Shown: positions 1-64,000 of the stretch, in pieces | Layout of the letters: each line of letters opens with the position of its first letter | Position numbering within the stretch: the first letter of the stretch is position 1 | Origin: an uncultured Armatimonadota bacterium | GTDB taxonomy: Bacteria > Armatimonadota > Fimbriimonadia > Fimbriimonadales > Fimbriimonadaceae | Reading direction: 5' to 3' | Length of the DNA: 64,000 nt | NCBI GenBank assembly: GCA_903927345.1 | Contig: CAIYMO010000019.1 | Location: 1-64,000 of the forward strand | Position numbers and translations under genes: made by a program | Notes under the pieces: model-generated | Databases searched by the model: none | Told to the model about the DNA's origin: nothing | The model's input: only the letters and a program-made list of their open reading frames with translations

Positions 1-1
1 C

Positions 2-568
2 GACCAAGCCGGCCAGCGCCTCGAAGGCGTGGAAATGGCGTTCGACACCAAGGTCTTCGAAGGCAATGTCTGGGGTCTCCAATGGTCCAACTCCCGGGTC
101 GCCCAGCGTGGCAAATTCCCCCAGTACTACAAGCAAGTCGGCGATAAGCGCGTCGCTGTGCCCGAAAACGAGGTGCCCAAGGAAACCGAGCTCCACGGCG
201 CCGAATTTCGCCTCGCCAAGCCCGGAGCCGCCTACACATCCCCGACCAAAGGAGCCTGGACAGAACCCGGATCCAAAGCCGGACCCTACAAAGTAAAGCT
301 TGTCGATGGCTCCGTAGTGACCTACTCGTGGTACCGATTCGTCGACCAGCCCTCCTTCCAGCAGTACAACTGGAGCGCCGAGAAGAAGCAACAACTCCAG
401 GCTCTGGTCGAGAAAATCCACGCCAAATGGACCCCGAACCAAACCTTCATGCCGCCCCCATCCCAAGGCAAACTAGTCTCCCTCGACCCCGCCCTCCTCG
501 TCACCCCACCCAAAGGCCTCGAACGAGGCTACGTCCCCATCGTCACCGCGCAGTCGAGGAAGGACTGA
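2..568 (+). CDS. C-terminal part of an unrecognised protein (5' end outside window)
   Basis: The reading frame is open from the first bases of the window, so the true start lies upstream and only about 188 C-terminal residues are seen. The visible part is rich in aromatic residues and ends with a Pro-rich stretch (MPPP...LLVTPP) followed by GYVPIV. I do not recognise a family. Base composition (GC-rich third positions) fits the neighbouring chromosomal genes, and the next gene runs on the opposite strand. A secreted carbohydrate-acting or beta-rich protein is possible but is a guess. Confidence 0.7.
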   Translation, partial: DQAGQRLEGVEMAFDTKVFEGNVWGLQWSNSRVAQRGKFPQYYKQVGDKRVAVPENEVPKETELHGAEFRLAKPGAAYTSPTKGAWTEPGSKAGPYKVKLVDGSVVTYSWYRFVDQPSFQQYNWSAEKKQQLQALVEKIHAKWTPNQTFMPPPSQGKLVSLDPALLVTPPKGLERGYVPIVTAQSRKD

Positions 569-661
569 AGGATGTGGCTTTTTTTGAGCGAGATACTAAG
601 GCCAAATTGCTAAGAAGTGCAACTGAACCTGTTACCCGGCCAAGGTGTGGGTTCTTGAAAG

Positions 662-1120
662 TTAGTTGCAGTCGTTGAGGAGAGCTACCGTGCACTCGTA
701 CCCGGAGTCTGATTCAGGAATTGATTGTGCGATGGTCTTCCAGCGCAGATCCTTCGCGTAGTAGAGCGACAATATTGCGTAGAGGCGCTGATTATTGGTC
801 TTCGTCAAAGCGATTCTAAATGCTTGTTCTCGAGCTTTCAACTGCTGCTCCGGAGTGCCGAGTGTTAGCAGGGCGACGGCAGCCTCATGGGCTTCATGTA
901 CGGGACGACTTGCAATTTCAACCAGCTTTTTGGCTTCGGACTGTGTGAATGATCGCTTTTCTCGGTGAGCATCGCTCATTATTTGGCGAACCATCTTCTC
1001 AGCTTTGGTCAGCGTAAACTTTGCACCTGCCTTGTTAGGTGCGCCTGCCAAACAGAGACTGTAGGCGCTTACACTGGCCGCAGCGACCAAGGTGACGACA
1101 ATTCCGGGACGTGCCTTCAT
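662..1120 (-). CDS. small secreted protein of unknown function
   Basis: I chose the internal ATG giving MKARPGIVVTLVAAASVSAYS, because it places a positively charged start and hydrophobic core at the N-terminus, a typical Sec signal peptide. The frame is open further upstream to 1198, but those residues look unlike a protein start. The mature part (~120 aa) is predicted helical, with charged Lys/Glu-rich segments resembling alpha-helical hairpins (KAEKMVRQIM, EAKKLVEIA, EAAVALLTLG). Four cysteines, one near the very C-terminus, may form disulfides. It stands alone between unrelated genes. Function unknown. Confidence 0.6.
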   Translation of the reverse strand: MKARPGIVVTLVAAASVSAYSLCLAGAPNKAGAKFTLTKAEKMVRQIMSDAHREKRSFTQSEAKKLVEIASRPVHEAHEAAVALLTLGTPEQQLKAREQAFRIALTKTNNQRLYAILSLYYAKDLRWKTIAQSIPESDSGYECTVALLNDCN

Positions 1121-1233
1121 TGCCCAACTATTCCGCACCAGTACCTTTCGACTACTCGTCAGATTACCGGGTTCTTTCTGATGCCTCCACAGTCGCACTG
1201 TGGAGGCTTAGAGACTCAGTTTTGGCAGGAAAC

Positions 1234-1443
1234 GGTTGACTAAACCCCTGAAACATCGCCTAATTAGTGATGAGAAATTCACAACAAAAACTCAAAGCCC
1301 CGCACCACCGCCAGCCATGAATGCATAAACCTATCGGAAACGCAAACACCGTTGACCCCAAAACCGCCGTCCGCGCAACAGCACATTTCGGGTTCAAAGT
1401 GTTGCGCCAACTGTCGCGGACTTTCCCAGAAATCCAGAACCCG
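1234..1443. repeat. direct repeat copy A (85-bp core 1359-1443)
   Basis: A segment here is repeated near 3555-3852. The 85-bp core at 1359-1443 matches 3768-3852 with four differences, and a weaker match covers the left part (GGTTGAC...CCCTGAAAC at 1234 versus 3555). The two copies flank the 630-codon gene at 1505-3397. Read on the plus strand from ATG 1321, the core lies in an open frame (KTAVRATAHFGFKVLRQLSR...), and all four core differences are at third codon positions and synonymous. The intergenic stretch 1121-1504 otherwise shows no convincing gene. Confidence 0.75.
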
Positions 1444-1504
1444 ATAAAGCTCAGGTTGTACCAAGCGGCCCCCGTGAGTGAACCGCCTGGCGGAAGAATC
1501 TTTT

Positions 1505-3397
1505 TTAGTTGGGTCTTATCACCAGTTTTGGGTTAGACCCGCTAAAGCGCACTGCGTCTTGCTTATACACTTCGATCCATCGACCAGCGGACCACAGGTA
1601 GCCTTCGCTGCTCGCCATACTCCAGTTGTCGCCGCCTCGGTCAATTTCGAGGTCAATGCTCAAAATGTCCTCCTTTCGGATCGCACTGGACAACTTTAGC
1701 ATCACGTCCGAGCGCCGGTTGTTGTTCCACTGAACGCCTTGGTTTACAGAAAGGAACTCTTGTGATCGACCCGACTTCAAGTTAACTTTGACCTTCAAGT
1801 TGTCGTTTCCACCTCGAAGATCATCGCCACCAGTATTGAAGACCAGATGAAGCAGATTTGACGAATCGGCTGCATCTCGAGTTTGCAACGGAACTAGCAG
1901 TCGGGGACGCTCTGCGGTGAACCGGTTTTGACCCCAAAATCCAATACGTCGTTCTTCACTACCAAGAACGGCTTTGACTTCGACCATTCCCATCGTCCAG
2001 TTGTCTGGGGAAGTAGAGAGTTTGCCGTCGTTTCCAAGGGCAAACTCAAGAGAAACGATTTCAATGGGATTTCTTGGAGCAGCTAAATTCAGCCTAATCG
2101 TATTTGTCGAATAATCGGTCCACTGGATGCGCTGATTCACCGCGTCGAACTTTTCACTCATTCCGTTGGAAAACTTAACGACGACTCCAAGATTATTCGA
2201 GCCTCCTCGCAAGTCGTCTCCGTCGGTCCGGAATGTACACACCAGAGCTGCCGCCTTGTCGCTGGGAACTTTGGCTTTGGAAAAGACGGTTAACACTCGA
2301 TTCCTTCCGTCGAATCGGTGCTGACCATATTTGATGATCTTGTTGTCGATTCGTCTTCCATCGAGAGCTTTTCCTACCTCACGGACAGTGAGATTCTTCA
2401 TCGTCCAGTTGTCCGGGCTCAGTCCGCCCTTCGTGACGTGGGTGACTTCGACAGACGAGATAGTCCCGGCATTTGGACTATTACTCAGGGGGAAGAAAAC
2501 TTCTTGTTGATCGTTAGCAATCCACCGTTGCCCCAAACTCGCTCGGACCATCGTGTTCGAGGTTCCGTTGGTCATCGTCACTTTGAGGTCGATGTAACTA
2601 TCTCCTCCGTCCTTTCCGCCGCGCAGATCATCGGCTCCGGTATCGAACGACAAGACCAATCCGGCTAATTGCCCTGTCGCCGGAAAGTTATGCTGTTCGA
2701 GATCCGCGGGCATCGCAAAAAAGTATCTTGTATTGCAGAACCAGGTTCTCCATTTGATTCCAGAGTTTTTCGCACTCTCTGGTGCGGCGTAGAGAAAGTT
2801 TCTACCGGCCGGATTGGGCTTGATCTGAGTGACTTCGCCAGGGTCGTTAGGATCGTAAGCAAAGATGGTGAAGTCTGTGACTGGCCCCGTTTTGTTTCCG
2901 GTGTAACGTCCCATGTCGTAGCCTATGGCAAGAACTTCATGGTGTGCATTTCCATCGCCGCGCAAAATAATAGGTATGGGCATTCCGGCATCGATGGAAG
3001 CCCTGAGTTCTGGGATTCGCGATGAGATTCCCCACTCGTAGAACTCAGTGTCTCGCTCGCCTCCGGGGTTGAATTCCAGTTCGGTCATCCGGTCGAGTGC
3101 CATCAAATTTGCCTGCTTATGACGAGCCAAAATCTGTCTTTCCAGTGGGGTTCCTCTGGACGGCAGCCACCACCCCTTTGGAACTGGCATGTTTGCTCTG
3201 AAGTAGTCGAGGGCGTTGTGAGACATTCCCGCACAGAAGCCGTCGGACCGTTTGTCGATGATGTCGATCTGGTCGTCCGAAAACATATTTGCGAACTGGA
3301 ATCCGTGGACTTTCGGATCAAATCTCGTCATGACCGGCGCACCGAGAGACTTCGCTCCTACCATCGCCATCGCCAGAAGAACAATGATTTGCTTCAT
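1505..3397 (-). CDS. secreted C39/papain-like protein with three C-terminal domain repeats
   Basis: Residues 1-20 form a signal peptide. The N-terminal domain has a possible thiol-protease triad: Cys55 in DGFCAGMSH, His152/153 in AHHEVLAIGYD, and Asp182/Asn184 in AYDPNDPGEV. This is the order and spacing of papain/C39-type folds. Three tandem copies of a ~100-residue domain follow, starting near residues 243, 384 and 513. Each has a DDLRGG motif and ends with DNWTM or DNWSM. The DNW ending resembles PLAT/LH2-like beta-sandwiches that bind lipids or surfaces. Protease activity and the PLAT link are inferences from motifs. The gene is flanked on both sides by the repeats at 1234-1443 and 3555-3852. 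Confidence 0.75.
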   Translation of the reverse strand: MKQIIVLLAMAMVGAKSLGAPVMTRFDPKVHGFQFANMFSDDQIDIIDKRSDGFCAGMSHNALDYFRANMPVPKGWWLPSRGTPLERQILARHKQANLMALDRMTELEFNPGGERDTEFYEWGISSRIPELRASIDAGMPIPIILRGDGNAHHEVLAIGYDMGRYTGNKTGPVTDFTIFAYDPNDPGEVTQIKPNPAGRNFLYAAPESAKNSGIKWRTWFCNTRYFFAMPADLEQHNFPATGQLAGLVLSFDTGADDLRGGKDGGDSYIDLKVTMTNGTSNTMVRASLGQRWIANDQQEVFFPLSNSPNAGTISSVEVTHVTKGGLSPDNWTMKNLTVREVGKALDGRRIDNKIIKYGQHRFDGRNRVLTVFSKAKVPSDKAAALVCTFRTDGDDLRGGSNNLGVVVKFSNGMSEKFDAVNQRIQWTDYSTNTIRLNLAAPRNPIEIVSLEFALGNDGKLSTSPDNWTMGMVEVKAVLGSEERRIGFWGQNRFTAERPRLLVPLQTRDAADSSNLLHLVFNTGGDDLRGGNDNLKVKVNLKSGRSQEFLSVNQGVQWNNNRRSDVMLKLSSAIRKEDILSIDLEIDRGGDNWSMASSEGYLWSAGRWIEVYKQDAVRFSGSNPKLVIRPN

Positions 3398-3554
3398 ACT
3401 GGCAAGTATAAAATATCGCCAGTATCATTGCAAGGACGTTAGACCTCAATCGTAACTGGCAATCACATCTCTGACAGGTCGATGCGAGTGTCCTCAAAGC
3501 GACTCTTGCCAGATAGCGGGAAGAGGCTAAATCGCTCGCCCTTCGTGTGAACCA

Positions 3555-3852
3555 GGTTGACAAAGTCCCTGAAACTTCGCCCAGTAATTGATGAACATTT
3601 CGCGATGCGTACTCAAAGACACACACACCAAGTCAAGCGATCAAAACCGCCCCGCTTCGCACCCATCGTTAGTCAAACTCTGCAGACCCATTGAACCTAA
3701 CACGCCCCTCCTACTCTACACACGGACTGCCGCCGACCACTTCCGCCATGACCGCCAAGATCCACGACAAAACCGCCGTCCGCGCAACTGCGCACTTCGG
3801 GTTCAAAGTGTTGCGCCAACTGTCGCGGACTTTCCCGGAAATCCAGAACCCG
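3555..3852. repeat. direct repeat copy B (85-bp core 3768-3852)
   Basis: This is the partner of the repeat at 1234-1443. The left part begins with the shared GGTTGAC/CCCTGAAAC block and the right part is the 85-bp core with only four mismatches. Between them copy B carries about 90 bp of extra, unrelated sequence. The whole interval 3398-3946 has no other convincing gene. A dispersed chromosomal repeat or a fragment of a multicopy small gene would both fit. Confidence 0.75.
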
Positions 3853-3936
3853 TTGAACCTAATTGCGCCCACTGCGCCAACCCGCATCTTCCCGACCCAC
3901 GAAAAACCAATAACGAAAAGCCTAAAGCCACGTTAA
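3748..3936 (+). CDS. possible 62-aa small protein containing the repeated segment
   Basis: An ATG-initiated frame encodes MTAKIHDKTAVRATAHFGF..., 62 residues, basic, ending in PITKSLKPR. The same core peptide occurs in the other repeat copy (frame 1321-1536), where the N- and C-termini differ. The only support for translation is that the four nucleotide differences between the copies are all silent in this frame. There is no recognisable ribosome-binding site or domain. It may equally be a gene relic. Confidence 0.3.
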   Translation: MTAKIHDKTAVRATAHFGFKVLRQLSRTFPEIQNPLNLIAPTAPTRIFPTHEKPITKSLKPR

Positions 3937-3946
3937 ACTAAGAGTG

Positions 3947-4921
3947 ATGCGACGGTTCCACTGGCTCCCGGTTGTTGTTCTCGCCCCAATAATCCTCCCC
4001 GGATGTGGCGGAACAAACACCACCGACGGAGCCCAAGCATACAACCGGTCGTCAACGTACGCCGAGACTCCAATTGCGCCCGGAGTCTCTGGCTATGCAA
4101 ACGAAATCCTCACCGTCAGCGCCTTCGTCAACGCGGCCGAAATCAAGGAAGCCAGCGGAGTCAGCCGAGTCGTCGCCGGCCTGAAACGCCTCCCGATCAT
4201 CCCCAAGCGGGTCTTCCTCCTCGGAGCAACCGCCACCAACGCCGAATGGTGGAAGAAGCCTCTCGAGGACGCCAAAATCTCCGTTGTCCCGGTGGTCGGA
4301 ACCAGCGCTGAAGGCTGGGATAAAGTCGTCAAAACCCTCGGAGTCGCCAAGATTCTCTCCAACGGTCCCAAAGACGGCGGCGTAAACCCCGACGGTCTCA
4401 AAGCCGCGCAAACATCGCTCTCATCACAGTTCGTCGCCGAGGGAGTCCGGTTCGTGATCGTCAACACCGACACCCCGCTCAAAACCGACAAGCCCGGCTC
4501 ACTCCCCGGACTCTGGCTCAAAGGTGCCGTCGAAGCCGCCAAAGAAAACACCGTCGTCGTCGGCTGGCGCTCCCTCGCCGCTCTCGGCGAAAAGGACGAC
4601 ACCCCCGTCATCGCCGACTCCGGCGCTCTCGGCAAAGCAACCAAGGTTGTCGCCTGGGTCTCGTCATCCGCCGTCGCACCGCTCGCGAAGAAAGTCGTCG
4701 ACAGCGGTCCAATCTCCCTCGCCGTCGGCGGCGGAATGGGACAAGACAAACTCCCGCACGTCGGCCTCCTCGAGATCAAAAAAGACGGAACCCTGACCGC
4801 AAGGATCGCCAAGCTCAGCGACACCTCCCTCCCTACAACGGTCCTCGAAGCATCGCTCTGGTCGCCCGCCCCCAAAGCAACCACCCCCGCAGCCAAGCCC
4901 GCGCAGCCGATCAAGAAGTGA
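3947..4921 (+). CDS. lipoprotein of unknown function
   Basis: The product starts MRRFHWLPVVVLAPIILPGCGG. The basic start, hydrophobic core and Cys at the cleavage site mark a lipoprotein signal peptide anchored in a membrane. A GTG one codon earlier (3944) is an alternative start. The rest (about 300 aa) has alternating alpha/beta character with segments such as RVFLLGATA and RFVIVNTDTP and a Gly-rich stretch (VGGGMGQDK). This suggests an alpha/beta sandwich, but I cannot assign a family. It ends Pro/Ala/Lys-rich. Its stop codon overlaps the start of the glycerate kinase gene (GTGA), so the two are probably co-translated. Confidence 0.7.
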   Translation: MRRFHWLPVVVLAPIILPGCGGTNTTDGAQAYNRSSTYAETPIAPGVSGYANEILTVSAFVNAAEIKEASGVSRVVAGLKRLPIIPKRVFLLGATATNAEWWKKPLEDAKISVVPVVGTSAEGWDKVVKTLGVAKILSNGPKDGGVNPDGLKAAQTSLSSQFVAEGVRFVIVNTDTPLKTDKPGSLPGLWLKGAVEAAKENTVVVGWRSLAALGEKDDTPVIADSGALGKATKVVAWVSSSAVAPLAKKVVDSGPISLAVGGGMGQDKLPHVGLLEIKKDGTLTARIAKLSDTSLPTTVLEASLWSPAPKATTPAAKPAQPIKK

Positions 4922-5964
4922 ACATCTTCATCGCTCCCAACGCCTTCAAAGGAACCCACAACTCCGTCGAAGTCGCCCAGATCTGGGCCGGAGTCCTGGG
5001 CGATAAGCACCAAGTCCAAACCCTCGCTCTAAGCGACGGCGGCGACGGCTTCCTCGATGCGATCCACTTCCTAATCCCCGAACTCTCCCGCCGAACCCAT
5101 CTCGTCACCGGACCCTACCCCGAGCAACGAGTCAACGCCGACTGGCTCTGGGACGCCAGCAACAACATCGCCTACATCGAAGTCGCCCAAGCCTGCGGCC
5201 TAGCAAGAGCCACCCAACCCCTACGACCGCTCGAAGCAACCACCTTCGGCGTAGGCGAGCTAATCCTCGCCGCCCAAAAGGCCGGAGCCGAAGACATCTA
5301 CCTCGGCCTAGGCGGCACCGCCTCCACCGACGCCGGCTCCGGAGCCCTTCGCGCCCTCGGTTGGAACTTCGTCGACGACGCCGGAAGAGACATCGGTCAA
5401 GACTTAACGCGCCTGAATCAAATGGTAGTCGGCGGAGCCCAGCCCCCTGGGCTGAACCTGATGACCGATGTCAACAACCCGCTCCTCGGCGACCAAGGCG
5501 CGGCAGTGATCTTCGCTCCCCAAAAAGGTGCGACCCCCCGCGACGTCGAACTCCTCGAAGCCCGTCTCGCCGCCTTCTGGCTCATCGCCCGAGACCAACT
5601 CGGAATGAACCTCTCCTTCCCCGGCAGCGGTGCCGCCGGCGGACTGGGTGCCGGGCTATCCCTTACCGGCCAAGCCCACCTCGGCTCCGGCTTCGACCTC
5701 ATCGCCGACCTCGGCGACCTCGAAGACAAACTGCGCTGGGCCGACCTAGTGGTCACCGGAGAAGGAGCCTTCGACTCGCAGTCGATGATGGGCAAAGCCA
5801 CCGGACGAATCATCTCGCTTGCCCAAAGCAAACGGAAACGCACTGCAGTGATTGCTGGAAGCATCGCCCCAGGCTCTCTGCCGATGATTGATTACGCGGT
5901 TGCTTTGCAAGGCAAATCCGTCCGCGACGGTGCTGTTGATCTTCTGAGCCAACTCGGCTCGTAA
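4918..5964 (+). CDS. glxK: glycerate kinase (GlxK/GarK type)
   Basis: The 348-aa product phosphorylates D-glycerate with ATP, feeding glycerate into glycolysis from glyoxylate, serine or sugar-acid breakdown; it acts in the cytoplasm. Family features are the N-terminal PNAFKGTHNSVEVA block, LSDGGDGFLDA, the LGLGGTASTDAGSG glycine-rich motif near residue 125, and a late VTGEGAFDSQSMMGKATGRI motif. Length is slightly under the usual ~370-380 residues but the protein looks complete. The GTG start overlaps the preceding lipoprotein stop by four bases, indicating translational coupling. A strong hairpin follows directly. Confidence 0.9.
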   Translation: MNIFIAPNAFKGTHNSVEVAQIWAGVLGDKHQVQTLALSDGGDGFLDAIHFLIPELSRRTHLVTGPYPEQRVNADWLWDASNNIAYIEVAQACGLARATQPLRPLEATTFGVGELILAAQKAGAEDIYLGLGGTASTDAGSGALRALGWNFVDDAGRDIGQDLTRLNQMVVGGAQPPGLNLMTDVNNPLLGDQGAAVIFAPQKGATPRDVELLEARLAAFWLIARDQLGMNLSFPGSGAAGGLGAGLSLTGQAHLGSGFDLIADLGDLEDKLRWADLVVTGEGAFDSQSMMGKATGRIISLAQSKRKRTAVIAGSIAPGSLPMIDYAVALQGKSVRDGAVDLLSQLGS

Positions 5965-5973
5965 TTCAAAACA

Positions 5974-6003
5974 AAACAGGGCTGAGTTACCTCAGCCCTG
6001 TTT
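5974..6003. terminator. bidirectional rho-independent terminator
   Basis: A perfect 13-bp stem (AAACAGGGCTGAG / CTCAGCCCTGTTT) with the four-base loop TTAC. A-rich sequence on the left and T-rich on the right give U-tracts in both directions. It separates the converging glycerate kinase gene and the minus-strand prepilin operon. Confidence 0.85.
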
Positions 6004-6009
6004 GATCCA

Positions 6010-6306
6010 TTACTTGTTGCCGAGCGTTGGAGCCGACATCCCCGGAGGGACCGGCGCCGAACCATTCGGTGCAGGTGGTGGCGTCGTTGCGCTACCGGGT
6101 TGCTGGCCTGGGGTTCCCGGAGAAGCTCCTGGACCCTTTTTGCTCGCGTCGGTCTCTTCCCAAGGCGGCTTGCCCGGGGTGTACTGAACTTGACCTTGGT
6201 CAAGATTTCCAGCACCGTTCATGGTTTTCAGCAAGAAGTAGCCGAGAACCACGACCGCGATTGTGACGACCGCAATAATGACGGGAGTTTTGACTTCGCC
6301 CTTCAT
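6010..6306 (-). CDS. small membrane-anchored Pro/Gly-rich protein
   Basis: A 98-aa product. Residues 8-27 (VIIAVVTIAVVVLGYFLLK) form one transmembrane helix, followed by a low-complexity, proline- and glycine-rich tail (PGTPGQQPGS..., PPPAPNGSAPVPPG) presumably outside the membrane. Its ATG overlaps the stop codon of the upstream prepilin-like gene by one base (TAATG), so the two are translationally coupled. Function unknown; the pairing suggests a role linked to the pilin-like protein or the cell surface. Confidence 0.75.
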   Translation of the reverse strand: MKGEVKTPVIIAVVTIAVVVLGYFLLKTMNGAGNLDQGQVQYTPGKPPWEETDASKKGPGASPGTPGQQPGSATTPPPAPNGSAPVPPGMSAPTLGNK

Positions 6307-7103
6307 TATTGTCGCTTATCCCACATTCCGGCTGGCCATGGCCAGTTGACCGGATCGTTGGGCCAGTTCGCAGGCTTCACTTGTCCAGCTTGGCCGCCCT
6401 GAGCAGTCAAGGTCTGGCTCTTCACGAAGAACTTAGCGTGACCATCAGCAAAGCCATAGTTGGTTCCCTTGCCGAACATGGTTGCGCCGCCGCCGGTCAT
6501 GTTGAACTCGCCATAGTTGAAGAAGACTTCAGTTGCCCAGCCTTGGCAGTACTGGTGATACCAGTTTGGACGAGGAGCAATCGCGATTGTCGTTGCAACC
6601 GATGGAACTGCCGTTTGGCTCGATCCGCCTGAGTCACAAGTGACCGACATTTGGCACTGTTCGGAGCTTGCACCCCACCAGTCGCCACTCAAGCTTGGGA
6701 ACGCTGGCCAGGTGTAGTTCATGCTGTAGGTGACACCACGGGTGTTTCGACCAGGGATGCACTCGCCGCCGCTACCTTCGGTACCGCGACCCCAGTTGTC
6801 AACAGGTGACTTCCAAAGATCAAAGTTCTTGATATACGGGTTGACCTGTTGGTGCCAAGGCTTCCATTCGGAATCCCAGCCCCAGCAGAATGGGTAGGTG
6901 TCGTCTGCATCAGCGCCATACATGTAAATGCCGAGGCTGGTCTGCTTGACGTTCGAGAGGTCTGCAGCCTTCTTTGCCGCCATTTTTGCCTGAGCAAAAA
7001 CTGGGAAGAGGATCGCAGCCAAGATCGCGATGATCGCGATGACGACGAGTAATTCAATCAGCGTAAACGCTTTGGATTGATGAGGGCGATTGGTGTACTT
7101 CAT
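6306..7103 (-). CDS. prepilin-type protein with N-terminal methylation motif and H-X-DG C-terminus
   Basis: The N-terminus (KAFTLIELLVVIAIIAILAA, residues 12-31) is a class III signal. It would be cleaved by prepilin peptidase before Phe and then N-methylated, with Glu at mature position 5. The C-terminal part carries FADGHAKFF, the H-X-DG style ending of the large pseudopilin families abundant in Planctomycetes, Armatimonadota and relatives. The body is rich in Trp, Gly and Asn. It lies 23 bases after the lacI-type regulator gene in the same direction, so it may be co-transcribed with it. Likely exported and assembled in or on a type II secretion/type IV pilus-like structure; exact role unknown. 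Confidence 0.88.
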   Translation of the reverse strand: MKYTNRPHQSKAFTLIELLVVIAIIAILAAILFPVFAQAKMAAKKAADLSNVKQTSLGIYMYGADADDTYPFCWGWDSEWKPWHQQVNPYIKNFDLWKSPVDNWGRGTEGSGGECIPGRNTRGVTYSMNYTWPAFPSLSGDWWGASSEQCQMSVTCDSGGSSQTAVPSVATTIAIAPRPNWYHQYCQGWATEVFFNYGEFNMTGGGATMFGKGTNYGFADGHAKFFVKSQTLTAQGGQAGQVKPANWPNDPVNWPWPAGMWDKRQ

Positions 7104-7126
7104 TGTTTTTCCAAGTGTATGAATGA

Positions 7127-8185
7127 CTAAGATGAGCGGGAATAAATCGGTGCTGGACCAAGCGTGGTTCCGGGGATGAGCTCGGTTTTGACCTTGAGAA
7201 CTTTGTTCTCAGGTTGCTTGCCATCAACAAGTTGATTGATCAGGGCAAGTGTCGCGGTTGCAAGTTCTTCGGTGTCGGCCAAGACTGACGCGGCTTCGTG
7301 CGAGGTTGCCGACGGCCAGTGGATTCCGTCATAGCCCACAACGGAGAACTTATTGGGAATTGACCAGTCAAGTTCGTTGCACGCCTGAAGAAGGGAGTAA
7401 GCCAGGAAGTCTCTCCAGCAGAAAATAGCCGTCGGACGATTCGCCGCTTCCCACAGACTGGGTAGGTCTTCGGCCAACCGAGCCGGGTCGGCCTCAACGG
7501 CCGCGGGTTCAAGTAGCTCGATTCCGAATCCTAGCAGCGCGGTCCGAAGCGCCTGGATTCGAATCTCGGCGTCACGGACTGTGGGGCCGACTTCAATGAG
7601 CGGAAGAATTTTGGTGTGACCGAGCTCGTGGAGACGCTTCGCAACCATCCCGAGCCCTTCAACCGGATCGTCTGAAACCGAAGGAAGCACTCCGCTCGGG
7701 TCCGATGAGTAGATCAGAACGGTAGGCAGTCGAGACCCTCGCAGAAGGTGAAGCAAAGGGTCGTCCGCAAAAGGTGCGAAGAGAATGACCGCATCGGCAG
7801 TTCCGCCATTCAAGAATTGATAGGTGGCCTCCGGTGAGCGATTGAAGTTCGTGTGAACCAAAACGTCGTACCCGGCCTCTCCAGCAGCAACCTCGATCAT
7901 CGCTGCAAGACGGTCCATGAAGAGGTCCCCGAGGGTGCGCATTCGGAAGGCGTTGTAGAAGGAGATGACGTTCGTTCGTCCGCTCTTGAGAGAGCGGACC
8001 AGAAGGTTGGGTGTGTAGTCCAACTGCAAGGCCGCATCTTGGACGCGTCGCTGGGTGTCGTCAGCGATGCGGAGTTCCTCGCTTCGGCCGTTCAAGATCG
8101 AGGACGCAGTCGAAACGGAAACACCGGCAAGTTCTGCAACGTTTGCCAGAGTCGTTCTCTTTCTTCCCTCAATTTTGTTTGCCAT
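7127..8185 (-). CDS. LacI-family transcriptional regulator
   Basis: A 352-aa repressor. Residues 11-60 hold the LacI helix-turn-helix (TTLANVAELAGVSVSTASSILNG) and hinge helix (LDYTPNLLVRSLKSGRT). The rest is a periplasmic-binding-like sugar sensor domain (e.g. VVGYDGIHWPSATSHEAASVLAD near residue 290). It is divergent from a GH30 glycosidase with a LacI-type palindrome between them, so it probably represses that gene and perhaps itself in response to a sugar. Downstream on the same strand are the prepilin-like and small membrane genes, which it may also co-regulate. The specific ligand cannot be read from the sequence. Confidence 0.9.
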   Translation of the reverse strand: MANKIEGRKRTTLANVAELAGVSVSTASSILNGRSEELRIADDTQRRVQDAALQLDYTPNLLVRSLKSGRTNVISFYNAFRMRTLGDLFMDRLAAMIEVAAGEAGYDVLVHTNFNRSPEATYQFLNGGTADAVILFAPFADDPLLHLLRGSRLPTVLIYSSDPSGVLPSVSDDPVEGLGMVAKRLHELGHTKILPLIEVGPTVRDAEIRIQALRTALLGFGIELLEPAAVEADPARLAEDLPSLWEAANRPTAIFCWRDFLAYSLLQACNELDWSIPNKFSVVGYDGIHWPSATSHEAASVLADTEELATATLALINQLVDGKQPENKVLKVKTELIPGTTLGPAPIYSRSS

Positions 8186-8198
8186 AGACCACCTCGTC

Positions 8199-8218
8199 TT
8201 GCTAAAATATTATAGCAA
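8199..8218. promoter_or_regulatory. candidate LacI-type operator
   Basis: The 20-bp sequence TTGCTAAAATATTATAGCAA is a near-perfect palindrome (one mismatched pair) about 14 bp upstream of the regulator start. It lies in the AT-rich gap to the divergent GH30 gene. A looser related sequence (TGCAATAATATTTTTTCA) sits near 8233-8250 and may be a second site. Size and symmetry fit LacI-family operators; occupancy is inferred. Confidence 0.6.
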
Positions 8219-8322
8219 CGGTTTTTCGAGGATGCAATAATATTTTTTCAGAGTTTATAGCTGGAAATTTTGACATTCCACGATAAGCAGGCATTGTTGG
8301 TTAATAACCCGACGGGTTGCCT

Positions 8323-9726
8323 ATGATCTCCACTCTCCTAATGTGCGCACTGCAAACCCAAACGGTCAGCCTCTCCCTTGATAAAACATCAGAGCCTTGG
8401 CAAGGGTGGGGTACCTCGCTTTGCTGGATGGGCAAGGTCTTTGGGCAGCGGGAAGATCTCGCTGACGCTCTCTTCACAACCAAGGAAGTGCAAATCGGCT
8501 CCGAGGTTATCCCGGGTCTTGGGATGAACATCGTCCGCTACAACGCAGGAGCTTGTTCTTGGAATGTAGTGGGAGGCCGACGAATGGTCACCTCCAAAAT
8601 CATCCTTCCCTACCGCCAGATGGAGGCATTCTGGCTTGATCCCACTAAGCCAGCTCCGGAATCTGATGGATGGGATTGGAATACCGATCTCAATCAAGTC
8701 GAGATGATGCGAAAGGCAAAGCGAAGGGGAGCCGACAAGTTTGAGCTCTTCTCCAATTCGCCAGTTTGGTGGATGTGCAAGAACGACAACCCATCGGGAG
8801 CGCTCAAGGCATCCGATGACAACCTCCGCGAGGAGTGCTACGATGACTTTGCGATCTATCTGGCCGAAGTTGCCAGGCACTCCAAGGAGAAATGGGGAAT
8901 CTCGTTCACGACGGTTGACCCGTTTAACGAGCCTCTTTCAGATTGGTGGGATGCCGATTGCAAGCAGGAAGGGTGCCACTTTTCCGTCGAGGCTCAGTGC
9001 CGACTCCTGCCTCTTTTACGGACCGAACTCGACAAGCGCAACCTGAAATCTCTCCCGATCGCCGCATCGGATGAGACCTACATGACGCACGCGATTACTG
9101 CGTGGAAAGGCTACGACGCGGTTGCCAAGTCCTTGGTCAAGCAAGTAAACGTGCACGGATATCAGGGCCTAATCAGTCCACGGGCAAAGCTGCGCCAGAC
9201 CGTTGGGAACCTCCCAGTATGGCTCTCGGAGCATGGTGAAAATGATACGACCAGTCTCATCCTGGTGGGCAGCATCCTGAAGGATATCCACGATCTGCAG
9301 CCCGTGGCCTGGAGCTACTGGCAGCCACTCGACGGCAGTAACTGGGGGCTGATCGATGCCGAAATGACAATCGGGAAACTCAACGAGGTGACCCCCAAGT
9401 ACTTCGCTCTTGCTCAGTTCAGTCGGCACATCCGAAAAGGAATGCGAATCATTCCGAGCAGTGACCCCACGATGGTCTTTGCCCACGACTCTCGTTCAAA
9501 GAAATTGGTGGTGGTCGTCGCAAACCTTACCAAAACAGCCAAGACGAAGACGATCAGCTTCGCAGATTTTAAGACGGTTGGGACCAAGATTGACACATGG
9601 ATCACAGAGCCGAAGCGAGGCGTGCTTTACCAAAAAGGGGCGAAGCCAGTGCTTGAAGCAAAGATGATGACCATCAATTTGCCGTCCGAATCGGTCCAAA
9701 CAATAGAACTTCGCGCCGGGAATTAA
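8323..9726 (+). CDS. secreted glycoside hydrolase family 30-like enzyme (endo-beta-1,6-galactanase-like)
   Basis: The chosen ATG gives a short signal peptide (MISTLLMCALQTQTVS); a TTG six bases upstream is a less likely start. The domain is a GH30-type (beta/alpha)8 barrel. WQGWGTSLCW is near the N-terminus, VDPFNEPLSDWW near residue 200 carries the acid/base Glu, and VWLSEHGEND near residue 300 carries the nucleophile Glu. A small C-terminal beta domain follows. The Trp-rich pattern and the FNEPLSDWW region resemble GH30_5 endo-beta-1,6-galactanases, but substrate is not certain. Probably controlled by the divergent LacI regulator and works beside the beta-mannosidase gene. Confidence 0.82.
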   Translation: MISTLLMCALQTQTVSLSLDKTSEPWQGWGTSLCWMGKVFGQREDLADALFTTKEVQIGSEVIPGLGMNIVRYNAGACSWNVVGGRRMVTSKIILPYRQMEAFWLDPTKPAPESDGWDWNTDLNQVEMMRKAKRRGADKFELFSNSPVWWMCKNDNPSGALKASDDNLREECYDDFAIYLAEVARHSKEKWGISFTTVDPFNEPLSDWWDADCKQEGCHFSVEAQCRLLPLLRTELDKRNLKSLPIAASDETYMTHAITAWKGYDAVAKSLVKQVNVHGYQGLISPRAKLRQTVGNLPVWLSEHGENDTTSLILVGSILKDIHDLQPVAWSYWQPLDGSNWGLIDAEMTIGKLNEVTPKYFALAQFSRHIRKGMRIIPSSDPTMVFAHDSRSKKLVVVVANLTKTAKTKTISFADFKTVGTKIDTWITEPKRGVLYQKGAKPVLEAKMMTINLPSESVQTIELRAGN

Positions 9727-9735
9727 TCCCGGCGC
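9713..9735. terminator. hairpin at the convergent GH30 / beta-mannosidase ends
   Basis: A 9-bp GC-rich stem (GCGCCGGGA / TCCCGGCGC) with a five-base loop spans the GH30 stop codon. No long U-tract follows, so termination efficiency is uncertain. Its position between two converging genes suggests a shared terminator. Confidence 0.6.
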
Positions 9736-9757
9736 TTCAGATTGGCTATAGACGATC

Positions 9758-12220
9758 CTACTCTAATGGGGATCGCGTCATTCGGGTCGAGTGGTCGCCA
9801 GCCAACGATCTTGCCTCAAAGTGCGAAATCGGGTCAGCTACCCGGACGTAATGCACGCCCGCCTCGGCAACCGTGATGAAGTTGTCGATGAACACGCTTG
9901 TGTCGCCGTCCACCGAGAGCATCAGGTCGAAGACCGGCTGTTCCAGTTTGAGGGCGAAGTAGCCTTCCTGATCGACGAAATCAGAGTGAACAGTGTTGCT
10001 TCCCGTCACCAACAGGGGCGCACCAAACTTCATCTCTTTTGGTTCAGCAAGGAGGTGCCATGCCTGACCATGAGTTCCTTCGACAAAGAGAGCGGTCTCT
10101 GTGATTTTTAGTCCGGTGAGATCAATCTCGTGAACAACAGAACGATCGCCAGGGCTAACGTTGTAGTTCTGTGAGTCTGCTCCGATGCAGTCGCCAGTTA
10201 ACGTGTTGATGAAGCGATAAGTGAATCCATCGAGCTCCGGATTTTCCGCAACTTGTCGGTCGTCCACAACGTGGATACGAACCTTCTCCTTGCTCCGCTC
10301 GAGCGACAACACACCTTCGGCGTAGAGCCGGCGTAGCTCGTAAGCGGCAGCCTTGTAGCGTCCGCTAGAGTCCACGACCGCCCAGCTCTGGACGGGCCAG
10401 ATATCGTTCAACTGCCAGATCAACGATCCTCGGCAGAAGGCCGAACGTCGGAAGTGCTCAACACCCATTCGAAGCGCATCGCGTTGGTTGAGCTGGGAGT
10501 AGTACGTCCAGTCCTCAAGCGTTTGGCTCTTTGGGTAGTGCAGTTCAACGTAGCCAACGAACGTGTCGTAACCCTTACGAGTCTTGTCATGCCAGCGGAC
10601 GACCGGGCTGCGATAGTCCCAATCCTCTTCGCCGATGGTTTCCTCCCAAAGCGCGATGGAACACGATGATGCGAAGCCATACTCGGAGCTGAATCGGGCT
10701 TCAGAGTCGAGGTAATACTTCCAGTCACCGCGACCGTGCCAGGCGTCCCAATAGTGCGAGTCGCCAATTTTTCCGCCGTTCGCGTCGGGCTCGGAATCTC
10801 CGCAAGGAGATGTGTGGATGTAGCTGGTCTCAGGGTTGAGTTCAGCAACGACGGCTGGGAACAGCTTGTCGTAAAGGTTTTCACCGTAGAAGCGAGGGGG
10901 GTGTGGACCACCCTTCCAGTTCCACTTCTGCTGCCACATCTGCAAATTCTCGTTATTGCCACACCAGAGCGCAAGACTTGCATGGTGACGAAGCCGCTTG
11001 ACATTGAACTCCGCTTCAGGGCGAATCTTGGTCTGCCACTCTTCGGTATCTGGGTAGTAAGCGCAAGCCTGCGGGAAGTCCTGCCAAACCATGATTCCGA
11101 GTTCATCACAAATGTCGTAGAACTCGTCCATTTCGTACATGCCTCCACCCCAAATGCGGAGCATGTTTGATCCCAAATCAAGGGCTTGGATCAGTCGCTC
11201 TTCGTAGCGCTGATGCGTGATCGCCGAAGGGAACGAGAAGTCAGGAATCCAGTTGAATCCCTTCGCATAGACCTTCTTACCGTTGACTTCAAACTCAAAC
11301 GACTCGCCCATCTCGTCTTTTTCTCGCAACAACTTGATGTTGCGGAATCCGATGTTGATGCTGCGATAGTCATCAGAAAAGTCTTCTTCGGTCGAGAGAA
11401 ACGCCGTGAGTTCATGCAGAACCTGATCACCAAGCCCATTGGGCCACCAAAGTTCTGGCGATTCGATCTTAAAGATTCCATCGGCAGAAGTCAGCTCAGC
11501 ATCACCGACGGCGAGGCTGAAGGAAAGATCTCCTGGTCCCTCGGTTTGGGCGAACGCACGTAGCGTGACCGACCCATCCTCGTGCCACTCCTGGGTGGCG
11601 CTGAGGTGCGAGATCCGGTTGTTGAACTCTACGAGCCGAATAGGCCGCCAAACTCCGCAGCTAACCAGACGAGGACCCCAATCCCAGCCGTACATGCACT
11701 GAATCTTTCGAACGAAGGATCGCTCTTCAAATCGCTCAACGTACTCGGGCAAGCCTTCTTTGCGGAAGAACTCGGCTTGTCGGGCCAATCCAACATTGAT
11801 GGCGGACTTGAAGTCAATTCGGAGCTCGTTATCGCCTTCCTGGAGGGCGTTTGTAACGTCAACCTCAAGCGCAACGAACATGTTGTCGTGCTCGGCGATG
11901 ACGGTGCCGTTCAGCGAAATCGTGCAGATCGTATCGAGTCCTTCGAAAATCAGTTTGCGGTTAGGAGATTCCGCCTTAGCTTCCCAGTAGAAGGTCGTTC
12001 GGTAGCTCCAATCGGTCTCGTCAACCCACTGCACTCCGTACTCGTTCATCCGCTCGTGCGGGTTGGGAATGATGCCATGCTGCATCAAGTCGAGATGAAT
12101 ATGACCGGGTACGACTGCCTCTAGCCATTCTGGGTTGCTATAGCCCAAAGTGGAACCGGGCTTGTCATGCTTTGTTTCAATGAACTCCCAGCCTTCGTGC
12201 AGATATGTCTCAACGAGCAT
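9758..12220 (-). CDS. beta-mannosidase, glycoside hydrolase family 2
   Basis: An 820-aa exo-enzyme that removes terminal beta-mannose from oligosaccharides. There is no signal peptide, so it is probably cytoplasmic. The N-terminal jelly-roll starts with GWEFIE and VPGHIHLDLMQHGIIPNP, the classic beta-mannosidase N-terminus. The barrel carries NMLRIWGGGMYE, WCGNNENLQMW with the acid/base Glu near residue 420, and SEYGFASS with the nucleophile Glu near residue 512. A C-terminal beta domain ends the protein. Length is normal for the family. It converges on the GH30 gene and suggests degradation of mannose-containing plant glycans or N-glycan-like chains. Confidence 0.93.
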   Translation of the reverse strand: MLVETYLHEGWEFIETKHDKPGSTLGYSNPEWLEAVVPGHIHLDLMQHGIIPNPHERMNEYGVQWVDETDWSYRTTFYWEAKAESPNRKLIFEGLDTICTISLNGTVIAEHDNMFVALEVDVTNALQEGDNELRIDFKSAINVGLARQAEFFRKEGLPEYVERFEERSFVRKIQCMYGWDWGPRLVSCGVWRPIRLVEFNNRISHLSATQEWHEDGSVTLRAFAQTEGPGDLSFSLAVGDAELTSADGIFKIESPELWWPNGLGDQVLHELTAFLSTEEDFSDDYRSINIGFRNIKLLREKDEMGESFEFEVNGKKVYAKGFNWIPDFSFPSAITHQRYEERLIQALDLGSNMLRIWGGGMYEMDEFYDICDELGIMVWQDFPQACAYYPDTEEWQTKIRPEAEFNVKRLRHHASLALWCGNNENLQMWQQKWNWKGGPHPPRFYGENLYDKLFPAVVAELNPETSYIHTSPCGDSEPDANGGKIGDSHYWDAWHGRGDWKYYLDSEARFSSEYGFASSCSIALWEETIGEEDWDYRSPVVRWHDKTRKGYDTFVGYVELHYPKSQTLEDWTYYSQLNQRDALRMGVEHFRRSAFCRGSLIWQLNDIWPVQSWAVVDSSGRYKAAAYELRRLYAEGVLSLERSKEKVRIHVVDDRQVAENPELDGFTYRFINTLTGDCIGADSQNYNVSPGDRSVVHEIDLTGLKITETALFVEGTHGQAWHLLAEPKEMKFGAPLLVTGSNTVHSDFVDQEGYFALKLEQPVFDLMLSVDGDTSVFIDNFITVAEAGVHYVRVADPISHFEARSLAGDHSTRMTRSPLE

Positions 12221-12317
12221 CGTCGCTTATTGTACCGACAGGCTGTCGTGTTGATGTATGCGTATATTTCACTTCCTGGTGAGCTTGCCCGGGGCTTTCG
12301 CGAGTAAATTAGCACCA

Positions 12318-13115
12318 ATGACGACGATTGCAATGGTCTTGTTGGCGTTTCAGGGTGCTCCCGTAACACTTGAACGATTAACAATGGAAGCTAACCAGGC
12401 GAAGGTCTTCCAACGACCAATCGATCAGCGCATGGAATTTTTTGCCCGGAAGTTCATCGACACTCCCTACGTCGGAGCAACCCTGGACCAAAACCCGACT
12501 GACGAAAAGTGCACCGTCCTCCTCACCGGTCTCGACTGTGTCACCTTCATGGAGACGGTCTTCGCTCTCGCACGAACTCCTAGCCCGACCGAGGAGAAGC
12601 TCAAAGCGGCGGTCACCAAGACCCGCTACTGGCAAGGAACGGTCAATGGCTACTTGTCCCGGCTTCACTACACAACCGACTGGTTTTTCGACAACGCTCG
12701 GAAGGGCACCATTGTTGACCTCAGCGCAAAGCTTCCCGGCGCAGTCCCGTTCACACGAAAAGTTGGCTATATGTCCGCCCATCACGACCGCTATGCCGCA
12801 CTGAAAGCTAGCCCTTCATTGCTCCCAAAGTTACGCGAGCAAGAGGCCAGCAACAACGCTCGAGCGAAGTGGTACATCCCAGTGGCTTCCCTTCCTCAAG
12901 CCGAAAAGCATCTGAAGACGGGAGACATCGTCGGGCTCGTCGGCGGAGTGGAAGGAATCGACATCAGTCATGTGGGACTGATCATCGTCGAAAGGAATGT
13001 TCCCCACTTCGTCCACGCCAGCAGCGTCCGAAAACTCGTCACCTTTGACAAACGGCTTTCGGACTACTTGGCGGGTTCAAAAACTGAAGGGATTATTGTT
13101 GCAAGACCGCGCTAA
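12318..13115 (+). CDS. DUF1460 (N-acetylmuramoyl-L-alanine amidase-like) secreted protein
   Basis: The start at 12318 gives MTTIAMVLLAFQGAP, a short signal peptide of the same style as other secreted proteins here (for example LVSLQSAP at 54685). An upstream in-frame ATG at 12258 is an alternative. DUF1460 features include LDCVTFMETVFALAR with the presumed catalytic Cys near residue 74, RLHYTTDWF, and a late ISHVGLII with His. This fold is NlpC/P60-like and the family is thought to cut cell-wall peptide bonds. It stands alone between a divergent beta-mannosidase and a convergent metalloprotease, whose 3' end it overlaps by 23 bp. Confidence 0.82.
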   Translation: MTTIAMVLLAFQGAPVTLERLTMEANQAKVFQRPIDQRMEFFARKFIDTPYVGATLDQNPTDEKCTVLLTGLDCVTFMETVFALARTPSPTEEKLKAAVTKTRYWQGTVNGYLSRLHYTTDWFFDNARKGTIVDLSAKLPGAVPFTRKVGYMSAHHDRYAALKASPSLLPKLREQEASNNARAKWYIPVASLPQAEKHLKTGDIVGLVGGVEGIDISHVGLIIVERNVPHFVHASSVRKLVTFDKRLSDYLAGSKTEGIIVARPR

Positions 13116-14349
13116 CCTTCGCCTGATGAGACTTTGAGTCGTAGCCCACAAACTTCAAAATCACAGACTTGCCGTCCTTCATACGGATCGTTCCCGACTG
13201 TCCAGGAGCCAATCCCTTGCCCGCCATCTGCTCGCGCCGAGTCGTCGCTGGCGCAGGTTTGAGGTCCAGGCTGACGGTCGTGAACGCCCGGGCCGCACCT
13301 TTCGAGGGTGCAACGAGCGAGGACAGGTGCGCCAGGAGGAGCGGCCTTGGCGAGTCTTGCATCTCGCCGTTTACGAGGTTTCCGCGCGAGATCACTGAGA
13401 ACCAGAGTCGTTGCGGGCCCGGAGCTTCCACTGAGGGGACGTCTCCGCCGTTGTCTGCGCCGTCACGCTTGGACACCAGTTCTTTGATCTCCACACCAAA
13501 ATCTCCTTGGATGTAGCCACCGACGCATCCACTGGCGTCTGGGCGATCATACGCCATGAAGCTGATCTCGCCTGGTTCAAATGCCTTGACGAATCGGCTA
13601 TCGGTGTCTTTCGATCCTATCCATCCCATTCGATACCGTTCAATCAGCGAGTAGGAGTTGCTTCCTTTGCCCATCGGGGTTGTGGGATCGCCGTACTCGA
13701 TAAAGTTGCGATCTGTCGAGAGCGTTTCCTCTCCCTTCTTATCTAGTACCGACCACGCGTGGGGAAATCCCATGTTGTGACCAATCTCATGGGCATAAAC
13801 CCGCCATTGGTGCTTTGCGCCGAAGAAGATGGAAGTCTGCGGACCAGTTGCCAGGGCAGCGACACCGGGAGGGCTGATCTTTCCACCTGTTGGAGATGCA
13901 TTCAGCATCACGCAGATCATGTCGAACTCCTTCCTGAAATCCACTCCGAGCTGCCTCTGAGCGGCTGCGACGGCGTCAGTGATTGGGGCGCGCCGTTGCT
14001 TCGCCGGAACTTCTTTCCCGTCTTTGTCCGTTCGCTCGTAGAGGCTACTTTTTCCGATTTTGACGACCGGCGAAATCTCAAACTTACTCACCGTCATTGT
14101 GCCGCAGGACTGGATTTTGAAGAAGCTGGTCAGCGCCTCGCCGACCTCGCGCATCTCGGCGTCGGAATGACGAGAGACCGTTGGATCGGGGTCATTTTCA
14201 AACGATGTTCGCAAGAAGATGATCCGCATCGCTTTATCGCCCGCAATCCGGTTCTTTGGTCGCTGATAGCCTGGTTCCGGAGTAAAAACGCTTGCCTGTT
14301 GAGGCGGTGTCAGATGGAGCGCTGACGCAAGAGCAATGGACGGAAACAT
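13093..14349 (-). CDS. secreted zinc metalloprotease-like protein (M6-type HExxHxxGxxH)
   Basis: A 418-aa protein with a hydrophobic N-terminus (MFPSIALASALHLTPPQQAS, probable signal). Near residues 186-197 is YAHEIGHNMGFPHAW, a full HExxHxxGxxH zinc-binding motif of metzincin/M6-like peptidases. It is preceded by a domain with RIIFLRTSFENDPDPTVS. The C-terminal ~150 residues are beta-rich and may be a non-catalytic domain. Likely degrades extracellular proteins. The 3' end overlaps the convergent DUF1460 gene, and the short gap to the divergent MFS gene must hold promoters for both. The family label beyond 'metzincin-like' is tentative. Confidence 0.82.
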   Translation of the reverse strand: MFPSIALASALHLTPPQQASVFTPEPGYQRPKNRIAGDKAMRIIFLRTSFENDPDPTVSRHSDAEMREVGEALTSFFKIQSCGTMTVSKFEISPVVKIGKSSLYERTDKDGKEVPAKQRRAPITDAVAAAQRQLGVDFRKEFDMICVMLNASPTGGKISPPGVAALATGPQTSIFFGAKHQWRVYAHEIGHNMGFPHAWSVLDKKGEETLSTDRNFIEYGDPTTPMGKGSNSYSLIERYRMGWIGSKDTDSRFVKAFEPGEISFMAYDRPDASGCVGGYIQGDFGVEIKELVSKRDGADNGGDVPSVEAPGPQRLWFSVISRGNLVNGEMQDSPRPLLLAHLSSLVAPSKGAARAFTTVSLDLKPAPATTRREQMAGKGLAPGQSGTIRMKDGKSVILKFVGYDSKSHQAKVSAVLQQ

Positions 14350-14435
14350 CTAGATATCTTAACGCAGCGGGCCACGAGATGTTTAGATTTGGCGATTGAC
14401 GGCTGATCTGCGTTAAGTTCCCGGTAACCTAAATC

Positions 14436-16790
14436 ATGCCCATGGAAGGTCAACCAAACCGCCTGGAATCGCTTCGCACCCTTCGTGCGGCGAATCTTGA
14501 TGGGGCCTTCGCGACTGCCTTTATCACCCTCGTCGGCGGCAGCTTTATAGTCGGCTATCTCAAAGAGATCCATGCGGCGGATATTTGGCTTGGGCTTCTG
14601 ACTGCAATTCCCGCCATCTGCGGCCTAGCTCAGATTCCTGGATCGGTGTGGGGACGAAGCTTTGTCAGCTTCAAAAAATACGTTTCCCCCGGCGGCCTGA
14701 TCTGGCGTTTACTTCATATCCCGCTGTGCCTTCTTCCATTGATCGCGTTGAACGCTAACGCGAAGCTCACCATCATTCTCATCTTCAGCGGCGTCGCGTC
14801 ATTGGTGGTCAACATGGTCAATCCGATCTATGGGGATTGGCTTGCCCGCCTCGTTCCCGACTCCCAACGAGGTGCCTTCTACGGCAAACGAAACTCCCTC
14901 AACGCAGCCATCGGTACCGGAACAGGGCTTCTGGGAGGCGTTCTCGTTGACGCTCTCAAACGGGCGGACCTGGGCGAGAAGAGCTACTCCGCTGTCTTCG
15001 TTCTTGGACTCTTGCTGAGCTTTGTCAGCATGCACTTCTTCCTCCAAATGTCGGATGTTCAGCGCGAGGAGCCGATCAAGGCGAACGTGCAGGAGACCGT
15101 CCATGCTCTGGTTTCGCCATTCAAGAACAAACAGTTCGTCCGCGTGATTCTCTTCCTGTTCGTGTTCATCGCCGGGCAGTCCTTCGCTGGCAACCTTTGG
15201 GCAGCATACGCTTTTGAAACCCTGAAGTTCGACCAAACGCAGGTTCAATTCCTTGGACTGTTCCACGCCGCAGGAAACATCTCGATGTCCAAGTTCTGGG
15301 GTTTCCTTTCCGATAAATACGGCAACAAACCCATCCTCGGCTTGGTGGGAATGGGCATGCTGCTCACTCCGACCGCATGGCTCTTTACTCAGCCCGGGAC
15401 GCAAAACATGGCGTTCAATATGGGGCTGCTCTACAGCTGTCACATCCTTATGGGAATGGTCTTCAGTGGCGTTGCGCTGTGCCAGTACAACATCATCTTT
15501 TCGACCTCGCCCCCTGCCGAGCGATCGACATATCTCGGCTCGGCAATGGCGATTCAGTCAATCGCCGGAGCGGTTCCTCCCCTTCTTGGTGCTGCGATGC
15601 TCAGCTTCCTGCGCGAAGGCCACAGTGCGGACATTGCCTACAAGCTGACCTTTATCGCCGCCGTCGGCATCCGCTTCGTTGCCCTCATTCTGCTGGTCCC
15701 GGTTCGCGAAGAGGGCAGTCGCTCGTTCCGCGAGACTGTTGAAAACCTCAAGAGTGTAACGCCCAGAGGACTCCGGGCGATGAAGAAGTTCACGCAGAGT
15801 GGCGACGCCGAAGAGCGAGAGCATGCGATCCAAAAGATCGCCGGACAAGGCTTCGCACTCGCTTCCGATGAACTCATCAAAGCGCTCCATGACCCCTCTC
15901 CAAGGGTGCGCCGACAAGCCGCCTCGGCTTTGGGTCGGTTGGGAGATCAATCGGCAGTGGTGGAATTGATTCACCAACTTCGCGAGCACCCAGACCTCGT
16001 TGAGGAAGAGACCGTGGAAGCCCTCGGCGATCTTGGTGATCCATCTGCAATCCCCGAGTTGATCAAGGCTTTAGAAGCACCTCGCTCGGTCCTTCGCCGC
16101 GCCGCCGCACGAGCGGTAGCCCAGATTCCGGGCGCTGGAGAGAATCAGTCAGCGGTCAACGCGCTGATTCTCGCCGCTGAAAACCCGTCGGACCCCGACC
16201 TGCGTCGCTCCGCGCTCCAAGCCCTCCGTAATCTCGAAGCCCCCGGCATCGCGGCAACCGTTGGTCATGCGCTTACTGACAAGCACCCTTCTGTCCGCAT
16301 CGCCGCCGCTGAGGCCGCGGGCGAACTCGAGCTGAAGGACACTGCCGATGCCTGCCGTGCATCGTTGGTGCTGTACGACGACGAAGGTTGCGCCGAAGTC
16401 GCCTACGCCCTGGGCGTCAACGGAGTCTTGGAAGACGTCCCACGCATCCTCGAAGTAGCCAAGAGCTGTGTCTCGATGACCACGCGCCGCCGTTGCCTCC
16501 TCGGCGTCGCGCGAATCTACGGCGTCGAAAGTCAGACGTACCGTGCGCTGATGAGCTCGGGAATGGAGCGCGATCAGCTCATGATCACCCTTCTCACTGT
16601 AAGCGGAAAACGATCGAAACACGCCAACATCGCGCTAGAAGCTCACGCCAACGGGCACGAGTCGATGGCGGTCAAGGCGCTGTCGCTCGGCAAAGACGCC
16701 GCAATCCTCGCCGACTTCGACGTCCCCGAGCTCTTCGTTGTCGCGGCCGCGGTCTACTCGGAGCGAATATCAGCCCGAACAGGGCGATGA
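14436..16790 (+). CDS. MFS transporter fused to C-terminal HEAT repeats
   Basis: Residues ~20-430 contain about twelve hydrophobic segments of a major-facilitator transporter. The loop around GDWLARLVPDSQRGAFYGKRN resembles the conserved cytoplasmic loop between helices 2 and 3. Residues ~440-784 are soluble, with at least five ~30-residue helical repeats (PSPRVRRQAASALGRLGD, HPSVRIAAAEAAGELEL) typical of HEAT/PBS-lyase-like repeats. The fused tail likely faces the cytoplasm and binds partners. Substrate unknown. The stop overlaps the next start (ATGA), so the MmcQ-like gene is co-translated. Confidence 0.85.
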   Translation: MPMEGQPNRLESLRTLRAANLDGAFATAFITLVGGSFIVGYLKEIHAADIWLGLLTAIPAICGLAQIPGSVWGRSFVSFKKYVSPGGLIWRLLHIPLCLLPLIALNANAKLTIILIFSGVASLVVNMVNPIYGDWLARLVPDSQRGAFYGKRNSLNAAIGTGTGLLGGVLVDALKRADLGEKSYSAVFVLGLLLSFVSMHFFLQMSDVQREEPIKANVQETVHALVSPFKNKQFVRVILFLFVFIAGQSFAGNLWAAYAFETLKFDQTQVQFLGLFHAAGNISMSKFWGFLSDKYGNKPILGLVGMGMLLTPTAWLFTQPGTQNMAFNMGLLYSCHILMGMVFSGVALCQYNIIFSTSPPAERSTYLGSAMAIQSIAGAVPPLLGAAMLSFLREGHSADIAYKLTFIAAVGIRFVALILLVPVREEGSRSFRETVENLKSVTPRGLRAMKKFTQSGDAEEREHAIQKIAGQGFALASDELIKALHDPSPRVRRQAASALGRLGDQSAVVELIHQLREHPDLVEEETVEALGDLGDPSAIPELIKALEAPRSVLRRAAARAVAQIPGAGENQSAVNALILAAENPSDPDLRRSALQALRNLEAPGIAATVGHALTDKHPSVRIAAAEAAGELELKDTADACRASLVLYDDEGCAEVAYALGVNGVLEDVPRILEVAKSCVSMTTRRRCLLGVARIYGVESQTYRALMSSGMERDQLMITLLTVSGKRSKHANIALEAHANGHESMAVKALSLGKDAAILADFDVPELFVVAAAVYSERISARTGR

Positions 16791-17107
16791 CCTACGACGA
16801 CTTTGCTGCCATCGCGCTAGCTCTTCCCGAGGTGGAAGAGAAAGTCGGTCGCCACGAGATTGACCTGCATCGCCGTGGCCGCCACATCGCGCGGCTTCGC
16901 GACAAAGGCACCACGCTCGCCATCCGCGTCCCCTGGGAACTCCATGATGAGCTACTGGCAATGGAAGGAACGAAGTTCTTCAAGACCGACCACTACAAAC
17001 GATATCCGTATGTGCTGATCAAAATCGAAGAACTTGCGGATGTGACTGCAAACCAATTGATTGCCGCATCCTATCACGTTGCACCCGAACCTCTTCCGCT
17101 CCGATGA
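16787..17107 (+). CDS. MmcQ/YjbR family protein
   Basis: A 106-aa protein whose ATG overlaps the stop of the MFS-HEAT gene by four bases. It has the family pattern MTYDDFAAIALALPEVEEKVG at the N-terminus, an arginine-rich middle (HRRGRHIARLR) and a KFFKTDHYKRYPYVLI segment before a C-terminal helix. YjbR/MmcQ proteins have a CyaY-like fold and are often DNA-associated; biochemical role is poorly known. Length is normal for the family. Confidence 0.85.
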   Translation: MTYDDFAAIALALPEVEEKVGRHEIDLHRRGRHIARLRDKGTTLAIRVPWELHDELLAMEGTKFFKTDHYKRYPYVLIKIEELADVTANQLIAASYHVAPEPLPLR

Positions 17108-17752
17108 CTACTGAACCCTTCCTCGTCGAGCTTCTTTTGCATATTCAAACAGAGAGAGTTTTATGTGTCCAGAACGTTTGAGTGCTAGATCAATCTCACG
17201 TTCAACCCGATCAGGATGATAACTATGGAGATGTCCGAGTCCATGCAGCGCACTCCGTTGGCACTCGTATGATTTGCACCACAGAGCGGCGTTAAGAACA
17301 TCCAGAATTGGTTGGACCAAGTGTTCCCAGCCAGGGAACATGGCGGCCCCCTCCAGGCAATCCATGTCCCACATCATGTAAACCGCGTCACCTGCCTCAC
17401 CGATGTCTGAGTGCCTTGAGTTCACAAAGTACGGGTCTAAAAACTCTGTGTAGAAGACTTTGAGAGCCGTCACAGTCGATATCTGTTGTTCATCGGAAAC
17501 GCCCTTGCCTCTGACGTCGCTCCAATATTCACTTGCTCTCCCCTGAAAGAACCAGATCATAAAACCTATTTGTTCAGGATCCATGTCAGCACAAAGCGCC
17601 GGAGATTGTCTCAGGAGACGTTCAAGGTAGGTCGCAATCACATCTGGGGGCAGAGTGTTCATGCGGATATCGCAATCCCACAATTCGTCTCGGGATTTGA
17701 AGTTCGATAGAGTGGTGAACCACTCTTCGAAGCTCAATTCGGGACTATTCAT
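17108..17752 (-). CDS. hypothetical helical protein, possibly HEAT-like
   Basis: The start MNSPELSFEEWF was chosen because it overlaps the upstream DUF3817 stop by a few bases; the frame is open further upstream. The 214-aa product is acidic and helical, rich in Trp, Tyr and Cys. A C-terminal segment (ALWCKSYECQRSALHGLGHL...HPDRVEREIDLAL) resembles a HEAT-like repeat. Similar stand-alone cytoplasmic proteins are sometimes annotated as immunity or SMI1/KNR4-type proteins, but I see no firm family signature. It converges with the MmcQ gene with no gap. Confidence 0.65.
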   Translation of the reverse strand: MNSPELSFEEWFTTLSNFKSRDELWDCDIRMNTLPPDVIATYLERLLRQSPALCADMDPEQIGFMIWFFQGRASEYWSDVRGKGVSDEQQISTVTALKVFYTEFLDPYFVNSRHSDIGEAGDAVYMMWDMDCLEGAAMFPGWEHLVQPILDVLNAALWCKSYECQRSALHGLGHLHSYHPDRVEREIDLALKRSGHIKLSLFEYAKEARRGRVQ

Positions 17753-18032
17753 CTTCAGCACGTAACCGCCGTTCAAACCAGAATGCCCCGAACGGCACAT
17801 TCCCCGCCACAAACCCAAGAATCAGCTTGCTCAGCGGCCACTTGTCCGCAATCCAGACTCGAACCAAAGCGACCAGGAACACCAAGAACAGGATTCCGTG
17901 AACCATCCCTACCGGCTTGATCAGCACCGGATTCCCCATCAGATACTTCATGGGCATCGCGACCAAAAACAGCAACAGCGCCGAGCACCCTTCTGCCAAC
18001 GAAACCTTCCGAAACATGTCCAACGCGCTCAT
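17745..18032 (-). CDS. DUF3817 small integral membrane protein
   Basis: A 95-aa protein with three hydrophobic segments. It shows the DUF3817 pattern: FRKVSLAEGCSALLLFLVAMP, PVGMVHGILFLVFLVAL, and a final helix ending GNVPFGAFWFERRL. These membrane proteins (~90-100 aa) occur alone or beside transporters; function unknown. The gene overlaps the following minus-strand gene by eight bases and starts about 80 bp before the tmRNA gene, which is transcribed in the opposite direction. Confidence 0.85.
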   Translation of the reverse strand: MSALDMFRKVSLAEGCSALLLFLVAMPMKYLMGNPVLIKPVGMVHGILFLVFLVALVRVWIADKWPLSKLILGFVAGNVPFGAFWFERRLRAEDE

Positions 18033-18111
18033 CTCGTCCAGTTTACTGGAACCGAAAACGTCAAACCGAGAACCCCAGACCCCAATCGAGCGTCATACTA
18101 AGTAGACAACT

Positions 18112-18464
18112 GGGGGCGTCAGGGTTCGACAGGACCGAAGCGACTCATCGTTGCGAGCCGTGGATTCTCGTTGGCCACGTAAAAAACGAGTAAAAAATAA
18201 CTGCAAACAATAACTTTGCATTCGCAGCCTAAGTGCCGCGCATGAGCCAGTTCTGAGCCAGTAAGAACTGATCCTCGTGTAGCCAAATCTGGATCGCTAG
18301 GGCGAGCTTCTGTTCGTAGTAGACCCGGCTAAACACAATCGGACTAAGGGTGCGCTAGGCGGTCTCGGCAGAGGCGCATCACAAAAATCCAAACTGAGAA
18401 GACGCTCGTGGTAATGCTGGGAAGGCGGTTTTGGAAGGGAGTTCAATTCTCCCCGCCTCCACCA
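18112..18464 (+). ncRNA. ssrA: transfer-messenger RNA (tmRNA)
   Basis: The RNA rescues stalled ribosomes. The 5' end GGGGGCG pairs with the 3' CGCCTCC, followed by A and CCA at 18462-18464. The tRNA-like T-arm is GGGAGTTCAATTCTCCC. The tag frame runs from the resume codon GCA at 18203 to TAA at 18230-18232 and encodes ANNNFAFAA, ending in the usual Ala-Ala degradation signal. Length (353 nt) is normal. The 3' end is the attachment site of the island that follows. Confidence 0.95.
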
Positions 18465-18467
18465 GTT
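18436..18467 (+). repeat. attL: 32-bp tmRNA 3'-end direct repeat
   Basis: Thirty-two bases from the tmRNA T-arm through CCA and GTT recur exactly at 54162-54193. This is the usual outcome of site-specific integration at the 3' end of a tRNA-like gene. The copy here keeps the tmRNA gene intact. Confidence 0.92.
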
Positions 18468-18560
18468 TTTTGAACTCAAATTGGCTAATTTCTGTACAAG
18501 AGGGCACTCTAGAGAGCGATAAACCCTTTTCTCAGAGAGTTGGAAAGGTAGGCTTTTGTC

Positions 18561-19982
18561 GTGGGTCGAAAGCGTAAAGAAGGCGATTTAAACGGCTATA
18601 TTGAGCGCAAACGCCGCGTGGATGGGACCGAATACGTTGTGTTTGTGCAGCCTTTTAGAGTTGTAGTCACAGATGCTAGTGGTGGTCAAAGAGAGATTAG
18701 GCGTAAGGTGCAAAGCGACGCATTTAACCGATCCAATACGTTTGCACTTGTTCAGGCCGCTTCACAGGCTGGCTCACGTATGGAGGCAGCGAGGTCCAAG
18801 TTGTTGGACCTGGAGCCCGAATCGAAGCCGAGTATCCCCGCTGGGCCCTCTAAGCCTACAGTCAGCGAGGTGGCGTTAATGCAGCTAAATTCGATTACGC
18901 GCTATGGCGTAGACGGCAGGACGCCGCAGGCGGCCAGACCCGCGACCAGGCTAGTCTACGAGAAGTCTATTCGGCGAATGGCAAAGTTTGAACCTCGAAT
19001 TGCAGACCTTCCTCTCGCGTCGCTCACCAGGGCCCAGGCCGATGCGCACCTCTCAGAATTCAGGAAAACTGTTGCCGCTCAGACTGCAGACCACTATCAG
19101 GGTCTCTTGCACACGATTGGAAACTGGGCAGTGGACCAAGAATTGATCTCCACAAATCCATTTCGTAAAGTCGGGCGGCATGGTCGAGGATCAAAGACTC
19201 TGGACAGGGTTGCTTTAGAGCTAGATGAGATCAACAGATTAAACATCGCAACTCAATCTTCTCCAACAATGAGGGCGGCGCTAAGACTTCTTAGGAGTGG
19301 ACTGAGAGCAAGCGAAGTGATTGCCCTTTCCGAAGATGATATTGATGCGAGGTTAAACACAATTCGGATCAAGTACAGCCAGGTCCAAGCAGTGCCAGGC
19401 TGGGCAAAGTTCACGACGAGTCCATTTTTCCTCGACGAGCCCAAAACTCCAACATCAACAACCACATTAACGCTACACGGTGAAGTAATTGCAGAGCTTC
19501 TCGAGGCGCTGAAGTATGCGAAAGTGTGTGAGGTCGAGTGCTATGACAAACCTGGCTTGCTGCAAAAGAAGAAGTTCGTTGTTCACAACAGACACTTCAA
19601 AGGACTTCTATACAACAATTTCCAGAGGCAGATAAAACATCTGTTCGAGGTAGCTAAGGTTGACTTGCCTGCAATGTATGCGGGTGCGGTTCGGTGGAAT
19701 CACGTATGGCGCAATACTCTGGCTGCAGACTTGTTGGCGCTTGGGGCCGACGACCTTATAATTCGAAATCTTATGCGGCATAGAGATGCGAATACTTCAA
19801 AGACTGTGTATGCATCTGCTCGCAATAATCATCTGCATGTCTATAGAAGCTATGCATCGAAGGTAAAAAAAGCTTCCGATTACTTGCAGGTAATCGCAAA
19901 GATCGATCTCGATATGGAGGCAGGGGAGAGTCGGTTTCTGCTGAAACAGGTTTCGATTTACGACTTGGATGACCAGACTTGA
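18561..19982 (+). CDS. int: tyrosine recombinase / integrase
   Basis: A 473-aa integrase beginning GTG, 97 bp inside the left attachment site. The basic N-terminal part is followed by a core-binding domain around residues 120-200 (LTRAQADAHLSEFRKTVAAQTADHYQ) and the catalytic domain. There are an Arg in RSGLRASEV, HVWR (HxxR), a second His in NLMRHRDANTSKTVY, and the nucleophile Tyr in that last motif. It would catalyse integration into and excision from the tmRNA 3' end. Nothing suggests truncation. A 157-bp gap separates it from the defence operon. Confidence 0.93.
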   Translation: MGRKRKEGDLNGYIERKRRVDGTEYVVFVQPFRVVVTDASGGQREIRRKVQSDAFNRSNTFALVQAASQAGSRMEAARSKLLDLEPESKPSIPAGPSKPTVSEVALMQLNSITRYGVDGRTPQAARPATRLVYEKSIRRMAKFEPRIADLPLASLTRAQADAHLSEFRKTVAAQTADHYQGLLHTIGNWAVDQELISTNPFRKVGRHGRGSKTLDRVALELDEINRLNIATQSSPTMRAALRLLRSGLRASEVIALSEDDIDARLNTIRIKYSQVQAVPGWAKFTTSPFFLDEPKTPTSTTTLTLHGEVIAELLEALKYAKVCEVECYDKPGLLQKKKFVVHNRHFKGLLYNNFQRQIKHLFEVAKVDLPAMYAGAVRWNHVWRNTLAADLLALGADDLIIRNLMRHRDANTSKTVYASARNNHLHVYRSYASKVKKASDYLQVIAKIDLDMEAGESRFLLKQVSIYDLDDQT

Positions 19983-20139
19983 GAATGCGAATTAGGAACA
20001 ACCGTCTTCAAACGGGAATAGCTACAATTGTCGGGTGACTTCTGAACATATTGAACCGAGTATCGCAAGCTGTGTGATTTAGGTAGATGCATTGAGCTGG
20101 CTGGGGTCAAAATGGATTGGTTGCGTAGAGGATTGACTT

Positions 20140-23100
20140 ATGGCAAAGCTTGAAGAGCTGACTAAAGGTGCACTTGCAAAGGGGATTCTAGGAGGCGACG
20201 TCGTCACAGTCGTTGACACCAAGTGGCACGGCAGTGACGTTGTTGAGGTGTTCTTCACGGACCAAAAGGGCAAAGCCGATAGTGCGCTTGCTTACCGAGA
20301 CCAAGAGTTTGAAATCGAGATTCTTGAGCCTAGCTCTAGGTGGTCATTTACTGGAGACGGAGAAATGTTTCGGCTTGCTATGGAAGCAATGCGGATTCAA
20401 ATGGCTCACCATTTCGATCCATACCTTGCAGTTAACACTTCGCTGGTCATTCCGCTTCCGCATCAGATCACCGCAGTTTATGAGGAGATGCTAACACGGC
20501 AACCACTAAGATATCTGCTTGCTGACGACCCAGGTGCGGGTAAGACGGTCATGACTGGCTTGCTGATCAAAGAACTGATTGCCAGAGGTGATCTAAATCG
20601 ATGTATGATCGTCGCCCCAGGTTCGCTCGTTGAGCAATGGCAGGACGAACTCTGGCGCAAGTTTGGTTTGCGATTTGAAATCCTCACCAATGACCAGTAC
20701 GAGAATGCTCCGACGGGCAATTGGTTTAGTGAAAAGAACCTTATCATCTGCCGCCTCGATAAGCTGAGTCGAAATGAAGCGATCCAAGAAAAACTCAAGG
20801 CGTGCGACTGGGACTTGATCGTTTGCGATGAAGCTCACAAGATGAGCGCTACTTATTTTGGTGGCGAGGTGAAATACACCAAACGTTATCGTCTTGCACA
20901 GACGCTTTCCAGCATAACCCGTCACTTTTTGCTGCTCACAGCGACTCCTCATAACGGGAAAGATGCGGACTTTCAACTGTTCATGGCTTTGCTAGACGGA
21001 GATCGATTCGAGTTCGTGGCTCGTGATGGTGTGCATCAAGCTGATCCTAGTGATCTCATGCGAAGGATGGTCAAAGAACAACTGCTGAAGTTTGACCAAA
21101 CACCTTTGTTCCCAGAACGACTTGCTTACACCGTGGCCTATAGCCTCTCACCTGGAGAAGCACAACTATATTCAGAAGTAACGGACTACGTCCGAGATCA
21201 GTTTAATCTCGCAGAAAAGCTGACGAATCAAGGGAGAAACAATGTCGGCTTTGCTTTGACTTCACTGCAAAGGCGTTTGGCATCTTCTCCCGAAGCGATT
21301 TGCCAGTCGCTCAAGAGGCGCAAGGAGCGACTTGAGAAGAAGCTTCGAGAAGAAGAACTCATCAGGAGGGGACATCAGCAGAGTATTGATCTAAGCAACT
21401 TGGTCGGAGTTCACTTTGACGACGAGGACCCTGAAGGTTACGATGACCTACCTGAAGAGGAGCGGGAGCAGACCGAGGCCAGGGTTATTGATGAGGCCTC
21501 GGCTTCACAGACAATTGAGCAACTCAAAGCTGAAATTGAGATTCTCAAGCGGTTGGAGAACCTGGCCAAGGAAGTACGGAACAGCGGCACCGACCGAAAA
21601 TGGGACGAGTTATCCAACATTCTGCAGGACAGGCGCGAGATGTTTGATGAGGCAGGTGCGAGGCGAAAGCTCGTTATCTTCAGTGAGCATCGAGACACGC
21701 TGAACTACCTCGAGCAGAAGATTGGAAGTGCGCTGGGTCGACCTGAATGCGTTGTGGTGATTCACGGCGCAATGGGGCGGGAAGAGCGCAGAAATGCTCA
21801 GCAAAGATTTACACAAGATAAGGACGCGCTTATTCTTATTGCCACCGATGCTGCTGGGGAGGGCATTAACCTACAAAGGGCGCATTTGATGGTCAACTAT
21901 GATCTGCCGTGGAATCCCAATCGGCTTGAGCAACGATTCGGTCGAATCCACAGAATTGGCCAGACGGAAGTCTGTCACCTGTGGAATCTCGTCGCTGCAG
22001 AGACAAGAGAAGGAGACGTCTACAAAAAACTTCTCGACAAAATCGAAGAGGAGCGCATTGCTCTCGGAGGACAAGTCTTCGATGTGCTTGGGCAGCTCAT
22101 GTTTGGCGATCAACCACTGTGGCAACTGCTTAGGGATGCTGTCCGATATGGCGATGATCCTGAGACAAAGAAGCGATTATTTGAGAAAGTGGAAGGGGCC
22201 CTGGATACTGAGATTCTCAAGGATTTGCTGAATTCGCGGGCACTTGTGGATGAAGCGATGGATGCAAGCACAGTGAGGCGTGTCAGAGAAGATATGGAGC
22301 GAGCGGATGCTCGCAGACTACAACCTCACTTTATTGAGTCGTTCTTCCTCAGGGCATTTGTTCTTTTAGGTGGAAGCATTAAAGAACGTGAGGGACGCCG
22401 TTACGAGATTACTCATGTTCCCGTTGGAGTTCGTCGACGAGATCGCGAGATCGGAACTGGCGATGCTGTCCAACCTAAGTATGAGAGGGTGACTTTTGAA
22501 CGCGATCTTGTAACAGTCCAAGGGAGACCGTTAGCCGCATTTTTATGCCCTGGGCACCCTCTGCTTGACGCAGTCATAAGCCTGATCATTGAGCGGCATC
22601 GCGACGTCTTGAAGCAGGGCGCAATCCTGATTGACGAGATGGACGATTCTGACACCCCGAGAGCGTTGGTTGCCCTCGAACATGAGATTACTGACGGGCG
22701 AAGAGATGGCGGAGGAAACAGGCGAATTGTCTCAAAGAAGTTTGGCTTTGTCGAACTGACGAGCGAGGGAGACTCACGACAGGCAGGCACTGCCCCTTAT
22801 CTTGACTATAGACCCGCTTCAGATGTGGAACTTGGCTGCTTGTCAGGACTTGCCAGTAGCCCCTGGTTGGGACAGGGATTAGAGGAATCTGCAATATCGT
22901 ATGCCGCACGCGAACTTGTGCCCAACCATTTTGCTGATGTTAAGTCGCACAGAGAAGTCTGGGTAGATAAAGCAATCGCTGCCGTCCATGAACGACTCAC
23001 ATCTGCAATCAACTACTGGGATAATCGGGCTGAAGAGCTTCGCCTTAAGGAGCAGGCTGGGAAGCAGCCTAAGCTCAACTCTGACAAAGCAAGACAGCGT

Positions 23101-23634
23101 CGAGACGACCTACGTGAGCGACTCGAGAAGAGGACCGCGGACCTAAGACTTGAACGCCAGCTTCAGCGCGGAGTACCGCGAGTTGTAGCAGGCTCGCTGA
23201 TTGTTCCAATCGGTTTGCTTAATCAGCTCCAGGACGGTGTCAAGGTTCCAGATCACCACGCAAAGGAGACCAAGCGCATCGAGCTTTTGGCAATGCAGGC
23301 CGTGATGCAAACTGAGATTCAAAACGGCCATACGCCAATAGATGTGAGCGCCGACAAGCGGGGCTACGATATCGAGTCAATACGCTCCGATGGTTCCATC
23401 AGATTCATTGAGGTGAAGGGAAGGATTCACGGTTCTGATACAGTTACCGTTACAAAGAATGAAGTCTTGACTGCACTGAACAAACCAGATGACTACTACT
23501 TGGCAGTTGTAATCATCAATGGCGATACGGTTGGCGAGCCACTCTACGTTCAACGTCCGTTCAGGAAGGAACCCGAATTCTTTATGACGACGATCACTTG
23601 CAAGATACGAGATTTGGTTTCAGCCGCCCAGTAA
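20140..23634 (+). CDS. SNF2-type helicase with C-terminal DUF3883 domain (Hma-like helicase)
   Basis: A 1164-aa protein. Residues ~110-300 form the first helicase lobe, with Walker A DDPGAGKT (~131-138), DEAH in VCDEAHKMSA (~231) and LLTATPHNG. The second lobe (~500-620) has motif V/VI: ATDAAGEGINLQ and QRFGRIHRIGQ. Coiled-coil stretches occur around 390-490 and 965-1010. The C-terminal ~100 residues (GYDIESIRSDGSIRFIEVKGR) form a DUF3883 domain, a PD-(D/E)XK-like fold. The layout matches the helicase of helicase-methylase-ATPase loci and resembles DrmD of DISARM. It opens an operon running to 37471; the ATG follows a GAGG ribosome-binding site. Confidence 0.9.
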   Translation: MAKLEELTKGALAKGILGGDVVTVVDTKWHGSDVVEVFFTDQKGKADSALAYRDQEFEIEILEPSSRWSFTGDGEMFRLAMEAMRIQMAHHFDPYLAVNTSLVIPLPHQITAVYEEMLTRQPLRYLLADDPGAGKTVMTGLLIKELIARGDLNRCMIVAPGSLVEQWQDELWRKFGLRFEILTNDQYENAPTGNWFSEKNLIICRLDKLSRNEAIQEKLKACDWDLIVCDEAHKMSATYFGGEVKYTKRYRLAQTLSSITRHFLLLTATPHNGKDADFQLFMALLDGDRFEFVARDGVHQADPSDLMRRMVKEQLLKFDQTPLFPERLAYTVAYSLSPGEAQLYSEVTDYVRDQFNLAEKLTNQGRNNVGFALTSLQRRLASSPEAICQSLKRRKERLEKKLREEELIRRGHQQSIDLSNLVGVHFDDEDPEGYDDLPEEEREQTEARVIDEASASQTIEQLKAEIEILKRLENLAKEVRNSGTDRKWDELSNILQDRREMFDEAGARRKLVIFSEHRDTLNYLEQKIGSALGRPECVVVIHGAMGREERRNAQQRFTQDKDALILIATDAAGEGINLQRAHLMVNYDLPWNPNRLEQRFGRIHRIGQTEVCHLWNLVAAETREGDVYKKLLDKIEEERIALGGQVFDVLGQLMFGDQPLWQLLRDAVRYGDDPETKKRLFEKVEGALDTEILKDLLNSRALVDEAMDASTVRRVREDMERADARRLQPHFIESFFLRAFVLLGGSIKEREGRRYEITHVPVGVRRRDREIGTGDAVQPKYERVTFERDLVTVQGRPLAAFLCPGHPLLDAVISLIIERHRDVLKQGAILIDEMDDSDTPRALVALEHEITDGRRDGGGNRRIVSKKFGFVELTSEGDSRQAGTAPYLDYRPASDVELGCLSGLASSPWLGQGLEESAISYAARELVPNHFADVKSHREVWVDKAIAAVHERLTSAINYWDNRAEELRLKEQAGKQPKLNSDKARQRRDDLRERLEKRTADLRLERQLQRGVPRVVAGSLIVPIGLLNQLQDGVKVPDHHAKETKRIELLAMQAVMQTEIQNGHTPIDVSADKRGYDIESIRSDGSIRFIEVKGRIHGSDTVTVTKNEVLTALNKPDDYYLAVVIINGDTVGEPLYVQRPFRKEPEFFMTTITCKIRDLVSAAQ

Positions 23635-23643
23635 TCGACAACG

Positions 23644-26600
23644 ATGCTTCCAACGTACTTTTCGAGAGTTCAAGCCGAAACTGCCAAGCGATGGGACCAA
23701 CTGGACTCTGATCCAGAGTTGGCCGCACCGTGGAAGCAGCTATTTAGACAAGTCCAGAGTCCTCGTCATGTGTTGTCTGAGCTACTGCAGAACGCGGAAG
23801 ATTCTGGCGCCTCCTGGGCACGCGCATTTGTTTCTGATGGAAAGTTCATATTTGAATACAATGGCAAGGACTTTGACGAGGATAGTTTTAGGTCGCTCTG
23901 TCGATTCGGCTACTCGAACAAGCGAAGTCTCCACACAATTGGATTTCGGGGCATAGGATTTAAGACAACGTTCAGCTTAGGGCAGGAAGTTGAAGTTGAT
24001 ACCCCATCCTTTTCGTTTGCGTTTAACGCGAAGCGCTTCACACTCCCGATATCGAGGGCGGGCATCAGGGATCAGAATTTCACCAGAATATCGGTTTTTC
24101 TTGAGTCAATCGAGAAGGAGAAAGCGATCATTGATAGTTTCAATGAGTGGCTTTCTAGCCCACTTCCGCTCATCTTTTTCGACAATCTCAAGAGTCTCCA
24201 GATCACCGATCAATTGATCGAGAAGCTTATCGACAAAGATGGACCTGTAGAGAACTCAGAGTGGGTTTATCTAAGCACGAAGCCCGATGAACTTCTACTT
24301 CGCATTTGGTCGACCGCCGAAAGCTTTCCTGACGAATGTGTCTCAGAAATACGTCAAGAGCGAGGTGACGAAGTATTCGACCCAGCCCCTTGCAAGGTGG
24401 AGTTGGTGCTGGGTGCCAGTAGTGGAAGACTTTATACAGTTCTGCCGACCAACGTGCAGCCAAACCTACCGTTCGTTTCGAATGGGCCGTTCATCCAGGA
24501 CCCTTCGAGATATCGGATCAAGGCGCCCGAATCTTCTCCAACAAACGACTGGCTCCTCAGGCGAGTGGGTGCATTAGCGAGAGATTCTGCGTTGCAGTGG
24601 CTCCAAAATGAGTCGCTTTCAATGGCTGAACGCGCAAAGGCCTACGAACTGTATCCAGACGTTTCCGAGATAGCTGGGACATCCTCGGATGCCGCCGTGG
24701 CAAGGGTGATAGTGGATGCATTCGAATGCGAGCGGTCTGTTCCTGTCTTGCTTTGTGAATCAGGAACTCTGGTGGCAGCAAACGGGGCAGTTGATGTGCC
24801 AGCCAGGCTAGTTTCGATATGGGGCTATGAAACAGCGACCAGGATTTTTAGCGCTTCAACTGAAGAATGTCTATGTTCCCAAATTACTGCCACGCAGCGG
24901 GACCGACTCGCAGGTTGGCATCTTATCGGTCGCAACGCTGAAGACAGTGTATCCAGAGTCTTAAGCCAACGAATCGATCTTCCCCACCCACTTGATGATG
25001 ACAAACTGATCGATCTTTGGGAATACGTCTATCAGATTGATCAGAATCGATGGGATCGTTATTCTCGTCGGTACTACCCGATTACCCCGATAAGCGGCGC
25101 CTCGAAGCTGATCCAGTCAAAAGCGGCTGCGTTCATTCTCGAGCGAGACTCGTCTCTCAGCGACGACGACCGAGACCTTTTACTGAAGTTTCTAGACGTT
25201 GCTGATCTTCCGTTTTTCCAAAGGCTGGACAAACTGGTTGAGGATAACCCAGAGGACGCCCGACTTCAATCTGCAAAGCAGATGCGGCCAAACGAAAGGC
25301 CAACATCTATGCAAGAGGCTTTCGAGCAAGCGAGCCGAAAGGTGTTTTCTGATCCGATCGATCTTGAGAACAGACTGGAGCTCACCCGATTCGCCGCTCG
25401 GCATCGACTCAGTCTTGACCGAGAAAGATTGACCACTTTCCGATTGCTCTCAAAAAATGGCGGGTGGATAGATGTTACGCAAGCCGTGCATCCACGAAAG
25501 CGGGACGAGAGTGACCTACTTCCCTCGTCTTGGCTAAACCACTTTGCGATTTCTGACGAATACACGGTCCGACTGGCCGAAGAAGAGGCAGAACAGTTTT
25601 GGGAGTGGCTAATCTCCAATCAGGGGGGAATACGCAGATTCCCAGCTCCACGTCAAGGAAAACAGCGGCTCTACTCCCAGGACCAGATCAACGAGGCGAT
25701 TCGCGAGCGAGGGCTGACTGTCGGTTGGGAAAAGCGATCTTCTGCTTATGAGCTTGAGGATTACGATTGGCCCGAAGAGCTGGTATCGCACTGGGAAAAC
25801 CTTGCTCAATCAGACGATGAAGTGTGGTCCCGAGTCGTTGAAGCGTTGGGTCTCGCGTTTCGATCTGACATTTCTAAGTACGCCGAGGCTCGTGCAGGAC
25901 GGGTACATGGCGCTGTAGCTCGAGATTTTCAGGCTGGCATTCCTGCAAAGTGGCTCCATCGGTTGCGAGGCTTGAAGTGTCTTATCGAGGAGCGATCCCA
26001 GATGCCGATGGAACCATCGCTTCTGCTGCGAAGGACTCCTCAAACCGAACCATTACTGCAGATCGAGAAGTTTGTCTTCCGCAACCTCGATATTCCAGAG
26101 ATGTCTCCACTTCTAGACGCACTTGGTGTTCGAAGAGAGCCGAAAGACGCGACCACGATCTTAACTCGGCTAGAGGCACTTTCAAATTCGTCCTCTCCTC
26201 CAATTACAAACCTGTTGGACCTTTACCGCGCCCTGGATGCCATAGCCTCGGCTTCAGACGACCGAAACAAGGCAGCACTGCAGGACGCATTCCAGACAAA
26301 GGCACTCGCTTTTGGAACTGATGGGAGATGGTTCCGAGCTAATGAGATTTGCCAAGGAAACGATGGTGACCTCGAAGGGTTACCAACGATACATCCCGAG
26401 CTTCGTGGACTTCGGCTTTGGGATGCAGTCCAAGTTCCAAAATTTGCGAGCTTCGAATCACAAGAAGCTTGGATCAAATCAATCAAGCCGTTCACTAGGC
26501 TGAGCGATCAGGAGCGCAAAAGGGTTCAGGTCGTTCTTGGGCATTTCCCGCGCGAAATCTATCAGCAACTGACTTGTTGGCTCAGTTGCCACGGCGAATG

Positions 26601-27771
26601 GCTGCCTCTCGACCACCTGACGTACCACTCGGTTACTCCAAGTTCGGTGAGTGGTTTGTTCAATCAAATCAAGTCAGCAACGGCAGATTTTTCGTTCGTG
26701 TCCACCAGTCTGGCGTTAGAGCTTGCTTCCTATAGGCCAAGCATCGAAGATGTAATCGAGCTAGAAGTTAGGCCGACCGATTCGATCCAGTCCGATTCGC
26801 CGATCTGGCTTGGTGCAATCGCCGAATGCATTCTCAGAATTCAAGAGAAGAGCATTGGAGAGCTGGCTCAGGATCAAGAGTCGGCTCGTCTCATGTTGAG
26901 GTCCTCTTGGGTGCCCGCATCCAAGATAAACGTAATCCCCCAGATCGATGGAGTGCAAGCTGGTCCCGAGGCGGTAAAGAAATCCCTTTGGACCGATGAA
27001 GGCGTGATCTATGTATCTGGCAGCAGTGCAGCACACCATAAAGACCTTGCTGAAACATTCGTGTCAAGGTTCCTCTCCAGAGAGATCAAAGAGGCCATCC
27101 GCGATTCCATCGGACGCGAACAGGTTTGGATCGAAGAGCGATTCGGTGCACAATTCCTTCTTGGAGCTGCCGTTCCAAGCGTGGCCGAGGTCACTATCAA
27201 AGTGATGACGGACCAGAGCGACGCCCCCCAGCCTGAGCCAGTTCGGATGGAATTGATCGGGGCCAGCACATCAGAGGGTATCACTCCTGAAGTGAAGCCA
27301 CCTGCCGAAGAAGTGGCAAACGAACCCGTAGGGCTTGATGCAGCAAACAAAGGGACCGAAAAGAAGGAACCTGCAGCAAAGCTTAGGCCCCTCCACTCAT
27401 TCTTAACCGAGAAAGGCTTTGAATGGAGTCATACCCAGAGCGTGTACTCAAATCCTCAAACAGGCGAGGTGGTCAAGCGAGAGCCTGGGGCAATCCTTCC
27501 GTGGACTAAGTTCTCACTGTCGGGCGCGGTACTCAAGCGCTTCCTCGAGACTTCGACAACTCTGAATCAGGGAATTGATATCAAAGCAGAGGCATGGATG
27601 CTCCTAGAGACTCGACCCGAGCTGTGCTGCATTGTCGGGCCAGGAGAGAACAATGATGTCTTCGTGCTCGAGGGAGATTCGTTAAAGCACCTTAGGTCGA
27701 ACGGCTGGATTTCTGTTGCTGCTACGGGATATCGACTCCGTGTTGAGGCAGACGGCCAGTCGAGTAACTAG
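23644..27771 (+). CDS. giant sacsin-type GHKL ATPase protein
   Basis: A 1375-aa protein starting nine bases after the helicase stop. The N-terminal ~200 residues carry a GHKL (Hsp90/sacsin-like) ATPase: ELLQNAEDSGA (N-box, ~46) and GFRGIGFKTTFSLG (G-box, ~100), like sacsin repeats. The rest lacks a recognised fold. It is mostly helical with scattered beta segments, a low-complexity Pro/Glu-rich linker around 1190-1245, and a compact C-terminal domain of ~120 residues with WSHTQSVYSNPQTGEV. Sacsin-like ATPases occur in bacterial defence islands but the mechanism is poorly known. It is not one of the three core Hma genes and is probably an embedded accessory. Confidence 0.85.
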   Translation: MLPTYFSRVQAETAKRWDQLDSDPELAAPWKQLFRQVQSPRHVLSELLQNAEDSGASWARAFVSDGKFIFEYNGKDFDEDSFRSLCRFGYSNKRSLHTIGFRGIGFKTTFSLGQEVEVDTPSFSFAFNAKRFTLPISRAGIRDQNFTRISVFLESIEKEKAIIDSFNEWLSSPLPLIFFDNLKSLQITDQLIEKLIDKDGPVENSEWVYLSTKPDELLLRIWSTAESFPDECVSEIRQERGDEVFDPAPCKVELVLGASSGRLYTVLPTNVQPNLPFVSNGPFIQDPSRYRIKAPESSPTNDWLLRRVGALARDSALQWLQNESLSMAERAKAYELYPDVSEIAGTSSDAAVARVIVDAFECERSVPVLLCESGTLVAANGAVDVPARLVSIWGYETATRIFSASTEECLCSQITATQRDRLAGWHLIGRNAEDSVSRVLSQRIDLPHPLDDDKLIDLWEYVYQIDQNRWDRYSRRYYPITPISGASKLIQSKAAAFILERDSSLSDDDRDLLLKFLDVADLPFFQRLDKLVEDNPEDARLQSAKQMRPNERPTSMQEAFEQASRKVFSDPIDLENRLELTRFAARHRLSLDRERLTTFRLLSKNGGWIDVTQAVHPRKRDESDLLPSSWLNHFAISDEYTVRLAEEEAEQFWEWLISNQGGIRRFPAPRQGKQRLYSQDQINEAIRERGLTVGWEKRSSAYELEDYDWPEELVSHWENLAQSDDEVWSRVVEALGLAFRSDISKYAEARAGRVHGAVARDFQAGIPAKWLHRLRGLKCLIEERSQMPMEPSLLLRRTPQTEPLLQIEKFVFRNLDIPEMSPLLDALGVRREPKDATTILTRLEALSNSSSPPITNLLDLYRALDAIASASDDRNKAALQDAFQTKALAFGTDGRWFRANEICQGNDGDLEGLPTIHPELRGLRLWDAVQVPKFASFESQEAWIKSIKPFTRLSDQERKRVQVVLGHFPREIYQQLTCWLSCHGEWLPLDHLTYHSVTPSSVSGLFNQIKSATADFSFVSTSLALELASYRPSIEDVIELEVRPTDSIQSDSPIWLGAIAECILRIQEKSIGELAQDQESARLMLRSSWVPASKINVIPQIDGVQAGPEAVKKSLWTDEGVIYVSGSSAAHHKDLAETFVSRFLSREIKEAIRDSIGREQVWIEERFGAQFLLGAAVPSVAEVTIKVMTDQSDAPQPEPVRMELIGASTSEGITPEVKPPAEEVANEPVGLDAANKGTEKKEPAAKLRPLHSFLTEKGFEWSHTQSVYSNPQTGEVVKREPGAILPWTKFSLSGAVLKRFLETSTTLNQGIDIKAEAWMLLETRPELCCIVGPGENNDVFVLEGDSLKHLRSNGWISVAATGYRLRVEADGQSSN

Positions 27772-27811
27772 GTGACGATATGCCAAATCTGGATAGATCG
27801 AAAGACGCATT

Positions 27812-28189
27812 ATGAATTCCAACGACTTCCCACTCTTTATTGATCCACCTGAGGCCCTATCCCAAGTAGTCGCTACCGAGCAACTTCGCTTGTGCCTCCG
27901 CAATGCAGCCAAGTTTGGTAAGCCGACGAAGGAGCAGGAAGTGTTTGTGTATGCGACTGAGGATCGTTTCTGTATCGAAATCGGCACGTTTCGGCACTGG
28001 TTCGAACTTGAAGGAAACTGGTCAGGATGTGTCAGTCTCAATGCTCGACTGATGCTCCAATGTCGCGGAGCGATTTCACGAAAGCAGCGTACACAAATCA
28101 AGTACGATAGGGGGTGGCTCTACCTCGACACTCTCGGCATTGGTCGAGCTGTATGGCAGCCCAAATACGACCCTGATTGGATGATTTAA
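27812..28189 (+). CDS. small protein of unknown function in the defence operon
   Basis: A 125-aa protein, 40 bp after the giant ATPase gene and 12 bp before the next. It is dominated by alternating hydrophobic beta strands (EVFVYATEDRFCIEI, GCVSLNARLML, GWLYLDTLGI). The strand pattern vaguely recalls one domain of a DNA sliding clamp, but I see no diagnostic motif, so this is only an impression. No signal peptide. Position implies co-expression with its neighbours. Confidence 0.7.
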   Translation: MNSNDFPLFIDPPEALSQVVATEQLRLCLRNAAKFGKPTKEQEVFVYATEDRFCIEIGTFRHWFELEGNWSGCVSLNARLMLQCRGAISRKQRTQIKYDRGWLYLDTLGIGRAVWQPKYDPDWMI

Positions 28190-28201
28190 CGGAGATCATG
28201 C

Positions 28202-28675
28202 ATGTTAAACACCTCAATAAACCGCATCTTCAAACTGAGCCTGATAGGCTTGATTGCGTTCTCCCTCATGGGGTTTGCTGCTCATCAGCTTACTGTTCCG
28301 TCCATCGAAGATCGGGCAGATGCGCTGTTTCGTGATTTCGACGAACTTCAACGCCTTGGTGCATATGTGGTCGGCGAAGACGGAGAAAAGCTGGGAGACA
28401 TCTCCAAGGGACTAGGGAGTGATTCGTTGGGTAACCCTTACGGAGCGGGAAACGAGTACAAGTCAAACGGTCTGTTTAACAGCTTCGGCAAGTACGGAGG
28501 GCAGTTCAACGCAACATCTGCATTCAATAGTCTTGCAACAAAGCCACCAAGCATTTTGATTCGTCGCAATGGAGATGTCTACTCCGTCGGCTTGCTCACG
28601 ACCAATAAGTTGGCTCCCACGAGGGGACAAAGAATAAACCCCTACTTGTTGAAGGCTTGGTTGCAGAGCAAATGA
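28202..28675 (+). CDS. small secreted or membrane-anchored protein in the defence operon
   Basis: A 157-aa protein starting MLNTSINRIFKLSLIGLIAFSLMG, a signal peptide or single membrane anchor. The central part is Gly/Asn/Ser-rich (DSLGNPYGAGNEYKSNGLFN) and contains KYGGQFNATSAFNSLATKPP. The GxYGxxFxxxSAxNxxAxxPP pattern recurs in small bacterial proteins of unknown role. An exported product inside a DNA-acting defence operon is unusual. Its stop overlaps the start of the decayed methylase copy (ATGA), as it would have with an intact methylase gene. Confidence 0.7.
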   Translation: MLNTSINRIFKLSLIGLIAFSLMGFAAHQLTVPSIEDRADALFRDFDELQRLGAYVVGEDGEKLGDISKGLGSDSLGNPYGAGNEYKSNGLFNSFGKYGGQFNATSAFNSLATKPPSILIRRNGDVYSVGLLTTNKLAPTRGQRINPYLLKAWLQSK

Positions 28676-28827
28676 ACTACCGTAAGAAACTCACCGAAGT
28701 CGTCTTCCCGTTGGAAGAGATCAATGCCGCGTCAGCGCGTGAGAAGTCCATTCGGCATAAGTCATCTCAGCATGCTGCACCAGTGGTGTGCCATGCGACC
28801 GCTGTCGCACAGGTGATTTTATGCTGA
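28672..28827 (+). pseudogene. decayed 5' end of a DUF1156 methylase gene
   Basis: The frame starts MNYRKKLTEVVFPLEEIN, nearly the same as the intact methylase at 29987 (four differences in the first 29 residues). After IRH one inserted base shifts the frame. In the shifted frame the family signature continues as HLSMLHQWCAMRPL, against HPSTLHLWWARRPL in the intact gene, then stops. Homology covers about 49 codons and ends where the ribosome-binding site of the next gene (AGGTGA, 28811-28816) begins. It keeps the ATGA overlap with the preceding gene, so the methylase once started here. Not a functional gene. Confidence 0.88.
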
Positions 28828-29990
28828 GTATTATGTTCAATCGGGTTGGACCCAACCATGTTTCGCTCTACGAGGTCCCGAAAAGTGCTTTCGTTACGAA
28901 ACCTGGCAAAAAGAGAAGGCACTACAAGTTTCGTCCGCTGACAGCGGCGAATCCCACCAGACTCGAATTTAAGGCCATCCAACTTGCCCACGCAATCGTT
29001 AAAGCGGACTGCTATCAACGGGACCGATTCGAGTGGTTTATGGCATGGTGCTTCCTGATTCAGCACCATCGGGTATTTGATTGGAACTCGACTGAACTGC
29101 GACTAAATCCTGGAGTCCGCAACCTCTACTTTGACTTCGTTCAGACAACATTGATCGGGCGTGTTGGAAACGGACTCACATTGCTTCTGGCCAACGAACT
29201 GGGCTATCCATTTCATGCGCATTTCGTGACATATCTTGCAAAGAACCCACCTGCTGGTGGAGTTGTACCGCCTAACAAAGCTCCTGACTTTATCTGCGGC
29301 ACTACCACTTCGCGGGCCATTTTTGAATCCAAGGGGAGTTTTCCTGGTACGGGCACGCTTGCTGATGTTAGCGCCGCCTTAAACGACGGGCTGACCCAAA
29401 TCGGCAACTGGCCAACGATCTTAGGAATTTCCAAGTCATACGCTTGTGCCTCCTATGTTCGTGAATCTGGCGATACAGACCCTGAAGGTTCGTTGACGAT
29501 CTTCGTCGACCCCGAAAGTGACAACGATCAACCAACAATTGAGTTCCCACCAGTTCGGTTGCTTCGCGAGAACTACGCAGCATGGTTTGTCGCAATGGGG
29601 CTTCCCGACGTTGCAGCAAGGCTTCGCTCTGGGGACTCAGGTAGTGGAGTGTCTCACCGCTTCGTGATCTATCGATACGACCCTAACATCGGGGAGAGAA
29701 AGTCCATTGCGTTCCCCAGCGATCATGTTGCTGATCATGAAGTCCGCGAGGCATTAGGGCGGATGTTTGAGATGCCTCGATTCGGAATTGAACTAGAAGT
29801 GCTGCTCGGCATCCCAGACCTTGCGCAAGGTCGAATACACGAGGTCTTTGGTGAGACGTTGCTTCCCGAGAGCGCGTCTCAGTCCGACACCTCAGGCGGC
29901 AGCTACAGTCTGTTTCCTGACGGCACATTCCTTGGCGCGATTCCTCGCTTATCCGTGGCTAATCCCGACTTCATCGAGATAATACTATGA
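28821..29990 (+). CDS. PD-(D/E)XK-like protein embedded in the Hma-like operon
   Basis: A 389-aa protein from the ATG at 28821, which follows AGGTGA; the GTG at 28788 would lie within the decayed methylase copy. Residues 154-172 carry KAPDFICG...AIFESKGS, fitting the Asp...Glu-x-Lys core of PD-(D/E)XK nucleases, preceded by a helix (GNGLTLLLANELGYPF). No other domain is recognised. The ATG of the intact methylase overlaps its stop (ATGA). Either an effector nuclease or a recognition module is plausible. The scar just upstream suggests it entered the operon later than the core genes. Confidence 0.75.
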   Translation: MLSIMFNRVGPNHVSLYEVPKSAFVTKPGKKRRHYKFRPLTAANPTRLEFKAIQLAHAIVKADCYQRDRFEWFMAWCFLIQHHRVFDWNSTELRLNPGVRNLYFDFVQTTLIGRVGNGLTLLLANELGYPFHAHFVTYLAKNPPAGGVVPPNKAPDFICGTTTSRAIFESKGSFPGTGTLADVSAALNDGLTQIGNWPTILGISKSYACASYVRESGDTDPEGSLTIFVDPESDNDQPTIEFPPVRLLRENYAAWFVAMGLPDVAARLRSGDSGSGVSHRFVIYRYDPNIGERKSIAFPSDHVADHEVREALGRMFEMPRFGIELEVLLGIPDLAQGRIHEVFGETLLPESASQSDTSGGSYSLFPDGTFLGAIPRLSVANPDFIEIIL

Positions 29991-32900
29991 ACTACCGTAA
30001 GAAACTGATCGAGGTCGCGCTTCCGCTGGAGGAGATTAATGTTGCTTCCGCGCGGGAGAAGTCGATTCGGCATGGCCATCCCAGCACGTTGCACCTTTGG
30101 TGGGCGCGGCGACCGCTGGCGACTTGCAGGGCAGTTCTGTTCAGCTCAATCATTGACGACCCAGGTGAAGAGGGCGTTCCTCAGGAACTGTTGGATCAGA
30201 TCGATCAACTGCCACTTGACCGAAAGTATCGGAACCTAGCCAGCGACGAGTTGGATGTCACGAGCGGAGAAGCGCTAAGCGACGAAGAAGCTGAGCGAAT
30301 CAAGGTCGCTCGAGAGCGTCGGTACAGACTATTTACGTTCATCGAGCGGTTGGTCCAGTGGGAAAACTCTAACGATGAGGACACTCTCACCATCGCTCGA
30401 GACTTGATCAATGCAGCGACAGGTGGAAACCCGCCGCCCGTCCTCGATCCATTCTGCGGTGGTGGTTCCATCCCACTCGAAGCTCAACGCTTGGGGTTAG
30501 AGGCCCACGGCAGCGATCTCAACCCAGTCGCTGTGCTCATCACCAAAGCGATGATCGAGATTCCACCTAAGTTTGCAGGTCAACCGCCTGTCAATCCACT
30601 AGCTCAAGCAAACCTGGGGCTTTCGAAGCCACTTCCACCCGAAACAGAAGACTTTGAAATCATTAATGAGTTCGGCCATACCTTTGATGTCAAGGCCGCC
30701 TTCAACGGAAAAGACGCCGTCGAACTCCATGAAATGGCAAAGGCAATGGAGGAGTCCTGGAACGAAGTTGGAGTCTGGCAAGGCACATTAGATGAACTGC
30801 GAGGGGCGATGATCTTCTTCCTCCGCCAGCAGCGTCACTGGGGAGAGAACCCGACACCTGGTACCGATCGCTACGTACTGTTCACAACATTGCACCAGGC
30901 TATCCGTGAGGCTTGGAGTCGAACATCTTCCACACAGGCCGCTCCATCTTTGCCAATGAACGTCACTTTTAGGGGAGCTCAAGGGCTCGCCGAGGATGTC
31001 CGCTACTACGGGCAGTGGATACGCGATGAAGCCGAAAGTCGAATCGGGCATCTCTATCCCAAGGTAGTGATCACTGCTGAAATGGCCGAGAATCGTCCTG
31101 AACTCAAAGAGTTGGTCGGAGATGAGCTAACCGTGATCGCGTGGCTATGGGCAAGGACCGTACCGAGTCCTGACCCAGCAGCTCAGGGTGCGCATGTTCC
31201 TCTGGTGCGTTCCTTCGATCTGAGTAGCAAGAAAGGCAAAGAGGCTTGGATCGAACCAATTGTCGATCCAGTGAGCATGTCTTACAAGTTTGAAGTGCGC
31301 ACACCAAAATCGCATCCAGAATCGAAAGCTTCAGAAGGAACGATTGGCAGACAGGGGGGCAAATGTTTGCTGACGGGAAGTCCGATGTCCTTTGAGCATA
31401 TTCGCACTCTTGCGAAGGGTGGACAAATGAACCATCGATTGATGGCGATTGTGGCTGAAGGAGTCAGGGGTCGAATTTACCTCCCACCTTCGAAGGTACA
31501 AGAAGAAATCGTACGTGAGTTGCCAGAGATCGAACCTCCGACGAGTCACTTGCCTGAAAAAGCGCTCGGCTTTCGAGTTCAAGCCTATGGAATGTCTCGG
31601 CATTCTGATCTATTCACGAGTCGGCAGTTGGTGGCATTGACAACGTTTGGTGACTTAGTTAGCGCGGTGAGAGAGCGGGTACTAGACGACGCCATATCTG
31701 CAGGCAAAGACCATGCTAATGCTGCAGCCTACGCGAACGCGATCAGCACTTATCTAGCGTTTGCCGCCGACAAAGGTGCGGACTATTGGTCTTCGCTTTG
31801 CAGCTGGCACTCTTCACGAGAGCTGATAAGAAACACTTTTGGTAGACAAGCGATCCCAATGGTTTGGGACTTCGCAGAGTGCAATCCGATGAGTGAGTCA
31901 ACAGGCAACTGGATGGCCTGCATTGATTGGGTATGGAAAGCGCTGAAACATGCACCCGCTGCACGACAAGGCATCTCAGAGCAGGCGGACGCAACGAAAC
32001 AGACGAAAATGCCTTACCTGTTCAGCACCGACCCGCCTTACTTTGACAACATCGGTTATGCAGATTTGAGTGATTACTTCTATGTGTGGTTGCGACGTTC
32101 GTTGGGTGTTGTCTATCCAGATTTGTTTACTACCGTGGTAACCCCAAAATCCGATGAGTTGATCGCAACCCCATATCGTCATGAAGGGAGCAAAGAGAAA
32201 GCGACACAATTCTTCGAGAATGGTCTGAGGCAAGTTTTTGCAAGGATGCGGGACCAAGGATTGCCCGAGTTTCCGACCACAATTTACTACGCGTTCAAAC
32301 AGAGTGAGACCGAAGAAAGTGAAGACAATGTAGCTTTCGAAACTGCCTCGACGGGTTGGGAAACGATGCTCCAGGGATTGGTGGACTCTGGATTCGCGAT
32401 CAACGGAACATGGCCAACTCGGACGGAGCTTGCTAATCGCATGGTTGCCTCGGGAACCAACGCGCTAGCCTCCTGCATTGTTCTCGTGTGCAGACAAAGA
32501 CCAGTCAATGCTGAGCCGATCAATCGACGTCAGTTTATGAGCCTTCTCCGTCAGGAACTGAAGCCCGCACTGATCAAGCTCACCCAGGGCAACGTCGCAC
32601 CAGTCGACCTCGCCCAGGCGGCAATCGGTCCAGGTATGGCCGTTTTCAGCCGCTACAAGTCAGTTCTTGAGGCCGATGGCACTCCCATGCGGGTCCGCAC
32701 GGCGCTGACGCTCATCAACCAAGGTCTTGACGAAGCGCTTGCGGAGCAGGAAGGCTGGTACGACGCCCAAACTCGTTGGGCAGTGACCTGGTTCCAGCAA
32801 AGAGGATTTGATGAGGGTCCCTATGGAGATGCCGAAATCCTGGCGACCGCCAAAGACGCTCCTGTGACAACAATGGTCGAAGCAGGAATCGTAAAGTCGG

Positions 32901-33304
32901 GCGGAGGCAAAGTAAAGCTCCTCAGCCGCGAAGAACTCCCCGTTGATTACGATCCTGAAACTGACCCGCGCACCACGGTATGGGAAGCAACTCAGTACCT
33001 GGTTCGAGAACTGGAGGTCAACGGCGAGCTTGGTGCAGCAAGAATGATGCGTCGCTTCCGAGAAACGAAGCCCGAAGTCGAGATTGACCGTGGCCGAGAG
33101 CTGGCATACCGCCTCTACGCGATCTGCGACGGCAAGCGCTGGACCAACGAAGCCCGCGGCTACAACGCCCTAGTTTTGAGCTGGAGCGACATCGAGGCTG
33201 TCTCCCAAACCGACGACGCCCTGTGGGGCGCCTCAGTTTCGGCTGGACCAGGAACGGGTCCGAAGAGAAACGAAACTCCAAGCTTCGAGGGCATGACTGA
33301 CTGA
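29987..33304 (+). CDS. DUF1156 DNA methyltransferase (Hma-like methylase)
   Basis: A 1105-aa protein. The N-terminus MNYRKKLIEVALPLEEIN and HPSTLHLWWARRPLA (~29-43) are DUF1156 signatures. The methyltransferase has the SAM motif DPFCGGGSIPLEA near residue 153 and catalytic DPPYFDN near 682, an amino-methylase (N6-adenine or N4-cytosine) type. A Cys-containing insert with CLLTGSPMSFEHIR lies between them. The C-terminal part (TVWEATQYLVRELEVNGELGAARMMRR) is also typical. Probably modifies host DNA to mark self. Start overlaps the PD-(D/E)XK gene stop (ATGA). Length is normal for the family. Confidence 0.92.
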   Translation: MNYRKKLIEVALPLEEINVASAREKSIRHGHPSTLHLWWARRPLATCRAVLFSSIIDDPGEEGVPQELLDQIDQLPLDRKYRNLASDELDVTSGEALSDEEAERIKVARERRYRLFTFIERLVQWENSNDEDTLTIARDLINAATGGNPPPVLDPFCGGGSIPLEAQRLGLEAHGSDLNPVAVLITKAMIEIPPKFAGQPPVNPLAQANLGLSKPLPPETEDFEIINEFGHTFDVKAAFNGKDAVELHEMAKAMEESWNEVGVWQGTLDELRGAMIFFLRQQRHWGENPTPGTDRYVLFTTLHQAIREAWSRTSSTQAAPSLPMNVTFRGAQGLAEDVRYYGQWIRDEAESRIGHLYPKVVITAEMAENRPELKELVGDELTVIAWLWARTVPSPDPAAQGAHVPLVRSFDLSSKKGKEAWIEPIVDPVSMSYKFEVRTPKSHPESKASEGTIGRQGGKCLLTGSPMSFEHIRTLAKGGQMNHRLMAIVAEGVRGRIYLPPSKVQEEIVRELPEIEPPTSHLPEKALGFRVQAYGMSRHSDLFTSRQLVALTTFGDLVSAVRERVLDDAISAGKDHANAAAYANAISTYLAFAADKGADYWSSLCSWHSSRELIRNTFGRQAIPMVWDFAECNPMSESTGNWMACIDWVWKALKHAPAARQGISEQADATKQTKMPYLFSTDPPYFDNIGYADLSDYFYVWLRRSLGVVYPDLFTTVVTPKSDELIATPYRHEGSKEKATQFFENGLRQVFARMRDQGLPEFPTTIYYAFKQSETEESEDNVAFETASTGWETMLQGLVDSGFAINGTWPTRTELANRMVASGTNALASCIVLVCRQRPVNAEPINRRQFMSLLRQELKPALIKLTQGNVAPVDLAQAAIGPGMAVFSRYKSVLEADGTPMRVRTALTLINQGLDEALAEQEGWYDAQTRWAVTWFQQRGFDEGPYGDAEILATAKDAPVTTMVEAGIVKSGGGKVKLLSREELPVDYDPETDPRTTVWEATQYLVRELEVNGELGAARMMRRFRETKPEVEIDRGRELAYRLYAICDGKRWTNEARGYNALVLSWSDIEAVSQTDDALWGASVSAGPGTGPKRNETPSFEGMTD

Positions 33305-33306
33305 AA

Positions 33307-34152
33307 ATGAATGAAACGATCAAACTAGAAGAAGTGGCTCTCCCCGCGGAGGCTCAAGTGCAAGCGACACCAGAGATGAGCCTCTCAGGTCAGGCTTTTT
33401 TTCGTAGGCAAACAGAATGGTTGCAAGAAACTCGATTGATGGCTGAAGCAATCTACAGGCTGCGATTGCAACGAAAGACCGAAACGTTCCTTAGGTTTCT
33501 CCCAAGGGCGTGGCCCAAAAAGAATCTCGATCCGAACGTCTCAAATTTCATAATGAGTCAGCAGCAGATCGACTTGCAGCTCAAGGGACTTCTCCCGCGG
33601 ATGTTGGAATCTCGGTTTATTTTTCTCGAAACTCTTTGGGAAGCTTATCTTTCTGATCTAGTGGTCGAACTGAGTCACGAAAGTGGCTCATTCTTCGAGG
33701 AGGCCCTCAAAGATACTTCCATTCCCAGTGAACTGGTGAGGCGGGCATTGACTGATAAATATTCGACCATCGAAGAGCTTCAGAGGGACATTGGAGTGGT
33801 GTTCGCAGAGAGAACGACAAGATCATCGTTCCGAGAGCAGTGGAAAAGACTCGCTCAATTGGTAAAAGCACTCGGCAAAACGGACCCCTCCGACCAGTGG
33901 TTTCACGATCTTGAAGTCTATTTCTGCATGAGAAACTGCGTCATACATCGACAATGTTTAGTCTCTGTACAACTAGCCGAGGCAAGTGAGGCCTTCAAGG
34001 ACAAGGGTGGTCAAAGATTCCAAATCAGTCCAAGCGACTTGGACTACTTCCGACACTCGTTCATTGCCTGCATAACCCACATCGAGACAAAGCTGCAGGC
34101 GTTTTTTGCAGCCAAAGCACAGGAACAACAGAATCAAAATGGCACTCAGTAA
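33307..34152 (+). CDS. HEPN-domain-like protein embedded between methylase and ATPase
   Basis: A 281-aa, largely helical protein. Near residues 206-215 is MRNCVIHRQ, matching the R-x4-H motif (with Asn after Arg) of HEPN nucleases, placed in a long helix as in that superfamily. The N-terminal region (~40-110) is Arg/Lys-rich. It starts two bases after the methylase stop and its 3' end overlaps the ATPase start by 14 bp. HEPN proteins often cut RNA, including in toxin and defence roles, so an RNase effector is plausible. Non-catalytic HEPN domains also exist. Confidence 0.7.
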   Translation: MNETIKLEEVALPAEAQVQATPEMSLSGQAFFRRQTEWLQETRLMAEAIYRLRLQRKTETFLRFLPRAWPKKNLDPNVSNFIMSQQQIDLQLKGLLPRMLESRFIFLETLWEAYLSDLVVELSHESGSFFEEALKDTSIPSELVRRALTDKYSTIEELQRDIGVVFAERTTRSSFREQWKRLAQLVKALGKTDPSDQWFHDLEVYFCMRNCVIHRQCLVSVQLAEASEAFKDKGGQRFQISPSDLDYFRHSFIACITHIETKLQAFFAAKAQEQQNQNGTQ

Positions 34153-37100
34153 CAAGGAACGGATCGGACGGCTGTTGGACTCACTGAAGAGTGAGTTGCG
34201 CACGTACGTCGAACAAGAGCTGCGAGATGTCTATGCCGACGACTGGGGCAAGCATGTTACTCCAGGGGAAGGTGAGCTGGATATACAGCGCCTTTGTAAT
34301 ACCATCTTGGCGAAGTGGGATGATGTGTTCGAACCGCTTCTCGATGCACGAAGCAAAGAGTTTAAAAACCTCGTCCATGAGGTTCGCAAGTGGCGCAACA
34401 AGGTCGCTCATCAGGAGCCTTTCAATGCTGACGAGACCATCAACGCTCTGATTGATCTCCAGAAATTCTGCGAGTACATTCAGTCTCCATTGGCTGAAGA
34501 GGCCGAGAGATCAAAACTGGAGGTCATGCGTGCGCAGTTTGAGAGCGGTGCGAAGAAGGAACAACGAAAGGTTTCACAGTCCACTCTAGGATTTGACATC
34601 CCTGGCCTTCGACCTTGGAGAGAAGTCGTCGTACCTCATAGCGATGTTGCAGATGGTAAGTTCCAGCAGGCCGAGTTCGCGGCTGACCTGTGGCAGGTGC
34701 ACCAGGGTGGTGGAACCGACGAGTACCGCGATCCCCATGCCTTCTTTGGTCGGACCTACCTGACCGAGGGTTTGCGAGAGCTTCTGATTAATGCCATGCG
34801 TCGCCTTCGAGGTGAGGGTGGTGACCCTGTCGTTGAACTGAAGATCAACTTTGGTGGTGGTAAGACCCACTCGATGTTGGCTCTCTATCACCTGTTCAGT
34901 GGCCAGACTAAAGCCTCGGAACTGGCGGGAGTGGAGGATGTTCTGTCAGCAGTTGGAGCAACTGATTCGCCGAGAGTTCGTCGTGCGGTCATTGTCGGAA
35001 CCGCGGTTCGGCCTGGTAGTCCGATCGTTCATACCGACGGGATCGAGACGCGGACACTGTGGGGCGAAATCGCATGGCAACTCGCTGGCCGAGAGGGCTA
35101 CGAAATCGTCCGCGATGTGGACGAAAACTCAACGAACCCTGGTGACCTTCTCGACAAACTGTTCGCTCTGGCGGGTCCTTCGTTGATCCTGATTGATGAG
35201 TGGGTCGCCTATGCTAGGCAACTTGTCAACCGCCAAAACATGCTTCCTGCAGGAGACTTCGATACTCAGTTCACGTTTGCCCAGGCGCTGTGTGAGGCAG
35301 CCAAACGAGCGAAAAATGTTCTCGTCTGCGTGAGTATCCCTGCGTCCGAGCGAGACGGCATTGTGGTCTCGACGGCTCAGGCAGGAGACACTAATGGCAA
35401 GATCGCGCTCGAGCGTCTCCAGGATGCAGTCGGTCGATCCAACATGGTTTGGCGGCCTGCAACAAGCGACGAATCCTTTGAGATTGTGCGAAGGCGACTC
35501 TTCCAACCCGTTGCAGGCGATATGATCGCGTCTCGAGATGCCACGATTCGGGAGTTCGTCGAATTTTACAGAAACAATCCAAACGACTTTCCTTCCGAGT
35601 CGCGTGAGAGTTCCTACGAGAAGCGAATGCAGGCCGCATATCCTATTCACCCTGAGCTGTTTGATCGCTTGTACTCGGATTGGTCCACACTCGAGAAGTT
35701 TCAGCGCACTCGAGGTGTCCTGAGGCTGATGGCTAGCGTAGTCCACTCGCTATGGGTTAACAATGATGGCGGCGCTCTCGTGTTGCCAGCCTCTATTCCG
35801 CTCTCTGACCCGACTGTGCAATCTGAGGTAACTCGATATCTGCCCGAATCATGGTCGGCGGTAATTGAGAAGGATGTGGACGGCCCAAGTTCTGCACCGA
35901 TGCAGCTTGACTCCACGTTTACTTCCACTTACGGACGTTTCTCAGCAGCTCGACGAGTAGCACGTACCGTTTTTCTGGGTAGCGCACCGCTCAAAGATGC
36001 GGCGACTCGGGGAATTGATGAGCTGCGGATCAAACTGGGAAGTATCCAGCCTAAGGAGACTGTCGCGACCTTTGGAGATGCGCTCGGAAAGCTGAGACAG
36101 AAGACGACCTACCTCTATGCTGATCAGAGTCGATACTGGTATCACACTCAGGCTTCCGTCTCTCGGGAGGCTCAAGACCGCGCAGATCATCTCAAACCTG
36201 AAGACGTACATCGCGAGATTGTTAATCGGCTCAGAGAGATGTTCCGTGGCTCACGGAGAGGAGAGTTTGGAGCTATCCACGTGGATGTGGCCTCCTCTGA
36301 TATTCCTGATGATCGAGAGTTGCGTCTTGTTGTGATTGGACCTGGCCATTTGCATCAGCATGGAAAATCTGAATCTTCCGCTCTTGCGAAAGCGAAGGAA
36401 ATCTACGAGTATCGTGGCTCGGCGCCAAGAGCTAACCGCAACAGAGTTGTCTTTTTGGCACTCGACGCGGGGAGATTTAGCGAGCTGGATTCCTCCGTGC
36501 GGCAGTATCTGGCTTGGACCTCGATCATTGATGATGTGATCGAGAAGCGCATTGACCTGGATAACTCAAACAAGGCAACCGCGGAGGCGAGCAGAACTCG
36601 CACGAACAGCGATGTTGGAGTGAAGCTCGGGGAAGTCACTGCTTACGCACTTGTCCCGTATCAACACGAACCACGGGGAATTCTCCAGTGGGAATCGATT
36701 AAAGTCGCAGGCGATATCACCCAACTCACCGTAAGACTTATCAAGAAACTCGAAGCAGAGCAGCATATCACCCGCACCCTAGGAGCGAACGTTCTTCGAA
36801 CGGATGTTGACCGAGTCCCGCTGTGGCGAGATGATAAGCATGTCAGTGTGGCGCAGCTTCAGGACGACTTTGCAAAGTACGTGTACCTGCCAAGACTTCT
36901 CAATGAATCCGCCCTCGTTGACGCAATCGTTAAAGGGGCAAATCCTCTTGATTTGGATAGCGGCTTTGCTTACGCAGACAACTACGACCCTGAGACCCAG
37001 TCTTATGAGCGCCTACGGTTTGCCATGTTTGATGGCGGTCGCGTCCCAACGGGGTGGTTGGTTAAACCAGGCGTGGCTCAACCGATCATCGACGCGCTTC

Positions 37101-37471
37101 TTGCGAAGCCAGAACCGACAATCGAAGTAAACGTTCCTGCGAACACGAACACTGGAGGAAGGACAGGCTTTGACAATTTCTGGGGCAGTGGAAATGTTGA
37201 GAAAGGAGCAACTCCTCCCAACCCCACAACTGGCTCGAAAAAGCGATTCCACGGATCAATAACTCTTCAGCATGATGACTTTCGGGAAAAGGCTGGCGAA
37301 GTCTCCCGAGAAATCGCAGCTCAGCTAGCCAAGGTGGTTGGCAGCAAAGTCACGATTATGGTCGAGGTGATCGCAGAAGCGCAATCAGGCTATTCAGAGG
37401 ACGTGCTCAGAGCCGTTAGCGAGAACTGTCGAACATTAAAATTCGACTCGTTTGAGTTTGAGGAAGATTAA
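34139..37471 (+). CDS. DUF499 ATPase with N-terminal Swt1-like HEPN domain (Hma-like ATPase)
   Basis: I chose the ATG giving MALSNKERIGRLLDSLKSEL because upstream codons overlap the HEPN gene. The 1110-aa protein begins with a ~130-residue helical Swt1/HEPN-like domain containing WRNKVAHQ (~85-92; R-x4-H). The P-loop ATPase follows: INFGGGKTHSML (~237-248) and Walker B SLILIDEWVAYARQL (~350). DUF499 proteins are AAA-type ATPases that accompany DUF1156 methylases. Two Gly/Asn-rich linkers precede a C-terminal helical domain. Presumed to power DNA handling with the helicase. It ends the operon. Confidence 0.9.
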   Translation: MALSNKERIGRLLDSLKSELRTYVEQELRDVYADDWGKHVTPGEGELDIQRLCNTILAKWDDVFEPLLDARSKEFKNLVHEVRKWRNKVAHQEPFNADETINALIDLQKFCEYIQSPLAEEAERSKLEVMRAQFESGAKKEQRKVSQSTLGFDIPGLRPWREVVVPHSDVADGKFQQAEFAADLWQVHQGGGTDEYRDPHAFFGRTYLTEGLRELLINAMRRLRGEGGDPVVELKINFGGGKTHSMLALYHLFSGQTKASELAGVEDVLSAVGATDSPRVRRAVIVGTAVRPGSPIVHTDGIETRTLWGEIAWQLAGREGYEIVRDVDENSTNPGDLLDKLFALAGPSLILIDEWVAYARQLVNRQNMLPAGDFDTQFTFAQALCEAAKRAKNVLVCVSIPASERDGIVVSTAQAGDTNGKIALERLQDAVGRSNMVWRPATSDESFEIVRRRLFQPVAGDMIASRDATIREFVEFYRNNPNDFPSESRESSYEKRMQAAYPIHPELFDRLYSDWSTLEKFQRTRGVLRLMASVVHSLWVNNDGGALVLPASIPLSDPTVQSEVTRYLPESWSAVIEKDVDGPSSAPMQLDSTFTSTYGRFSAARRVARTVFLGSAPLKDAATRGIDELRIKLGSIQPKETVATFGDALGKLRQKTTYLYADQSRYWYHTQASVSREAQDRADHLKPEDVHREIVNRLREMFRGSRRGEFGAIHVDVASSDIPDDRELRLVVIGPGHLHQHGKSESSALAKAKEIYEYRGSAPRANRNRVVFLALDAGRFSELDSSVRQYLAWTSIIDDVIEKRIDLDNSNKATAEASRTRTNSDVGVKLGEVTAYALVPYQHEPRGILQWESIKVAGDITQLTVRLIKKLEAEQHITRTLGANVLRTDVDRVPLWRDDKHVSVAQLQDDFAKYVYLPRLLNESALVDAIVKGANPLDLDSGFAYADNYDPETQSYERLRFAMFDGGRVPTGWLVKPGVAQPIIDALLAKPEPTIEVNVPANTNTGGRTGFDNFWGSGNVEKGATPPNPTTGSKKRFHGSITLQHDDFREKAGEVSREIAAQLAKVVGSKVTIMVEVIAEAQSGYSEDVLRAVSENCRTLKFDSFEFEED

Positions 37472-37627
37472 GATTGGAGCCTTTCCTGAGTCGTTCAGTG
37501 CAGTATCGAAGCGAGGGTGATAGGGGCCGATGTGAATTGGCTCCTGCCCCCTGAACTAAGGAGGCAACTGTCCTGGAACGGGCCTTGTGGCCTGGGTGGG
37601 GATTACGTAGCAGGAATTCCAACTTGT
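37472..37627. other. gap after the defence operon, no feature recognised
   Basis: With the stretch to 38079 this is a ~600-bp region between the ATPase and primase genes. Apart from a possible 71-codon minus-strand gene (37628-37843) I see no gene, RNA or strong hairpin terminator. Confidence 0.5.
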
Positions 37628-37843
37628 TCAAAGTTGCATCGCTTGAAGCAATACAGCCTCTCTCATAAGCTCACGGAGCCTTCCTCTCGCGGCGAGCCAG
37701 CGTCGCAATGTGGTTTCGTCGGCCAGAAAGTTCGGGTGCGATGAAAGTGCCTCAATACGCTCTTCCTCTTGTCGAATGCGCTTCTCTAGCAGTGCTAACT
37801 CAGCAGAATCTTCGCCGATCATTTTGGGATCGTGTGTTGCCAT
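37628..37843 (-). CDS. possible small coiled-coil protein
   Basis: An ATG-initiated 71-aa frame with strong heptad character (ELALLEKRIRQEEERIEAL, LRRWLAARGRLRELMREAV), as in small regulatory or antitoxin-like helical proteins. The ribosome-binding site is weak. It is the most protein-like frame in the gap between the defence operon and the primase gene. Function unknown. Confidence 0.45.
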   Translation of the reverse strand: MATHDPKMIGEDSAELALLEKRIRQEEERIEALSSHPNFLADETTLRRWLAARGRLRELMREAVLLQAMQL

Positions 37844-38079
37844 GCTTGTCTATTCGAGTTGCTCGCATCATCCTCCTGCGCCATACAAGTCATAGCTCGT
37901 TTACCGAGCGGTTTCCCGCGCGGCGCGCACGGTGACCCAGCAAGTATCAGAAATTGGGCCACGCAACAAAGAGTCCAACTCAAAGTCGCATGGAAGCGAC
38001 TGTCCTCGCACTGTGAGATAAGTCTGTGAGAATCTACACCAGCCTGAAAGAAAATCGCTCTGAACCGTTACACCTTATG

Positions 38080-40059
38080 TTAAGTGTTTTCTGGTAAGCG
38101 ACACCAATCAGACAGATCACACTCAGTTGTTTGCGGACGTGATGAATGGCTCATCGCATCAAGCTCTGCTTCACGCGCTGCGACAAATGCGTTGTACTTA
38201 GCTTTAGAAATCCTGAACAACTCCGTATGCTTATGCATCATGGTTAGCGCGTACTCATCGGGGATTGAGTCCCATCGCTTTCCTCGAAAACGCTGAAAGG
38301 CTCCCACGATACATTCCTTTCCCAATGTGATCCTTGGAATCATCTGTGAAACTCGTTGCCGATTGCAGTTGGCATCTGGCCACCTCTGATTTATCTGCTC
38401 AGCGAGATCGCCAAAGCTAACTCTGTATCGCCCTGTCTCCGAATCCCTCATCCCAATCAGTAAAATCACTACCAACCGACTTGCTAGCGTAACACTCCAT
38501 CGTGGCTTAGGATGATGATCGAGGAGGTTAGCGACGACGTCGGATGCGATGGCCTCAACTTCGTCGTCAGTTTCGCCGAGCACAATTGCTGCTTCTGATT
38601 TTGGGATTGATCTTCGCTCTTGATTGTTGTCGAAGTCAAACGATTTGACGAGTGATCGGATCGCATGCTCTCGAGCAATCAGCTCGTCCTGATCTACAGC
38701 TCCGATCCGTCGCGATAGCTCCAAAAGAGCTTCTTCTGCACCATCAGCTCCAAAAAGAATGTGAGCCGCAAGGATTCCCATTTTCCCTCCCATACTGATC
38801 CATTGCCAGTGTTCTCCTGGCTGATAGGCTTGATCCCATACGGCACTAGCCCAGTCAGTTCCGCCTCGAGAGTATGCCGAGGAGGTAGAGATTATTTCAG
38901 GTTTAATCTTCGACAGAACCGATGGAATTGGATCAGTCTCGGAAGGAGAGACTGATGGTCTCCGCCGATTGGACACTTCAAACTCTTCGCGAATTACCTT
39001 TCCTTCGGCAATGGCCGCCTCGATAGATTTTGATATCAGATTGGAAGGCATCCGTTCAATCGTCTGCAACGCCACATCCCTATCCACGAGTCGATGCAGA
39101 TCGTATCCACGTGCTCTAAGATGTTTGATGATTTGGTTCGCTGCGTCTTCATACTCTCGTGTCTCGAAACTAGTGGAATCCTGCTGGGTCCAAGCCAATC
39201 CCGACGTCATCTTGGACACTTGATCGTCAAGATCGAATAGCTTCCCACCTGCCACGTCTACCCACAGACCTAGATCGCCAGTCTTTGCATGTACACCTCC
39301 AGGTAGGCGTAAAAGGCCCGACAGATTGTCTTTATCTACCTGCGCCCAGGAGGTTCCTCGAGCTGCCAGCGCCTCCTTGAGGCCCACAGAATACAGCGAG
39401 GCGAGAATCGGCGGCACCGCTAGTGGCAACGGGACAACCAGTTGGACGCCTCTTGATCCCGTGCGGAAAACTCTATAAGGCAGGCCCGTTGCCTCAATCA
39501 CTCTGCGCTGCGACTCAAGCTCGGAGACTAACCAATCGGAGCGCTCGAAGCGAAAGGCCCTGTCAATGTCGATGTCAAATCGTATCGCTGGGATAAAGTT
39601 TGGTCGGTAACTTCCATCAGACTGGCGCTTATAGCTCGGAATTGGCTTGTCCGAGGTGCCTCTCGCGTAGCCGCTACGCCCAGTGAGATGCTTCAGGATA
39701 TCAAGCAGGCTGATTGTTTCGGAGTATCGGATGCCTTTTTTCAGAGGCCTGGCCTTGCCCGCAGTCTCAAACGCCCACGCCTTGGGACTGATTTGCAAAC
39801 CCCATTCCCTTCTCTGATGGATTCGGCTGAACATGCCCTCAGCCGCTTCATACGTATTTGGAAGCAGCCGCCGATAAACATCTAGTCTCGGCGCTTTGAT
39901 ACTGAATAGCTCAGCATAGCGATCGGGATCAGCGTAGTGCGCAAAACCGTATGGGTTGAAGCCAAAGAGGTTCGGATCAAACTCCCGACGGGGAGCTTCT
40001 GGATCAAACCACAAGGCTAGACCTCTCATGTGGTAACGGAACGAGACCACAGACCTCAC
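38080..40059 (-). CDS. archaeo-eukaryotic primase (AEP)-like protein
   Basis: A 659-aa protein with the three AEP/PrimPol motifs in order: FDIDID (161-166, metal ligands), TGSRGVQLVVPLP (200-212), and LLRLPGGVHAKTG (249-261). The C-terminal region (~530-620) contains FGDLAEQINQRWPDANCNRQRVSQMI, a likely winged-helix DNA-binding domain. Such proteins prime or copy DNA on plasmids and integrative elements; some act in defence. The track start is GTG; an ATG ten codons later (40029) is an alternative. It is divergent from the RecB-like nuclease with a palindrome in the shared promoter region. Confidence 0.8.
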   Translation of the reverse strand: MRSVVSFRYHMRGLALWFDPEAPRREFDPNLFGFNPYGFAHYADPDRYAELFSIKAPRLDVYRRLLPNTYEAAEGMFSRIHQRREWGLQISPKAWAFETAGKARPLKKGIRYSETISLLDILKHLTGRSGYARGTSDKPIPSYKRQSDGSYRPNFIPAIRFDIDIDRAFRFERSDWLVSELESQRRVIEATGLPYRVFRTGSRGVQLVVPLPLAVPPILASLYSVGLKEALAARGTSWAQVDKDNLSGLLRLPGGVHAKTGDLGLWVDVAGGKLFDLDDQVSKMTSGLAWTQQDSTSFETREYEDAANQIIKHLRARGYDLHRLVDRDVALQTIERMPSNLISKSIEAAIAEGKVIREEFEVSNRRRPSVSPSETDPIPSVLSKIKPEIISTSSAYSRGGTDWASAVWDQAYQPGEHWQWISMGGKMGILAAHILFGADGAEEALLELSRRIGAVDQDELIAREHAIRSLVKSFDFDNNQERRSIPKSEAAIVLGETDDEVEAIASDVVANLLDHHPKPRWSVTLASRLVVILLIGMRDSETGRYRVSFGDLAEQINQRWPDANCNRQRVSQMIPRITLGKECIVGAFQRFRGKRWDSIPDEYALTMMHKHTELFRISKAKYNAFVAAREAELDAMSHSSRPQTTECDLSDWCRLPENT

Positions 40060-40208
40060 CTGCTCTCGGAAAACAGGGTGTGATTCTCGCTCTTGGCGTG
40101 ACAGACAGTAATCGACAACTCGAATACGCGCGGTGCAAATTATTAGGATATTTTTGTGACATCATTAACTCATCTATCTACATGGTCCTCAAATTATTGA
40201 AAATTTGC

Positions 40209-40227
40209 CGTAGACTATTTATCTACG
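40209..40227. promoter_or_regulatory. inverted repeat in the divergent promoter region
   Basis: CGTAGA and TCTACG arms are separated by seven bases in the very AT-rich 230-bp gap between the primase and nuclease genes. Symmetry and position suggest an operator for a regulator controlling both. No regulator is identified. Confidence 0.4.
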
Positions 40228-40289
40228 TCTAAATCGAAATTTGATGTAAAGTTGCCAAGTTTGAACCTTGCCAGCTAGTCCTCAGAGTC

Positions 40290-42194
40290 ATGCAGAATCC
40301 TCAACAGACCGCTAAATCCAATAGTAAAAACGTTCCTTGGGTCGGCACATCACGAGTTCGAAACTACACACTCGGAGACCCCCTCCTCGACTGGCTCGAT
40401 CTGTATGGCAGTCAACATGGCTTTGATCGCGACGATGCTCCCGATAGTGGCTATTTGCCCGAAACTTGCTTTACGGCATTCCTGACGAGCAAAGGCGCTG
40501 AGTTCGAAGCCGCAGTTATCAAACTCATTGACAATAAACTTGAATCTCTCGGCTTTGAGCCTTCAATTCAGGTGGCGGAGCAGCCAGGCGATATTGAATC
40601 AGTGACCTGTGCTGAGCGCACGGCAGACCTACTACAGGCTCAAGTACCCATTGTTTATCAAGGCGTTCTGAGAGATGAGAATCTTCAAATATATGGAGCG
40701 CCCGACCTCCTTGTGCGATCAGATGTACTTCAGGCGCTTTTTGATGCTTTGGAGCTGCCAGTTTTGGACGATGTGGGTACTTCACTAGGGCCTACTGCCA
40801 AGCCCTACTTTGTAGTTGACATCAAATTTACGACACTTGCTCTTAATGCAAGATGGGAGTTAGGAAATGAAGGATCAAGCCCTGCGTATAAGGCTCAACT
40901 CGCACTAAACAACTACCTTTTGGGAGAACTCCAAGGGTTTCGTCCACCAGCAGGATTCTTACTCGGTCGAGGTTGGAGAAAAGGTGATGACAGGGGCCAT
41001 TCATGTTTCGAAAGGTTAGCGAAGGTCTCGATTAGTCAGGCTCAGCATCGCGGACCCGATATCGATTGGCTCAAGCGTGGTTTCGAGGCGGTGGAGTGGC
41101 TTAGGAGGCTAAGGACAGCAGGTGAAAATTGGAGTTGCACGCCACCATCGAATCCGCTCCTGCGCCCTAATATGAAGCATATCGAGGACGCGCCGTGGCA
41201 CCAGGCCAAAAAACGGATTGCCGAAGCAAACGGCGAACTCACGATGCTCTGGTATGTGGGCAAGGATTTGCGAGATGCGGCCGCGGAACAGAATCTACTT
41301 ACAGATTGGAAGCACCCAAATTTCGATTTGGAAGAGGTGCTGCGCCTCGACCCAACGGGCCATCTTTGGGACCGTACGGCGAGTTGCCACAAGGACAAAG
41401 GAGCTAAATTGGCTCAGATTCTTGAGGTTAACAGGCCCAAGAGCGAGACGCTAGTCACTCCTGAAAGGGTCGAATCCGCTCGCGAACTCTGGGATGTCCC
41501 TACTAGGCTCGAGTTTTTTGTAGACTTTGAAACCTGCTCCGATCTTGATGACGATTTTTCGCAGCTCCCCGCAAAGAACGGTCAGGCCCTAATATTCATG
41601 ATTGGATGTGGCCACTTTGATGAGTCAGGCGTGTGGCGGTTCAGGGTATTCACGGCAAAAAGACTCGCTGCTGAGTCCGAAGGAGAAATTCTCATCCAGT
41701 GGCTCGAATACATGGACGAGGTGAGTTCCAAATCGCCAGAACATTCTAACGAGCCTGTCGTGTTTCACTGGTCCCCAGCCGAGACCAGCACCCTCACAAC
41801 GGCATATAATAGCGCTGCCCAGAGGCACCCAGAGATCAAGCCTGTTAACTGGTTCGACTTCCTGAATCTGGTTGTCAAACCAACTGGGACATCTTGTCTC
41901 GCAGTAAAAGGGGCGCTCGGATTCGGGCTAAAAGCAATTGGGAAAGCGCTGTACAGCCAAGGGAAAATTGCAACATCGTGGCAGGATGGGCCAACCGATG
42001 GACTCGGCGCGATGGTCGGGGCATGGTGGTGTTATCGCGAGGCAGACCAGCGAGGTTGCATCGTTCAAGATGTACGCACCCCCGATCGGGACGGTGAGAT
42101 TGGTCGAGCGCTGATGCGCGAGATCGAGAGTTACAATGAGATTGACTGCAAAGTTATGGCTGAAATTATCTGCTACATCCGATCAAATCATTGA
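40290..42194 (+). CDS. RecB-like nuclease fused to RNase H-like exonuclease domain (TM0106/YprB type)
   Basis: A 634-aa protein. The N-terminal half is a RecB-type PD-(D/E)XK nuclease: GAPDLLVRSD (~134-143) supplies the Asp and YFVVDIKFTT (~172-181) the Asp-x-Lys. Residues ~408-630 are an RNase H-like DEDD domain: FFVDFETCSDLDDDF (Asp/Glu pair), VVFHWSPAETSTL, NWFDFLNLV, and SYNEIDCKVM near the C-terminus with a final Asp. This two-nuclease layout is known in TM0106-family and related proteins sometimes placed near Cas or mobile-element genes. It could process nucleic acid made or exposed by the primase partner. Confidence 0.82.
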   Translation: MQNPQQTAKSNSKNVPWVGTSRVRNYTLGDPLLDWLDLYGSQHGFDRDDAPDSGYLPETCFTAFLTSKGAEFEAAVIKLIDNKLESLGFEPSIQVAEQPGDIESVTCAERTADLLQAQVPIVYQGVLRDENLQIYGAPDLLVRSDVLQALFDALELPVLDDVGTSLGPTAKPYFVVDIKFTTLALNARWELGNEGSSPAYKAQLALNNYLLGELQGFRPPAGFLLGRGWRKGDDRGHSCFERLAKVSISQAQHRGPDIDWLKRGFEAVEWLRRLRTAGENWSCTPPSNPLLRPNMKHIEDAPWHQAKKRIAEANGELTMLWYVGKDLRDAAAEQNLLTDWKHPNFDLEEVLRLDPTGHLWDRTASCHKDKGAKLAQILEVNRPKSETLVTPERVESARELWDVPTRLEFFVDFETCSDLDDDFSQLPAKNGQALIFMIGCGHFDESGVWRFRVFTAKRLAAESEGEILIQWLEYMDEVSSKSPEHSNEPVVFHWSPAETSTLTTAYNSAAQRHPEIKPVNWFDFLNLVVKPTGTSCLAVKGALGFGLKAIGKALYSQGKIATSWQDGPTDGLGAMVGAWWCYREADQRGCIVQDVRTPDRDGEIGRALMREIESYNEIDCKVMAEIICYIRSNH

Positions 42195-42244
42195 CCTTCA
42201 ATGCAGGCCATTTAGAGTGGGATAAACATCAAATTGCGCTGCTA

Positions 42245-42490
42245 TTACCAAGGACTCCAGTCAGCTTCCTCGCACTCTGCGATTTGCAGCAAGGTCGCTT
42301 CGATGTCTTCGGTTAGGGCATCGTAATCACGCTTCAACTGTTCCATTTCGCGGCTTAGTCGAGGGTTTGCATTGGTTGCGTAGGCAACTCTAACAGACTG
42401 CATCGAATCAACGGTCCATTGTCGCCTTTTTTGTAGTTCCTGAAGCTGAAGCTCTAGCTCGTTTGCCTCATCTTGATTTGACTTTGTCAT
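42245..42490 (-). CDS. small coiled-coil protein
   Basis: The start MTKSNQDEANELELQLQELQKRR gives an 81-aa protein that is almost entirely coiled coil and ends with CEEADWSPW. The frame is open upstream to 42574, but those residues are less protein-like. Function unknown; possibly an accessory or regulator of the recombinase block. Confidence 0.6.
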   Translation of the reverse strand: MTKSNQDEANELELQLQELQKRRQWTVDSMQSVRVAYATNANPRLSREMEQLKRDYDALTEDIEATLLQIAECEEADWSPW

Positions 42491-42666
42491 ATGGTCTACT
42501 TCGTCGGAACAACCACCTCGACCTGCAACGAACCTCAAAAACGATTCAGCGGAATCGGGTGCCGAAACTCGCAAGCCTTAAAATCGATCTTCGATCTCAC
42601 CGATCCACGCTACAATCAAAGCGCCCGCACAAACACACACAAGCACGACGGTAAATATTAGAGAGA

Positions 42667-42927
42667 TCACCTGTTTGACCTCCAAATTGCGACAGCGACT
42701 AGTGCGTGGAGGAGAATCACTCCTATCGCGCACTCAACAGGTCTTCCAGTAAACGCTGATAGGAGTAGCCATCCGAGAAAGGCCTCGAGGCAGATCGCAC
42801 CAAGCGCGACAATGCCAATCGCGATCATGGGTGCCACGAGTGCCCAGTGCTTTCGTGATGTAGGCATCACCGCGTACGTCATCCAGCAAATCCCCAGCAA
42901 GCCCAAAATGAACAAGAGGAGTCCCAC
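42667..42927 (-). CDS. small integral membrane protein
   Basis: An 86-aa hydrophobic protein with three predicted transmembrane segments (LLLFILGLLGICWMTYAV, VAPMIAIGIVALGAICLEAF, IGVILLHALVAVAIW). Its GTG start directly follows the TAA stop of the serine recombinase, so the two are probably co-translated. Function unknown. Confidence 0.65.
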   Translation of the reverse strand: MGLLLFILGLLGICWMTYAVMPTSRKHWALVAPMIAIGIVALGAICLEAFLGWLLLSAFTGRPVECAIGVILLHALVAVAIWRSNR

Positions 42928-43509
42928 TTACTTAACTCCCTCCTGACTACACTTCGCCGCGTCTGCTCGGAGAAATCGAAAGAGCGTCGCGCGACTGATC
43001 TGCGCTGACTCCAATATTTCCGAGGTGCTCAGCCCCTGCGCGCGCATGGCCCTTATTGATCTTGCTTTAGCAGCGGTTACGGCACTCGGTCTTCCTCCGA
43101 TTCGACCCCGTTTTCGAGCCGATTCTAGCCCAGCGGAGACCCTTTCCCGAATCAAGTTTCTTTCAAATTCAGCTATTGCCGAAAATACGTGAAAAACGAG
43201 CCTGCCACTGGGGCTGCTAGTGTCGATTTCCTCGTTTAGAGACTTAAGCGCCACACCGCGTCGCTCCAGTTCAGCAACGACTTCGATTAGATTGGCGACA
43301 CTCCGACCCATTCTGTCGAGCCTCCAAATACACATCGTGTCTCCGTCTCGAACATAGTCAAGAGCTTGCTTCAGACCTGGTCGATCTGAACGTGCACCGC
43401 TCATTTCATCCGTGAAGATGCGCGTGCATCCTGCGGCGAGGAGCGCATCGCATTGTAGGTCGACCGATTGCTCTGAACGTGATATCCTTGCGTACCCAAT
43501 AACTGCCAT
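42928..43509 (-). CDS. serine recombinase (resolvase/invertase family)
   Basis: A 193-aa protein starting MAVIGYARISRSEQSVDLQ, with the catalytic Ser in RISRSEQS. YVRDGDTMCIWRLDRMGRSVANL (~60-80) supplies the active-site arginines and AIAEFERNLIRERVSAGL the long helix E. The C-terminus has a Hin-like helix-turn-helix (AKARSIRAMRAQGLSTSEIL...ATLFRFL). It would invert or resolve DNA between specific sites. Repeated TGAGAC/GTCTCA motifs just upstream may be its binding sites. Confidence 0.92.
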   Translation of the reverse strand: MAVIGYARISRSEQSVDLQCDALLAAGCTRIFTDEMSGARSDRPGLKQALDYVRDGDTMCIWRLDRMGRSVANLIEVVAELERRGVALKSLNEEIDTSSPSGRLVFHVFSAIAEFERNLIRERVSAGLESARKRGRIGGRPSAVTAAKARSIRAMRAQGLSTSEILESAQISRATLFRFLRADAAKCSQEGVK

Positions 43510-43523
43510 ATGTTTATCAAAGG

Positions 43524-43623
43524 TGAGTCTCAAAAACTCCTAAGGGGGAATTTGCTTAGGTGTGCGATTGAGACTAGTTGGTGAGACAGGTCGGCCCGCT
43601 TGGGCCTGTCGTAATGAGTCTCA
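43524..43623. other. candidate recombinase recognition (res-like) region
   Basis: The nine-base TGAGTCTCA occurs at 43524-43532 and 43615-43623, and TGAGAC occurs at 43569-43574 and 43582-43587. The region also has an imperfect hairpin (GACAGG ... CCTGTC, 43585-43610). Repeated sites immediately upstream of a serine recombinase gene are typical of res sites or autoregulatory operators. Binding is inferred. Confidence 0.4.
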
Positions 43624-43663
43624 GAGTGGGAAAGTTTCTAATACTGATGTTTTTGCAACTCGG

Positions 43664-44035
43664 TTATCCTCCGCGAAGAGCAGCAAGAATCGACTGACTG
43701 GCGATCTCTTCAAACTTTGCGAAGAGAACGGCGTCGTCTGCATCGATGTCAGTGCAATCATTCTCCCAGTGCTCCATTTCTGCCAGTCTTCGCCAGTAGT
43801 CGATGTCTTGATCCTCGAGACGCTGATTTGAGATCAGTGGGATGTTTTCCCTCATCCCCTGGACCACGATCGGATTGGAAAGATGAGTTCTCAGTTGCAG
43901 TCGGATGGATTTTCGAACCATTCGCTTGTTGGCCTCCCGTGAAGGCGTGAGCGGCCCTATTCGAATTACCGATTCAAATCTGGAGCACAGATCATCTAAG
44001 ACACACCGCTGAGGAATCAGATCAAGTCTGTTCAT
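43664..44035 (-). CDS. hypothetical acidic protein
   Basis: A 123-aa protein with a basic, Arg-rich first half (RMVRKSIRLQLRTHL) and a strongly acidic second half (LEDQDIDYWRRLAEMEHWENDC). A stop codon lies just upstream, fixing the ATG. A perfect AAAGGAGG sits 20 bases before it, unusually far for a ribosome-binding site. No family recognised. Confidence 0.5.
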   Translation of the reverse strand: MNRLDLIPQRCVLDDLCSRFESVIRIGPLTPSREANKRMVRKSIRLQLRTHLSNPIVVQGMRENIPLISNQRLEDQDIDYWRRLAEMEHWENDCTDIDADDAVLFAKFEEIASQSILAALRGG

Positions 44036-44084
44036 TGGTAGTTATAGCGAAAACGCCTCCTTTAAAGAGAGGGAAAGTTTTGGG

Positions 44085-44738
44085 CTACTTCTTGAAGACA
44101 GCCGCAAAAATCAAAGCGACAACTAGGGCACAAATGGCTACAAGAGCGACGAACGGGCCAATACTAAACAAAAATGGAACGACGATGATGGCCACTGCGA
44201 TCCAACCACATCCAGTCCAGAGGCATCCCGAGACTTCATCCCAAGTCCATCGCTCACTTTCTGCTTTGAGTCGCGCCTCTTCTTTCGCAAGCCTCTCCGC
44301 AGCGAGACGCTTTCTATCTGCGGTCCTCACCGAACAAGCTTTACAAGTCTCGCCCTCATTTTTAGGTTGCCCACAGTCTGGGCACGGGACTAAGCGCTTG
44401 CCTGTGCGGACTGTTTGATTTGGCGAGCGAGACTGGCCGCTGCTAGTCGCCATTTTGGGGTCCGCTGACTCCCCCTGATAATCTGGCTTCAATTTCTGAT
44501 CATTCGTGTCGGGTGCACTCGATGCTTCATCAACCTGTCCCCTTTCACCCAGATTTCTTCCAGATGCTGGGTCAATCTTCGGGTCGCTGTCGGATTGACT
44601 CGGGGGTTCGAGCGCACCTTTTCTCTCAGGAATCTTCTGACCGCAGTTCCCACAGAACCTACTGCCCTGCGCAAGAGCGAATCCGCATCCAGAGCAGAAT
44701 CGAGGAGTTTCACTACGCACTGCGAGAACCCTCCACAA
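44085..44738 (-). CDS. zinc-ribbon membrane protein
   Basis: A 217-aa protein. Residues ~14-36 hold a double CxxC zinc ribbon (FCSGCGF...FCGNCGQK). A low-complexity Ser/Asp/Pro linker follows, then a second ribbon (CPDCGQPKNEGETCKAC, ~119-135). An Arg/Lys/Glu-rich coiled-coil leads into two C-terminal transmembrane helices. The gene overlaps the end of the next zinc-ribbon gene by 26 bp, so the pair is co-transcribed. Zinc-ribbon plus membrane architecture suggests a scaffold or sensor; role unknown. Confidence 0.7.
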   Translation of the reverse strand: MWRVLAVRSETPRFCSGCGFALAQGSRFCGNCGQKIPERKGALEPPSQSDSDPKIDPASGRNLGERGQVDEASSAPDTNDQKLKPDYQGESADPKMATSSGQSRSPNQTVRTGKRLVPCPDCGQPKNEGETCKACSVRTADRKRLAAERLAKEEARLKAESERWTWDEVSGCLWTGCGWIAVAIIVVPFLFSIGPFVALVAICALVVALIFAAVFKK

Positions 44739-45300
44739 TTCGGATTCCAGTTGTGCTTAGAATCGCATCTACCGACAGCTCCGCGCAAAGGTAGTTTTCA
44801 AGATCAAACACGAGTTTCCAATCACCCAGCATGGCTGCAACAACTTGAGCACCACCATTCGAAAGCCAGGATTCGTACCCGATCGCCCTCTTCATAAATG
44901 GCTCCTTCGCGAAACGCATCTGAGCGATTGCACGCACGCTTGCGTTGGCAAAGTCAGCGCTCGGACAGATGTGCAAAAAACGGTTTCTAAAACTCAATGG
45001 TTTCAGTTCTAGCTCGCCACCCGTTACGAGTAGGGACATCAGCTTCCTTGAGGGCGCTGAATCCCACTGAGCTGGACTAAATGTCGCCTGATCTATGAGT
45101 AAAAAACGAAACTCCAAGTTAGCAAGTAGTGCCCTGTACTCCAACGTGATCGACTCATCAAAACGAAACTGCGTAAGTTTTAGAACTCCTACCTGACTTG
45201 CAGCTTTGAGTTCCTCAGCTCTTCTTGAACCGCATTGATCACAGAATTTCGCATCCAGTTCAAACTGGTTGCCACATTGATTGCAGAATTTTGATGACAT
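44713..45300 (-). CDS. zinc-ribbon protein with globular C-terminal domain
   Basis: A 195-aa protein with an N-terminal zinc ribbon (KFCNQCGNQF...KFCDQCGSRR, ~4-27). A ~150-residue alpha/beta domain with many aromatic residues follows. No signal peptide. It is upstream in the same operon as the zinc-ribbon membrane protein and shares the ribbon type, so the two may act together. Domain identity beyond the ribbon is not recognised. Confidence 0.65.
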   Translation of the reverse strand: MSSKFCNQCGNQFELDAKFCDQCGSRRAEELKAASQVGVLKLTQFRFDESITLEYRALLANLEFRFLLIDQATFSPAQWDSAPSRKLMSLLVTGGELELKPLSFRNRFLHICPSADFANASVRAIAQMRFAKEPFMKRAIGYESWLSNGGAQVVAAMLGDWKLVFDLENYLCAELSVDAILSTTGIRIVEGSRSA

Positions 45301-45353
45301 TTAGTTACACAATTTGCGACCGCGAAAAGGCTGTTCAGTGCTGGTCAATCAAG

Positions 45354-45629
45354 TTATCTGCACATCCTCGCCCAGTTTTCGATCATGGATTTGCCTTGAG
45401 CAACTGTCTCCTGGCAATACGTATCGGTTGGGTTGCAGGTAATGCCCGAATCCAATTGCTTAGCCATCACAGTCATTCTCTGACGAAAGTCGAGGGGCAA
45501 AACTTGTGGTTTGGCTGAACTGTTGCACCCTTCCGCGAGACCCTCGTAGTAGCCCATTTTCTTACAACCGCTAATTCCCAACATTGTGATCGTCAGTGAA
45601 GTAGCCGCCAAAAAAGATATGTGCCTCAC
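45354..45629 (-). CDS. small lipoprotein
   Basis: A GTG start gives VRHISFLAATSLTITMLGISGCKK, a clear lipoprotein signal with lipobox Ile-Ser-Gly-Cys. The mature part (~70 aa) has five further Cys, likely disulfide-bonded outside the cell. The frame continues upstream but those residues look non-coding and would run under the divergent XRE gene. Function unknown; some small lipoproteins on mobile elements act in entry exclusion or as lysis-type proteins. Confidence 0.6.
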   Translation of the reverse strand: MRHISFLAATSLTITMLGISGCKKMGYYEGLAEGCNSSAKPQVLPLDFRQRMTVMAKQLDSGITCNPTDTYCQETVAQGKSMIENWARMCR

Positions 45630-45685
45630 GGTCACCAGTTTATAGAATGTAGACGATAGGATGCAATGTTTCCCAGCATGTTGAT

Positions 45686-45979
45686 GTGCCTGAGAAGAAC
45701 CTTGCCTACTGGTTTGGAGTCGTGATCCGCGACATGCGCGTCGAGCGAGGCTATTCACAAGAGGAGTTCGCTTATCGCGCGGGCATTCATCGTACGTACA
45801 TGACCCACGTGGAGCGCGGGACCAAGAATCCGACACTTGGAGTGGTAGCAAAAATCGCTCATGCTCTCGATGTGGAACTTAGCGCAATCTGGTTAGAAGT
45901 AGAACGACGCGGTGATGGTGTCTCACAGTTTAAAGACCCTCTAACTCCTCACTCGCCAAATCCTCCAGAAGTTGGATGA
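45686..45979 (+). CDS. XRE-family helix-turn-helix regulator
   Basis: A 97-aa DNA-binding protein with a GTG start. The HTH runs from RDMRVERGYSQEEFAYRAGIHRTYMTHVERG to TLGVVAKIAHALDVELS (residues ~15-68), the classic XRE/Cro pattern, like small controller proteins of restriction-modification systems. It is divergent from the lipoprotein gene and overlaps the end of the convergent coiled-coil gene by 50 bp. It could regulate one or both neighbouring operons. Confidence 0.85.
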   Translation: MPEKNLAYWFGVVIRDMRVERGYSQEEFAYRAGIHRTYMTHVERGTKNPTLGVVAKIAHALDVELSAIWLEVERRGDGVSQFKDPLTPHSPNPPEVG

Positions 45980-46319
45980 GCCTATCCAGGTCGCTCTCAC
46001 GCTGCCGAAGGCTGCGAATAATCTGCTCGACCGAGTCCAAATCCGACTGAAAGTCCCTCCACGCCACGATCTCTCCGCGAAGATGCTCAGCACGACTCCT
46101 AGACTGTTGGTAGGTTATAACGCTTGATTCCAGCTCGCGAATCGTTGCCTCTGCAACGTCTAGCTCTTCACGCAAAATTGCCGCATCCCTTAGTCCTGTT
46201 CGGCGGTGTGACACTGCCGACAGCTTTTGCTCAGCCTCAAAAAACTCACGGTTGAGTTGAGTTCGTTGCGCCCTCGCGGCATTTATAGCAAATCTGATCT
46301 CTGTGTATTTATTACTCAT
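45930..46319 (-). CDS. coiled-coil protein
   Basis: A 129-aa protein of long amphipathic helices (AARAQRTQLNREFFEAEQKL, SLRQRESDLDRLIQLLEDL) with Glu-rich ends. It lies 10 bp downstream of the ArdC-type gene in the same direction, so it is likely co-transcribed. Function unknown. Confidence 0.6.
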   Translation of the reverse strand: MSNKYTEIRFAINAARAQRTQLNREFFEAEQKLSAVSHRRTGLRDAAILREELDVAEATIRELESSVITYQQSRSRAEHLRGEIVAWRDFQSDLDSVEQIIRSLRQRESDLDRLIQLLEDLASEELEGL

Positions 46320-46329
46320 CTCAGACTCC

Positions 46330-47166
46330 TTAAGTCGCCAACTCCTTGGAACTGTTTACCAAGAGGTAATCGGTAGCACTTTGAGCGGCTGCCGCAGCTC
46401 GGACGATTAGTGATTTGTCGTTTCGAAGGGCAACGAGCCATCCCTGTACGTAAGCTGCACTCTGCTCGAATTCACAAGCGACTCTTAGTTCGGTACACAA
46501 AAAGCACGCACCCAACTCGGCCACCAACTCTTCTCGAGCGTATTGTGCACTGCCAAATCTGATTGGGTCCGTAACTTCGAGTCGGTTGAGTCTCGAAGTA
46601 TGGCCTGTAGCATGAATCAGCTCATGGGCCAAAGTTTGCTCGTAGCTCGGGTACGACTCAAAGCTCTCGATTCTTGGCATGAGGATTAAATCGTGGACGG
46701 GCGAGTAGCAGGCTTCAGCGCCAATACGCAGTTTAGGGGCAGATGGGAGCGAGGAAATCAGAGCGGCCACACTCGAGCGCTCTTCGGAATCACAGGACGG
46801 AAGCGCAGGTTCTAGCTCGAGACCCTCTGTCTGATCACAGTTAAAGACGCAGTAAGAGCGGGCCAGTAAGTAGCCTCGTTCCGCTTCATCGGACAATTTT
46901 TGCACTTCCTTCCAGAGCAGAATTGGAGTGCCCTTCTCACCCTTCTTGACGCGACCTCCTGCCGCACTAATCTGCTTGAATGTCATCCAGCGTGGATCAC
47001 AAAATGGTTGGACCGCTAACACGAGCCGATTGATACCGCGGTACGCATTGCCGCGAATATTTCTCGGGGATTCAGTGCGCCAGGGCTTCCTCCAAGGGAC
47101 AACACCTTCGGACTCGATCGCTTGTATGATTCGGTCAGTAATCTGATCGTAGGCTTTCACCCTCAT
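46330..47166 (-). CDS. ardC: ArdC-type antirestriction protein / zincin-like peptidase
   Basis: A 278-aa protein. The N-terminal ~100 residues match the ArdC ssDNA-binding domain (YDQITDRIIQAIESEGVVPWRKPW, then GRVKKGEKGTPI). The C-terminal part is a zincin-like metallopeptidase with HELIHATGHTSR (181-192) and EELVAELGA (third ligand Glu). ArdC proteins protect incoming mobile DNA from host restriction. Here the gene shares an island with a methylase-based defence operon, a typical arms-race mix. Confidence 0.88.
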   Translation of the reverse strand: MRVKAYDQITDRIIQAIESEGVVPWRKPWRTESPRNIRGNAYRGINRLVLAVQPFCDPRWMTFKQISAAGGRVKKGEKGTPILLWKEVQKLSDEAERGYLLARSYCVFNCDQTEGLELEPALPSCDSEERSSVAALISSLPSAPKLRIGAEACYSPVHDLILMPRIESFESYPSYEQTLAHELIHATGHTSRLNRLEVTDPIRFGSAQYAREELVAELGACFLCTELRVACEFEQSAAYVQGWLVALRNDKSLIVRAAAAAQSATDYLLVNSSKELAT

Positions 47167-47800
47167 TGTAGTGATTTGGCCCGACGAATTAGAGGGAAAG
47201 TTTTGCCCAGCGCTTTGCGGCTAAGGGGTTGGGAAGTGCACACCAAAATGGGTGGCTGTTCACATTAATGAACTAGGGCAGACTTTGGAAATGCTCTGGA
47301 GATTAAGAGTGGACTGGGTATCGTCACCTCTGCCAGCATATGAAACACTTTCATTCAGCGGCGAGTACGAGCAGCTCTCAATCCTTTCGTGTGTAAACGA
47401 AAACACCCATGACCACACACACGTTGATCGCCATTATGATTGTGAAGAGCTGGATCACAGTCTAGGATCAGAGCCACCTGTTTGCACGATTGATTGTCCG
47501 AACAATCAGCATCATGACTCCATCGTTCTGAATTCTAATTCAGTTCTTGAGGGCGGAATCTGACTGTACGCGTTAAAAAAAATTCGTTCAGTAAGAGTTA
47601 TCGTAACCTTCTCACAGCGAAGGATATCTGAATGAGAATTAGGTCAGAACTCTAAAATTCGCTCGTGATAGCGGGTGAGAAAGCAGTCTTACGAGACCGA
47701 GTCGGTCAATCTAGCCGATTCGGAGTCCGAAAGGCCAAAGTATCAAGAGCAGCGTAGACTCGCGTGGTTGCGATAAGTTCTCCAGTTGGATTGCCTCGTC
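47167..47800. other. 630-bp gap with no convincing gene
   Basis: The only longer frame (47252-47563, GTG start, 103 codons) encodes a His/Asp/Cys-rich peptide with no domain and poor protein character, so I do not call it. AT-rich stretches near 47570-47600 could hold the promoter of the ArdC operon or other signals. A GC-rich inverted sequence near 47695-47735 may form a hairpin. Confidence 0.4.
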
Positions 47801-49612
47801 CTACGCTCCAACAGGTCTTTGCGCGGACGATTGCTCGAGGTCAGTCACTATCGCCTTTTCGCACATGTCGCGCACTTGACCAAGCATTAGTTCTATGTCA
47901 TCGAGCCAGGACAACTCATCAAGTCGACGCTTTGCATTCAGAGCAGTCTGCTCATGGTTTTCCAACGCTCTAGTTTTGTCCGCCAACACTTGAGTCGTAG
48001 CCTGCAGAATCCCTTCTGCAAGTTGCTCAAATTCCCCCGCCAGCCGAGTCAAACGGCTGGCGATAGCATTAACCGCAAGATCAACAGTCTGTGCCTCTGT
48101 CGCTATTTTCTTAGCCTTCCCTTCTAGCCTTCGCTCCGTAGCTCGCATTCGTTCTCGTTCAGTGACGGAGAACGTTTGCTCTATCATCCCCTTCTTGGCA
48201 AACTCTCTGACGTGAGCATCATGGGAGGCCTGGTTCTTCTTGTGCTCTGTCTCTTTGCTTTTGAAAGTATGGTACTCATGCAATGCAGAACTTAGTTCTG
48301 GCTGCAAACTCTCAAGGTGACTCATTAGGACCGACCACTGCTTGCTCCATTTTCCGCTGGGGTCGCAGTCAGGAGAAATCTTCGAATGCATTGACTTCTC
48401 AGCGATTCTTCCTCGAATGTAGAGAGTAATGTCTCCGTTATTCATCGCTTTCATTTCGGCAGCTAACTGCTTCAGAAAGTCTCTCCAGTTGGTTTCCAGC
48501 CGTTTTAACGTCTTGATGCCTAGTTTGTATGCATCGAGCATCGTTTCCCCTCCTTGAGCATCCGTTAATGCCGTAGCCCTCTCACGTAGCAACTCTTCGA
48601 TTTCTAGCTGAGCAAGAAGAAAGGTGTCTTCAAGGCGGGTTTTCACTCTTGAGCTTCGAATTTCAGTTGCTTGACTAGCAAGTAAGTCGAGCAACGCCGA
48701 CTCAAACGCTTTCCAACCGCTCTCTTCGATTTCTGATGAAATTCCTCTTTCCATAGCTGAGAGTGCTAGAGAAGCAGAGATGCCGAAAGGCGGTTTGCTA
48801 AGGCTCAGGCGGTTACCTATCCGTGAGAGAGCGACGCTTATAGGTTCCTCCTCTTCATCTAACTGATCAATCTGATTAACAACCACTATTGGATTCAAAT
48901 CCCGAGCAAGTCGCCTTAGGTCCTGGTCCTCTGAGGCAGTGCCCGCCTGCCCAGCGGCGAGTAACCATATCACCATGTCTGCACGCCTTGAAAACTCAGT
49001 CGTCGCGCTTGTGTGTGATTCATGCGTTGAGTTCAGTCCAGGCGTATCGATTAGCGTGGCCTTCTTGAGCAGGGCGACAGGTAATTGAACTTCGAGGTAG
49101 GACAGCCTCTCCCTGAGCTTCTTACCCCAGTCGCTACCTTCGGCGGAAACTTCCGCTAATGCCTCGATTGGAAATGCTGTTTCAGTCCCATCCAAGTCGT
49201 GAACAGTTAGCATTGGTGTTGCTCCGTAGGATAGGGCTGTCACCGCTGCGGTTGCTGGTCGAACATCTGACACCAGACGCCTCTCCTTCAACAGGCAATT
49301 GATAAAGGTGCTTTTTCCAGTATTGAACTGCCCCATGACAACGACGAGTAGCGGCTTAGCCAAATCCACTATCAGCTCCTCGATCTCCGCTACAACTTGT
49401 GAGAGTTCTTTGCGGCTGGAGAGGACCGACGCCAGTTCTATAAGCTGGCCCTGTAGATTGGGAAAGTGCTCTGAATTGACACGCCGCTTGGTTAGCGTTG
49501 CCGACTTTGCTCTAGTCAGATTTTCCTTATTGAGATGAGAAAAAAAGTGCTTGAGGCCATATCCCAGAATGCCTAGCGCTAAGGCTGCCAGAATCCAGAT
49601 CATGTAGGTCAC
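47801..49612 (-). CDS. dynamin-like GTPase with N-terminal membrane anchor
   Basis: A 603-aa protein, last gene of a four-gene overlapping operon. Residues 1-20 are a transmembrane helix. The GTPase domain has G1 GQFNTGKST (94-102), G3 DTPG (~189) and NQID (G4). The rest is helical with long coiled coils, as in bacterial dynamin-like proteins that bind and remodel membranes. The start overlaps the 136-aa gene stop by four bases. Related LeoA/LeoB/LeoC proteins form the Eleos antiphage system; the match here is by architecture. Confidence 0.82.
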   Translation of the reverse strand: MTYMIWILAALALGILGYGLKHFFSHLNKENLTRAKSATLTKRRVNSEHFPNLQGQLIELASVLSSRKELSQVVAEIEELIVDLAKPLLVVVMGQFNTGKSTFINCLLKERRLVSDVRPATAAVTALSYGATPMLTVHDLDGTETAFPIEALAEVSAEGSDWGKKLRERLSYLEVQLPVALLKKATLIDTPGLNSTHESHTSATTEFSRRADMVIWLLAAGQAGTASEDQDLRRLARDLNPIVVVNQIDQLDEEEEPISVALSRIGNRLSLSKPPFGISASLALSAMERGISSEIEESGWKAFESALLDLLASQATEIRSSRVKTRLEDTFLLAQLEIEELLRERATALTDAQGGETMLDAYKLGIKTLKRLETNWRDFLKQLAAEMKAMNNGDITLYIRGRIAEKSMHSKISPDCDPSGKWSKQWSVLMSHLESLQPELSSALHEYHTFKSKETEHKKNQASHDAHVREFAKKGMIEQTFSVTERERMRATERRLEGKAKKIATEAQTVDLAVNAIASRLTRLAGEFEQLAEGILQATTQVLADKTRALENHEQTALNAKRRLDELSWLDDIELMLGQVRDMCEKAIVTDLEQSSAQRPVGA

Positions 49613-50019
49613 AAGTTGATCGGCGGAACTTTGTAAGAGGAGATATGCATCAGTGGATCAGAGAAATTCATCACCGATGCGAAGCCGTGTCCAAGGTCTT
49701 GATAGTGGACTTCTGAGCCATCCGCGTGTAGGACTTGTGTTCCTCCGAGTCCCTTGATTGTTGTATACGAATGCTCGGGGTGCAAGGGGTCGATGACGCC
49801 ATTTTTGTAAGGGACGTTGTGGTCAACAAGCCTCGCCTCATGAAATGTATCCTTGCCACCCAAAACATTTGGCTCAGTTCTTCCAATCATGTGTCCATCT
49901 GGGCTGAGATATGTTTTGCCTCCAAAGAGGCCCTTAATGCCAATACTGGTCAGCTCTCCATCGACATGATGGGTTGAAAGATCGCTGTGATCTGTGTAGG
50001 AATGGATGTGATCATGCAT
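49609..50019 (-). CDS. His/Gly-rich small protein between dynamin-like genes
   Basis: A 136-aa protein starting MHDHIHSYTDHSDLSTHHVDG. It is rich in His, Gly and Asp, with a repeating pattern of short strands ended by turns (LFGGKTYLSPDGHMIGRTEP, VLGGKDTFHEARL, GGTQVLHADGSEVHY). This recalls small beta-flower/propeller-like repeat proteins but no family is recognised. Overlaps of eight and four bases with its neighbours show tight coupling with the GTPases. Possible roles: metal binding, membrane tether, toxin, or trigger. Confidence 0.7.
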   Translation of the reverse strand: MHDHIHSYTDHSDLSTHHVDGELTSIGIKGLFGGKTYLSPDGHMIGRTEPNVLGGKDTFHEARLVDHNVPYKNGVIDPLHPEHSYTTIKGLGGTQVLHADGSEVHYQDLGHGFASVMNFSDPLMHISSYKVPPINL

Positions 50020-51805
50020 GTGTTTCTGCCTCGGTATTCATCAATCGTAATTCATTTATCAGTTCTTGAAGCTTTTGTTTTCTCGCTTCTAGCTCAGCGA
50101 TAACCTGCTTCGATTCCGTTTGAGAGGTGCGTCGGCGTGCCAACTCTTCGGAAACGCGTCCACTAAGCTCGGCTAACAGCTCGTCGAAACGATTCACCGC
50201 TGTGTCCCTTAACTCATGGATGTTCTCTGAGACCGTGTCTAAGACTCGAGTGCTGAAGCCTCCCATGACTTCCTCCAATGCCTCAGTAAGTTTGGGTCGC
50301 AACTTTTGCTTCGCTTGCTGCAAGTGCTGTTCGGTCATTGCTTTGGACAAAAACGGAAGACCTGCCATACCGATTACTGGGACAAACATGCCCGCCCCCA
50401 TGAGCATCAGTAGCGTGGCTGCACCACCAGCGATCAGGCCAGTTCGAAGTGAAGTCTTCGAGACGTCGTCTGCTTGGAGATTTAGCGAATCTTCTACTTG
50501 AGACAGTTGGAAATCTCCTTCAGGTCTAAGTCCGCCTACCAATTGTTCAAACTCTCGACTTAGGGAGATGACAACTTGACGGTCTATTTGAGTTAGCAAG
50601 CTTGCGAGCGGAGCGGCATGGCTTTCGATCCAAATCTTGCAGTACTGTCGAAGTCGGTTGGGAATCGTCTTTTCGACAAACAACTTAAAGTCTGTACCAG
50701 TGTAGGACTCGATAGATTCAATTAAGGCCTCCTGAGTCTCATCTTGAAAACTCCGAAGTGACTTTCGAGTCATCGCCAGGATTTCTGCCTCACGGTCTCC
50801 GATCCACTCATCGAGTCCTTGGATACTCTTGGACTTGCTCATAAGCGCAGCCTCAATATGCTTTTGCTGCTGCTCCAATGCTTCGATTGATTGCCCAGAC
50901 ACGTTAATGCGGCGATCAAACTCGCCAATAAACAAGTTCGCCGTAGTTACCGCACGACTTGCAACCCGACGAGATCGCGTGCGATTTCTTTCTGTACTCG
51001 ATGATAGCGTTGAGAGGAAATGTTCAACCTGAGCGATGCCCGAACGTTCGTAGCCATCTTCGCCGTCAGCGGCTTCCGAAGCTGCAGTGAACACGACATT
51101 TAGATTGACCTGTGGCCAGAAAGTGCCGAGCCTGTTCTGTATTACTTGGCTGACCGACTCGATGTCATCCTCGTCGAGCTGATCAGCAAAATTCGCGCAG
51201 AAGGCAATCTTGTCGAAGCCCTCGGATAAGATCGAGGTTTCCAAGAAGTCTCGTTCGGATGCTGTTACTGGATTGGTGGCACTCAGGACAAAAATTAAAG
51301 CGTCACTCCTAGGAAGGAAGCGATACGCAACATCGGACCTATGCTGGCTCAGATCATTGACCCCTGGCGTATCTACCAAGACGATCCCATCCTTCAATAA
51401 GGGGGAGTTAATGCCAATTTCCAGATAATCCAAGCTATCAGGATCGAAGCCTGACTCAGCCGTAAACTTCCATAGTGCTTCGGAGGATAGCATCCGTTCT
51501 TCAACTGTTCCGTTGCTCCAGTGAATACGGAGTAGAGGCTCTTCGGAAAACCTCAAAATGTTGATTGTTGCTGTTGTGGGAGTTACATCTGTGGGAAGGA
51601 GGCTCTGCCCCAAAAGACCATTCAGTAGAGTCGACTTCCCGCGTTTGAACTCGCCCACAACCGCAACAACAAAAGTCGAAGATAAAGCGAATTGCTCGAA
51701 TTTTGTTAGAGCATCTTGTCCTACCTCTCCGACTTCGGTCTCGTGTTCGCGCAGTCGTGAAACGATGTCCGATACGTCGATCAGGGTGGTGGATTCTTGA
51801 TTCAT
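50012..51805 (-). CDS. dynamin-like GTPase with hydrophobic paddle region
   Basis: A 597-aa protein. G1 GEFKRGKST (51-59), G3 DTPGVND (~145), and a NFADQLD-type G4. Near residues 450-485 is a long hydrophobic segment (LIAGGAATLLMLMGAGMFV, then PFLSKAM), likely the membrane paddle of bacterial dynamins. Long coiled coils flank it, and the C-terminus is helical and basic (RRTSQTESKQVIAELEARKQ). Start overlaps the preceding GTPase stop by four bases. Confidence 0.83.
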   Translation of the reverse strand: MNQESTTLIDVSDIVSRLREHETEVGEVGQDALTKFEQFALSSTFVVAVVGEFKRGKSTLLNGLLGQSLLPTDVTPTTATINILRFSEEPLLRIHWSNGTVEERMLSSEALWKFTAESGFDPDSLDYLEIGINSPLLKDGIVLVDTPGVNDLSQHRSDVAYRFLPRSDALIFVLSATNPVTASERDFLETSILSEGFDKIAFCANFADQLDEDDIESVSQVIQNRLGTFWPQVNLNVVFTAASEAADGEDGYERSGIAQVEHFLSTLSSSTERNRTRSRRVASRAVTTANLFIGEFDRRINVSGQSIEALEQQQKHIEAALMSKSKSIQGLDEWIGDREAEILAMTRKSLRSFQDETQEALIESIESYTGTDFKLFVEKTIPNRLRQYCKIWIESHAAPLASLLTQIDRQVVISLSREFEQLVGGLRPEGDFQLSQVEDSLNLQADDVSKTSLRTGLIAGGAATLLMLMGAGMFVPVIGMAGLPFLSKAMTEQHLQQAKQKLRPKLTEALEEVMGGFSTRVLDTVSENIHELRDTAVNRFDELLAELSGRVSEELARRRTSQTESKQVIAELEARKQKLQELINELRLMNTEAETHA

Positions 51806-53685
51806 CGCATGGCCTCCAAAACTCGCGTTGCTCTCTGCAAACTGAGATTCATTGTCTCACACCACTCTGCCTGAAGGCGTGCATTCTCCAACTCAGATTG
51901 CTTTTGATTTTCGAGCTGGTTCAATTGGGACTGAAGAGAATTTAGTCGGACGCTAAAGGCTGAGTCAACTGAACTGATGATGTTGTCAGTTAGCCTTTTC
52001 CAATCCAATTCAAATTTTGTGATCGCTTGAGGAATTCCGTCCCGTAGGCGATTGTCTATTTGGAAACGGGCCTTACCCAAGATGGCTTCGCGTCGACGTT
52101 GCTCAATGCCTGCTCCAAGGCCGATTGTCGTCAGGAGGCCGACCACAATGGCAATAGGGAAGGCTACATGCATGGCAGCCATCAGTAAGCCTGCAAAGAT
52201 GCCCCCTCCGAAAACGACATTATCGTCGTCTTTGGATGGCTCTCTCGAGTTGTCAATTGTCAGAGACATATTCTGAGAGATCGAAAATGTCTGATCGACT
52301 GTAGTCTGCAAGTCTCCCCATGCCGCCTCAATTCTCCTGCGGGCACGGGCGTATTCATCTGAAAGCGTGGACTCTTGCCTAGACTTTATGTGCTCGACCA
52401 GTCGGGTTTGCAAGGGTGCTACAGCGCGTTCAACGCTTTGCAGGATCGCTTCACCAGTCAGTTCTCCTTGATGCGTGTCAACCGCTGCAACCCCCGCCAG
52501 TGCAATGTTCTCCAAACCTTTACGGAGTTCGAACGCAATTGCGGAGCCTTCGTTCGCGAATCGGCTTTTGAGGCCATCCAGCACCTCGTTCTTTTGCAAC
52601 TGAGCAGTCACTATGTGCGGCTTCAGTGACTGGATTCTTTGCTGCAGAGCCTCCGCCGATAAACCAACCCCTGCTTTACGAACCGCTAACGGTCCGCTTG
52701 AAAGTTCCTTGGCGAGTCTTACTCCGATGGCAATAGGCTTGCCAAGCTTTACTGCTCCTCGGTCACCATTTAAGAAGTTTGAGAGTGCTTCTTCAAGTTC
52801 TCGGAATCCAGTCTCGGTGAAGGGCAACGGTTTCCTCAACGACGAAGTCTGGGCGCCTCTACGATGGTACAAGGCATCTTTGGCGCAAACGAGAAACAGT
52901 CTTGGTTCGCCTACAATCGGCCTCAACTGCGATCGGGCGTATTCTACGACTTTGGAACGATCTACATCTGTCTTGAGAAAGTCGGCAAAGTTTATGGCAA
53001 AGAAGAGTCGTTGAATATCCGCTTTAAGAATTCGATCTCGGATGAAGTCCACTTCAGATTGGGCCAGAATTCGCTTCGCGGAAAGGACAATTACGACTGC
53101 ATCAGCCTGTGGAATAAACTCGTATGTGATCTGCTCTCTTACAGGATCAAGGTCATTCGTGCCTGGAGTGTCAACAAGCTCTACACCACTGATCAGCAGC
53201 GGAGAGGGGAACCCGATTTCTGCCTGTGCGATCTTTTTTAGCTCCGCGACTTGTGAATCATACTCCGTGACCTGCTCCAGTGAATTGCGGTCGGGGTCTG
53301 GAGGTGCGACCAGAGCGATGAATTCTTCCTGGCTGATTTCAGATGGTTTGCGGTTGTCGCGGTAGAGAAGTTTGAACTTCGGAACATCGTTACCCGAAAT
53401 CACCGACAGTATCGCCGTCGTCGGCTGAACACTGGAAGGTAGCACCCGATCTCCCAGGAGTGCATTGATGAGCGTGCTCTTTCCGTGGCTGAATTCTCCA
53501 ACGACAACAAGTCGGAATTTTTCCTCTTGCATCGAACTAAGTGCTGCGTCGATTACTGTCGTTACTTGGGGTGCGCCTAGATCATGTGCAGCCTGGCGAA
53601 TGTCAGCCAGACAAGCCTCTACTTGTTTTTGCTTCTGCTTGAATTCCTCGAGAGAAACACACGTTTTTGCGCCCTCGAAGGTCAT
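51802..53685 (-). CDS. dynamin-like GTPase, first gene of the three-dynamin operon
   Basis: A 627-aa protein. G1 GEFSHGKST (63-71), PTTA switch (~88), G3 DTPGTND (~170), G4-like NFADFLK. A hydrophobic segment around residues 490-530 (FAGLLMAAMHVAFPIAIVV) is the probable membrane paddle; the C-terminus is coiled coil. The three GTPases are clearly distinct in sequence, so this is not recent duplication. The promoter must lie in the ~475-bp AT-rich gap beyond 53685. The GTPases could assemble into a heteromeric membrane-remodelling machine. Confidence 0.83.
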   Translation of the reverse strand: MTFEGAKTCVSLEEFKQKQKQVEACLADIRQAAHDLGAPQVTTVIDAALSSMQEEKFRLVVVGEFSHGKSTLINALLGDRVLPSSVQPTTAILSVISGNDVPKFKLLYRDNRKPSEISQEEFIALVAPPDPDRNSLEQVTEYDSQVAELKKIAQAEIGFPSPLLISGVELVDTPGTNDLDPVREQITYEFIPQADAVVIVLSAKRILAQSEVDFIRDRILKADIQRLFFAINFADFLKTDVDRSKVVEYARSQLRPIVGEPRLFLVCAKDALYHRRGAQTSSLRKPLPFTETGFRELEEALSNFLNGDRGAVKLGKPIAIGVRLAKELSSGPLAVRKAGVGLSAEALQQRIQSLKPHIVTAQLQKNEVLDGLKSRFANEGSAIAFELRKGLENIALAGVAAVDTHQGELTGEAILQSVERAVAPLQTRLVEHIKSRQESTLSDEYARARRRIEAAWGDLQTTVDQTFSISQNMSLTIDNSREPSKDDDNVVFGGGIFAGLLMAAMHVAFPIAIVVGLLTTIGLGAGIEQRRREAILGKARFQIDNRLRDGIPQAITKFELDWKRLTDNIISSVDSAFSVRLNSLQSQLNQLENQKQSELENARLQAEWCETMNLSLQRATRVLEAMR

Positions 53686-54161
53686 TAGATAAGTATATGG
53701 ATATCATCCTAAATTCGCAATGCACCAACTTAATTGGTCTTAACCAAAGCCTCTGTAGTTTGTGGAGATGATCATCCTAGGTTTCGCACTCGATTTGTCC
53801 TGTACTCCCTCAAGCGACGCCCACGTTCAAATTCACTTTGAGCAATACGGGACGCTGATTCGGAAGGGCAGTTTCCCCTTCAAGGAAATGTAGATTGGTT
53901 CTGCGAAAAGGAGCGGGAGACAAAGCTGAAGAGGAGTCCTCGGTCACGCTCGGGTGATCGGGCGTTACAAGGACCCTAAAATTTCAGATAGAGATTCCAT
54001 TTAATGGCTCCACTGGTTGTGGGTGAAAATCTCTTTCTAATTCTCATCTCAGATGCGGCCTAGAGAGTTGAAATAATTGAACGCAGAGAGTGTTTATTCG
54101 TAATTCTGAGTGCCAAAGAAGAAGATTTTAGGTTTAAAGTGGAATCTAAAATCAGAATTTC
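53686..54161. other. 475-bp gap between dynamin operon and attR
   Basis: No convincing gene. A 41-codon frame at 53768-53893 (MIILGFALDLSCTPSSD...) has no good ribosome-binding spacing and no domain. The region should contain the dynamin operon promoter and the right arm of the attachment site. It is AT-rich toward attR. Confidence 0.45.
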
Positions 54162-54193
54162 AGGGAGTTCAATTCTCCCCGCCTCCACCAGTT
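54162..54193 (+). repeat. attR: 32-bp tmRNA 3'-end direct repeat
   Basis: An exact 32-bp copy of the tmRNA 3' end (18436-18467), with no tRNA-like body to its left, so it is the displaced original end after island insertion. A six-base-pair hairpin (TTCGCC / GGCGAA, 54209-54224) just beyond may be part of the former tmRNA terminator. Confidence 0.92.
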
Positions 54194-54255
54194 CCCCTGT
54201 TTAGGTCTTTCGCCAAACGGCGAACTTCCCAACCCCTTACGGCGTTCCTAGTAAT

Positions 54256-54462
54256 GTGAAGCAAACCGCCAAGCGAGTTCGGGTGTCGTTGGATTCTCCA
54301 ACGTCACGAAAGGAGATGATTCTGCCGTTCTTCGTAGTGCCCGAGGCAGGCGACGACGTCGTTCTGTTCGGTTCGCACTGGGACGTAGAAACTCACAAAA
54401 TCAGCCCAATCCCCGATGACCAAGGCTGCAACCACTCCGTCAAGCTCCGCATGGCGGGCTAG
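54256..54462 (+). CDS. possible short protein or gene fragment
   Basis: A 68-codon frame from GTG with GC-rich codon use like the chromosome. It is open in-frame upstream to 54205, just inside the DNA after attR. It includes PFFVVPEAGDDVVLFGSHWD, which looks protein-like, but no domain or ribosome-binding site is clear. It may be the remnant of a host gene cut by the insertions on both sides. Confidence 0.35.
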   Translation: MKQTAKRVRVSLDSPTSRKEMILPFFVVPEAGDDVVLFGSHWDVETHKISPIPDDQGCNHSVKLRMAG

Positions 54463-54495
54463 TCGCTGATCAGAAGCCGATCGACTGCAAAATCT

Positions 54496-54627
54496 TGGCG
54501 GCCCCGGAGGGACTCGAACCCCCGACGCCCTCCTTAGGACTGAAGAAAAATAGGTTGAAAAACTCTGAATTGAATCTACCAACTTCTCTGGACGTCTCTC
54601 ATTTTCGCTGGCTGTTGAGAGACCAAT
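54496..54627 (-). repeat. tRNA-Arg(CCU) 3'-half fragment plus element arm, copy 1
   Basis: On the minus strand bases 54540-54496 read as the 3' half of a tRNA: CCT anticodon followed by AA, anticodon stem 3' side GGAGG, T-arm GGGGGTTCGAGTCCCTC, acceptor CGGGGCC, G, CCA. No matching 5' half lies upstream. The ~87 bp next to it (to about 54627) resemble copy 2 at 56628. This is the mark of integration into the 3' half of a tRNA gene. Confidence 0.8.
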
Positions 54628-54684
54628 TGTGAAACTCGAAATTGTCGCAATGAACTTTGATCGGAAAAAGCCGTCATCGCTGGC

Positions 54685-55617
54685 ATGAGCAATCTTCTCA
54701 TCGCGATGTGCCTAGTCTCTCTGCAGTCAGCTCCTATAAAGCGAGACATTTCTGAGCTTGTTTTCAAGTCGATCGATGGTCGAGAATCGAAGGCTGTATT
54801 GTCGATCCCGAACGGAGACGGGCCGTATCCGTTAGTCGTCACCGTACATGGCGGTAATACGGAGAAGCCATACGGGTACCTACGGACGATGGCTGCGCCG
54901 AACCGTGTTTCGTCAATCGTGAATGATCTCAACAAGGAACAGTGGGCGATTCTTGCCGTAAGTTACCGCAATGGCTTTATGAATCTCGGTGATGACGATG
55001 TGATTGCGGGGATTCGGTTCGGTATGGGGCTCCCCAAAGTCGATAAGACTCGTGTCGCATTGGTCGGCGGGAGTCACGGCGGTTACAAGGTGCTTCAAGC
55101 CGCCATCCAAATGGGATCCGAGATCAAATGTGTCTCCGCAGGTTCACCGTGGATGGTGGATCCTGTCACCTTCATGCAGGCCGATGAGGTAAGTCCCCCG
55201 TTTTCGCTCATCAAGCCAGACGTCCGCTCGCGCCTAACCGCACAAGGCAAAGCACTGTACAACCAGATTCTCCGACGAGAAGGATCGGAGCAGAAAGCAC
55301 AGGAATTCTTGCAGGCGCACTCGGCCCATCATCAATCGACAAAGATCAAGTCGCCGTTGCTACTTCTCACGAGCCTAGCCGACGAGAGCGTTCCCCACGT
55401 CCTGGTCGAGCCACTCTACGCTCGAATGAAGAGCCAGCGCCAGAACGTCGAAATTTTCACAGTCGACAAGTCGCCACATGGATTCTATTGGGGGCGCTCT
55501 GAGGGTAGCGCAGAGAGGCGTGGCATTGAGCGAAACGGCACCGTCGATGAAGGGGAGGTTCGCATGACTTCTGCAAAACTCATCGACTTCCTGAAGAAGA
55601 ATCTCGGTCAAAAGTAG
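54685..55617 (+). CDS. secreted alpha/beta hydrolase (prolyl oligopeptidase/dienelactone-hydrolase-like)
   Basis: A 310-aa protein with signal peptide MSNLLIAMCLVSLQSAP. The alpha/beta-hydrolase fold shows VVTVHGG (oxyanion region), nucleophile elbow GGSHGGYK near residue 133, acid region SLADESVPHVL and late His in KSPHGFYWG. Likely an esterase or peptidase acting on extracellular substrate. It is the first of two hydrolase genes between the tRNA-fragment repeats. Confidence 0.83.
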   Translation: MSNLLIAMCLVSLQSAPIKRDISELVFKSIDGRESKAVLSIPNGDGPYPLVVTVHGGNTEKPYGYLRTMAAPNRVSSIVNDLNKEQWAILAVSYRNGFMNLGDDDVIAGIRFGMGLPKVDKTRVALVGGSHGGYKVLQAAIQMGSEIKCVSAGSPWMVDPVTFMQADEVSPPFSLIKPDVRSRLTAQGKALYNQILRREGSEQKAQEFLQAHSAHHQSTKIKSPLLLLTSLADESVPHVLVEPLYARMKSQRQNVEIFTVDKSPHGFYWGRSEGSAERRGIERNGTVDEGEVRMTSAKLIDFLKKNLGQK

Positions 55618-55703
55618 GAAGTAGATTCTTAGTCAGCTAAAGACCTAAGATTGCGAGAGAGCATCAAACCAGTTCGGCCTAAATGACAAGGTAAACAGCC
55701 CAG

Positions 55704-56585
55704 ATGTTTGTTTGTGTAATGTTCGCTCAAAGTGCCCTAACGCGGCAGGCCCCGGTTGAGTGGGTCACTCGTGTGGTAACTGCACCTCGGGTCCGGCAGT
55801 ACACGTTTCAGAGCAAGGCCGCAAAAGCCAAGGTCAGCTATCACTTGTACCTGCCACCGACCTACGAAACGGACAAACATAAACAATTCCCAGTTCTTTA
55901 TTGGCTACATGGCTCGGGTGGAGGGCTGCCAGGCATTAGCCCAGTCAGCTCCTTTTTTGATTCCGCCATGGAAGCTGGGAAGGTTCTTCCGATGATCATC
56001 GTTTTTCCGAACAGCTTTGCAAACGGAATGTGGTGTGACTCAACAGATGGCAAGATGCCCATCGAGACCATCGTGATCAAGGAAATCATCCCCGAAGTGG
56101 ATTCGAGGTTTCGAACGATAGCCAAACGAGAAGGACGAATCGTTGAGGGATTTAGTATGGGGGGTTATGGTGCTGGACGTTTGGGTTTCAAGTATCCCCA
56201 CCTATTTGCTGGTGTTTCGATGCTCGCAGCAGGCCCTCTTGATTTTGAGTTCGATGGTCCGCGTGCGGCATCGAATCCGAATGAACGGGAGAGAATTCTG
56301 CAGTCCGTTTTTGGTGGCAAGATAGAGGAGTTCAAGGCTCAAAGTCCATGGACCCTAGCTGAGAAAAACGCATCGAAACTCAAATCTGGAATCTCGATTC
56401 GCATATGCATTGGCGAAAATGATTTCACCTTGCCAGCGAACCGCAAGTTCTCATCCAGTCTGACCGAACTGGGTGTAAACCACGCCTATGTGACGCTACC
56501 GAATGTCGGCCACGATACATTGGCCCTCCTCAACGCACTGGGCGAAGAGAACTGGAAATTCTATCGAAGCCTGTTCGCGAAGTAA
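55704..56585 (+). CDS. secreted esterase (esterase D / feruloyl-esterase-like)
   Basis: A 293-aa protein with a short hydrophobic N-terminus (MFVCVMFAQSALTRQAP). Family features are FPVLYWLHGSGGG, nucleophile elbow GFSMGGYGA near residue 152, and catalytic His in NVGHDTLALL. This layout is shared by acetyl-xylan, feruloyl and other carbohydrate esterases. It lies 86 bp downstream of the first hydrolase in the same direction and could work with the sugar operon beyond 56780. Confidence 0.83.
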   Translation: MFVCVMFAQSALTRQAPVEWVTRVVTAPRVRQYTFQSKAAKAKVSYHLYLPPTYETDKHKQFPVLYWLHGSGGGLPGISPVSSFFDSAMEAGKVLPMIIVFPNSFANGMWCDSTDGKMPIETIVIKEIIPEVDSRFRTIAKREGRIVEGFSMGGYGAGRLGFKYPHLFAGVSMLAAGPLDFEFDGPRAASNPNERERILQSVFGGKIEEFKAQSPWTLAEKNASKLKSGISIRICIGENDFTLPANRKFSSSLTELGVNHAYVTLPNVGHDTLALLNALGEENWKFYRSLFAK

Positions 56586-56627
56586 TACTGGACTCCAGTT
56601 CAGCTGAAACGAATAATAAACAGTGCG

Positions 56628-56773
56628 TGGCGGCCCCGGAGGGACTCGAACCCCCGACGCCCTCCTTAGGACTGAAGAAATATAGGTTGCAAGAATCTGA
56701 TTTGAATCCACCGATGTCTCTGGACGTCTCCTGATTTCGCTGGCTATTGAGAGACCTATTGAGAGACCAATCT
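56628..56773 (-). repeat. tRNA-Arg(CCU) 3'-half fragment plus element arm, copy 2
   Basis: The first ~45 bp (56628-56672) are identical to copy 1 (tRNA 3' half with CCA). The following ~100 bp are similar with scattered changes and one short tandem duplication (TTGAGAGACCTA). Again the tRNA 5' half is absent. Copies 1 and 2 are in the same orientation and bracket 2.1 kb with two hydrolases. Confidence 0.8.
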
Positions 56774-56779
56774 GCGGGT

Positions 56780-57622
56780 TCACTTACCCCCGCTTGTCGC
56801 GATTCCCTGGATGAACGCCTTCTGAGCAAAGATAAACACGAGGATAATGGGCAGGATTACGAGCACTGAGGCGGCCATGAGCAGGTTCCACGGAGTGCCG
56901 CCGTGTTGCGTTTGATAGGCCTGCAAGCCTAGAGAGAGTGTGAACGAGCTCTGGTCGACGAGATAGATAAGAGGACCTAGGAAGTCATTCCAGGAACCCA
57001 TTAAAGCAAAGAGCGCCACCACTACAAGCGCCGGCTTCGCGAGAGGAAGAATGATGTCGGTAAACGTTTGGAACTCGCTTGCGCCGTCGATTTTTGCTGC
57101 CTCGCTCAATTCCTTGGGAATCTTGAGGAAGAATTGTCGCAGTAGAAAAATCGAAAAGGCACTTCCGAGATAGGCCGGAACCCACAATGGCTTAAATGTG
57201 CCGACCCAACCCAGCCACTTGAACAGTGCAAAGCTTGGAACCATCGTCACCGGGAATGGAACCATCATTGTCGCGAGGGTAACACCGAAAAAGAGATCTC
57301 TTCCGGGCCAATTGAGCCTTGCAAAAGCATACGCCACAAGCGAGTTGGACACGACCGCGCCAATGATCGTCAAGATGGTGATGACGATCGTGTTGCGGGC
57401 ATACACCAAAAAAGGGATGTACCCAACCTGCTCGCGGCCGTAGAGAATAGCATCGGGGTAGTTGTGAACCTGAAAAACCGACGGAATCCACCGTGGCGGC
57501 GATGTCATCGTCTCGGAAATGGGCTTCAACGAGGTCGTGAGCATCCACAAGAAAGGCAACACGAACATCAGCGCTACCAGGGTCAAAACAACATGCGTGA
57601 TCGCGACCTTAGCTGGTTTCAT
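56780..57622 (-). CDS. sugar ABC transporter permease (MalG-type)
   Basis: A 280-aa inner-membrane protein with about six transmembrane helices. The EAA loop is EAAKIDGASEFQTFTDIILPL near residue 180, which docks the ATPase subunit. The start MKPAKVAITHVV overlaps the partner permease stop by 14 bp. With the neighbouring permease and binding protein it imports an oligosaccharide. No ATPase gene is in the operon, so a shared MsmK-like ATPase elsewhere is expected. Confidence 0.92.
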   Translation of the reverse strand: MKPAKVAITHVVLTLVALMFVLPFLWMLTTSLKPISETMTSPPRWIPSVFQVHNYPDAILYGREQVGYIPFLVYARNTIVITILTIIGAVVSNSLVAYAFARLNWPGRDLFFGVTLATMMVPFPVTMVPSFALFKWLGWVGTFKPLWVPAYLGSAFSIFLLRQFFLKIPKELSEAAKIDGASEFQTFTDIILPLAKPALVVVALFALMGSWNDFLGPLIYLVDQSSFTLSLGLQAYQTQHGGTPWNLLMAASVLVILPIILVFIFAQKAFIQGIATSGGK

Positions 57623-58487
57623 AGTGCACATGTTTGTCGGAGTATTTTAGGGCTCCGAGGGTCAGAAGAAGAATGAAAAGGAACATGACCCAGCCCATCG
57701 CGCTGGCGTACCCCATCCGCTGAAATCGGAAGGCATTGTCATACAGGTACATGGCAAACATGTAAGTGCTTCGAGCGGGCGCCCCGCCGGGGAACATGAC
57801 TTGGGGGATCGCAAAAACTTGGATTGAACCGATGATGCCCATGATCACGTTGAAGAGAATCACAGGGGAGATCATCGGGATCGTAATGTTCTTCGTTTTG
57901 GCCCAAGACCCCGCTCCATCTATTTCGGCGGCTTCGTAGAGCGACTGGGGGACATCCTGAAGTCCAGCCAAGTAAATGATCATTGCATGACCGCATCCCC
58001 AAGCCGAAATGAGGATCAGTGTCCACTTGGCCCAACTTGGATCGCCGAGCCAGTTGGGAGGATTTACGCCAACACCTCGAAGCCCCGCATTCAGCAAACC
58101 ATAGTCTCCATTGAAAACCCACAGAAACAGGGTTGCTTGGGCAACCATGGGTACGAGAGTTGGCAGGAAGAAAAGCGTCCGATAGAACGCCATTCCTTTG
58201 ACCTTTGTGTTAAGCAACATCGCCAAGGCGATCGCCGCTACGGTGCTCAATGGAACCGCACCGATGGTATAAAGCAGCGTGTTCACTACGGAGTCTTTAA
58301 AGACCTGGTCTCTGGCCAACTCAACATAGTTTTGAGGGCCAATGAATGTTGGAGGTTTTAGAACGGAGAAGCTCGTGAAGCTTGTGATAAACGAGGAAAC
58401 CAAGGGATAAAGCATCAGTAGCGTGAATCCCAAAATCCAAGGCATAGCGAACAGAATTCCAATCCTGGCTTCCGTTCGACGATTCAT
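57609..58487 (-). CDS. sugar ABC transporter permease (MalF-type)
   Basis: A 292-aa permease starting MNRRTEARIGILFAMPWILGF. Six transmembrane segments and the EAA loop EAAEIDGAGSWAKTKNITIP (~200) are visible. The ATG overlaps the binding-protein stop (ATGA). It pairs with the downstream MalG-type permease. Confidence 0.92.
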   Translation of the reverse strand: MNRRTEARIGILFAMPWILGFTLLMLYPLVSSFITSFTSFSVLKPPTFIGPQNYVELARDQVFKDSVVNTLLYTIGAVPLSTVAAIALAMLLNTKVKGMAFYRTLFFLPTLVPMVAQATLFLWVFNGDYGLLNAGLRGVGVNPPNWLGDPSWAKWTLILISAWGCGHAMIIYLAGLQDVPQSLYEAAEIDGAGSWAKTKNITIPMISPVILFNVIMGIIGSIQVFAIPQVMFPGGAPARSTYMFAMYLYDNAFRFQRMGYASAMGWVMFLFILLLTLGALKYSDKHVHYETS

Positions 58488-59803
58488 TTGGAGAGCACCT
58501 GCTGTTGATAGGTCTTCCATAGTCCGTCAATCCGTCCTTGGGCCTCCTTGAGTGAAGTTTTCGGTGACTTTGATCCGGAGTTGACTTCTTGGAACGAGTT
58601 GTTCAGTTCGCCCGAGAGCTGAGTGAAGAAACCGGTGTGAGGCGGATAAAGAGCCTGCTTGGAGCGGGCAAGCTGATCAAACAGCCTGATCGCTTTGTTC
58701 GGGTGATTGGCAAAAAATCTATCGCTCACTTTCGCAAGCGGAGAATTCTTGCCATGTGCCGAGCAAAGACCCTCCATCACGTCTTGCCTCTGCACAAATC
58801 GGATGAACTCGAATGCCTCCCTGGCGTGCTTAGCACCCTTTGGAATAACGAGGACGTCTTGCGAAAGGATGCTATGACCCGCAAGGTCCGGTCGATCGCT
58901 TGGGTATGGGAACGGGACAGCGAACCACTTGATATTCGGCTGGTAAATCTTGATGTAGTTCGCCTTCCAAGTTCCGTTCAACTCGAACGCAACCTTTCCC
59001 TCCATAAAAGGATCTTGAGGAGAAGAGAAATTCCCAAACCCGCTTTGAAAGTTTTGGACGGAACTTGCACCGAACTTCTTGGAGTAACTCTCAATCCACT
59101 GGAGGGCCCGGATGGACTCTTGACTGTTGATGTTTGGCGATCCGCCCTTGAACACATCTCCGCCAAACAGTGATCCCCAAGACCAGTTCCACCAGCCGGG
59201 GTTCGATGGGAGAAAGCCTGCAAACTCAAGGCTTCCATCCTTACGTACCTTTGAGATTTTCAAAGCAAGTGCGTCCATCGCCTCGATCGTCTTTGGGAAA
59301 GTCTCTGGAGTTGAGACTTCTGGTGGAACCAGATCAGATCGTACGTACAGGGCAACAGACGCCGGCGTGCATGGAAGCGCCCAAAGTTTTCCATTGTTGG
59401 AGAGAGAGTCGTAGTAGTTCGGAATGTAATAGTCACGGGAGAGTCCGGCACGTGCGGCTGGTTCCGAAAGATCGGTGAGCGCATTGGCATCGGCAAACTG
59501 AAAAACCTGACTCTCCCAAATCCCCGCTATATCCGGTGGATTTCCGCCTGCAGTGGCAAGGATGGTTTTTTGGTCGATGCCCGAAATGGACAAATACTTA
59601 ACGAAGATTTTGTCCTGAGAGCGATTGAAGGCCTGCACCACCTTTTGCATTTCCTCGCCCTCAGATCCAGTCCATTTCTCCCAGTAGATGACCGTGACTC
59701 GATCGGATCGATCGCTTCGGGAGACAATCTGGTCACCGGCATACGCTGTAAAGCCAACTATTGCCGTCAGAGAGACCATTCCTAGGAGCATTCTCGTTGT
59801 CAT
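58484..59803 (-). CDS. extracellular sugar-binding protein (family 1)
   Basis: A 439-aa protein with signal peptide MTTRMLLGMVSLTAIVGFTAYA. The mature protein begins with VTVIYWEKWTGSEGEEMQKVVQAFN, typical of family 1 oligosaccharide-binding proteins, and has the LPCTPASVALYVRSDL hinge region. It delivers sugar to the two downstream permeases. Starts three bases after the GH42 stop. No lipobox Cys is seen, so anchoring may differ from Gram-positive homologues. Confidence 0.9.
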   Translation of the reverse strand: MTTRMLLGMVSLTAIVGFTAYAGDQIVSRSDRSDRVTVIYWEKWTGSEGEEMQKVVQAFNRSQDKIFVKYLSISGIDQKTILATAGGNPPDIAGIWESQVFQFADANALTDLSEPAARAGLSRDYYIPNYYDSLSNNGKLWALPCTPASVALYVRSDLVPPEVSTPETFPKTIEAMDALALKISKVRKDGSLEFAGFLPSNPGWWNWSWGSLFGGDVFKGGSPNINSQESIRALQWIESYSKKFGASSVQNFQSGFGNFSSPQDPFMEGKVAFELNGTWKANYIKIYQPNIKWFAVPFPYPSDRPDLAGHSILSQDVLVIPKGAKHAREAFEFIRFVQRQDVMEGLCSAHGKNSPLAKVSDRFFANHPNKAIRLFDQLARSKQALYPPHTGFFTQLSGELNNSFQEVNSGSKSPKTSLKEAQGRIDGLWKTYQQQVLSK

Positions 59804-59806
59804 GAA

Positions 59807-61855
59807 TTAGCCTTCGGTCGCCGCAAGAAGAACTGGCTCTTCATCTCCGGCGGATATTTTACGTTCGAGGATCTCAACCTGCCAAGGCTGGAGTCGTACG
59901 GTTCCCCAACCGACCGTCTCAACCTCTCTCGAGAGTGATGTCGCGTTCAGATAAAAGTGATACTCGAATTCATCGCCGTACCGGACTTGGCGGGTAACAC
60001 CCTCCGGAAGTTCTCCTGCCAGATGTTCTATTCCAAGGTCGTCCATGATTGATGTCATTAACTGATTTGTAAAGCGCTGATCGTTTCTCGAGCCGACATA
60101 GTACGCCCGGCCTGTCCCGTAGTTGTTGACAGTAGCCGCCGGCCTTCCCGCATAAAACTCATCGTCATACCACGCGATTGCTTTGGAAGTGGTCGGGTGA
60201 ATCAACTCACAAAAATCAACTACCGAGTATCGCTCGGCTTTGGAATCAAAGCCTGTGCATATCGAAACTTGCTGACCAACAGGTAACGCATCAATTTCTT
60301 CGCTCCAAACTCCGAACACTTTCCGAAGCGGAGCGAGATATCCCGATTCGAAAACGAGACTATTCTCGTCAGTCCAGGCAGTCAAGTATGTGGAGACAAG
60401 AGTCCCTCCGGCTCGAACGTACTCGGACAGGTTCGTTGAGGTGGATTCGGAGAGACTGTAAAGCATGGGCGCGACCACCAGTTTGTATCCTTCAAGGGGT
60501 GAATCTGGCCCAATCACATCAACTGAGACTCCCGCCTCCCAAAACGCCCGGTAGTGATCGATGCAAGTTTGCTCGTATCCCTTGTCCCGTTGAACTGGAC
60601 CGACGGCAGCGTCGAGTGCCCAACGACTCGACCAGTCGTAAATGATTGCTACTTCGGCTCGCTTTGCTGTACTCGCAATGTTCGAGAGTGCATCCAATGC
60701 GGCACCTGCTTGCTTGACCTCTCCAAAGATTCGTCCATTGTTAGTGGTCCCATGGTTCACAACCGCACCATGAAATTGCTCTTGACTGCCGCGTGACTGT
60801 CGCCACTGGAAGTACTGGACGCCATCCGCACCGTGAGCAACGGCTTGCAATGCCTCAAACTTGTGAACTCCAGGGCGTTTAGCAGTCATTGTTTCGTACC
60901 AGTTGCTGGAGTTCGGGGTGCATTCCATCAACATCCATTTTCCGTTTTTCGACAGGCCGCGAGTCAGATCGTGCTTGAAGGCTACGGAGATCCAAACCGA
61001 AGTCTGGTCGAGAGATCCTCCAAAGCCTGGGTAGCTGTCCCAACTGGCAAAGTCTAGGTTGGCATTGAACTTTCGGTAGTCCAAACCAGGAAAGGTGCCC
61101 ATGAGGTTTGTTGTATGCGGTATGTCCGGGGAGAGCTCCCTCAATGGAGCCGCCTCGTTCAGCATAAAGTCGACCGTTGCGTCGGTAATAAATCTTCTCC
61201 AATCGACGGTTAGGCCCTGAATTGAAACTTCCCCATGAGGACCTCCCGGAGCATCGAGTTGATCCCAGCCAGAGTAGCAATGACTCCAGAAGGTCGTCCA
61301 GTAGGCCGAATTGAGTGCCTCAATTGTCCCGTACTTCGCCTTGAGCCAATCACGGAACGCCGAAATTGTCTCCGGGCTGAAGTCTTCCCCGCCGTATTCA
61401 TTGGAAAGGTGCCAGGCTAGGAGTCGGGGATGATCGCCGTACCGCTCAGCCAATTTCCTTGCGATTAGCGCAGACTTCTGGCGATAGACGGGCGAGCAGA
61501 GATTGTAATTGACCCGGTTCCCGTGGAGTCGACGGACACGGTCAGAACCAGTTCGAAGGATTTCGGGATACTTTTGGGTCATCCACGCGGGTGCAGCGGC
61601 ACTTGGGGTGGCGAGTATGAAGTAGCGATCCGCCGCCGAAAGCTTCTCGATCACTTCGTCAAGCCAGGAAAAGTCAAACTCACCCTCATGGGGCTCTAGT
61701 TTTGCCCAAGAAAAGACTCCGATCGTCGCAACCTTAAACCTCGACTCCTGCATAAGGGCCATATCCTCATCCCAGACTGAAGGGTCCCACTGTTCAGGGT
61801 TATAGTCGCCACCATGCCAGATCACAGGAAGCTTTGGATTAAGGAATTTGAACAT
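59807..61855 (-). CDS. beta-galactosidase, glycoside hydrolase family 42
   Basis: A 682-aa enzyme. The start MFKFLNPKLPVIWHGGDYNPEQW was chosen because it directly follows the esterase stop (two-base gap) and matches the GH42 N-terminus (GGDYNPEQWDPSVWDEDMALM). The acid/base Glu is in HLSNEYGGED (~150) and the nucleophile Glu in LMECTPNSSNW (~310). The trimerisation and C-terminal beta domains are present. No signal peptide, so it cleaves imported galacto-oligosaccharides in the cytoplasm. Confidence 0.93.
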   Translation of the reverse strand: MFKFLNPKLPVIWHGGDYNPEQWDPSVWDEDMALMQESRFKVATIGVFSWAKLEPHEGEFDFSWLDEVIEKLSAADRYFILATPSAAAPAWMTQKYPEILRTGSDRVRRLHGNRVNYNLCSPVYRQKSALIARKLAERYGDHPRLLAWHLSNEYGGEDFSPETISAFRDWLKAKYGTIEALNSAYWTTFWSHCYSGWDQLDAPGGPHGEVSIQGLTVDWRRFITDATVDFMLNEAAPLRELSPDIPHTTNLMGTFPGLDYRKFNANLDFASWDSYPGFGGSLDQTSVWISVAFKHDLTRGLSKNGKWMLMECTPNSSNWYETMTAKRPGVHKFEALQAVAHGADGVQYFQWRQSRGSQEQFHGAVVNHGTTNNGRIFGEVKQAGAALDALSNIASTAKRAEVAIIYDWSSRWALDAAVGPVQRDKGYEQTCIDHYRAFWEAGVSVDVIGPDSPLEGYKLVVAPMLYSLSESTSTNLSEYVRAGGTLVSTYLTAWTDENSLVFESGYLAPLRKVFGVWSEEIDALPVGQQVSICTGFDSKAERYSVVDFCELIHPTTSKAIAWYDDEFYAGRPAATVNNYGTGRAYYVGSRNDQRFTNQLMTSIMDDLGIEHLAGELPEGVTRQVRYGDEFEYHFYLNATSLSREVETVGWGTVRLQPWQVEILERKISAGDEEPVLLAATEG

Positions 61856-61857
61856 GG

Positions 61858-63321
61858 CTAGTTGGGTTGAATTGTCGCAACAACGCCTTGCGCATAACAA
61901 CGAGCAAGGAAGTCGTCGGGGTGCATCGGGTCGGTCGTCAGGTCTTTACTACTTTTTGCCGAGTAGAGCGCCTGGCTCAGCTCGGTCATATCGAAGAATG
62001 CGACTCCCTTGCCAGATAAGGCACGGAGCTCACTCGCATACCCTGCCAGGTTGCCAACGTACGGTTCCTCTTTAGTGTAGTCAGGATCGAACTTCATCGA
62101 GGAAATGAGCAAGAATTCAGTGGCCGGATGAACCGATCTGATGGCATCAATCGCATTTTTGATGTTTGCAATGAATAGCTTTGGCGTGAGCGACCAGAAG
62201 TCATTCATACCAAAAGCAATCAGAACGAGATCTGGCTTCAAAGAACCGACTAAATCCTTAGCGTTGTCCTTTGCCCACTGGGAGGAGGCACCGCCGAGAG
62301 CAACATTAAATAGCTTAACGTTTCCTAGCTTGTGCGCCACAAGGGACGGCCACGGAGGCAGATATGGAGGGGTATTCAGAAATCCGGATACGTTTATTCC
62401 TAGCGTGATGCTGTCGCCGAAGGCGGCAAGCCTGAGCTGCTTTCGTGCCTTGAGTTTCGCAACCGTTCTTGGGAGGAACTCACCCTGGCTGCGTGGATAA
62501 GGTCTGGACCACAGGCTTTTGTGCTCGTAGGTGACAAACACGTGCCTGCCATCAAACCTCGTCCAAGGAAACTCTCCGGTTGCAAACTCCTTGTCGCTCA
62601 TCGTTTGGATCTTGGAGTTCCCTCGCGCAACGAGCTGATTCCCTTTCACGTCAAAATCGACGCCACGAGTGAACTTGATGCGGTGAGTTGGATCAGTAAC
62701 TGAGATGATTTTCGTGGGAGCGAAGAGTAGCCGTCCCGAAGCTGATTCACCGCTGCTTGATAGAAGCAGCACAGATTCATTAAATATCCGATGGCCCTCC
62801 CAGAAGGGCTTCATTGCTTCGTCGAGACTGACTTCCGGATTGTGCCGGATGATGGTCTTATCTTCGTCGTTAAGTTGCGCATCATCAACCGTTACAGCAG
62901 ACCCTTGAACATTCTCGATCTTCACGATCAGTCGGTCCGTATAAGAGTGAGTTTTGAAGTAAATTCCCGCAGTTGGGTTAGAATTTGGCTCCGCTGTTAG
63001 GCTCAATAGCACCTTGCCCGATCTATCCAAGCAAGTAGCAGAGATACGGGCGTTAGTCTTCGCCGCACTGGAGTGAAAACTAGCCGAAATCCATAAGATC
63101 CGCTCTCCAGGAACCTTGTAGGTTTGTGACAGGCTCCCGCCAGCTTTTCCGATCCTGACCGAGGATTTGCCTTTTACACGCTCTTCAGAACTTACCGAGA
63201 CATCGCCCTTAACTTCCCAACCGACTAACTCGTTGTCGAATCCTGGGTTGATGAGATAGTTGACTTTGGCAGGTGGGGTCATCGTTTGGTTCACCAGAAG
63301 GAAGAGCACCGAAGAAATCAC
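61858..63321 (-). CDS. secreted GDSL/SGNH esterase with N-terminal beta-sandwich
   Basis: A 487-aa protein. The GTG start overlaps the previous gene's stop (GTGA) behind an AGGAG site and gives a signal peptide MISSVLFLLVNQTMTPPA. Residues ~20-150 resemble a carbohydrate-binding module (LINPGFDNELVGWEVKGD). The SGNH domain has LAAFGDSITLG (Ser nucleophile), FGMNDFW (Asn) and DPMHPDDF (Asp/His). Probably removes acetyl groups from a polysaccharide before uptake. Confidence 0.88.
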   Translation of the reverse strand: MISSVLFLLVNQTMTPPAKVNYLINPGFDNELVGWEVKGDVSVSSEERVKGKSSVRIGKAGGSLSQTYKVPGERILWISASFHSSAAKTNARISATCLDRSGKVLLSLTAEPNSNPTAGIYFKTHSYTDRLIVKIENVQGSAVTVDDAQLNDEDKTIIRHNPEVSLDEAMKPFWEGHRIFNESVLLLSSSGESASGRLLFAPTKIISVTDPTHRIKFTRGVDFDVKGNQLVARGNSKIQTMSDKEFATGEFPWTRFDGRHVFVTYEHKSLWSRPYPRSQGEFLPRTVAKLKARKQLRLAAFGDSITLGINVSGFLNTPPYLPPWPSLVAHKLGNVKLFNVALGGASSQWAKDNAKDLVGSLKPDLVLIAFGMNDFWSLTPKLFIANIKNAIDAIRSVHPATEFLLISSMKFDPDYTKEEPYVGNLAGYASELRALSGKGVAFFDMTELSQALYSAKSSKDLTTDPMHPDDFLARCYAQGVVATIQPN

Positions 63322-64000
63322 TTCTGTCGAGACTCCTGTCGGGAATCTGGCGACGATAAATGGAGATTCGCTTTCCACCGCATCACCTCGGCAGCCGAGT
63401 GTGAAGATAGCTGCGATTCAATCGCAAGCAGTCCGGAGTTGCTTCGAAGAACACTTTTGGGAACCCTTAAGATTATCGTGTGCTTCAAATCTGGCTTCTC
63501 GACCGATTGGATTCCGCTACCAATCAGCGTCAATGGCAACGGCTTACCCTTACCCTTATCTCCACCAAATCGAACATCAATAACCTTTGGTCCGACCTTC
63601 AACTTCCAGTGCTGCCGCTCCGACTCCGGAATCACACCACCTTGATAAAGAGACTGGTCCGCGTAGTCCATCGCGTAGAGCGAGACGTACACGGCTTCTT
63701 TGTCTTGGATTATATACATATCCGCGAATGCATCGCCTGATGTTGGCAAGACCAGCGACCTATCGCGGGGCCATCCCTTGAGAGACGGCGTTGCTAGAGG
63801 ATCAAACCCCGCTGAGGGCACCAATCCAGATTGTCGCCTTGACGTGGGAGGAGTGTTGAGAACTTCGGGGATCTTTACCGACTTTGCTATAGAGGTGATT
63901 TCTTCGTAAGGAACTCCTTTCGTATCAAGCATTCCCATGTTGAAGTTCTCCCCGTCTCCGCGGCCATGCTCGGGCTCGTCAGTGTATTGGAACCAATGCG
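63318..64000 (-). CDS. C-terminal part of a glycoside hydrolase-like protein (5' end outside window)
   Basis: The frame is open to the window edge; only ~227 residues are seen. Near the edge is HWFQYTDEPEHGRGDGENFN then GMLDTKGVPYEEI, a signature near the end of the barrel in agarase/beta-galactosidase-like enzymes. A beta-rich C-terminal domain follows. It heads the operon, so the operon promoter is outside the window. Substrate not determinable from this part. Confidence 0.75.
   Translation of the reverse strand, partial: HWFQYTDEPEHGRGDGENFNMGMLDTKGVPYEEITSIAKSVKIPEVLNTPPTSRRQSGLVPSAGFDPLATPSLKGWPRDRSLVLPTSGDAFADMYIIQDKEAVYVSLYAMDYADQSLYQGGVIPESERQHWKLKVGPKVIDVRFGGDKGKGKPLPLTLIGSGIQSVEKPDLKHTIILRVPKSVLRSNSGLLAIESQLSSHSAAEVMRWKANLHLSSPDSRQESRQK

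Follow-up and report, generated by a model that had tools for sequence, protein, structure and literature searches.

The gene at positions 23,644–27,771 of the window, the 64,000-nucleotide stretch of uncultured Armatimonadota DNA analyzed here, encodes a sacsin-like GHKL ATPase (SAC) that is the fourth component of an Hma operon. Linkage counts across the SAC family, and sister Hma systems that lack the gene, show that SAC is a recurrent, dedicated but optional Hma component and not a one-off. We place at roughly one in two the probability that SAC is an ATP-driven clamp, an optional dedicated subunit that gates the nuclease of the HmaA helicase.

The Hma operon and its island

The operon sits on a 35.7-kb integrase island inserted in the tmRNA gene, and all features described here are on the forward strand. 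An attL-like 32-bp repeat corresponding to the tmRNA 3′ end (18,436–18,467) has a second copy at 54,162–54,193, and a profile match identifies the tyrosine integrase of the island (18,561–19,982). HmaA (20,140–23,634) is an SNF2/SF2 helicase with a C-terminal NOV_C nuclease, HmaB (29,987–33,304) is a DUF1156 N6-adenine DNA methyltransferase, and HmaC (34,106–37,471) is a Swt1-like HEPN domain fused to a DUF499 ATPase. Each matches its PADLOC profile at 1e-299 or better (HmaA, 1637 bits; HmaB, 1160 bits; HmaC, 1.3e-299), and the domain matches are NOV_C at 2.2e-22, DUF1156 at 1.1e-24, and HEPN_Swt1 at 1.6e-17. The PD-(D/E)XK domain of HmaA (NOV_C, PF13020/DUF3883; 23,278–23,529) has an intact GYDIES..RFIEVKG motif. 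These matches identify the operon as an Hma system (HmaABC in PADLOC), or Type-1 DUF499-centred BREX-related (Type-1 BR) system, with which it shares the NOV_C helicase, the DUF1156 methyltransferase, and HEPN-DUF499. The first-pass annotation had proposed a methylase-based defence operon, and the N6-type methyltransferase HmaB bears this out.

Canonical Hma, a widespread anti-phage system, consists of three genes; its helicase usually has a C-terminal restriction endonuclease, and its DUF499 ATPase is often joined to HEPN. The window adds the sacsin-like ATPase and small ORFs between HmaA and HmaB. The SAC ORF has an ATG start, is open throughout its 1375 codons, and begins 9 nt after the helicase stop, directly 3′ of the helicase gene as annotated earlier. 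It is followed by ORFs of 125 residues (27,812–28,189) and 157 residues (28,202–28,675) that profile searches assigned to no family. A 400-residue ORF (28,788–29,990) overlaps the HmaB start and is a possible PD-(D/E)XK nuclease based on a PD..ESK motif seen by eye; profile and PDB searches with it returned no match. Its homologues occupy the same slot in loci L044 and L079 and in the SAC-less locus L163. A 281-residue ORF (33,307–34,152) carries an HEPN-like RNxxxH motif, also seen by eye, and has no profile match.

Domain organization of SAC

SAC matches NCBIfam NF047352 (P_loop_sacsin) at 63 bits (2.6e-17; cut-off 50 bits) and the PADLOC TmtA profile at 6e-49, and its match to Pfam SACS is sub-threshold (25.2 versus a cut-off of 32.8; 1.7e-5). 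In an alignment of 47 family members, the N-box (E46-LLQN50-A-D/E-D53) and the glycine motif (G100FRG103xG105FK) show little or no variation, and all 47 keep E46, N50, G100, G103, G105, and R289. These data firmly identify SAC as a sacsin-like GHKL ATPase, in agreement with the earlier description of a sacsin/Hsp90-type protein with an N-box and a G-box. The Hsp90/sacsin-type head probably binds ATP and hydrolyzes it as well. SAC has no clear match to a well-characterized non-defence family: its resemblance to sacsin does not extend beyond the ATPase module, and as a full-length protein the family is found in Hma operons. Membership in the MORC/paraMORC group was dropped, since the PDB profile match to MORC3 had an E value of just 0.005, and a toxin–antitoxin reading was dropped because nothing was found to favor it.

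The AlphaFold model of SAC contains an Hsp90/TRAP1-like ATPase and middle domain to about residue 429, followed by about 600 residues of mixed helix and strand. Foldseek matched the model to Hsp90/TRAP1 (E 3e-8, probability 1.0). Residues 22–195 (23,707–24,228) form the ATP-binding domain with the N-box E46/N50 and the G100xRG103xG105 motif, and it compares with sacsin SR1 (5v44_C) at Z 13.5 and 2.9 Å over 160 residues. Residues 196–429 (24,229–24,930) form an Hsp90-middle-like domain. The invariant R289 lies in this domain at the strand-loop-long-helix location of the sacsin/Hsp90 catalytic arginine (topology compared with PMC9880540), an equivalence assigned by position without superposition. 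Residues 430–1175 (24,931–27,168) are modeled as modules of mixed helix and strand. The structure matches span residues 18–429 only; the comparison for an Hsp90 C-terminal dimerization domain barely reaches the region beyond. A single in-register pair of repeats was detected (305–420 versus 824–939; probability 58%, E 1e-4) and the remainder were noise or overlapping segments; internal repetition in the body, around hairpins, is therefore suggestive only.

The C-terminal domain (residues 1237–1370; 27,352–27,753) has a predicted restriction-endonuclease-like fold. Among the 50 structure matches listed for it (VIA), 47 are restriction-endonuclease-like or tRNA-intron endonuclease chains. The best is D212 (Z 8.7, 5.5 Å over 115 residues), and the best Foldseek match has a probability of 0.96 yet an E value of 0.17. 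The D..ExK catalytic set is missing, with W, Y, or L at the acid position of (D/E)xK, and the window SAC additionally lacks E1288 and K1303. In the model the domain thus appears to be a catalytically dead nuclease-like domain, and its fold seems not to be novel. The idea that it is a diverged NOV_C was convincing by eye, but hhalign gave it a probability of 0.33%, under the column-shuffled controls, and we retain the claim for the fold alone. We also rejected a relationship with the C-terminal regions of short sacsin-like proteins paired with helicases (hhalign 0.17%). The earlier suggestion that this domain, put at 120 residues, may be new thus seems not to apply to its fold, although no sequence profile names the domain. 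Likewise, the statement that more than 1000 residues hold no other recognized domain is true of sequence profiles but not of structure, which reveals the middle domain and the restriction-endonuclease-like C terminus.

SAC shares with sacsin (SIRPT/SR) and the TmtA-type bacterial sacsin-like proteins an SR1-type ATP-binding domain, an Hsp90-middle-like domain with a conserved loop arginine, and a long body of mixed helix and strand. Unlike them, it has a single ATPase module, lacks HEPN, J, and UBL domains, and ends in the apparently dead restriction-endonuclease-like domain.

Linkage of SAC to HmaA and NOV_C

A collection scan recovered about 60 SAC relatives, mostly full length, from many phyla. 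Linkage was counted on the 42 SAC-family loci with sufficient flanking DNA. HmaA is present at 39 of these, HmaB at 39, HmaC at 38, and all three at 36, which makes the earlier pairing of SAC with a DNA helicase real. The association persists despite variable gene order (A-SAC-B-C, A-B-C-SAC, SAC-A), and the strong SAC matches from a separate whole-genome search (G000, G204, G027, G071, and G283) are all within Hma loci. Scanning genome contigs with the single SAC sequence gave no match, whereas the alignment scan did find relatives. A tblastn search of phages with SAC gave no match; viral contigs held one relative (L124), likewise with HmaABC. Two loci have an HmaA-SAC pair without HmaB or HmaC, one with metH next (L084) and one adjoining an Eco57I-type methyltransferase (L064). 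HmaA is the constant partner of SAC. In a test of co-inheritance, SAC distances correlate with HmaA distances at r = 0.69 (maximum 0.34 in 999 permutations), but the correlation is no better than that with HmaC and mostly vanishes when conditioned on HmaB/C (partial r 0.11). Of the 21 genomes in which HmaC matches strongly, 4 have SAC. HmaA proteins from systems without SAC are sister to HmaA proteins that have it alongside: L166 is sister to the window, and L156 is sister to L026.

This patchy presence, with multiple gains and losses, fits a rival view in which SAC is an independent defence gene carried as cargo inside Hma; it would then bring both sensor and effector itself and take no physical part in the system. 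The HmaA-HmaB gap also differs in content between loci, for example with ASCH- and B3-like ORFs in L022, and GmrSD-like Hma-embedded candidates (HEC) are reported to act independently (work cited in PMC11411939). Like these, SAC is an extra gene within an Hma operon; HEC-05/06 are GmrSD-like stand-alone systems, whereas SAC is tied to Hma. Independent cargo would be expected outside Hma too, yet HmaA is nearly always there, and it pairs with SAC even where HmaB and HmaC are absent. SAC moreover lacks an intact nuclease of its own, whereas its stand-alone relatives have one. We regard independent cargo as a serious alternative with a minority share of the probability.

NOV_C (PF13020) is on every HmaA examined, and its GYDI..IEVKG motif is intact in 54 of 56. 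L069, a full-length SAC relative outside Hma that adjoins HerA and UvrD, has NOV_C in its own C terminus (Pfam 3.3e-11). Among distant sacsin-like proteins, NOV_C occurs in 9 of 14 without an adjacent helicase and in 0 of 17 beside one, counts uncorrected for shared ancestry. The prokaryotic sacsin-NOV_C fusions (L069, L103, L042, L039) combine a sacsin-like ATPase and NOV_C, which are split over two adjacent genes in the window; profile comparison does not identify the C-terminal domain of SAC itself as NOV_C. Plant NO VEIN also has a sacsin-like ATPase and NOV_C in one protein.

Proposed role of SAC

SAC is almost always encoded beside the nuclease-carrying helicase, which suggests that it probably controls the HmaA nuclease. 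By analogy with other GHKL proteins, the ATP-bound head would act as a clamp that, once closed, encircles either DNA or DNA-bound HmaA. The long body and the nuclease-like C-terminal domain would dock beside the NOV_C nuclease, so that unmethylated invader DNA would be cleaved solely when SAC is ATP-closed, and SAC would thereby contribute to phage protection. A precedent is VcSduA, a GHKL-type (paraMORC3) Shedu protein that likewise couples a GHKL ATPase to a PD-(D/E)XK nuclease in defence and requires both ATPase and nuclease residues (PMC12137116). VcSduA carries its active DUF4263 nuclease within the same polypeptide, whereas in Hma the candidate active nuclease is on another subunit and the GHKL protein is sacsin-like; DUF4263 is absent from the window SAC and the operon proteins scanned. 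Counting against nuclease gating are the dispensability of SAC for Hma and two loci that keep SAC although NOV_C has lost its Asp (GYG, L022) or has a degenerate motif (L084). The first-pass annotation, whose reading is supported in part, had suggested a nucleic-acid or protein sensor; the NOV_C nuclease on HmaA favors the narrower role of a clamp or regulator.

SAC could instead help the very large subunits of Hma to fold or assemble, as a chaperone or assembly factor that does not touch DNA. Its closest folds are Hsp90/TRAP1 and sacsin, and a chaperone role has been described for sacsin (PMC3710099), but most Hma systems appear to function without SAC, judging from its absence, and both the linked NOV_C and the inactive nuclease-like fold favor a complex that involves nucleic acid; we consider this role unlikely. 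Slightly less probable still is a role in which SAC senses some phage protein or DNA feature and triggers the HmaC HEPN RNase, and so abortive infection, in place of the HmaA nuclease: the window HmaC has a Swt1-like HEPN, and a suicide effector role is proposed for HEPN-DUF499 (PMC12839542), but the partner retained in L084 and L064 is HmaA and not HmaC.

Among the texts searched, none links sacsin or GHKL proteins to Hma or DUF499 or describes a four-part Hma. Our data suggest that many Hma loci possess a subunit omitted from present three-gene annotations. A broader and tentative idea, which we hold with less conviction than the clamp itself, is that the sacsin-like ATPase and NOV_C form an ancient prokaryotic defence engine with two wirings. 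They may be joined in one protein, as in NO VEIN, or divided between HmaA-NOV_C and SAC, where the dead nuclease domain of SAC may pair with the active NOV_C and the ATP clamp may time the cutting of foreign DNA. Eukaryotic sacsin and NO VEIN might then descend from immune DNA clamps. The biochemistry of both large eukaryotic proteins, sacsin (the human ataxia protein) and NO VEIN, is unclear. A compact bacterial SAC has one ATPase module, defined partners, and a phage phenotype to be expected, and would thus open the ATP cycle and the function of the long body to experiment.

The SAC operon and its island

SAC, a 1375-residue sacsin-like GHKL ATPase (P0001; 23644-27771, plus strand), starts 9 nt past the stop codon of a 1164-residue SNF2/SF2 helicase gene directly 5' of it; the first-pass annotation likewise placed SAC right after the helicase. 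PADLOC identifies the helicase as HmaA (1637 bits) and two genes 3' of SAC as the DUF1156 methyltransferase HmaB (1105 residues, 1160 bits) and the HEPN-DUF499 ATPase HmaC (1121 residues, 995 bits). By these profile matches the operon is an Hma anti-phage system, in line with the methylase-based defence operon proposed earlier. Hma was described as three genes found in 26 phyla (PMC8565338) and has been renamed 'Type-1 DUF499-centred BREX-related system' (PMC12839542). The C terminus of HmaA is formed by NOV_C/DUF3883 (PF13020; profile match, 2.2e-22), described in PMC3710099 as a restriction endonuclease (REase) domain that operons of this kind carry as a fusion to their SNF2 helicase.

ORFs of 125, 157, and 400 residues lie between SAC and HmaB. 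The last (28788-29990) has a PD..ESK motif and no database family, recurs as a type in the slot before HmaB at L044, L079, and the SAC-less L163, and is a possible extra nuclease. A 281-residue ORF between HmaB and HmaC (33307-34152) has a HEPN-like RNxxxH motif and no profile match.

The island is located at the tmRNA gene (18112-18464), followed by a tyrosine integrase gene (18561-19982). A 32-bp perfect direct repeat of the tmRNA 3' end (18436-18467 and 54162-54193) marks the two ends of a 35.7-kb integrase island that carries the SAC operon; the repeat core has no further copy in the genome. The island also holds an ArdC-like antirestriction gene (46330-47166) and three tandem dynamin-like GTPases (47801-53685; LeoA/LeoBC-like in PADLOC), a possible second defence system.

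Linkage of SAC to Hma

A four-sequence alignment was scanned against one genome per species from 84,980 species and found about 60 SAC relatives, mostly full length and roughly 27-32% identical to P0001. Their hosts include Alphaproteobacteria, Chloroflexi, Armatimonadota, Latescibacterota, Actinobacteria, and Euryarchaeota. Of these loci, 42 extend 4.5 kb or more upstream of SAC and 7.5 kb or more downstream; homology searches of their flanks located HmaA at 39, HmaB at 39, and HmaC at 38. HmaA is missing from L095 because the contig ends, and is truly absent from L069 and L099. HmaA is the closest partner, because SAC usually follows it immediately and two loci retain HmaA-SAC without HmaB or HmaC (L084, where metH is next, and L064, with an Eco57I-type methylase). 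An independent search covering 301 genomes gave strong SAC matches in five, all of them inside Hma loci.

SAC is an optional part of Hma. It was present in 4 of the 21 genomes with strong HmaC, and SAC-less HmaA proteins are interleaved with SAC-bearing ones in the HmaA tree. The SAC-HmaA distance correlation (r = 0.69) is far above permutations, below that of HmaA-HmaC (0.98), and little of it is left after conditioning on HmaB/C. These distances are consistent with prolonged co-inheritance punctuated by gain and loss, and do not single out HmaA.

The ATPase head and C-terminal domain

SAC scores above the cut-off for the NCBIfam sacsin ATP-binding domain and below it for Pfam SACS. An AlphaFold model of residues 1-1190 (mean pLDDT 86) matched Hsp90/TRAP1 (Foldseek E 3e-8, probability 1.0), with Hsp90 matches in the structure search extending to residue 429. 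It also matched the crystal structure of sacsin SR1 (Z 13.5, 2.9 Å over 160 residues). The NCBIfam and SR1 matches confirm the sacsin-like GHKL assignment. The catalytic-type residues E46, N50, G100, G103, G105, and R289 are invariant in 47/47 family members. In the model, R289 lies on the loop that joins a strand to a long helix, where PMC9880540 places sacsin R474 and Hsp90 R380; the correspondence is one of topology, not coordinates.

Residues 1237-1370 form a confident AlphaFold fold (pLDDT above 90 for most). The earlier suggestion that a 120-residue C-terminal domain may be new lost ground, as 47 of the 50 structure alignments listed are to REase-like or tRNA-intron endonuclease folds. 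The best among those listed is the D212 nuclease (Z 8.7); a single Z of that size is near background, so the REase-like assignment relies on their agreement. The catalytic positions are not conserved across the family and are missing in P0001 too. Together these data suggest a domain that is not obviously a new fold and is probably not a nuclease. Sequence comparison gave no direct link between this domain and NOV_C.

Proposed coupling to a nuclease

The NOV_C motif GYDI..IEVKG is intact in 54 of the 56 HmaA proteins collected (exceptions, L022 and L084). The Bradyrhizobium HmaA of L022 (7025-10597) has GYG in place of GYD, and its nuclease may be dead; SAC is retained. Three small genes that may read modified bases fill the HmaA-SAC gap there (10594-11962), one ASCH-like, one weakly B3-like, and one without assignment. 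L069, a full-length SAC relative outside Hma, has NOV_C at its own C terminus (3.3e-11). Its HerA - sacsin-NOV_C - UvrD cluster (8049-16968) adjoins Type III R-M genes and appears to be a candidate defence system in its own right.

Among distant sacsin-like proteins, the NOV_C motif occurs in 9/14 without an adjacent helicase compared to 0/17 beside a DrmD/HmaA-like helicase (raw counts that ignore shared ancestry). This difference suggests that sacsin ATPases act in cis with a nuclease domain or in trans with one carried by a helicase. A CxxC..CxxC domain ends 13 of the 17 helicase-adjacent proteins. L105-L123 represent a widespread pair, a DrmD-like SNF2 helicase followed by a sacsin-like protein of about 1050 residues with a CxxC..CxxC HNH-like end.

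The main rival is that SAC is independent cargo embedded in Hma, a status reported by Payne et al. (as cited in PMC11411939) for GmrSD-like genes within such clusters. The near-exclusive linkage of SAC to Hma argues against this idea, as does its lack of an intact nuclease of its own. In the proposed SAC-NOV_C mechanism, the Hsp90-like head would close on DNA or on HmaA in an ATP-dependent manner, closure would set the dead C-terminal domain next to HmaA NOV_C, and this positioning would license cutting of unmethylated DNA. This proposal has its best experimental precedent in VcSduA, whose phage defence needs both GHKL ATPase and nuclease residues (PMC12137116). Both halves are already known, Hma as a named system and the sacsin-like proteins of bacteria through PADLOC; no description of the conserved four-part form of Hma with SAC turned up in the papers open to search. 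The main interest of SAC is that it would make sacsin-type ATPases testable.

Follow-up and report, generated by a model that had tools for sequence, protein, structure and literature searches.

The Hma Locus and Its Genes

The window, that is, the whole 64,000-nt stretch of DNA that was analysed, contains an operon in which the HmaA helicase, the HmaB methylase and the HmaC ATPase are all matched by their PADLOC profiles. The locus is thus an Hma system by sequence, with a predicted role in defence. Two sets of cargo genes separate hmaA from hmaB, and a short remnant of hmaB lies between these sets. The features are as follows:

20140..23634, + strand: hmaA, SNF2-type helicase (PADLOC HmaA, E 0, 1637 bits)
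23644..27771, + strand: first cargo, sacsin/TmtA-like ATPase (PADLOC TmtA, E 6e-49)
27812..28189, + strand: first cargo, small ORF without a family (no Pfam or PADLOC match)
28202..28675, + strand: first cargo, small exported-looking protein (in 8 of 113 genomes of the order, the window's own among them)
28672..28807, + strand: relic of the hmaB 5' end, 45 codons, with a one-base gain at about 28759 (blastn; codon-position pattern)
28672..28827, + strand: 51-codon ORF that starts at the relic's ATG and whose TGA overlaps the start codon of the embedded gene (translation)
28808..28820, + strand: junction, containing a putative ribosome-binding site (AGGTGA, 28811-28816; sequence)
28821..29990, + strand: second cargo, the embedded gene, with a PD-(D/E)XK-like motif (relatives in G082 and on a Pantoea plasmid)
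29987..33304, + strand: hmaB, DUF1156 methylase, intact ORF (PADLOC HmaB, E 0, 1160 bits; Pfam DUF1156, 1.1e-24)
33307..34152, + strand: 281-aa ORF between hmaB and hmaC, without a family (Pfam and PADLOC profile searches)
34139..37471, + strand: hmaC, DUF499 ATPase with a Swt1-like HEPN domain (PADLOC HmaC, 1.3e-299; Pfam DUF499 and HEPN_Swt1)

Genes for sacsin/TmtA-like ATPases also lie between hmaA and hmaB in three other loci (L010, L067 and L122), and a sacsin-type gene is found by tblastn upstream of hmaB in L073. Similar sacsin-type genes, judged by eye from their N-termini, are present in L118, L119 and L126. Neither GC nor GC3 separated resident from incoming genes in the window.

A Decayed Copy of the hmaB Start

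The preliminary description of this DNA reported that about 49 codons of the methylase start occur twice. The second copy is real, but the homologous stretch comprises 45 codons: by blastn, positions 28672-28807 match 29987-30121 with 107 of 136 columns identical (79%), one gap and an E value of 1e-27. The other details of that description were borne out. The two ATGs are 1315 bp apart, the upstream copy is frameshifted by the one-base gain, and downstream of this gain the methylase signature is still legible in the shifted frame (SHLSMLHQWCAMRPLS in the relic, GHPSTLHLWWARRPLA in hmaB). The homology also ends at the ribosome-binding site of the embedded gene, extending to 28807, with AGGTGA following and the ATG at 28821. 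A third copy of the hmaB start was not found in the genome at E values up to 0.001.

The ATG of the relic overlaps the stop codon of the exported-protein gene (AAATGA), and the ATG of hmaB overlaps that of the embedded gene in the same layout (CTATGA). Read from its own ATG, the relic ends at a TGA at 28825-28827. A copy of the hmaA tail was not detected at this junction in the hmaA-tail tests; there is only a short resemblance between CACAGGTGATTTTATGC in the window and CCCAAGTGATTATAGG in G082. Both the homology and the codon-position pattern mark the upstream copy as a decayed methylase start, as first proposed, and it forms a boundary between the two cargo sets. Where an operon of this type contains a short ORF that begins like a methylase, the ORF can be a fossil rather than a gene.

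Decay and Divergence of the Relic

The relic and the hmaB of the window are sisters, with support of 99/91, in a tree of 80 rows comprising 73 hmaB starts and seven relics. The 73 starts were taken from a panel of 88; the 15 loci excluded beforehand were distant types, copies of included loci or starts with extra codons. The tree was built from 165 columns, with a bootstrap that had not converged. The relic has a branch length of 0.26 and the functional copy one of 0.096. When changes were polarised, the relic had 5, 6 and 4 at codon positions 1, 2 and 3, compared with 1, 0 and 5 in the functional copy, while 7 were unclear; for this count, 87 starts were compared by position without alignment, so that a few rows with small indels were out of register. 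By this pattern the relic has decayed as a pseudogene, and the functional hmaB has changed mainly at third codon positions. Downstream of the frameshift, 8 sites at codon positions 1 and 2 differ in the relic, a number reached in 1.4% of 662 similarly identical pairs of functional copies. Where an invariant or nearly invariant residue has changed, the change lies, as judged by eye, on the relic side.

Divergence between the two copies had been taken initially as a sign of a different donor lineage, which would have been contradicted if the copies were each other's closest relatives with clock-like divergence. They are in fact each other's closest sampled relatives. Their branches are unequal, but a single clock with only the relic unconstrained predicts such inequality, so the divergence does not support a different donor. 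Third-position differences (15 of 45) are compatible with the 11.7 expected under duplication followed by decay (P 0.17). The third-position distance of 0.44 exceeds the relic's own decay of 0.16 by 0.28, so some divergence before the event is possible. Most of the divergence between the relic and hmaB can be decay after the event, and because the two are sisters the source would be a near relative or the locus itself.

The Embedded Gene

Pfam and PADLOC searches with the embedded gene gave no match at E values up to 0.001, and no solved structure is related to it by sequence at E values up to 1. Its label as PD-(D/E)XK-like is a putative one, based on the motif D156...E169-S-K171, which is invariant in all three aligned homologues. 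A single-sequence AlphaFold model had a pLDDT of 38 and was unusable. In a congeneric genome (G082), a homologue with 37% identity lies directly between hmaA and hmaB, and no hmaB relic was detected in that interval. Another relative is carried on a Pantoea plasmid; within 9 kb of it the annotation lists no hma gene. Among viral contigs there was no hmaB match, and none of the six stretches that matched the embedded gene encodes a relative.

Scars in Other Hma Loci

Matches to a locus's own hmaB 5' end were found in 7 of 80 hmaA-hmaB intervals, six of them strong, compared with a single weak match among 80 on the minus-strand control. The seventh, L010, is not secure; it is not counted as an hmaB relic because only 15 nt (E 1.8) of its hmaB match are left when its copy of the hmaA tail is masked. 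The extra upstream hmaB starts in the other six intervals represent about four independent cases, bacterial and archaeal. The panel of 88 loci was non-random, some having been chosen for several or short DUF1156-start matches in a profile search. Relics are missing from several loci that carry two or more cargo genes, and hmaC 5' relics were absent from all 31 hmaB-hmaC gaps.

Copies of the hmaA coding tail were found in 4 of 63 intervals, compared with 3 of 63 in the control, all of the latter 27 nt or shorter. The copies comprise 76 nt at 89% identity in L010, two of 52 nt each at 92-94% in L078, 118 nt at 81% in L122 and a match of 26 nt in L098. In L010, L078 and L122, the copied hmaA 3' end precedes a later cargo. 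The clearest arrangement is that of L078, where two hmaB relics continue directly into hmaA 3' tails between three toxin-antitoxin modules; this is the only locus with secure joins of this kind. The match beside the relic in L122 (36 nt, E 2e-4) is absent from the coding-tail test, and a single clade of this relic with its hmaB was not rejected (P 0.24). The coding-tail test found no hmaA tail in the Methanothrix-type loci. An initial version of the test, which extended past the end of hmaA, gave hits in 8 of 69 intervals against 3 controls. Of these, L085, L098, L099, L104, L112 and L113 were rejected as joins, their short repeats lying mostly beyond the end of hmaA.

Two archaeal loci, L079 and L080, differ in cargo within nearly the same core genes. 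Their hmaA genes are 98.4% identical until about 40 nt before the stop, and their hmaB genes are 99.4% identical, counted from 21 nt upstream. They have in common a block of relic 1, a toxin-antitoxin module and relic 2 at about 94-95% identity. The outer cargo does not align on either strand, and its only protein matches have E values of 0.01 and 0.075 over 63 and 31 residues. Additionally, L132 has a tandem hmaB-hmaA-hmaB arrangement, which is the expected intermediate.

In a wider search of 1059 genomes, 200 had any match, and at least six of these (G000, G291, G508, G509, G349 and G556) contain a partial or broken copy on the same strand upstream of an hmaB start; many matches in the 200 genomes are to proteins other than Hma methylases, and scoring covered no more than 22-27 first-look candidates per genome. 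Another genome, G293, has a second intact hmaB. Within the Alphaproteobacteria, the class of G292, 18 of 289 genomes had a DUF1156-start match, and no second copy lay near an hmaB start among the matches listed.

An early proposal was to look for the exported-protein gene running straight into hmaB. This arrangement was not seen around the homologues in the five best of the seven other genomes that encode the protein, where no hma gene lay nearby (9-16 kb each). Nor was a locus found that has just one of the cargo sets next to a nearly identical hmaB, as expected of a parent, and a locus lacking the embedded gene yet keeping the scar was not seen among the loci examined. In G139, hmaA lies about 145 bp upstream of hmaB with no cargo, but this locus is too diverged to act as an empty site.

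Possible Origins of the Junction

The best explanation, with about an even chance of being correct, is that the relic is the boundary left where two cargo cassettes were joined in one Hma operon. Two Hma copies would have had near-identical core genes and different cargo, hmaA-[sacsin, small, exported]-hmaB and hmaA-[embedded gene]-hmaB. A crossover or deletion would then have joined the hmaB start of the first copy to the hmaA end of the second, or to the start of the embedded gene, with the product hmaA-cargo1-hmaB5'-cargo2-hmaB-hmaC. The leftover hmaB start, no longer needed, would decay. The preliminary description had likewise proposed recombination with another Hma locus that brought in the embedded gene together with the methylase. 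The layout, the arrangement in G082, the relics elsewhere and the L078 fusions favour this part of the proposal; the different donor lineage is the part that was not supported. If the recombination partner had been a clearly different Hma lineage, the copies would have diverged mostly before the event, which would agree with their 79% identity and with the third-position excess. This version is nevertheless improbable given the sister relation of the copies, the sufficiency of one-clock decay for the third positions and the concentration of changes at conserved residues on the relic side.

A second Hma locus would be unnecessary if the embedded gene had inserted at the hmaB start and duplicated a target of about 136 bp, as has been proposed for restriction-modification genes. 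Direct, sister copies of the hmaB start do flank the embedded gene, a relative of which exists outside Hma on the Pantoea plasmid, and the junction has no detectable hmaA tail; long and variable target duplications are described for restriction-modification genes in the account of PMC3031569. Duplication of an hmaB target alone would not be expected to produce the L078 relics that run into hmaA 3' tails, and the G082 homologue lies between hmaA and hmaB with no relic detected, making this origin rather unlikely for the window. It is very unlikely that selection has preserved the 5' part of the relic for a role as translational coupler or short leader ORF. The end of the 51-codon ORF does overlap the next start codon, and the ORFs of the L122 relic, of relic 2 in L080 and of the corresponding short ORF in L010 likewise end at the next start codon. 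Changes at codon positions 1 and 2 are also rarer upstream of the frameshift, with 5 of 58 against 8 of 32 downstream. However, this difference is weak (Fisher P 0.057), some 22 codons open in a new frame are by estimate unremarkable, relic 1 of Methanothrix is broken, and the early part of the window's relic has also lost the nearly invariant I8.

For the window's junction, where no hmaA tail is detectable, cassette joining rather than insertion with a duplicated target is an inference. The presence of comparable scars in a small number of unrelated microbes suggests that Hma operons can acquire defence genes when recombination takes place where their core genes begin or end. More broadly, and as a doubtful but possible extension, Hma operons might constitute a transposase-free cargo array. 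The hmaA 3' and hmaB 5' ends would serve as exchange ends for adding, stacking and swapping whole defence modules between strains, and additions would leave dated, decaying gene-end scars. In the same tentative scheme, the modules would include toxin-antitoxin pairs, CBASS, sacsin ATPases and nucleases. How embedded effector genes enter between core genes that overlap tightly can seldom be seen. Scars of this type delimit cargo additions, give their order and provide an approximate clock for them, and they predict the hmaA and hmaB ends as exchange points.

Comparison with Known Systems

The Hma systems, or Type-1 BREX-related (BR) systems, have the same core genes as the locus described here and are known to carry embedded effector genes (PMC8565338, PMC12839542). 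A route of acquisition is not seen in these accounts, and the main text of PMC12839542 mentions neither recombination nor remnants nor crossing, with duplication appearing only for a domain and in one reference title. No description of such scars was found in a literature search whose coverage was thin for subscription journals and bioRxiv preprints. Defence islands exchange cassettes by homologous recombination between conserved flanks. The Hma loci resemble them in having conserved flanks and variable cargo. In contrast to those islands, the flanks here are the coding termini of core genes that belong to the operon itself, and a decaying gene start can stay behind inside the operon after an addition.

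Restriction-modification genes, as outlined in PMC3031569 with citation of Nobusato et al. (2000) and a 2010 paper in Nucleic Acids Res., insert with a long, variable target duplication. The likeness, as far as that outline goes, lies in a defence-type gene placed between long direct copies of its target, a form able to amplify or swap by unequal crossing-over. Unlike the insertions outlined there, the repeat unit in L078 takes in the end of the core gene lying before it, and the array consists of alternating cargo and core-gene ends.

The Hma operon of the window and its methylase relic

The window operon encodes an Hma system, with HmaA, HmaB and HmaC each matched by profile. Between the core genes hmaA and hmaB lie, in order, a sacsin/TmtA-like ATPase gene, two small genes, a relic of the methylase gene hmaB and an embedded gene:

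28672-28807: relic, a decayed copy of the hmaB 5' end
28821-29990, plus strand: embedded gene, the second cargo
29987-33304, plus strand: functional hmaB

No family was matched by the embedded gene in profile searches. Its D...ESK motif is invariant in 3/3 aligned homologues, which makes the PD-(D/E)XK label plausible, not proved. HmaB carries about 110-120 residues (208-326; window 30608-30965) that are apparently absent from its relatives, and most loci show a break in the tblastn alignment at this point. Upstream of hmaA, at 18561-19982, lies a putative tyrosine recombinase-like protein, judged by eye from a motif.

The duplicate methylase start reported in the preliminary description is confirmed. 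The relic corresponds to codons 1-45 of hmaB (start at 29987), with 107 of 136 columns identical and one gap (E 1e-27); a search of the remaining genome at E up to 0.001 gave no third copy. Before a one-base gain in the relic, the two copies differ at 2, 3 and 11 sites at codon positions 1, 2 and 3, and after it at 4, 4 and 4. When polarised against 87 other methylase starts, compared by position without alignment, the changes over the three codon positions are 5/6/4 on the relic side and 1/0/5 on the functional side, with 7 ambiguous. This pattern indicates that the relic is a pseudogene and that the functional hmaB start belongs to a gene under purifying selection. The third-position differences (15/45) are near the 11.7 expected if both sides had changed at the relic's rate since duplication (P 0.17). 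Positions 1 and 2 together changed less before the frameshift (5/58) than after it (8/32; P 0.057), which gives only a hint of constraint on the earlier part of the relic.

Source of the second copy

Phylogenetically, the relic groups as sister to the functional copy (support 99/91; branch lengths 0.26 for the relic and 0.096 for the functional copy). The tree covers 165 columns, 73 hmaB starts and 7 relics, with 15 panel loci excluded beforehand, and its bootstrap was unsettled. In uncorrected pairwise identity, another panel locus, L067, comes closer to the functional copy (113/135) than the relic does (107/135), as expected because the relic has decayed. The sister relation indicates that the second copy originated within this lineage or a closely related one. 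The earlier interpretation thus holds in part: the relic is in all likelihood a recombination scar, but the claim that its divergence marks a different Hma locus of foreign lineage is unsupported. A closely related Hma copy may have been the recombination partner.

Relics in other Hma loci

Each locus of a panel of 88, enriched for relic cases, was searched for additional copies of its hmaB 5' end in the hmaA-hmaB interval where this was at least 60 bp (80 loci). Matches occurred in 7/80 intervals (the window, L010, L025, L078, L079, L080 and L122), and the minus-strand control gave one weak match. L010 was rejected as an hmaB relic, as masking its hmaA tail copy left 15 nt (E 1.8), and the count becomes 6/80. 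Because L025, L079 and L080 share one Methanothrix type, the six loci represent about four independent cases. In the profile searches alone, 200 of 1059 genomes had a DUF1156-start match; in 6 of these 200, by our own reading, the matches listed included an incomplete or disrupted copy lying upstream of an hmaB start on the same strand.

Two control searches addressed the other core genes: hmaC 5' relics were present in 0/31 hmaB-hmaC gaps, and an hmaA 5' relic preceded hmaA in 1/50 cases, a real duplicate. In this locus, L026, the first 400 nt of hmaA are repeated about 2.6 kb upstream of hmaA (64-470 and 2685; 90% over 408), apparently a scar of this type affecting a different core gene. L081 and L091 are Hma remnants with just hmaA pieces and the hmaB start.

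Some loci also carry copies of the hmaA 3' end. L078, whose genome belongs to the class of the cyanobacterium Laspinema, possesses two hmaB-start relics, each running into a 52-nt hmaA tail copy (94% and 92%); the joining sequences are identical and lie near a short common GGAA/AAGAAC stretch. In L122, drawn from the class of Methanothrix, a match of 36 nt spanning the hmaA stop (81%, E 2e-4) comes after the hmaB relic. About 1.8 kb further downstream, before a sacsin-like gene, stands a clear copy of the hmaA tail (118 nt, 81%, E 1e-26). In L010 (Neomegalonema, Pseudomonadota), the second cargo is preceded by 76 nt that duplicate the hmaA end, including the stop (89%, E 1e-20); the 15 nt preceding this tail copy resemble in-phase hmaB codons, perhaps by chance. 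A test for coding tails matched 4/63 intervals, one being a 26-nt match in L098, and its control matched 3/63, all of 27 nt or less. Directly 3' of hmaA in L122 is an apparent DUF4062 gene start, with a full copy downstream of the relic, possibly another replaced cargo.

Cargo and its probable exchange

The hmaA-hmaB distance is at least 250 bp in 57 of the 76 panel loci having both genes. The interval holds a CBASS with a patatin effector and an oligonucleotide cyclase in L062 (5243-7727), an NsnA/NsnB-like pair in L014 (4312-6539), and elsewhere Schlafen/AlbA proteins. The cargo of L078 comprises, in order, an MNT/HEPN pair, a HicB/HicA pair, and a small ORF lacking assignment with a PIN-domain protein; its hmaB has an insert of about 470 bp between query residues 365 and 382 (about 7663-8130). 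Thermus thermophilus plasmids (L151, L154, L158-L165) differ in cargo both before hmaB (a Fic gene or a short ORF) and after it (HicA/HicB, or HicB with RelE/ParE).

L079 and L080 have in common a middle block of relic, toxin-antitoxin genes and second relic, about 94-95% identical. Their hmaA genes are 98.4% identical until about 40 nt before the stop, and their hmaB genes 99.4% identical from 21 nt upstream. In contrast, the outer cargo of the two loci cannot be aligned in either orientation, and the proteins it encodes show only marginal matches. The outer positions of L079 are taken by a DUF3800 gene and a gene without assignment, while the cargo of L080 includes an ADP-ribosylglycohydrolase, a ParE-type toxin with an unassigned partner, an EVE-domain protein and, below the Pfam cut-off, an ASCH-like protein. 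The combination of near-identical core genes and middle block with non-aligning outer cargo suggests that cassettes were exchanged, with boundaries close to the hmaA end and at the hmaB copies.

Proposed mechanism and comparison with known systems

The most likely explanation of these structures is stacking by recombination between two Hma copies with different cargo. Short-homology recombination joining the hmaB start of one copy to the hmaA end of the second would yield two cargo sets in one operon, with a single intact hmaB and a useless hmaB start in between. A matching deletion in a tandem Hma pair could give the same product. In Laspinema, locus L132 (8375-19000) is a tandem hmaB-hmaA-hmaB and is likely to be such an intermediate; identity between its hmaB copies is 95-98% over two long segments and 76-86% over two shorter segments. 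Once repeats were present, ordinary homologous recombination could add, drop or swap cassettes. At the window junction no hmaA tail was found, and CACAGGTGATTTTATGC shows only a resemblance to the hmaA stop region preceding the homologous gene in a congeneric genome, G082; this junction may alternatively have formed by insertion with long target duplication.

The recurrence of comparable scars in bacteria and archaea raises the interest of the one in the window. The Hma system (PMC8565338) and embedded effectors in BREX and BR (Hma) loci (PMC12839542) have been described. The route of cargo entry is not stated in the examined parts of either paper, and the terms recombination, remnant and crossing are absent from the main text of PMC12839542. 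No reports of such scars were found in the literature searched. The nearest known kind of event, cited in PMC3031569, is insertion of restriction-modification (RM) genes with long target duplication.
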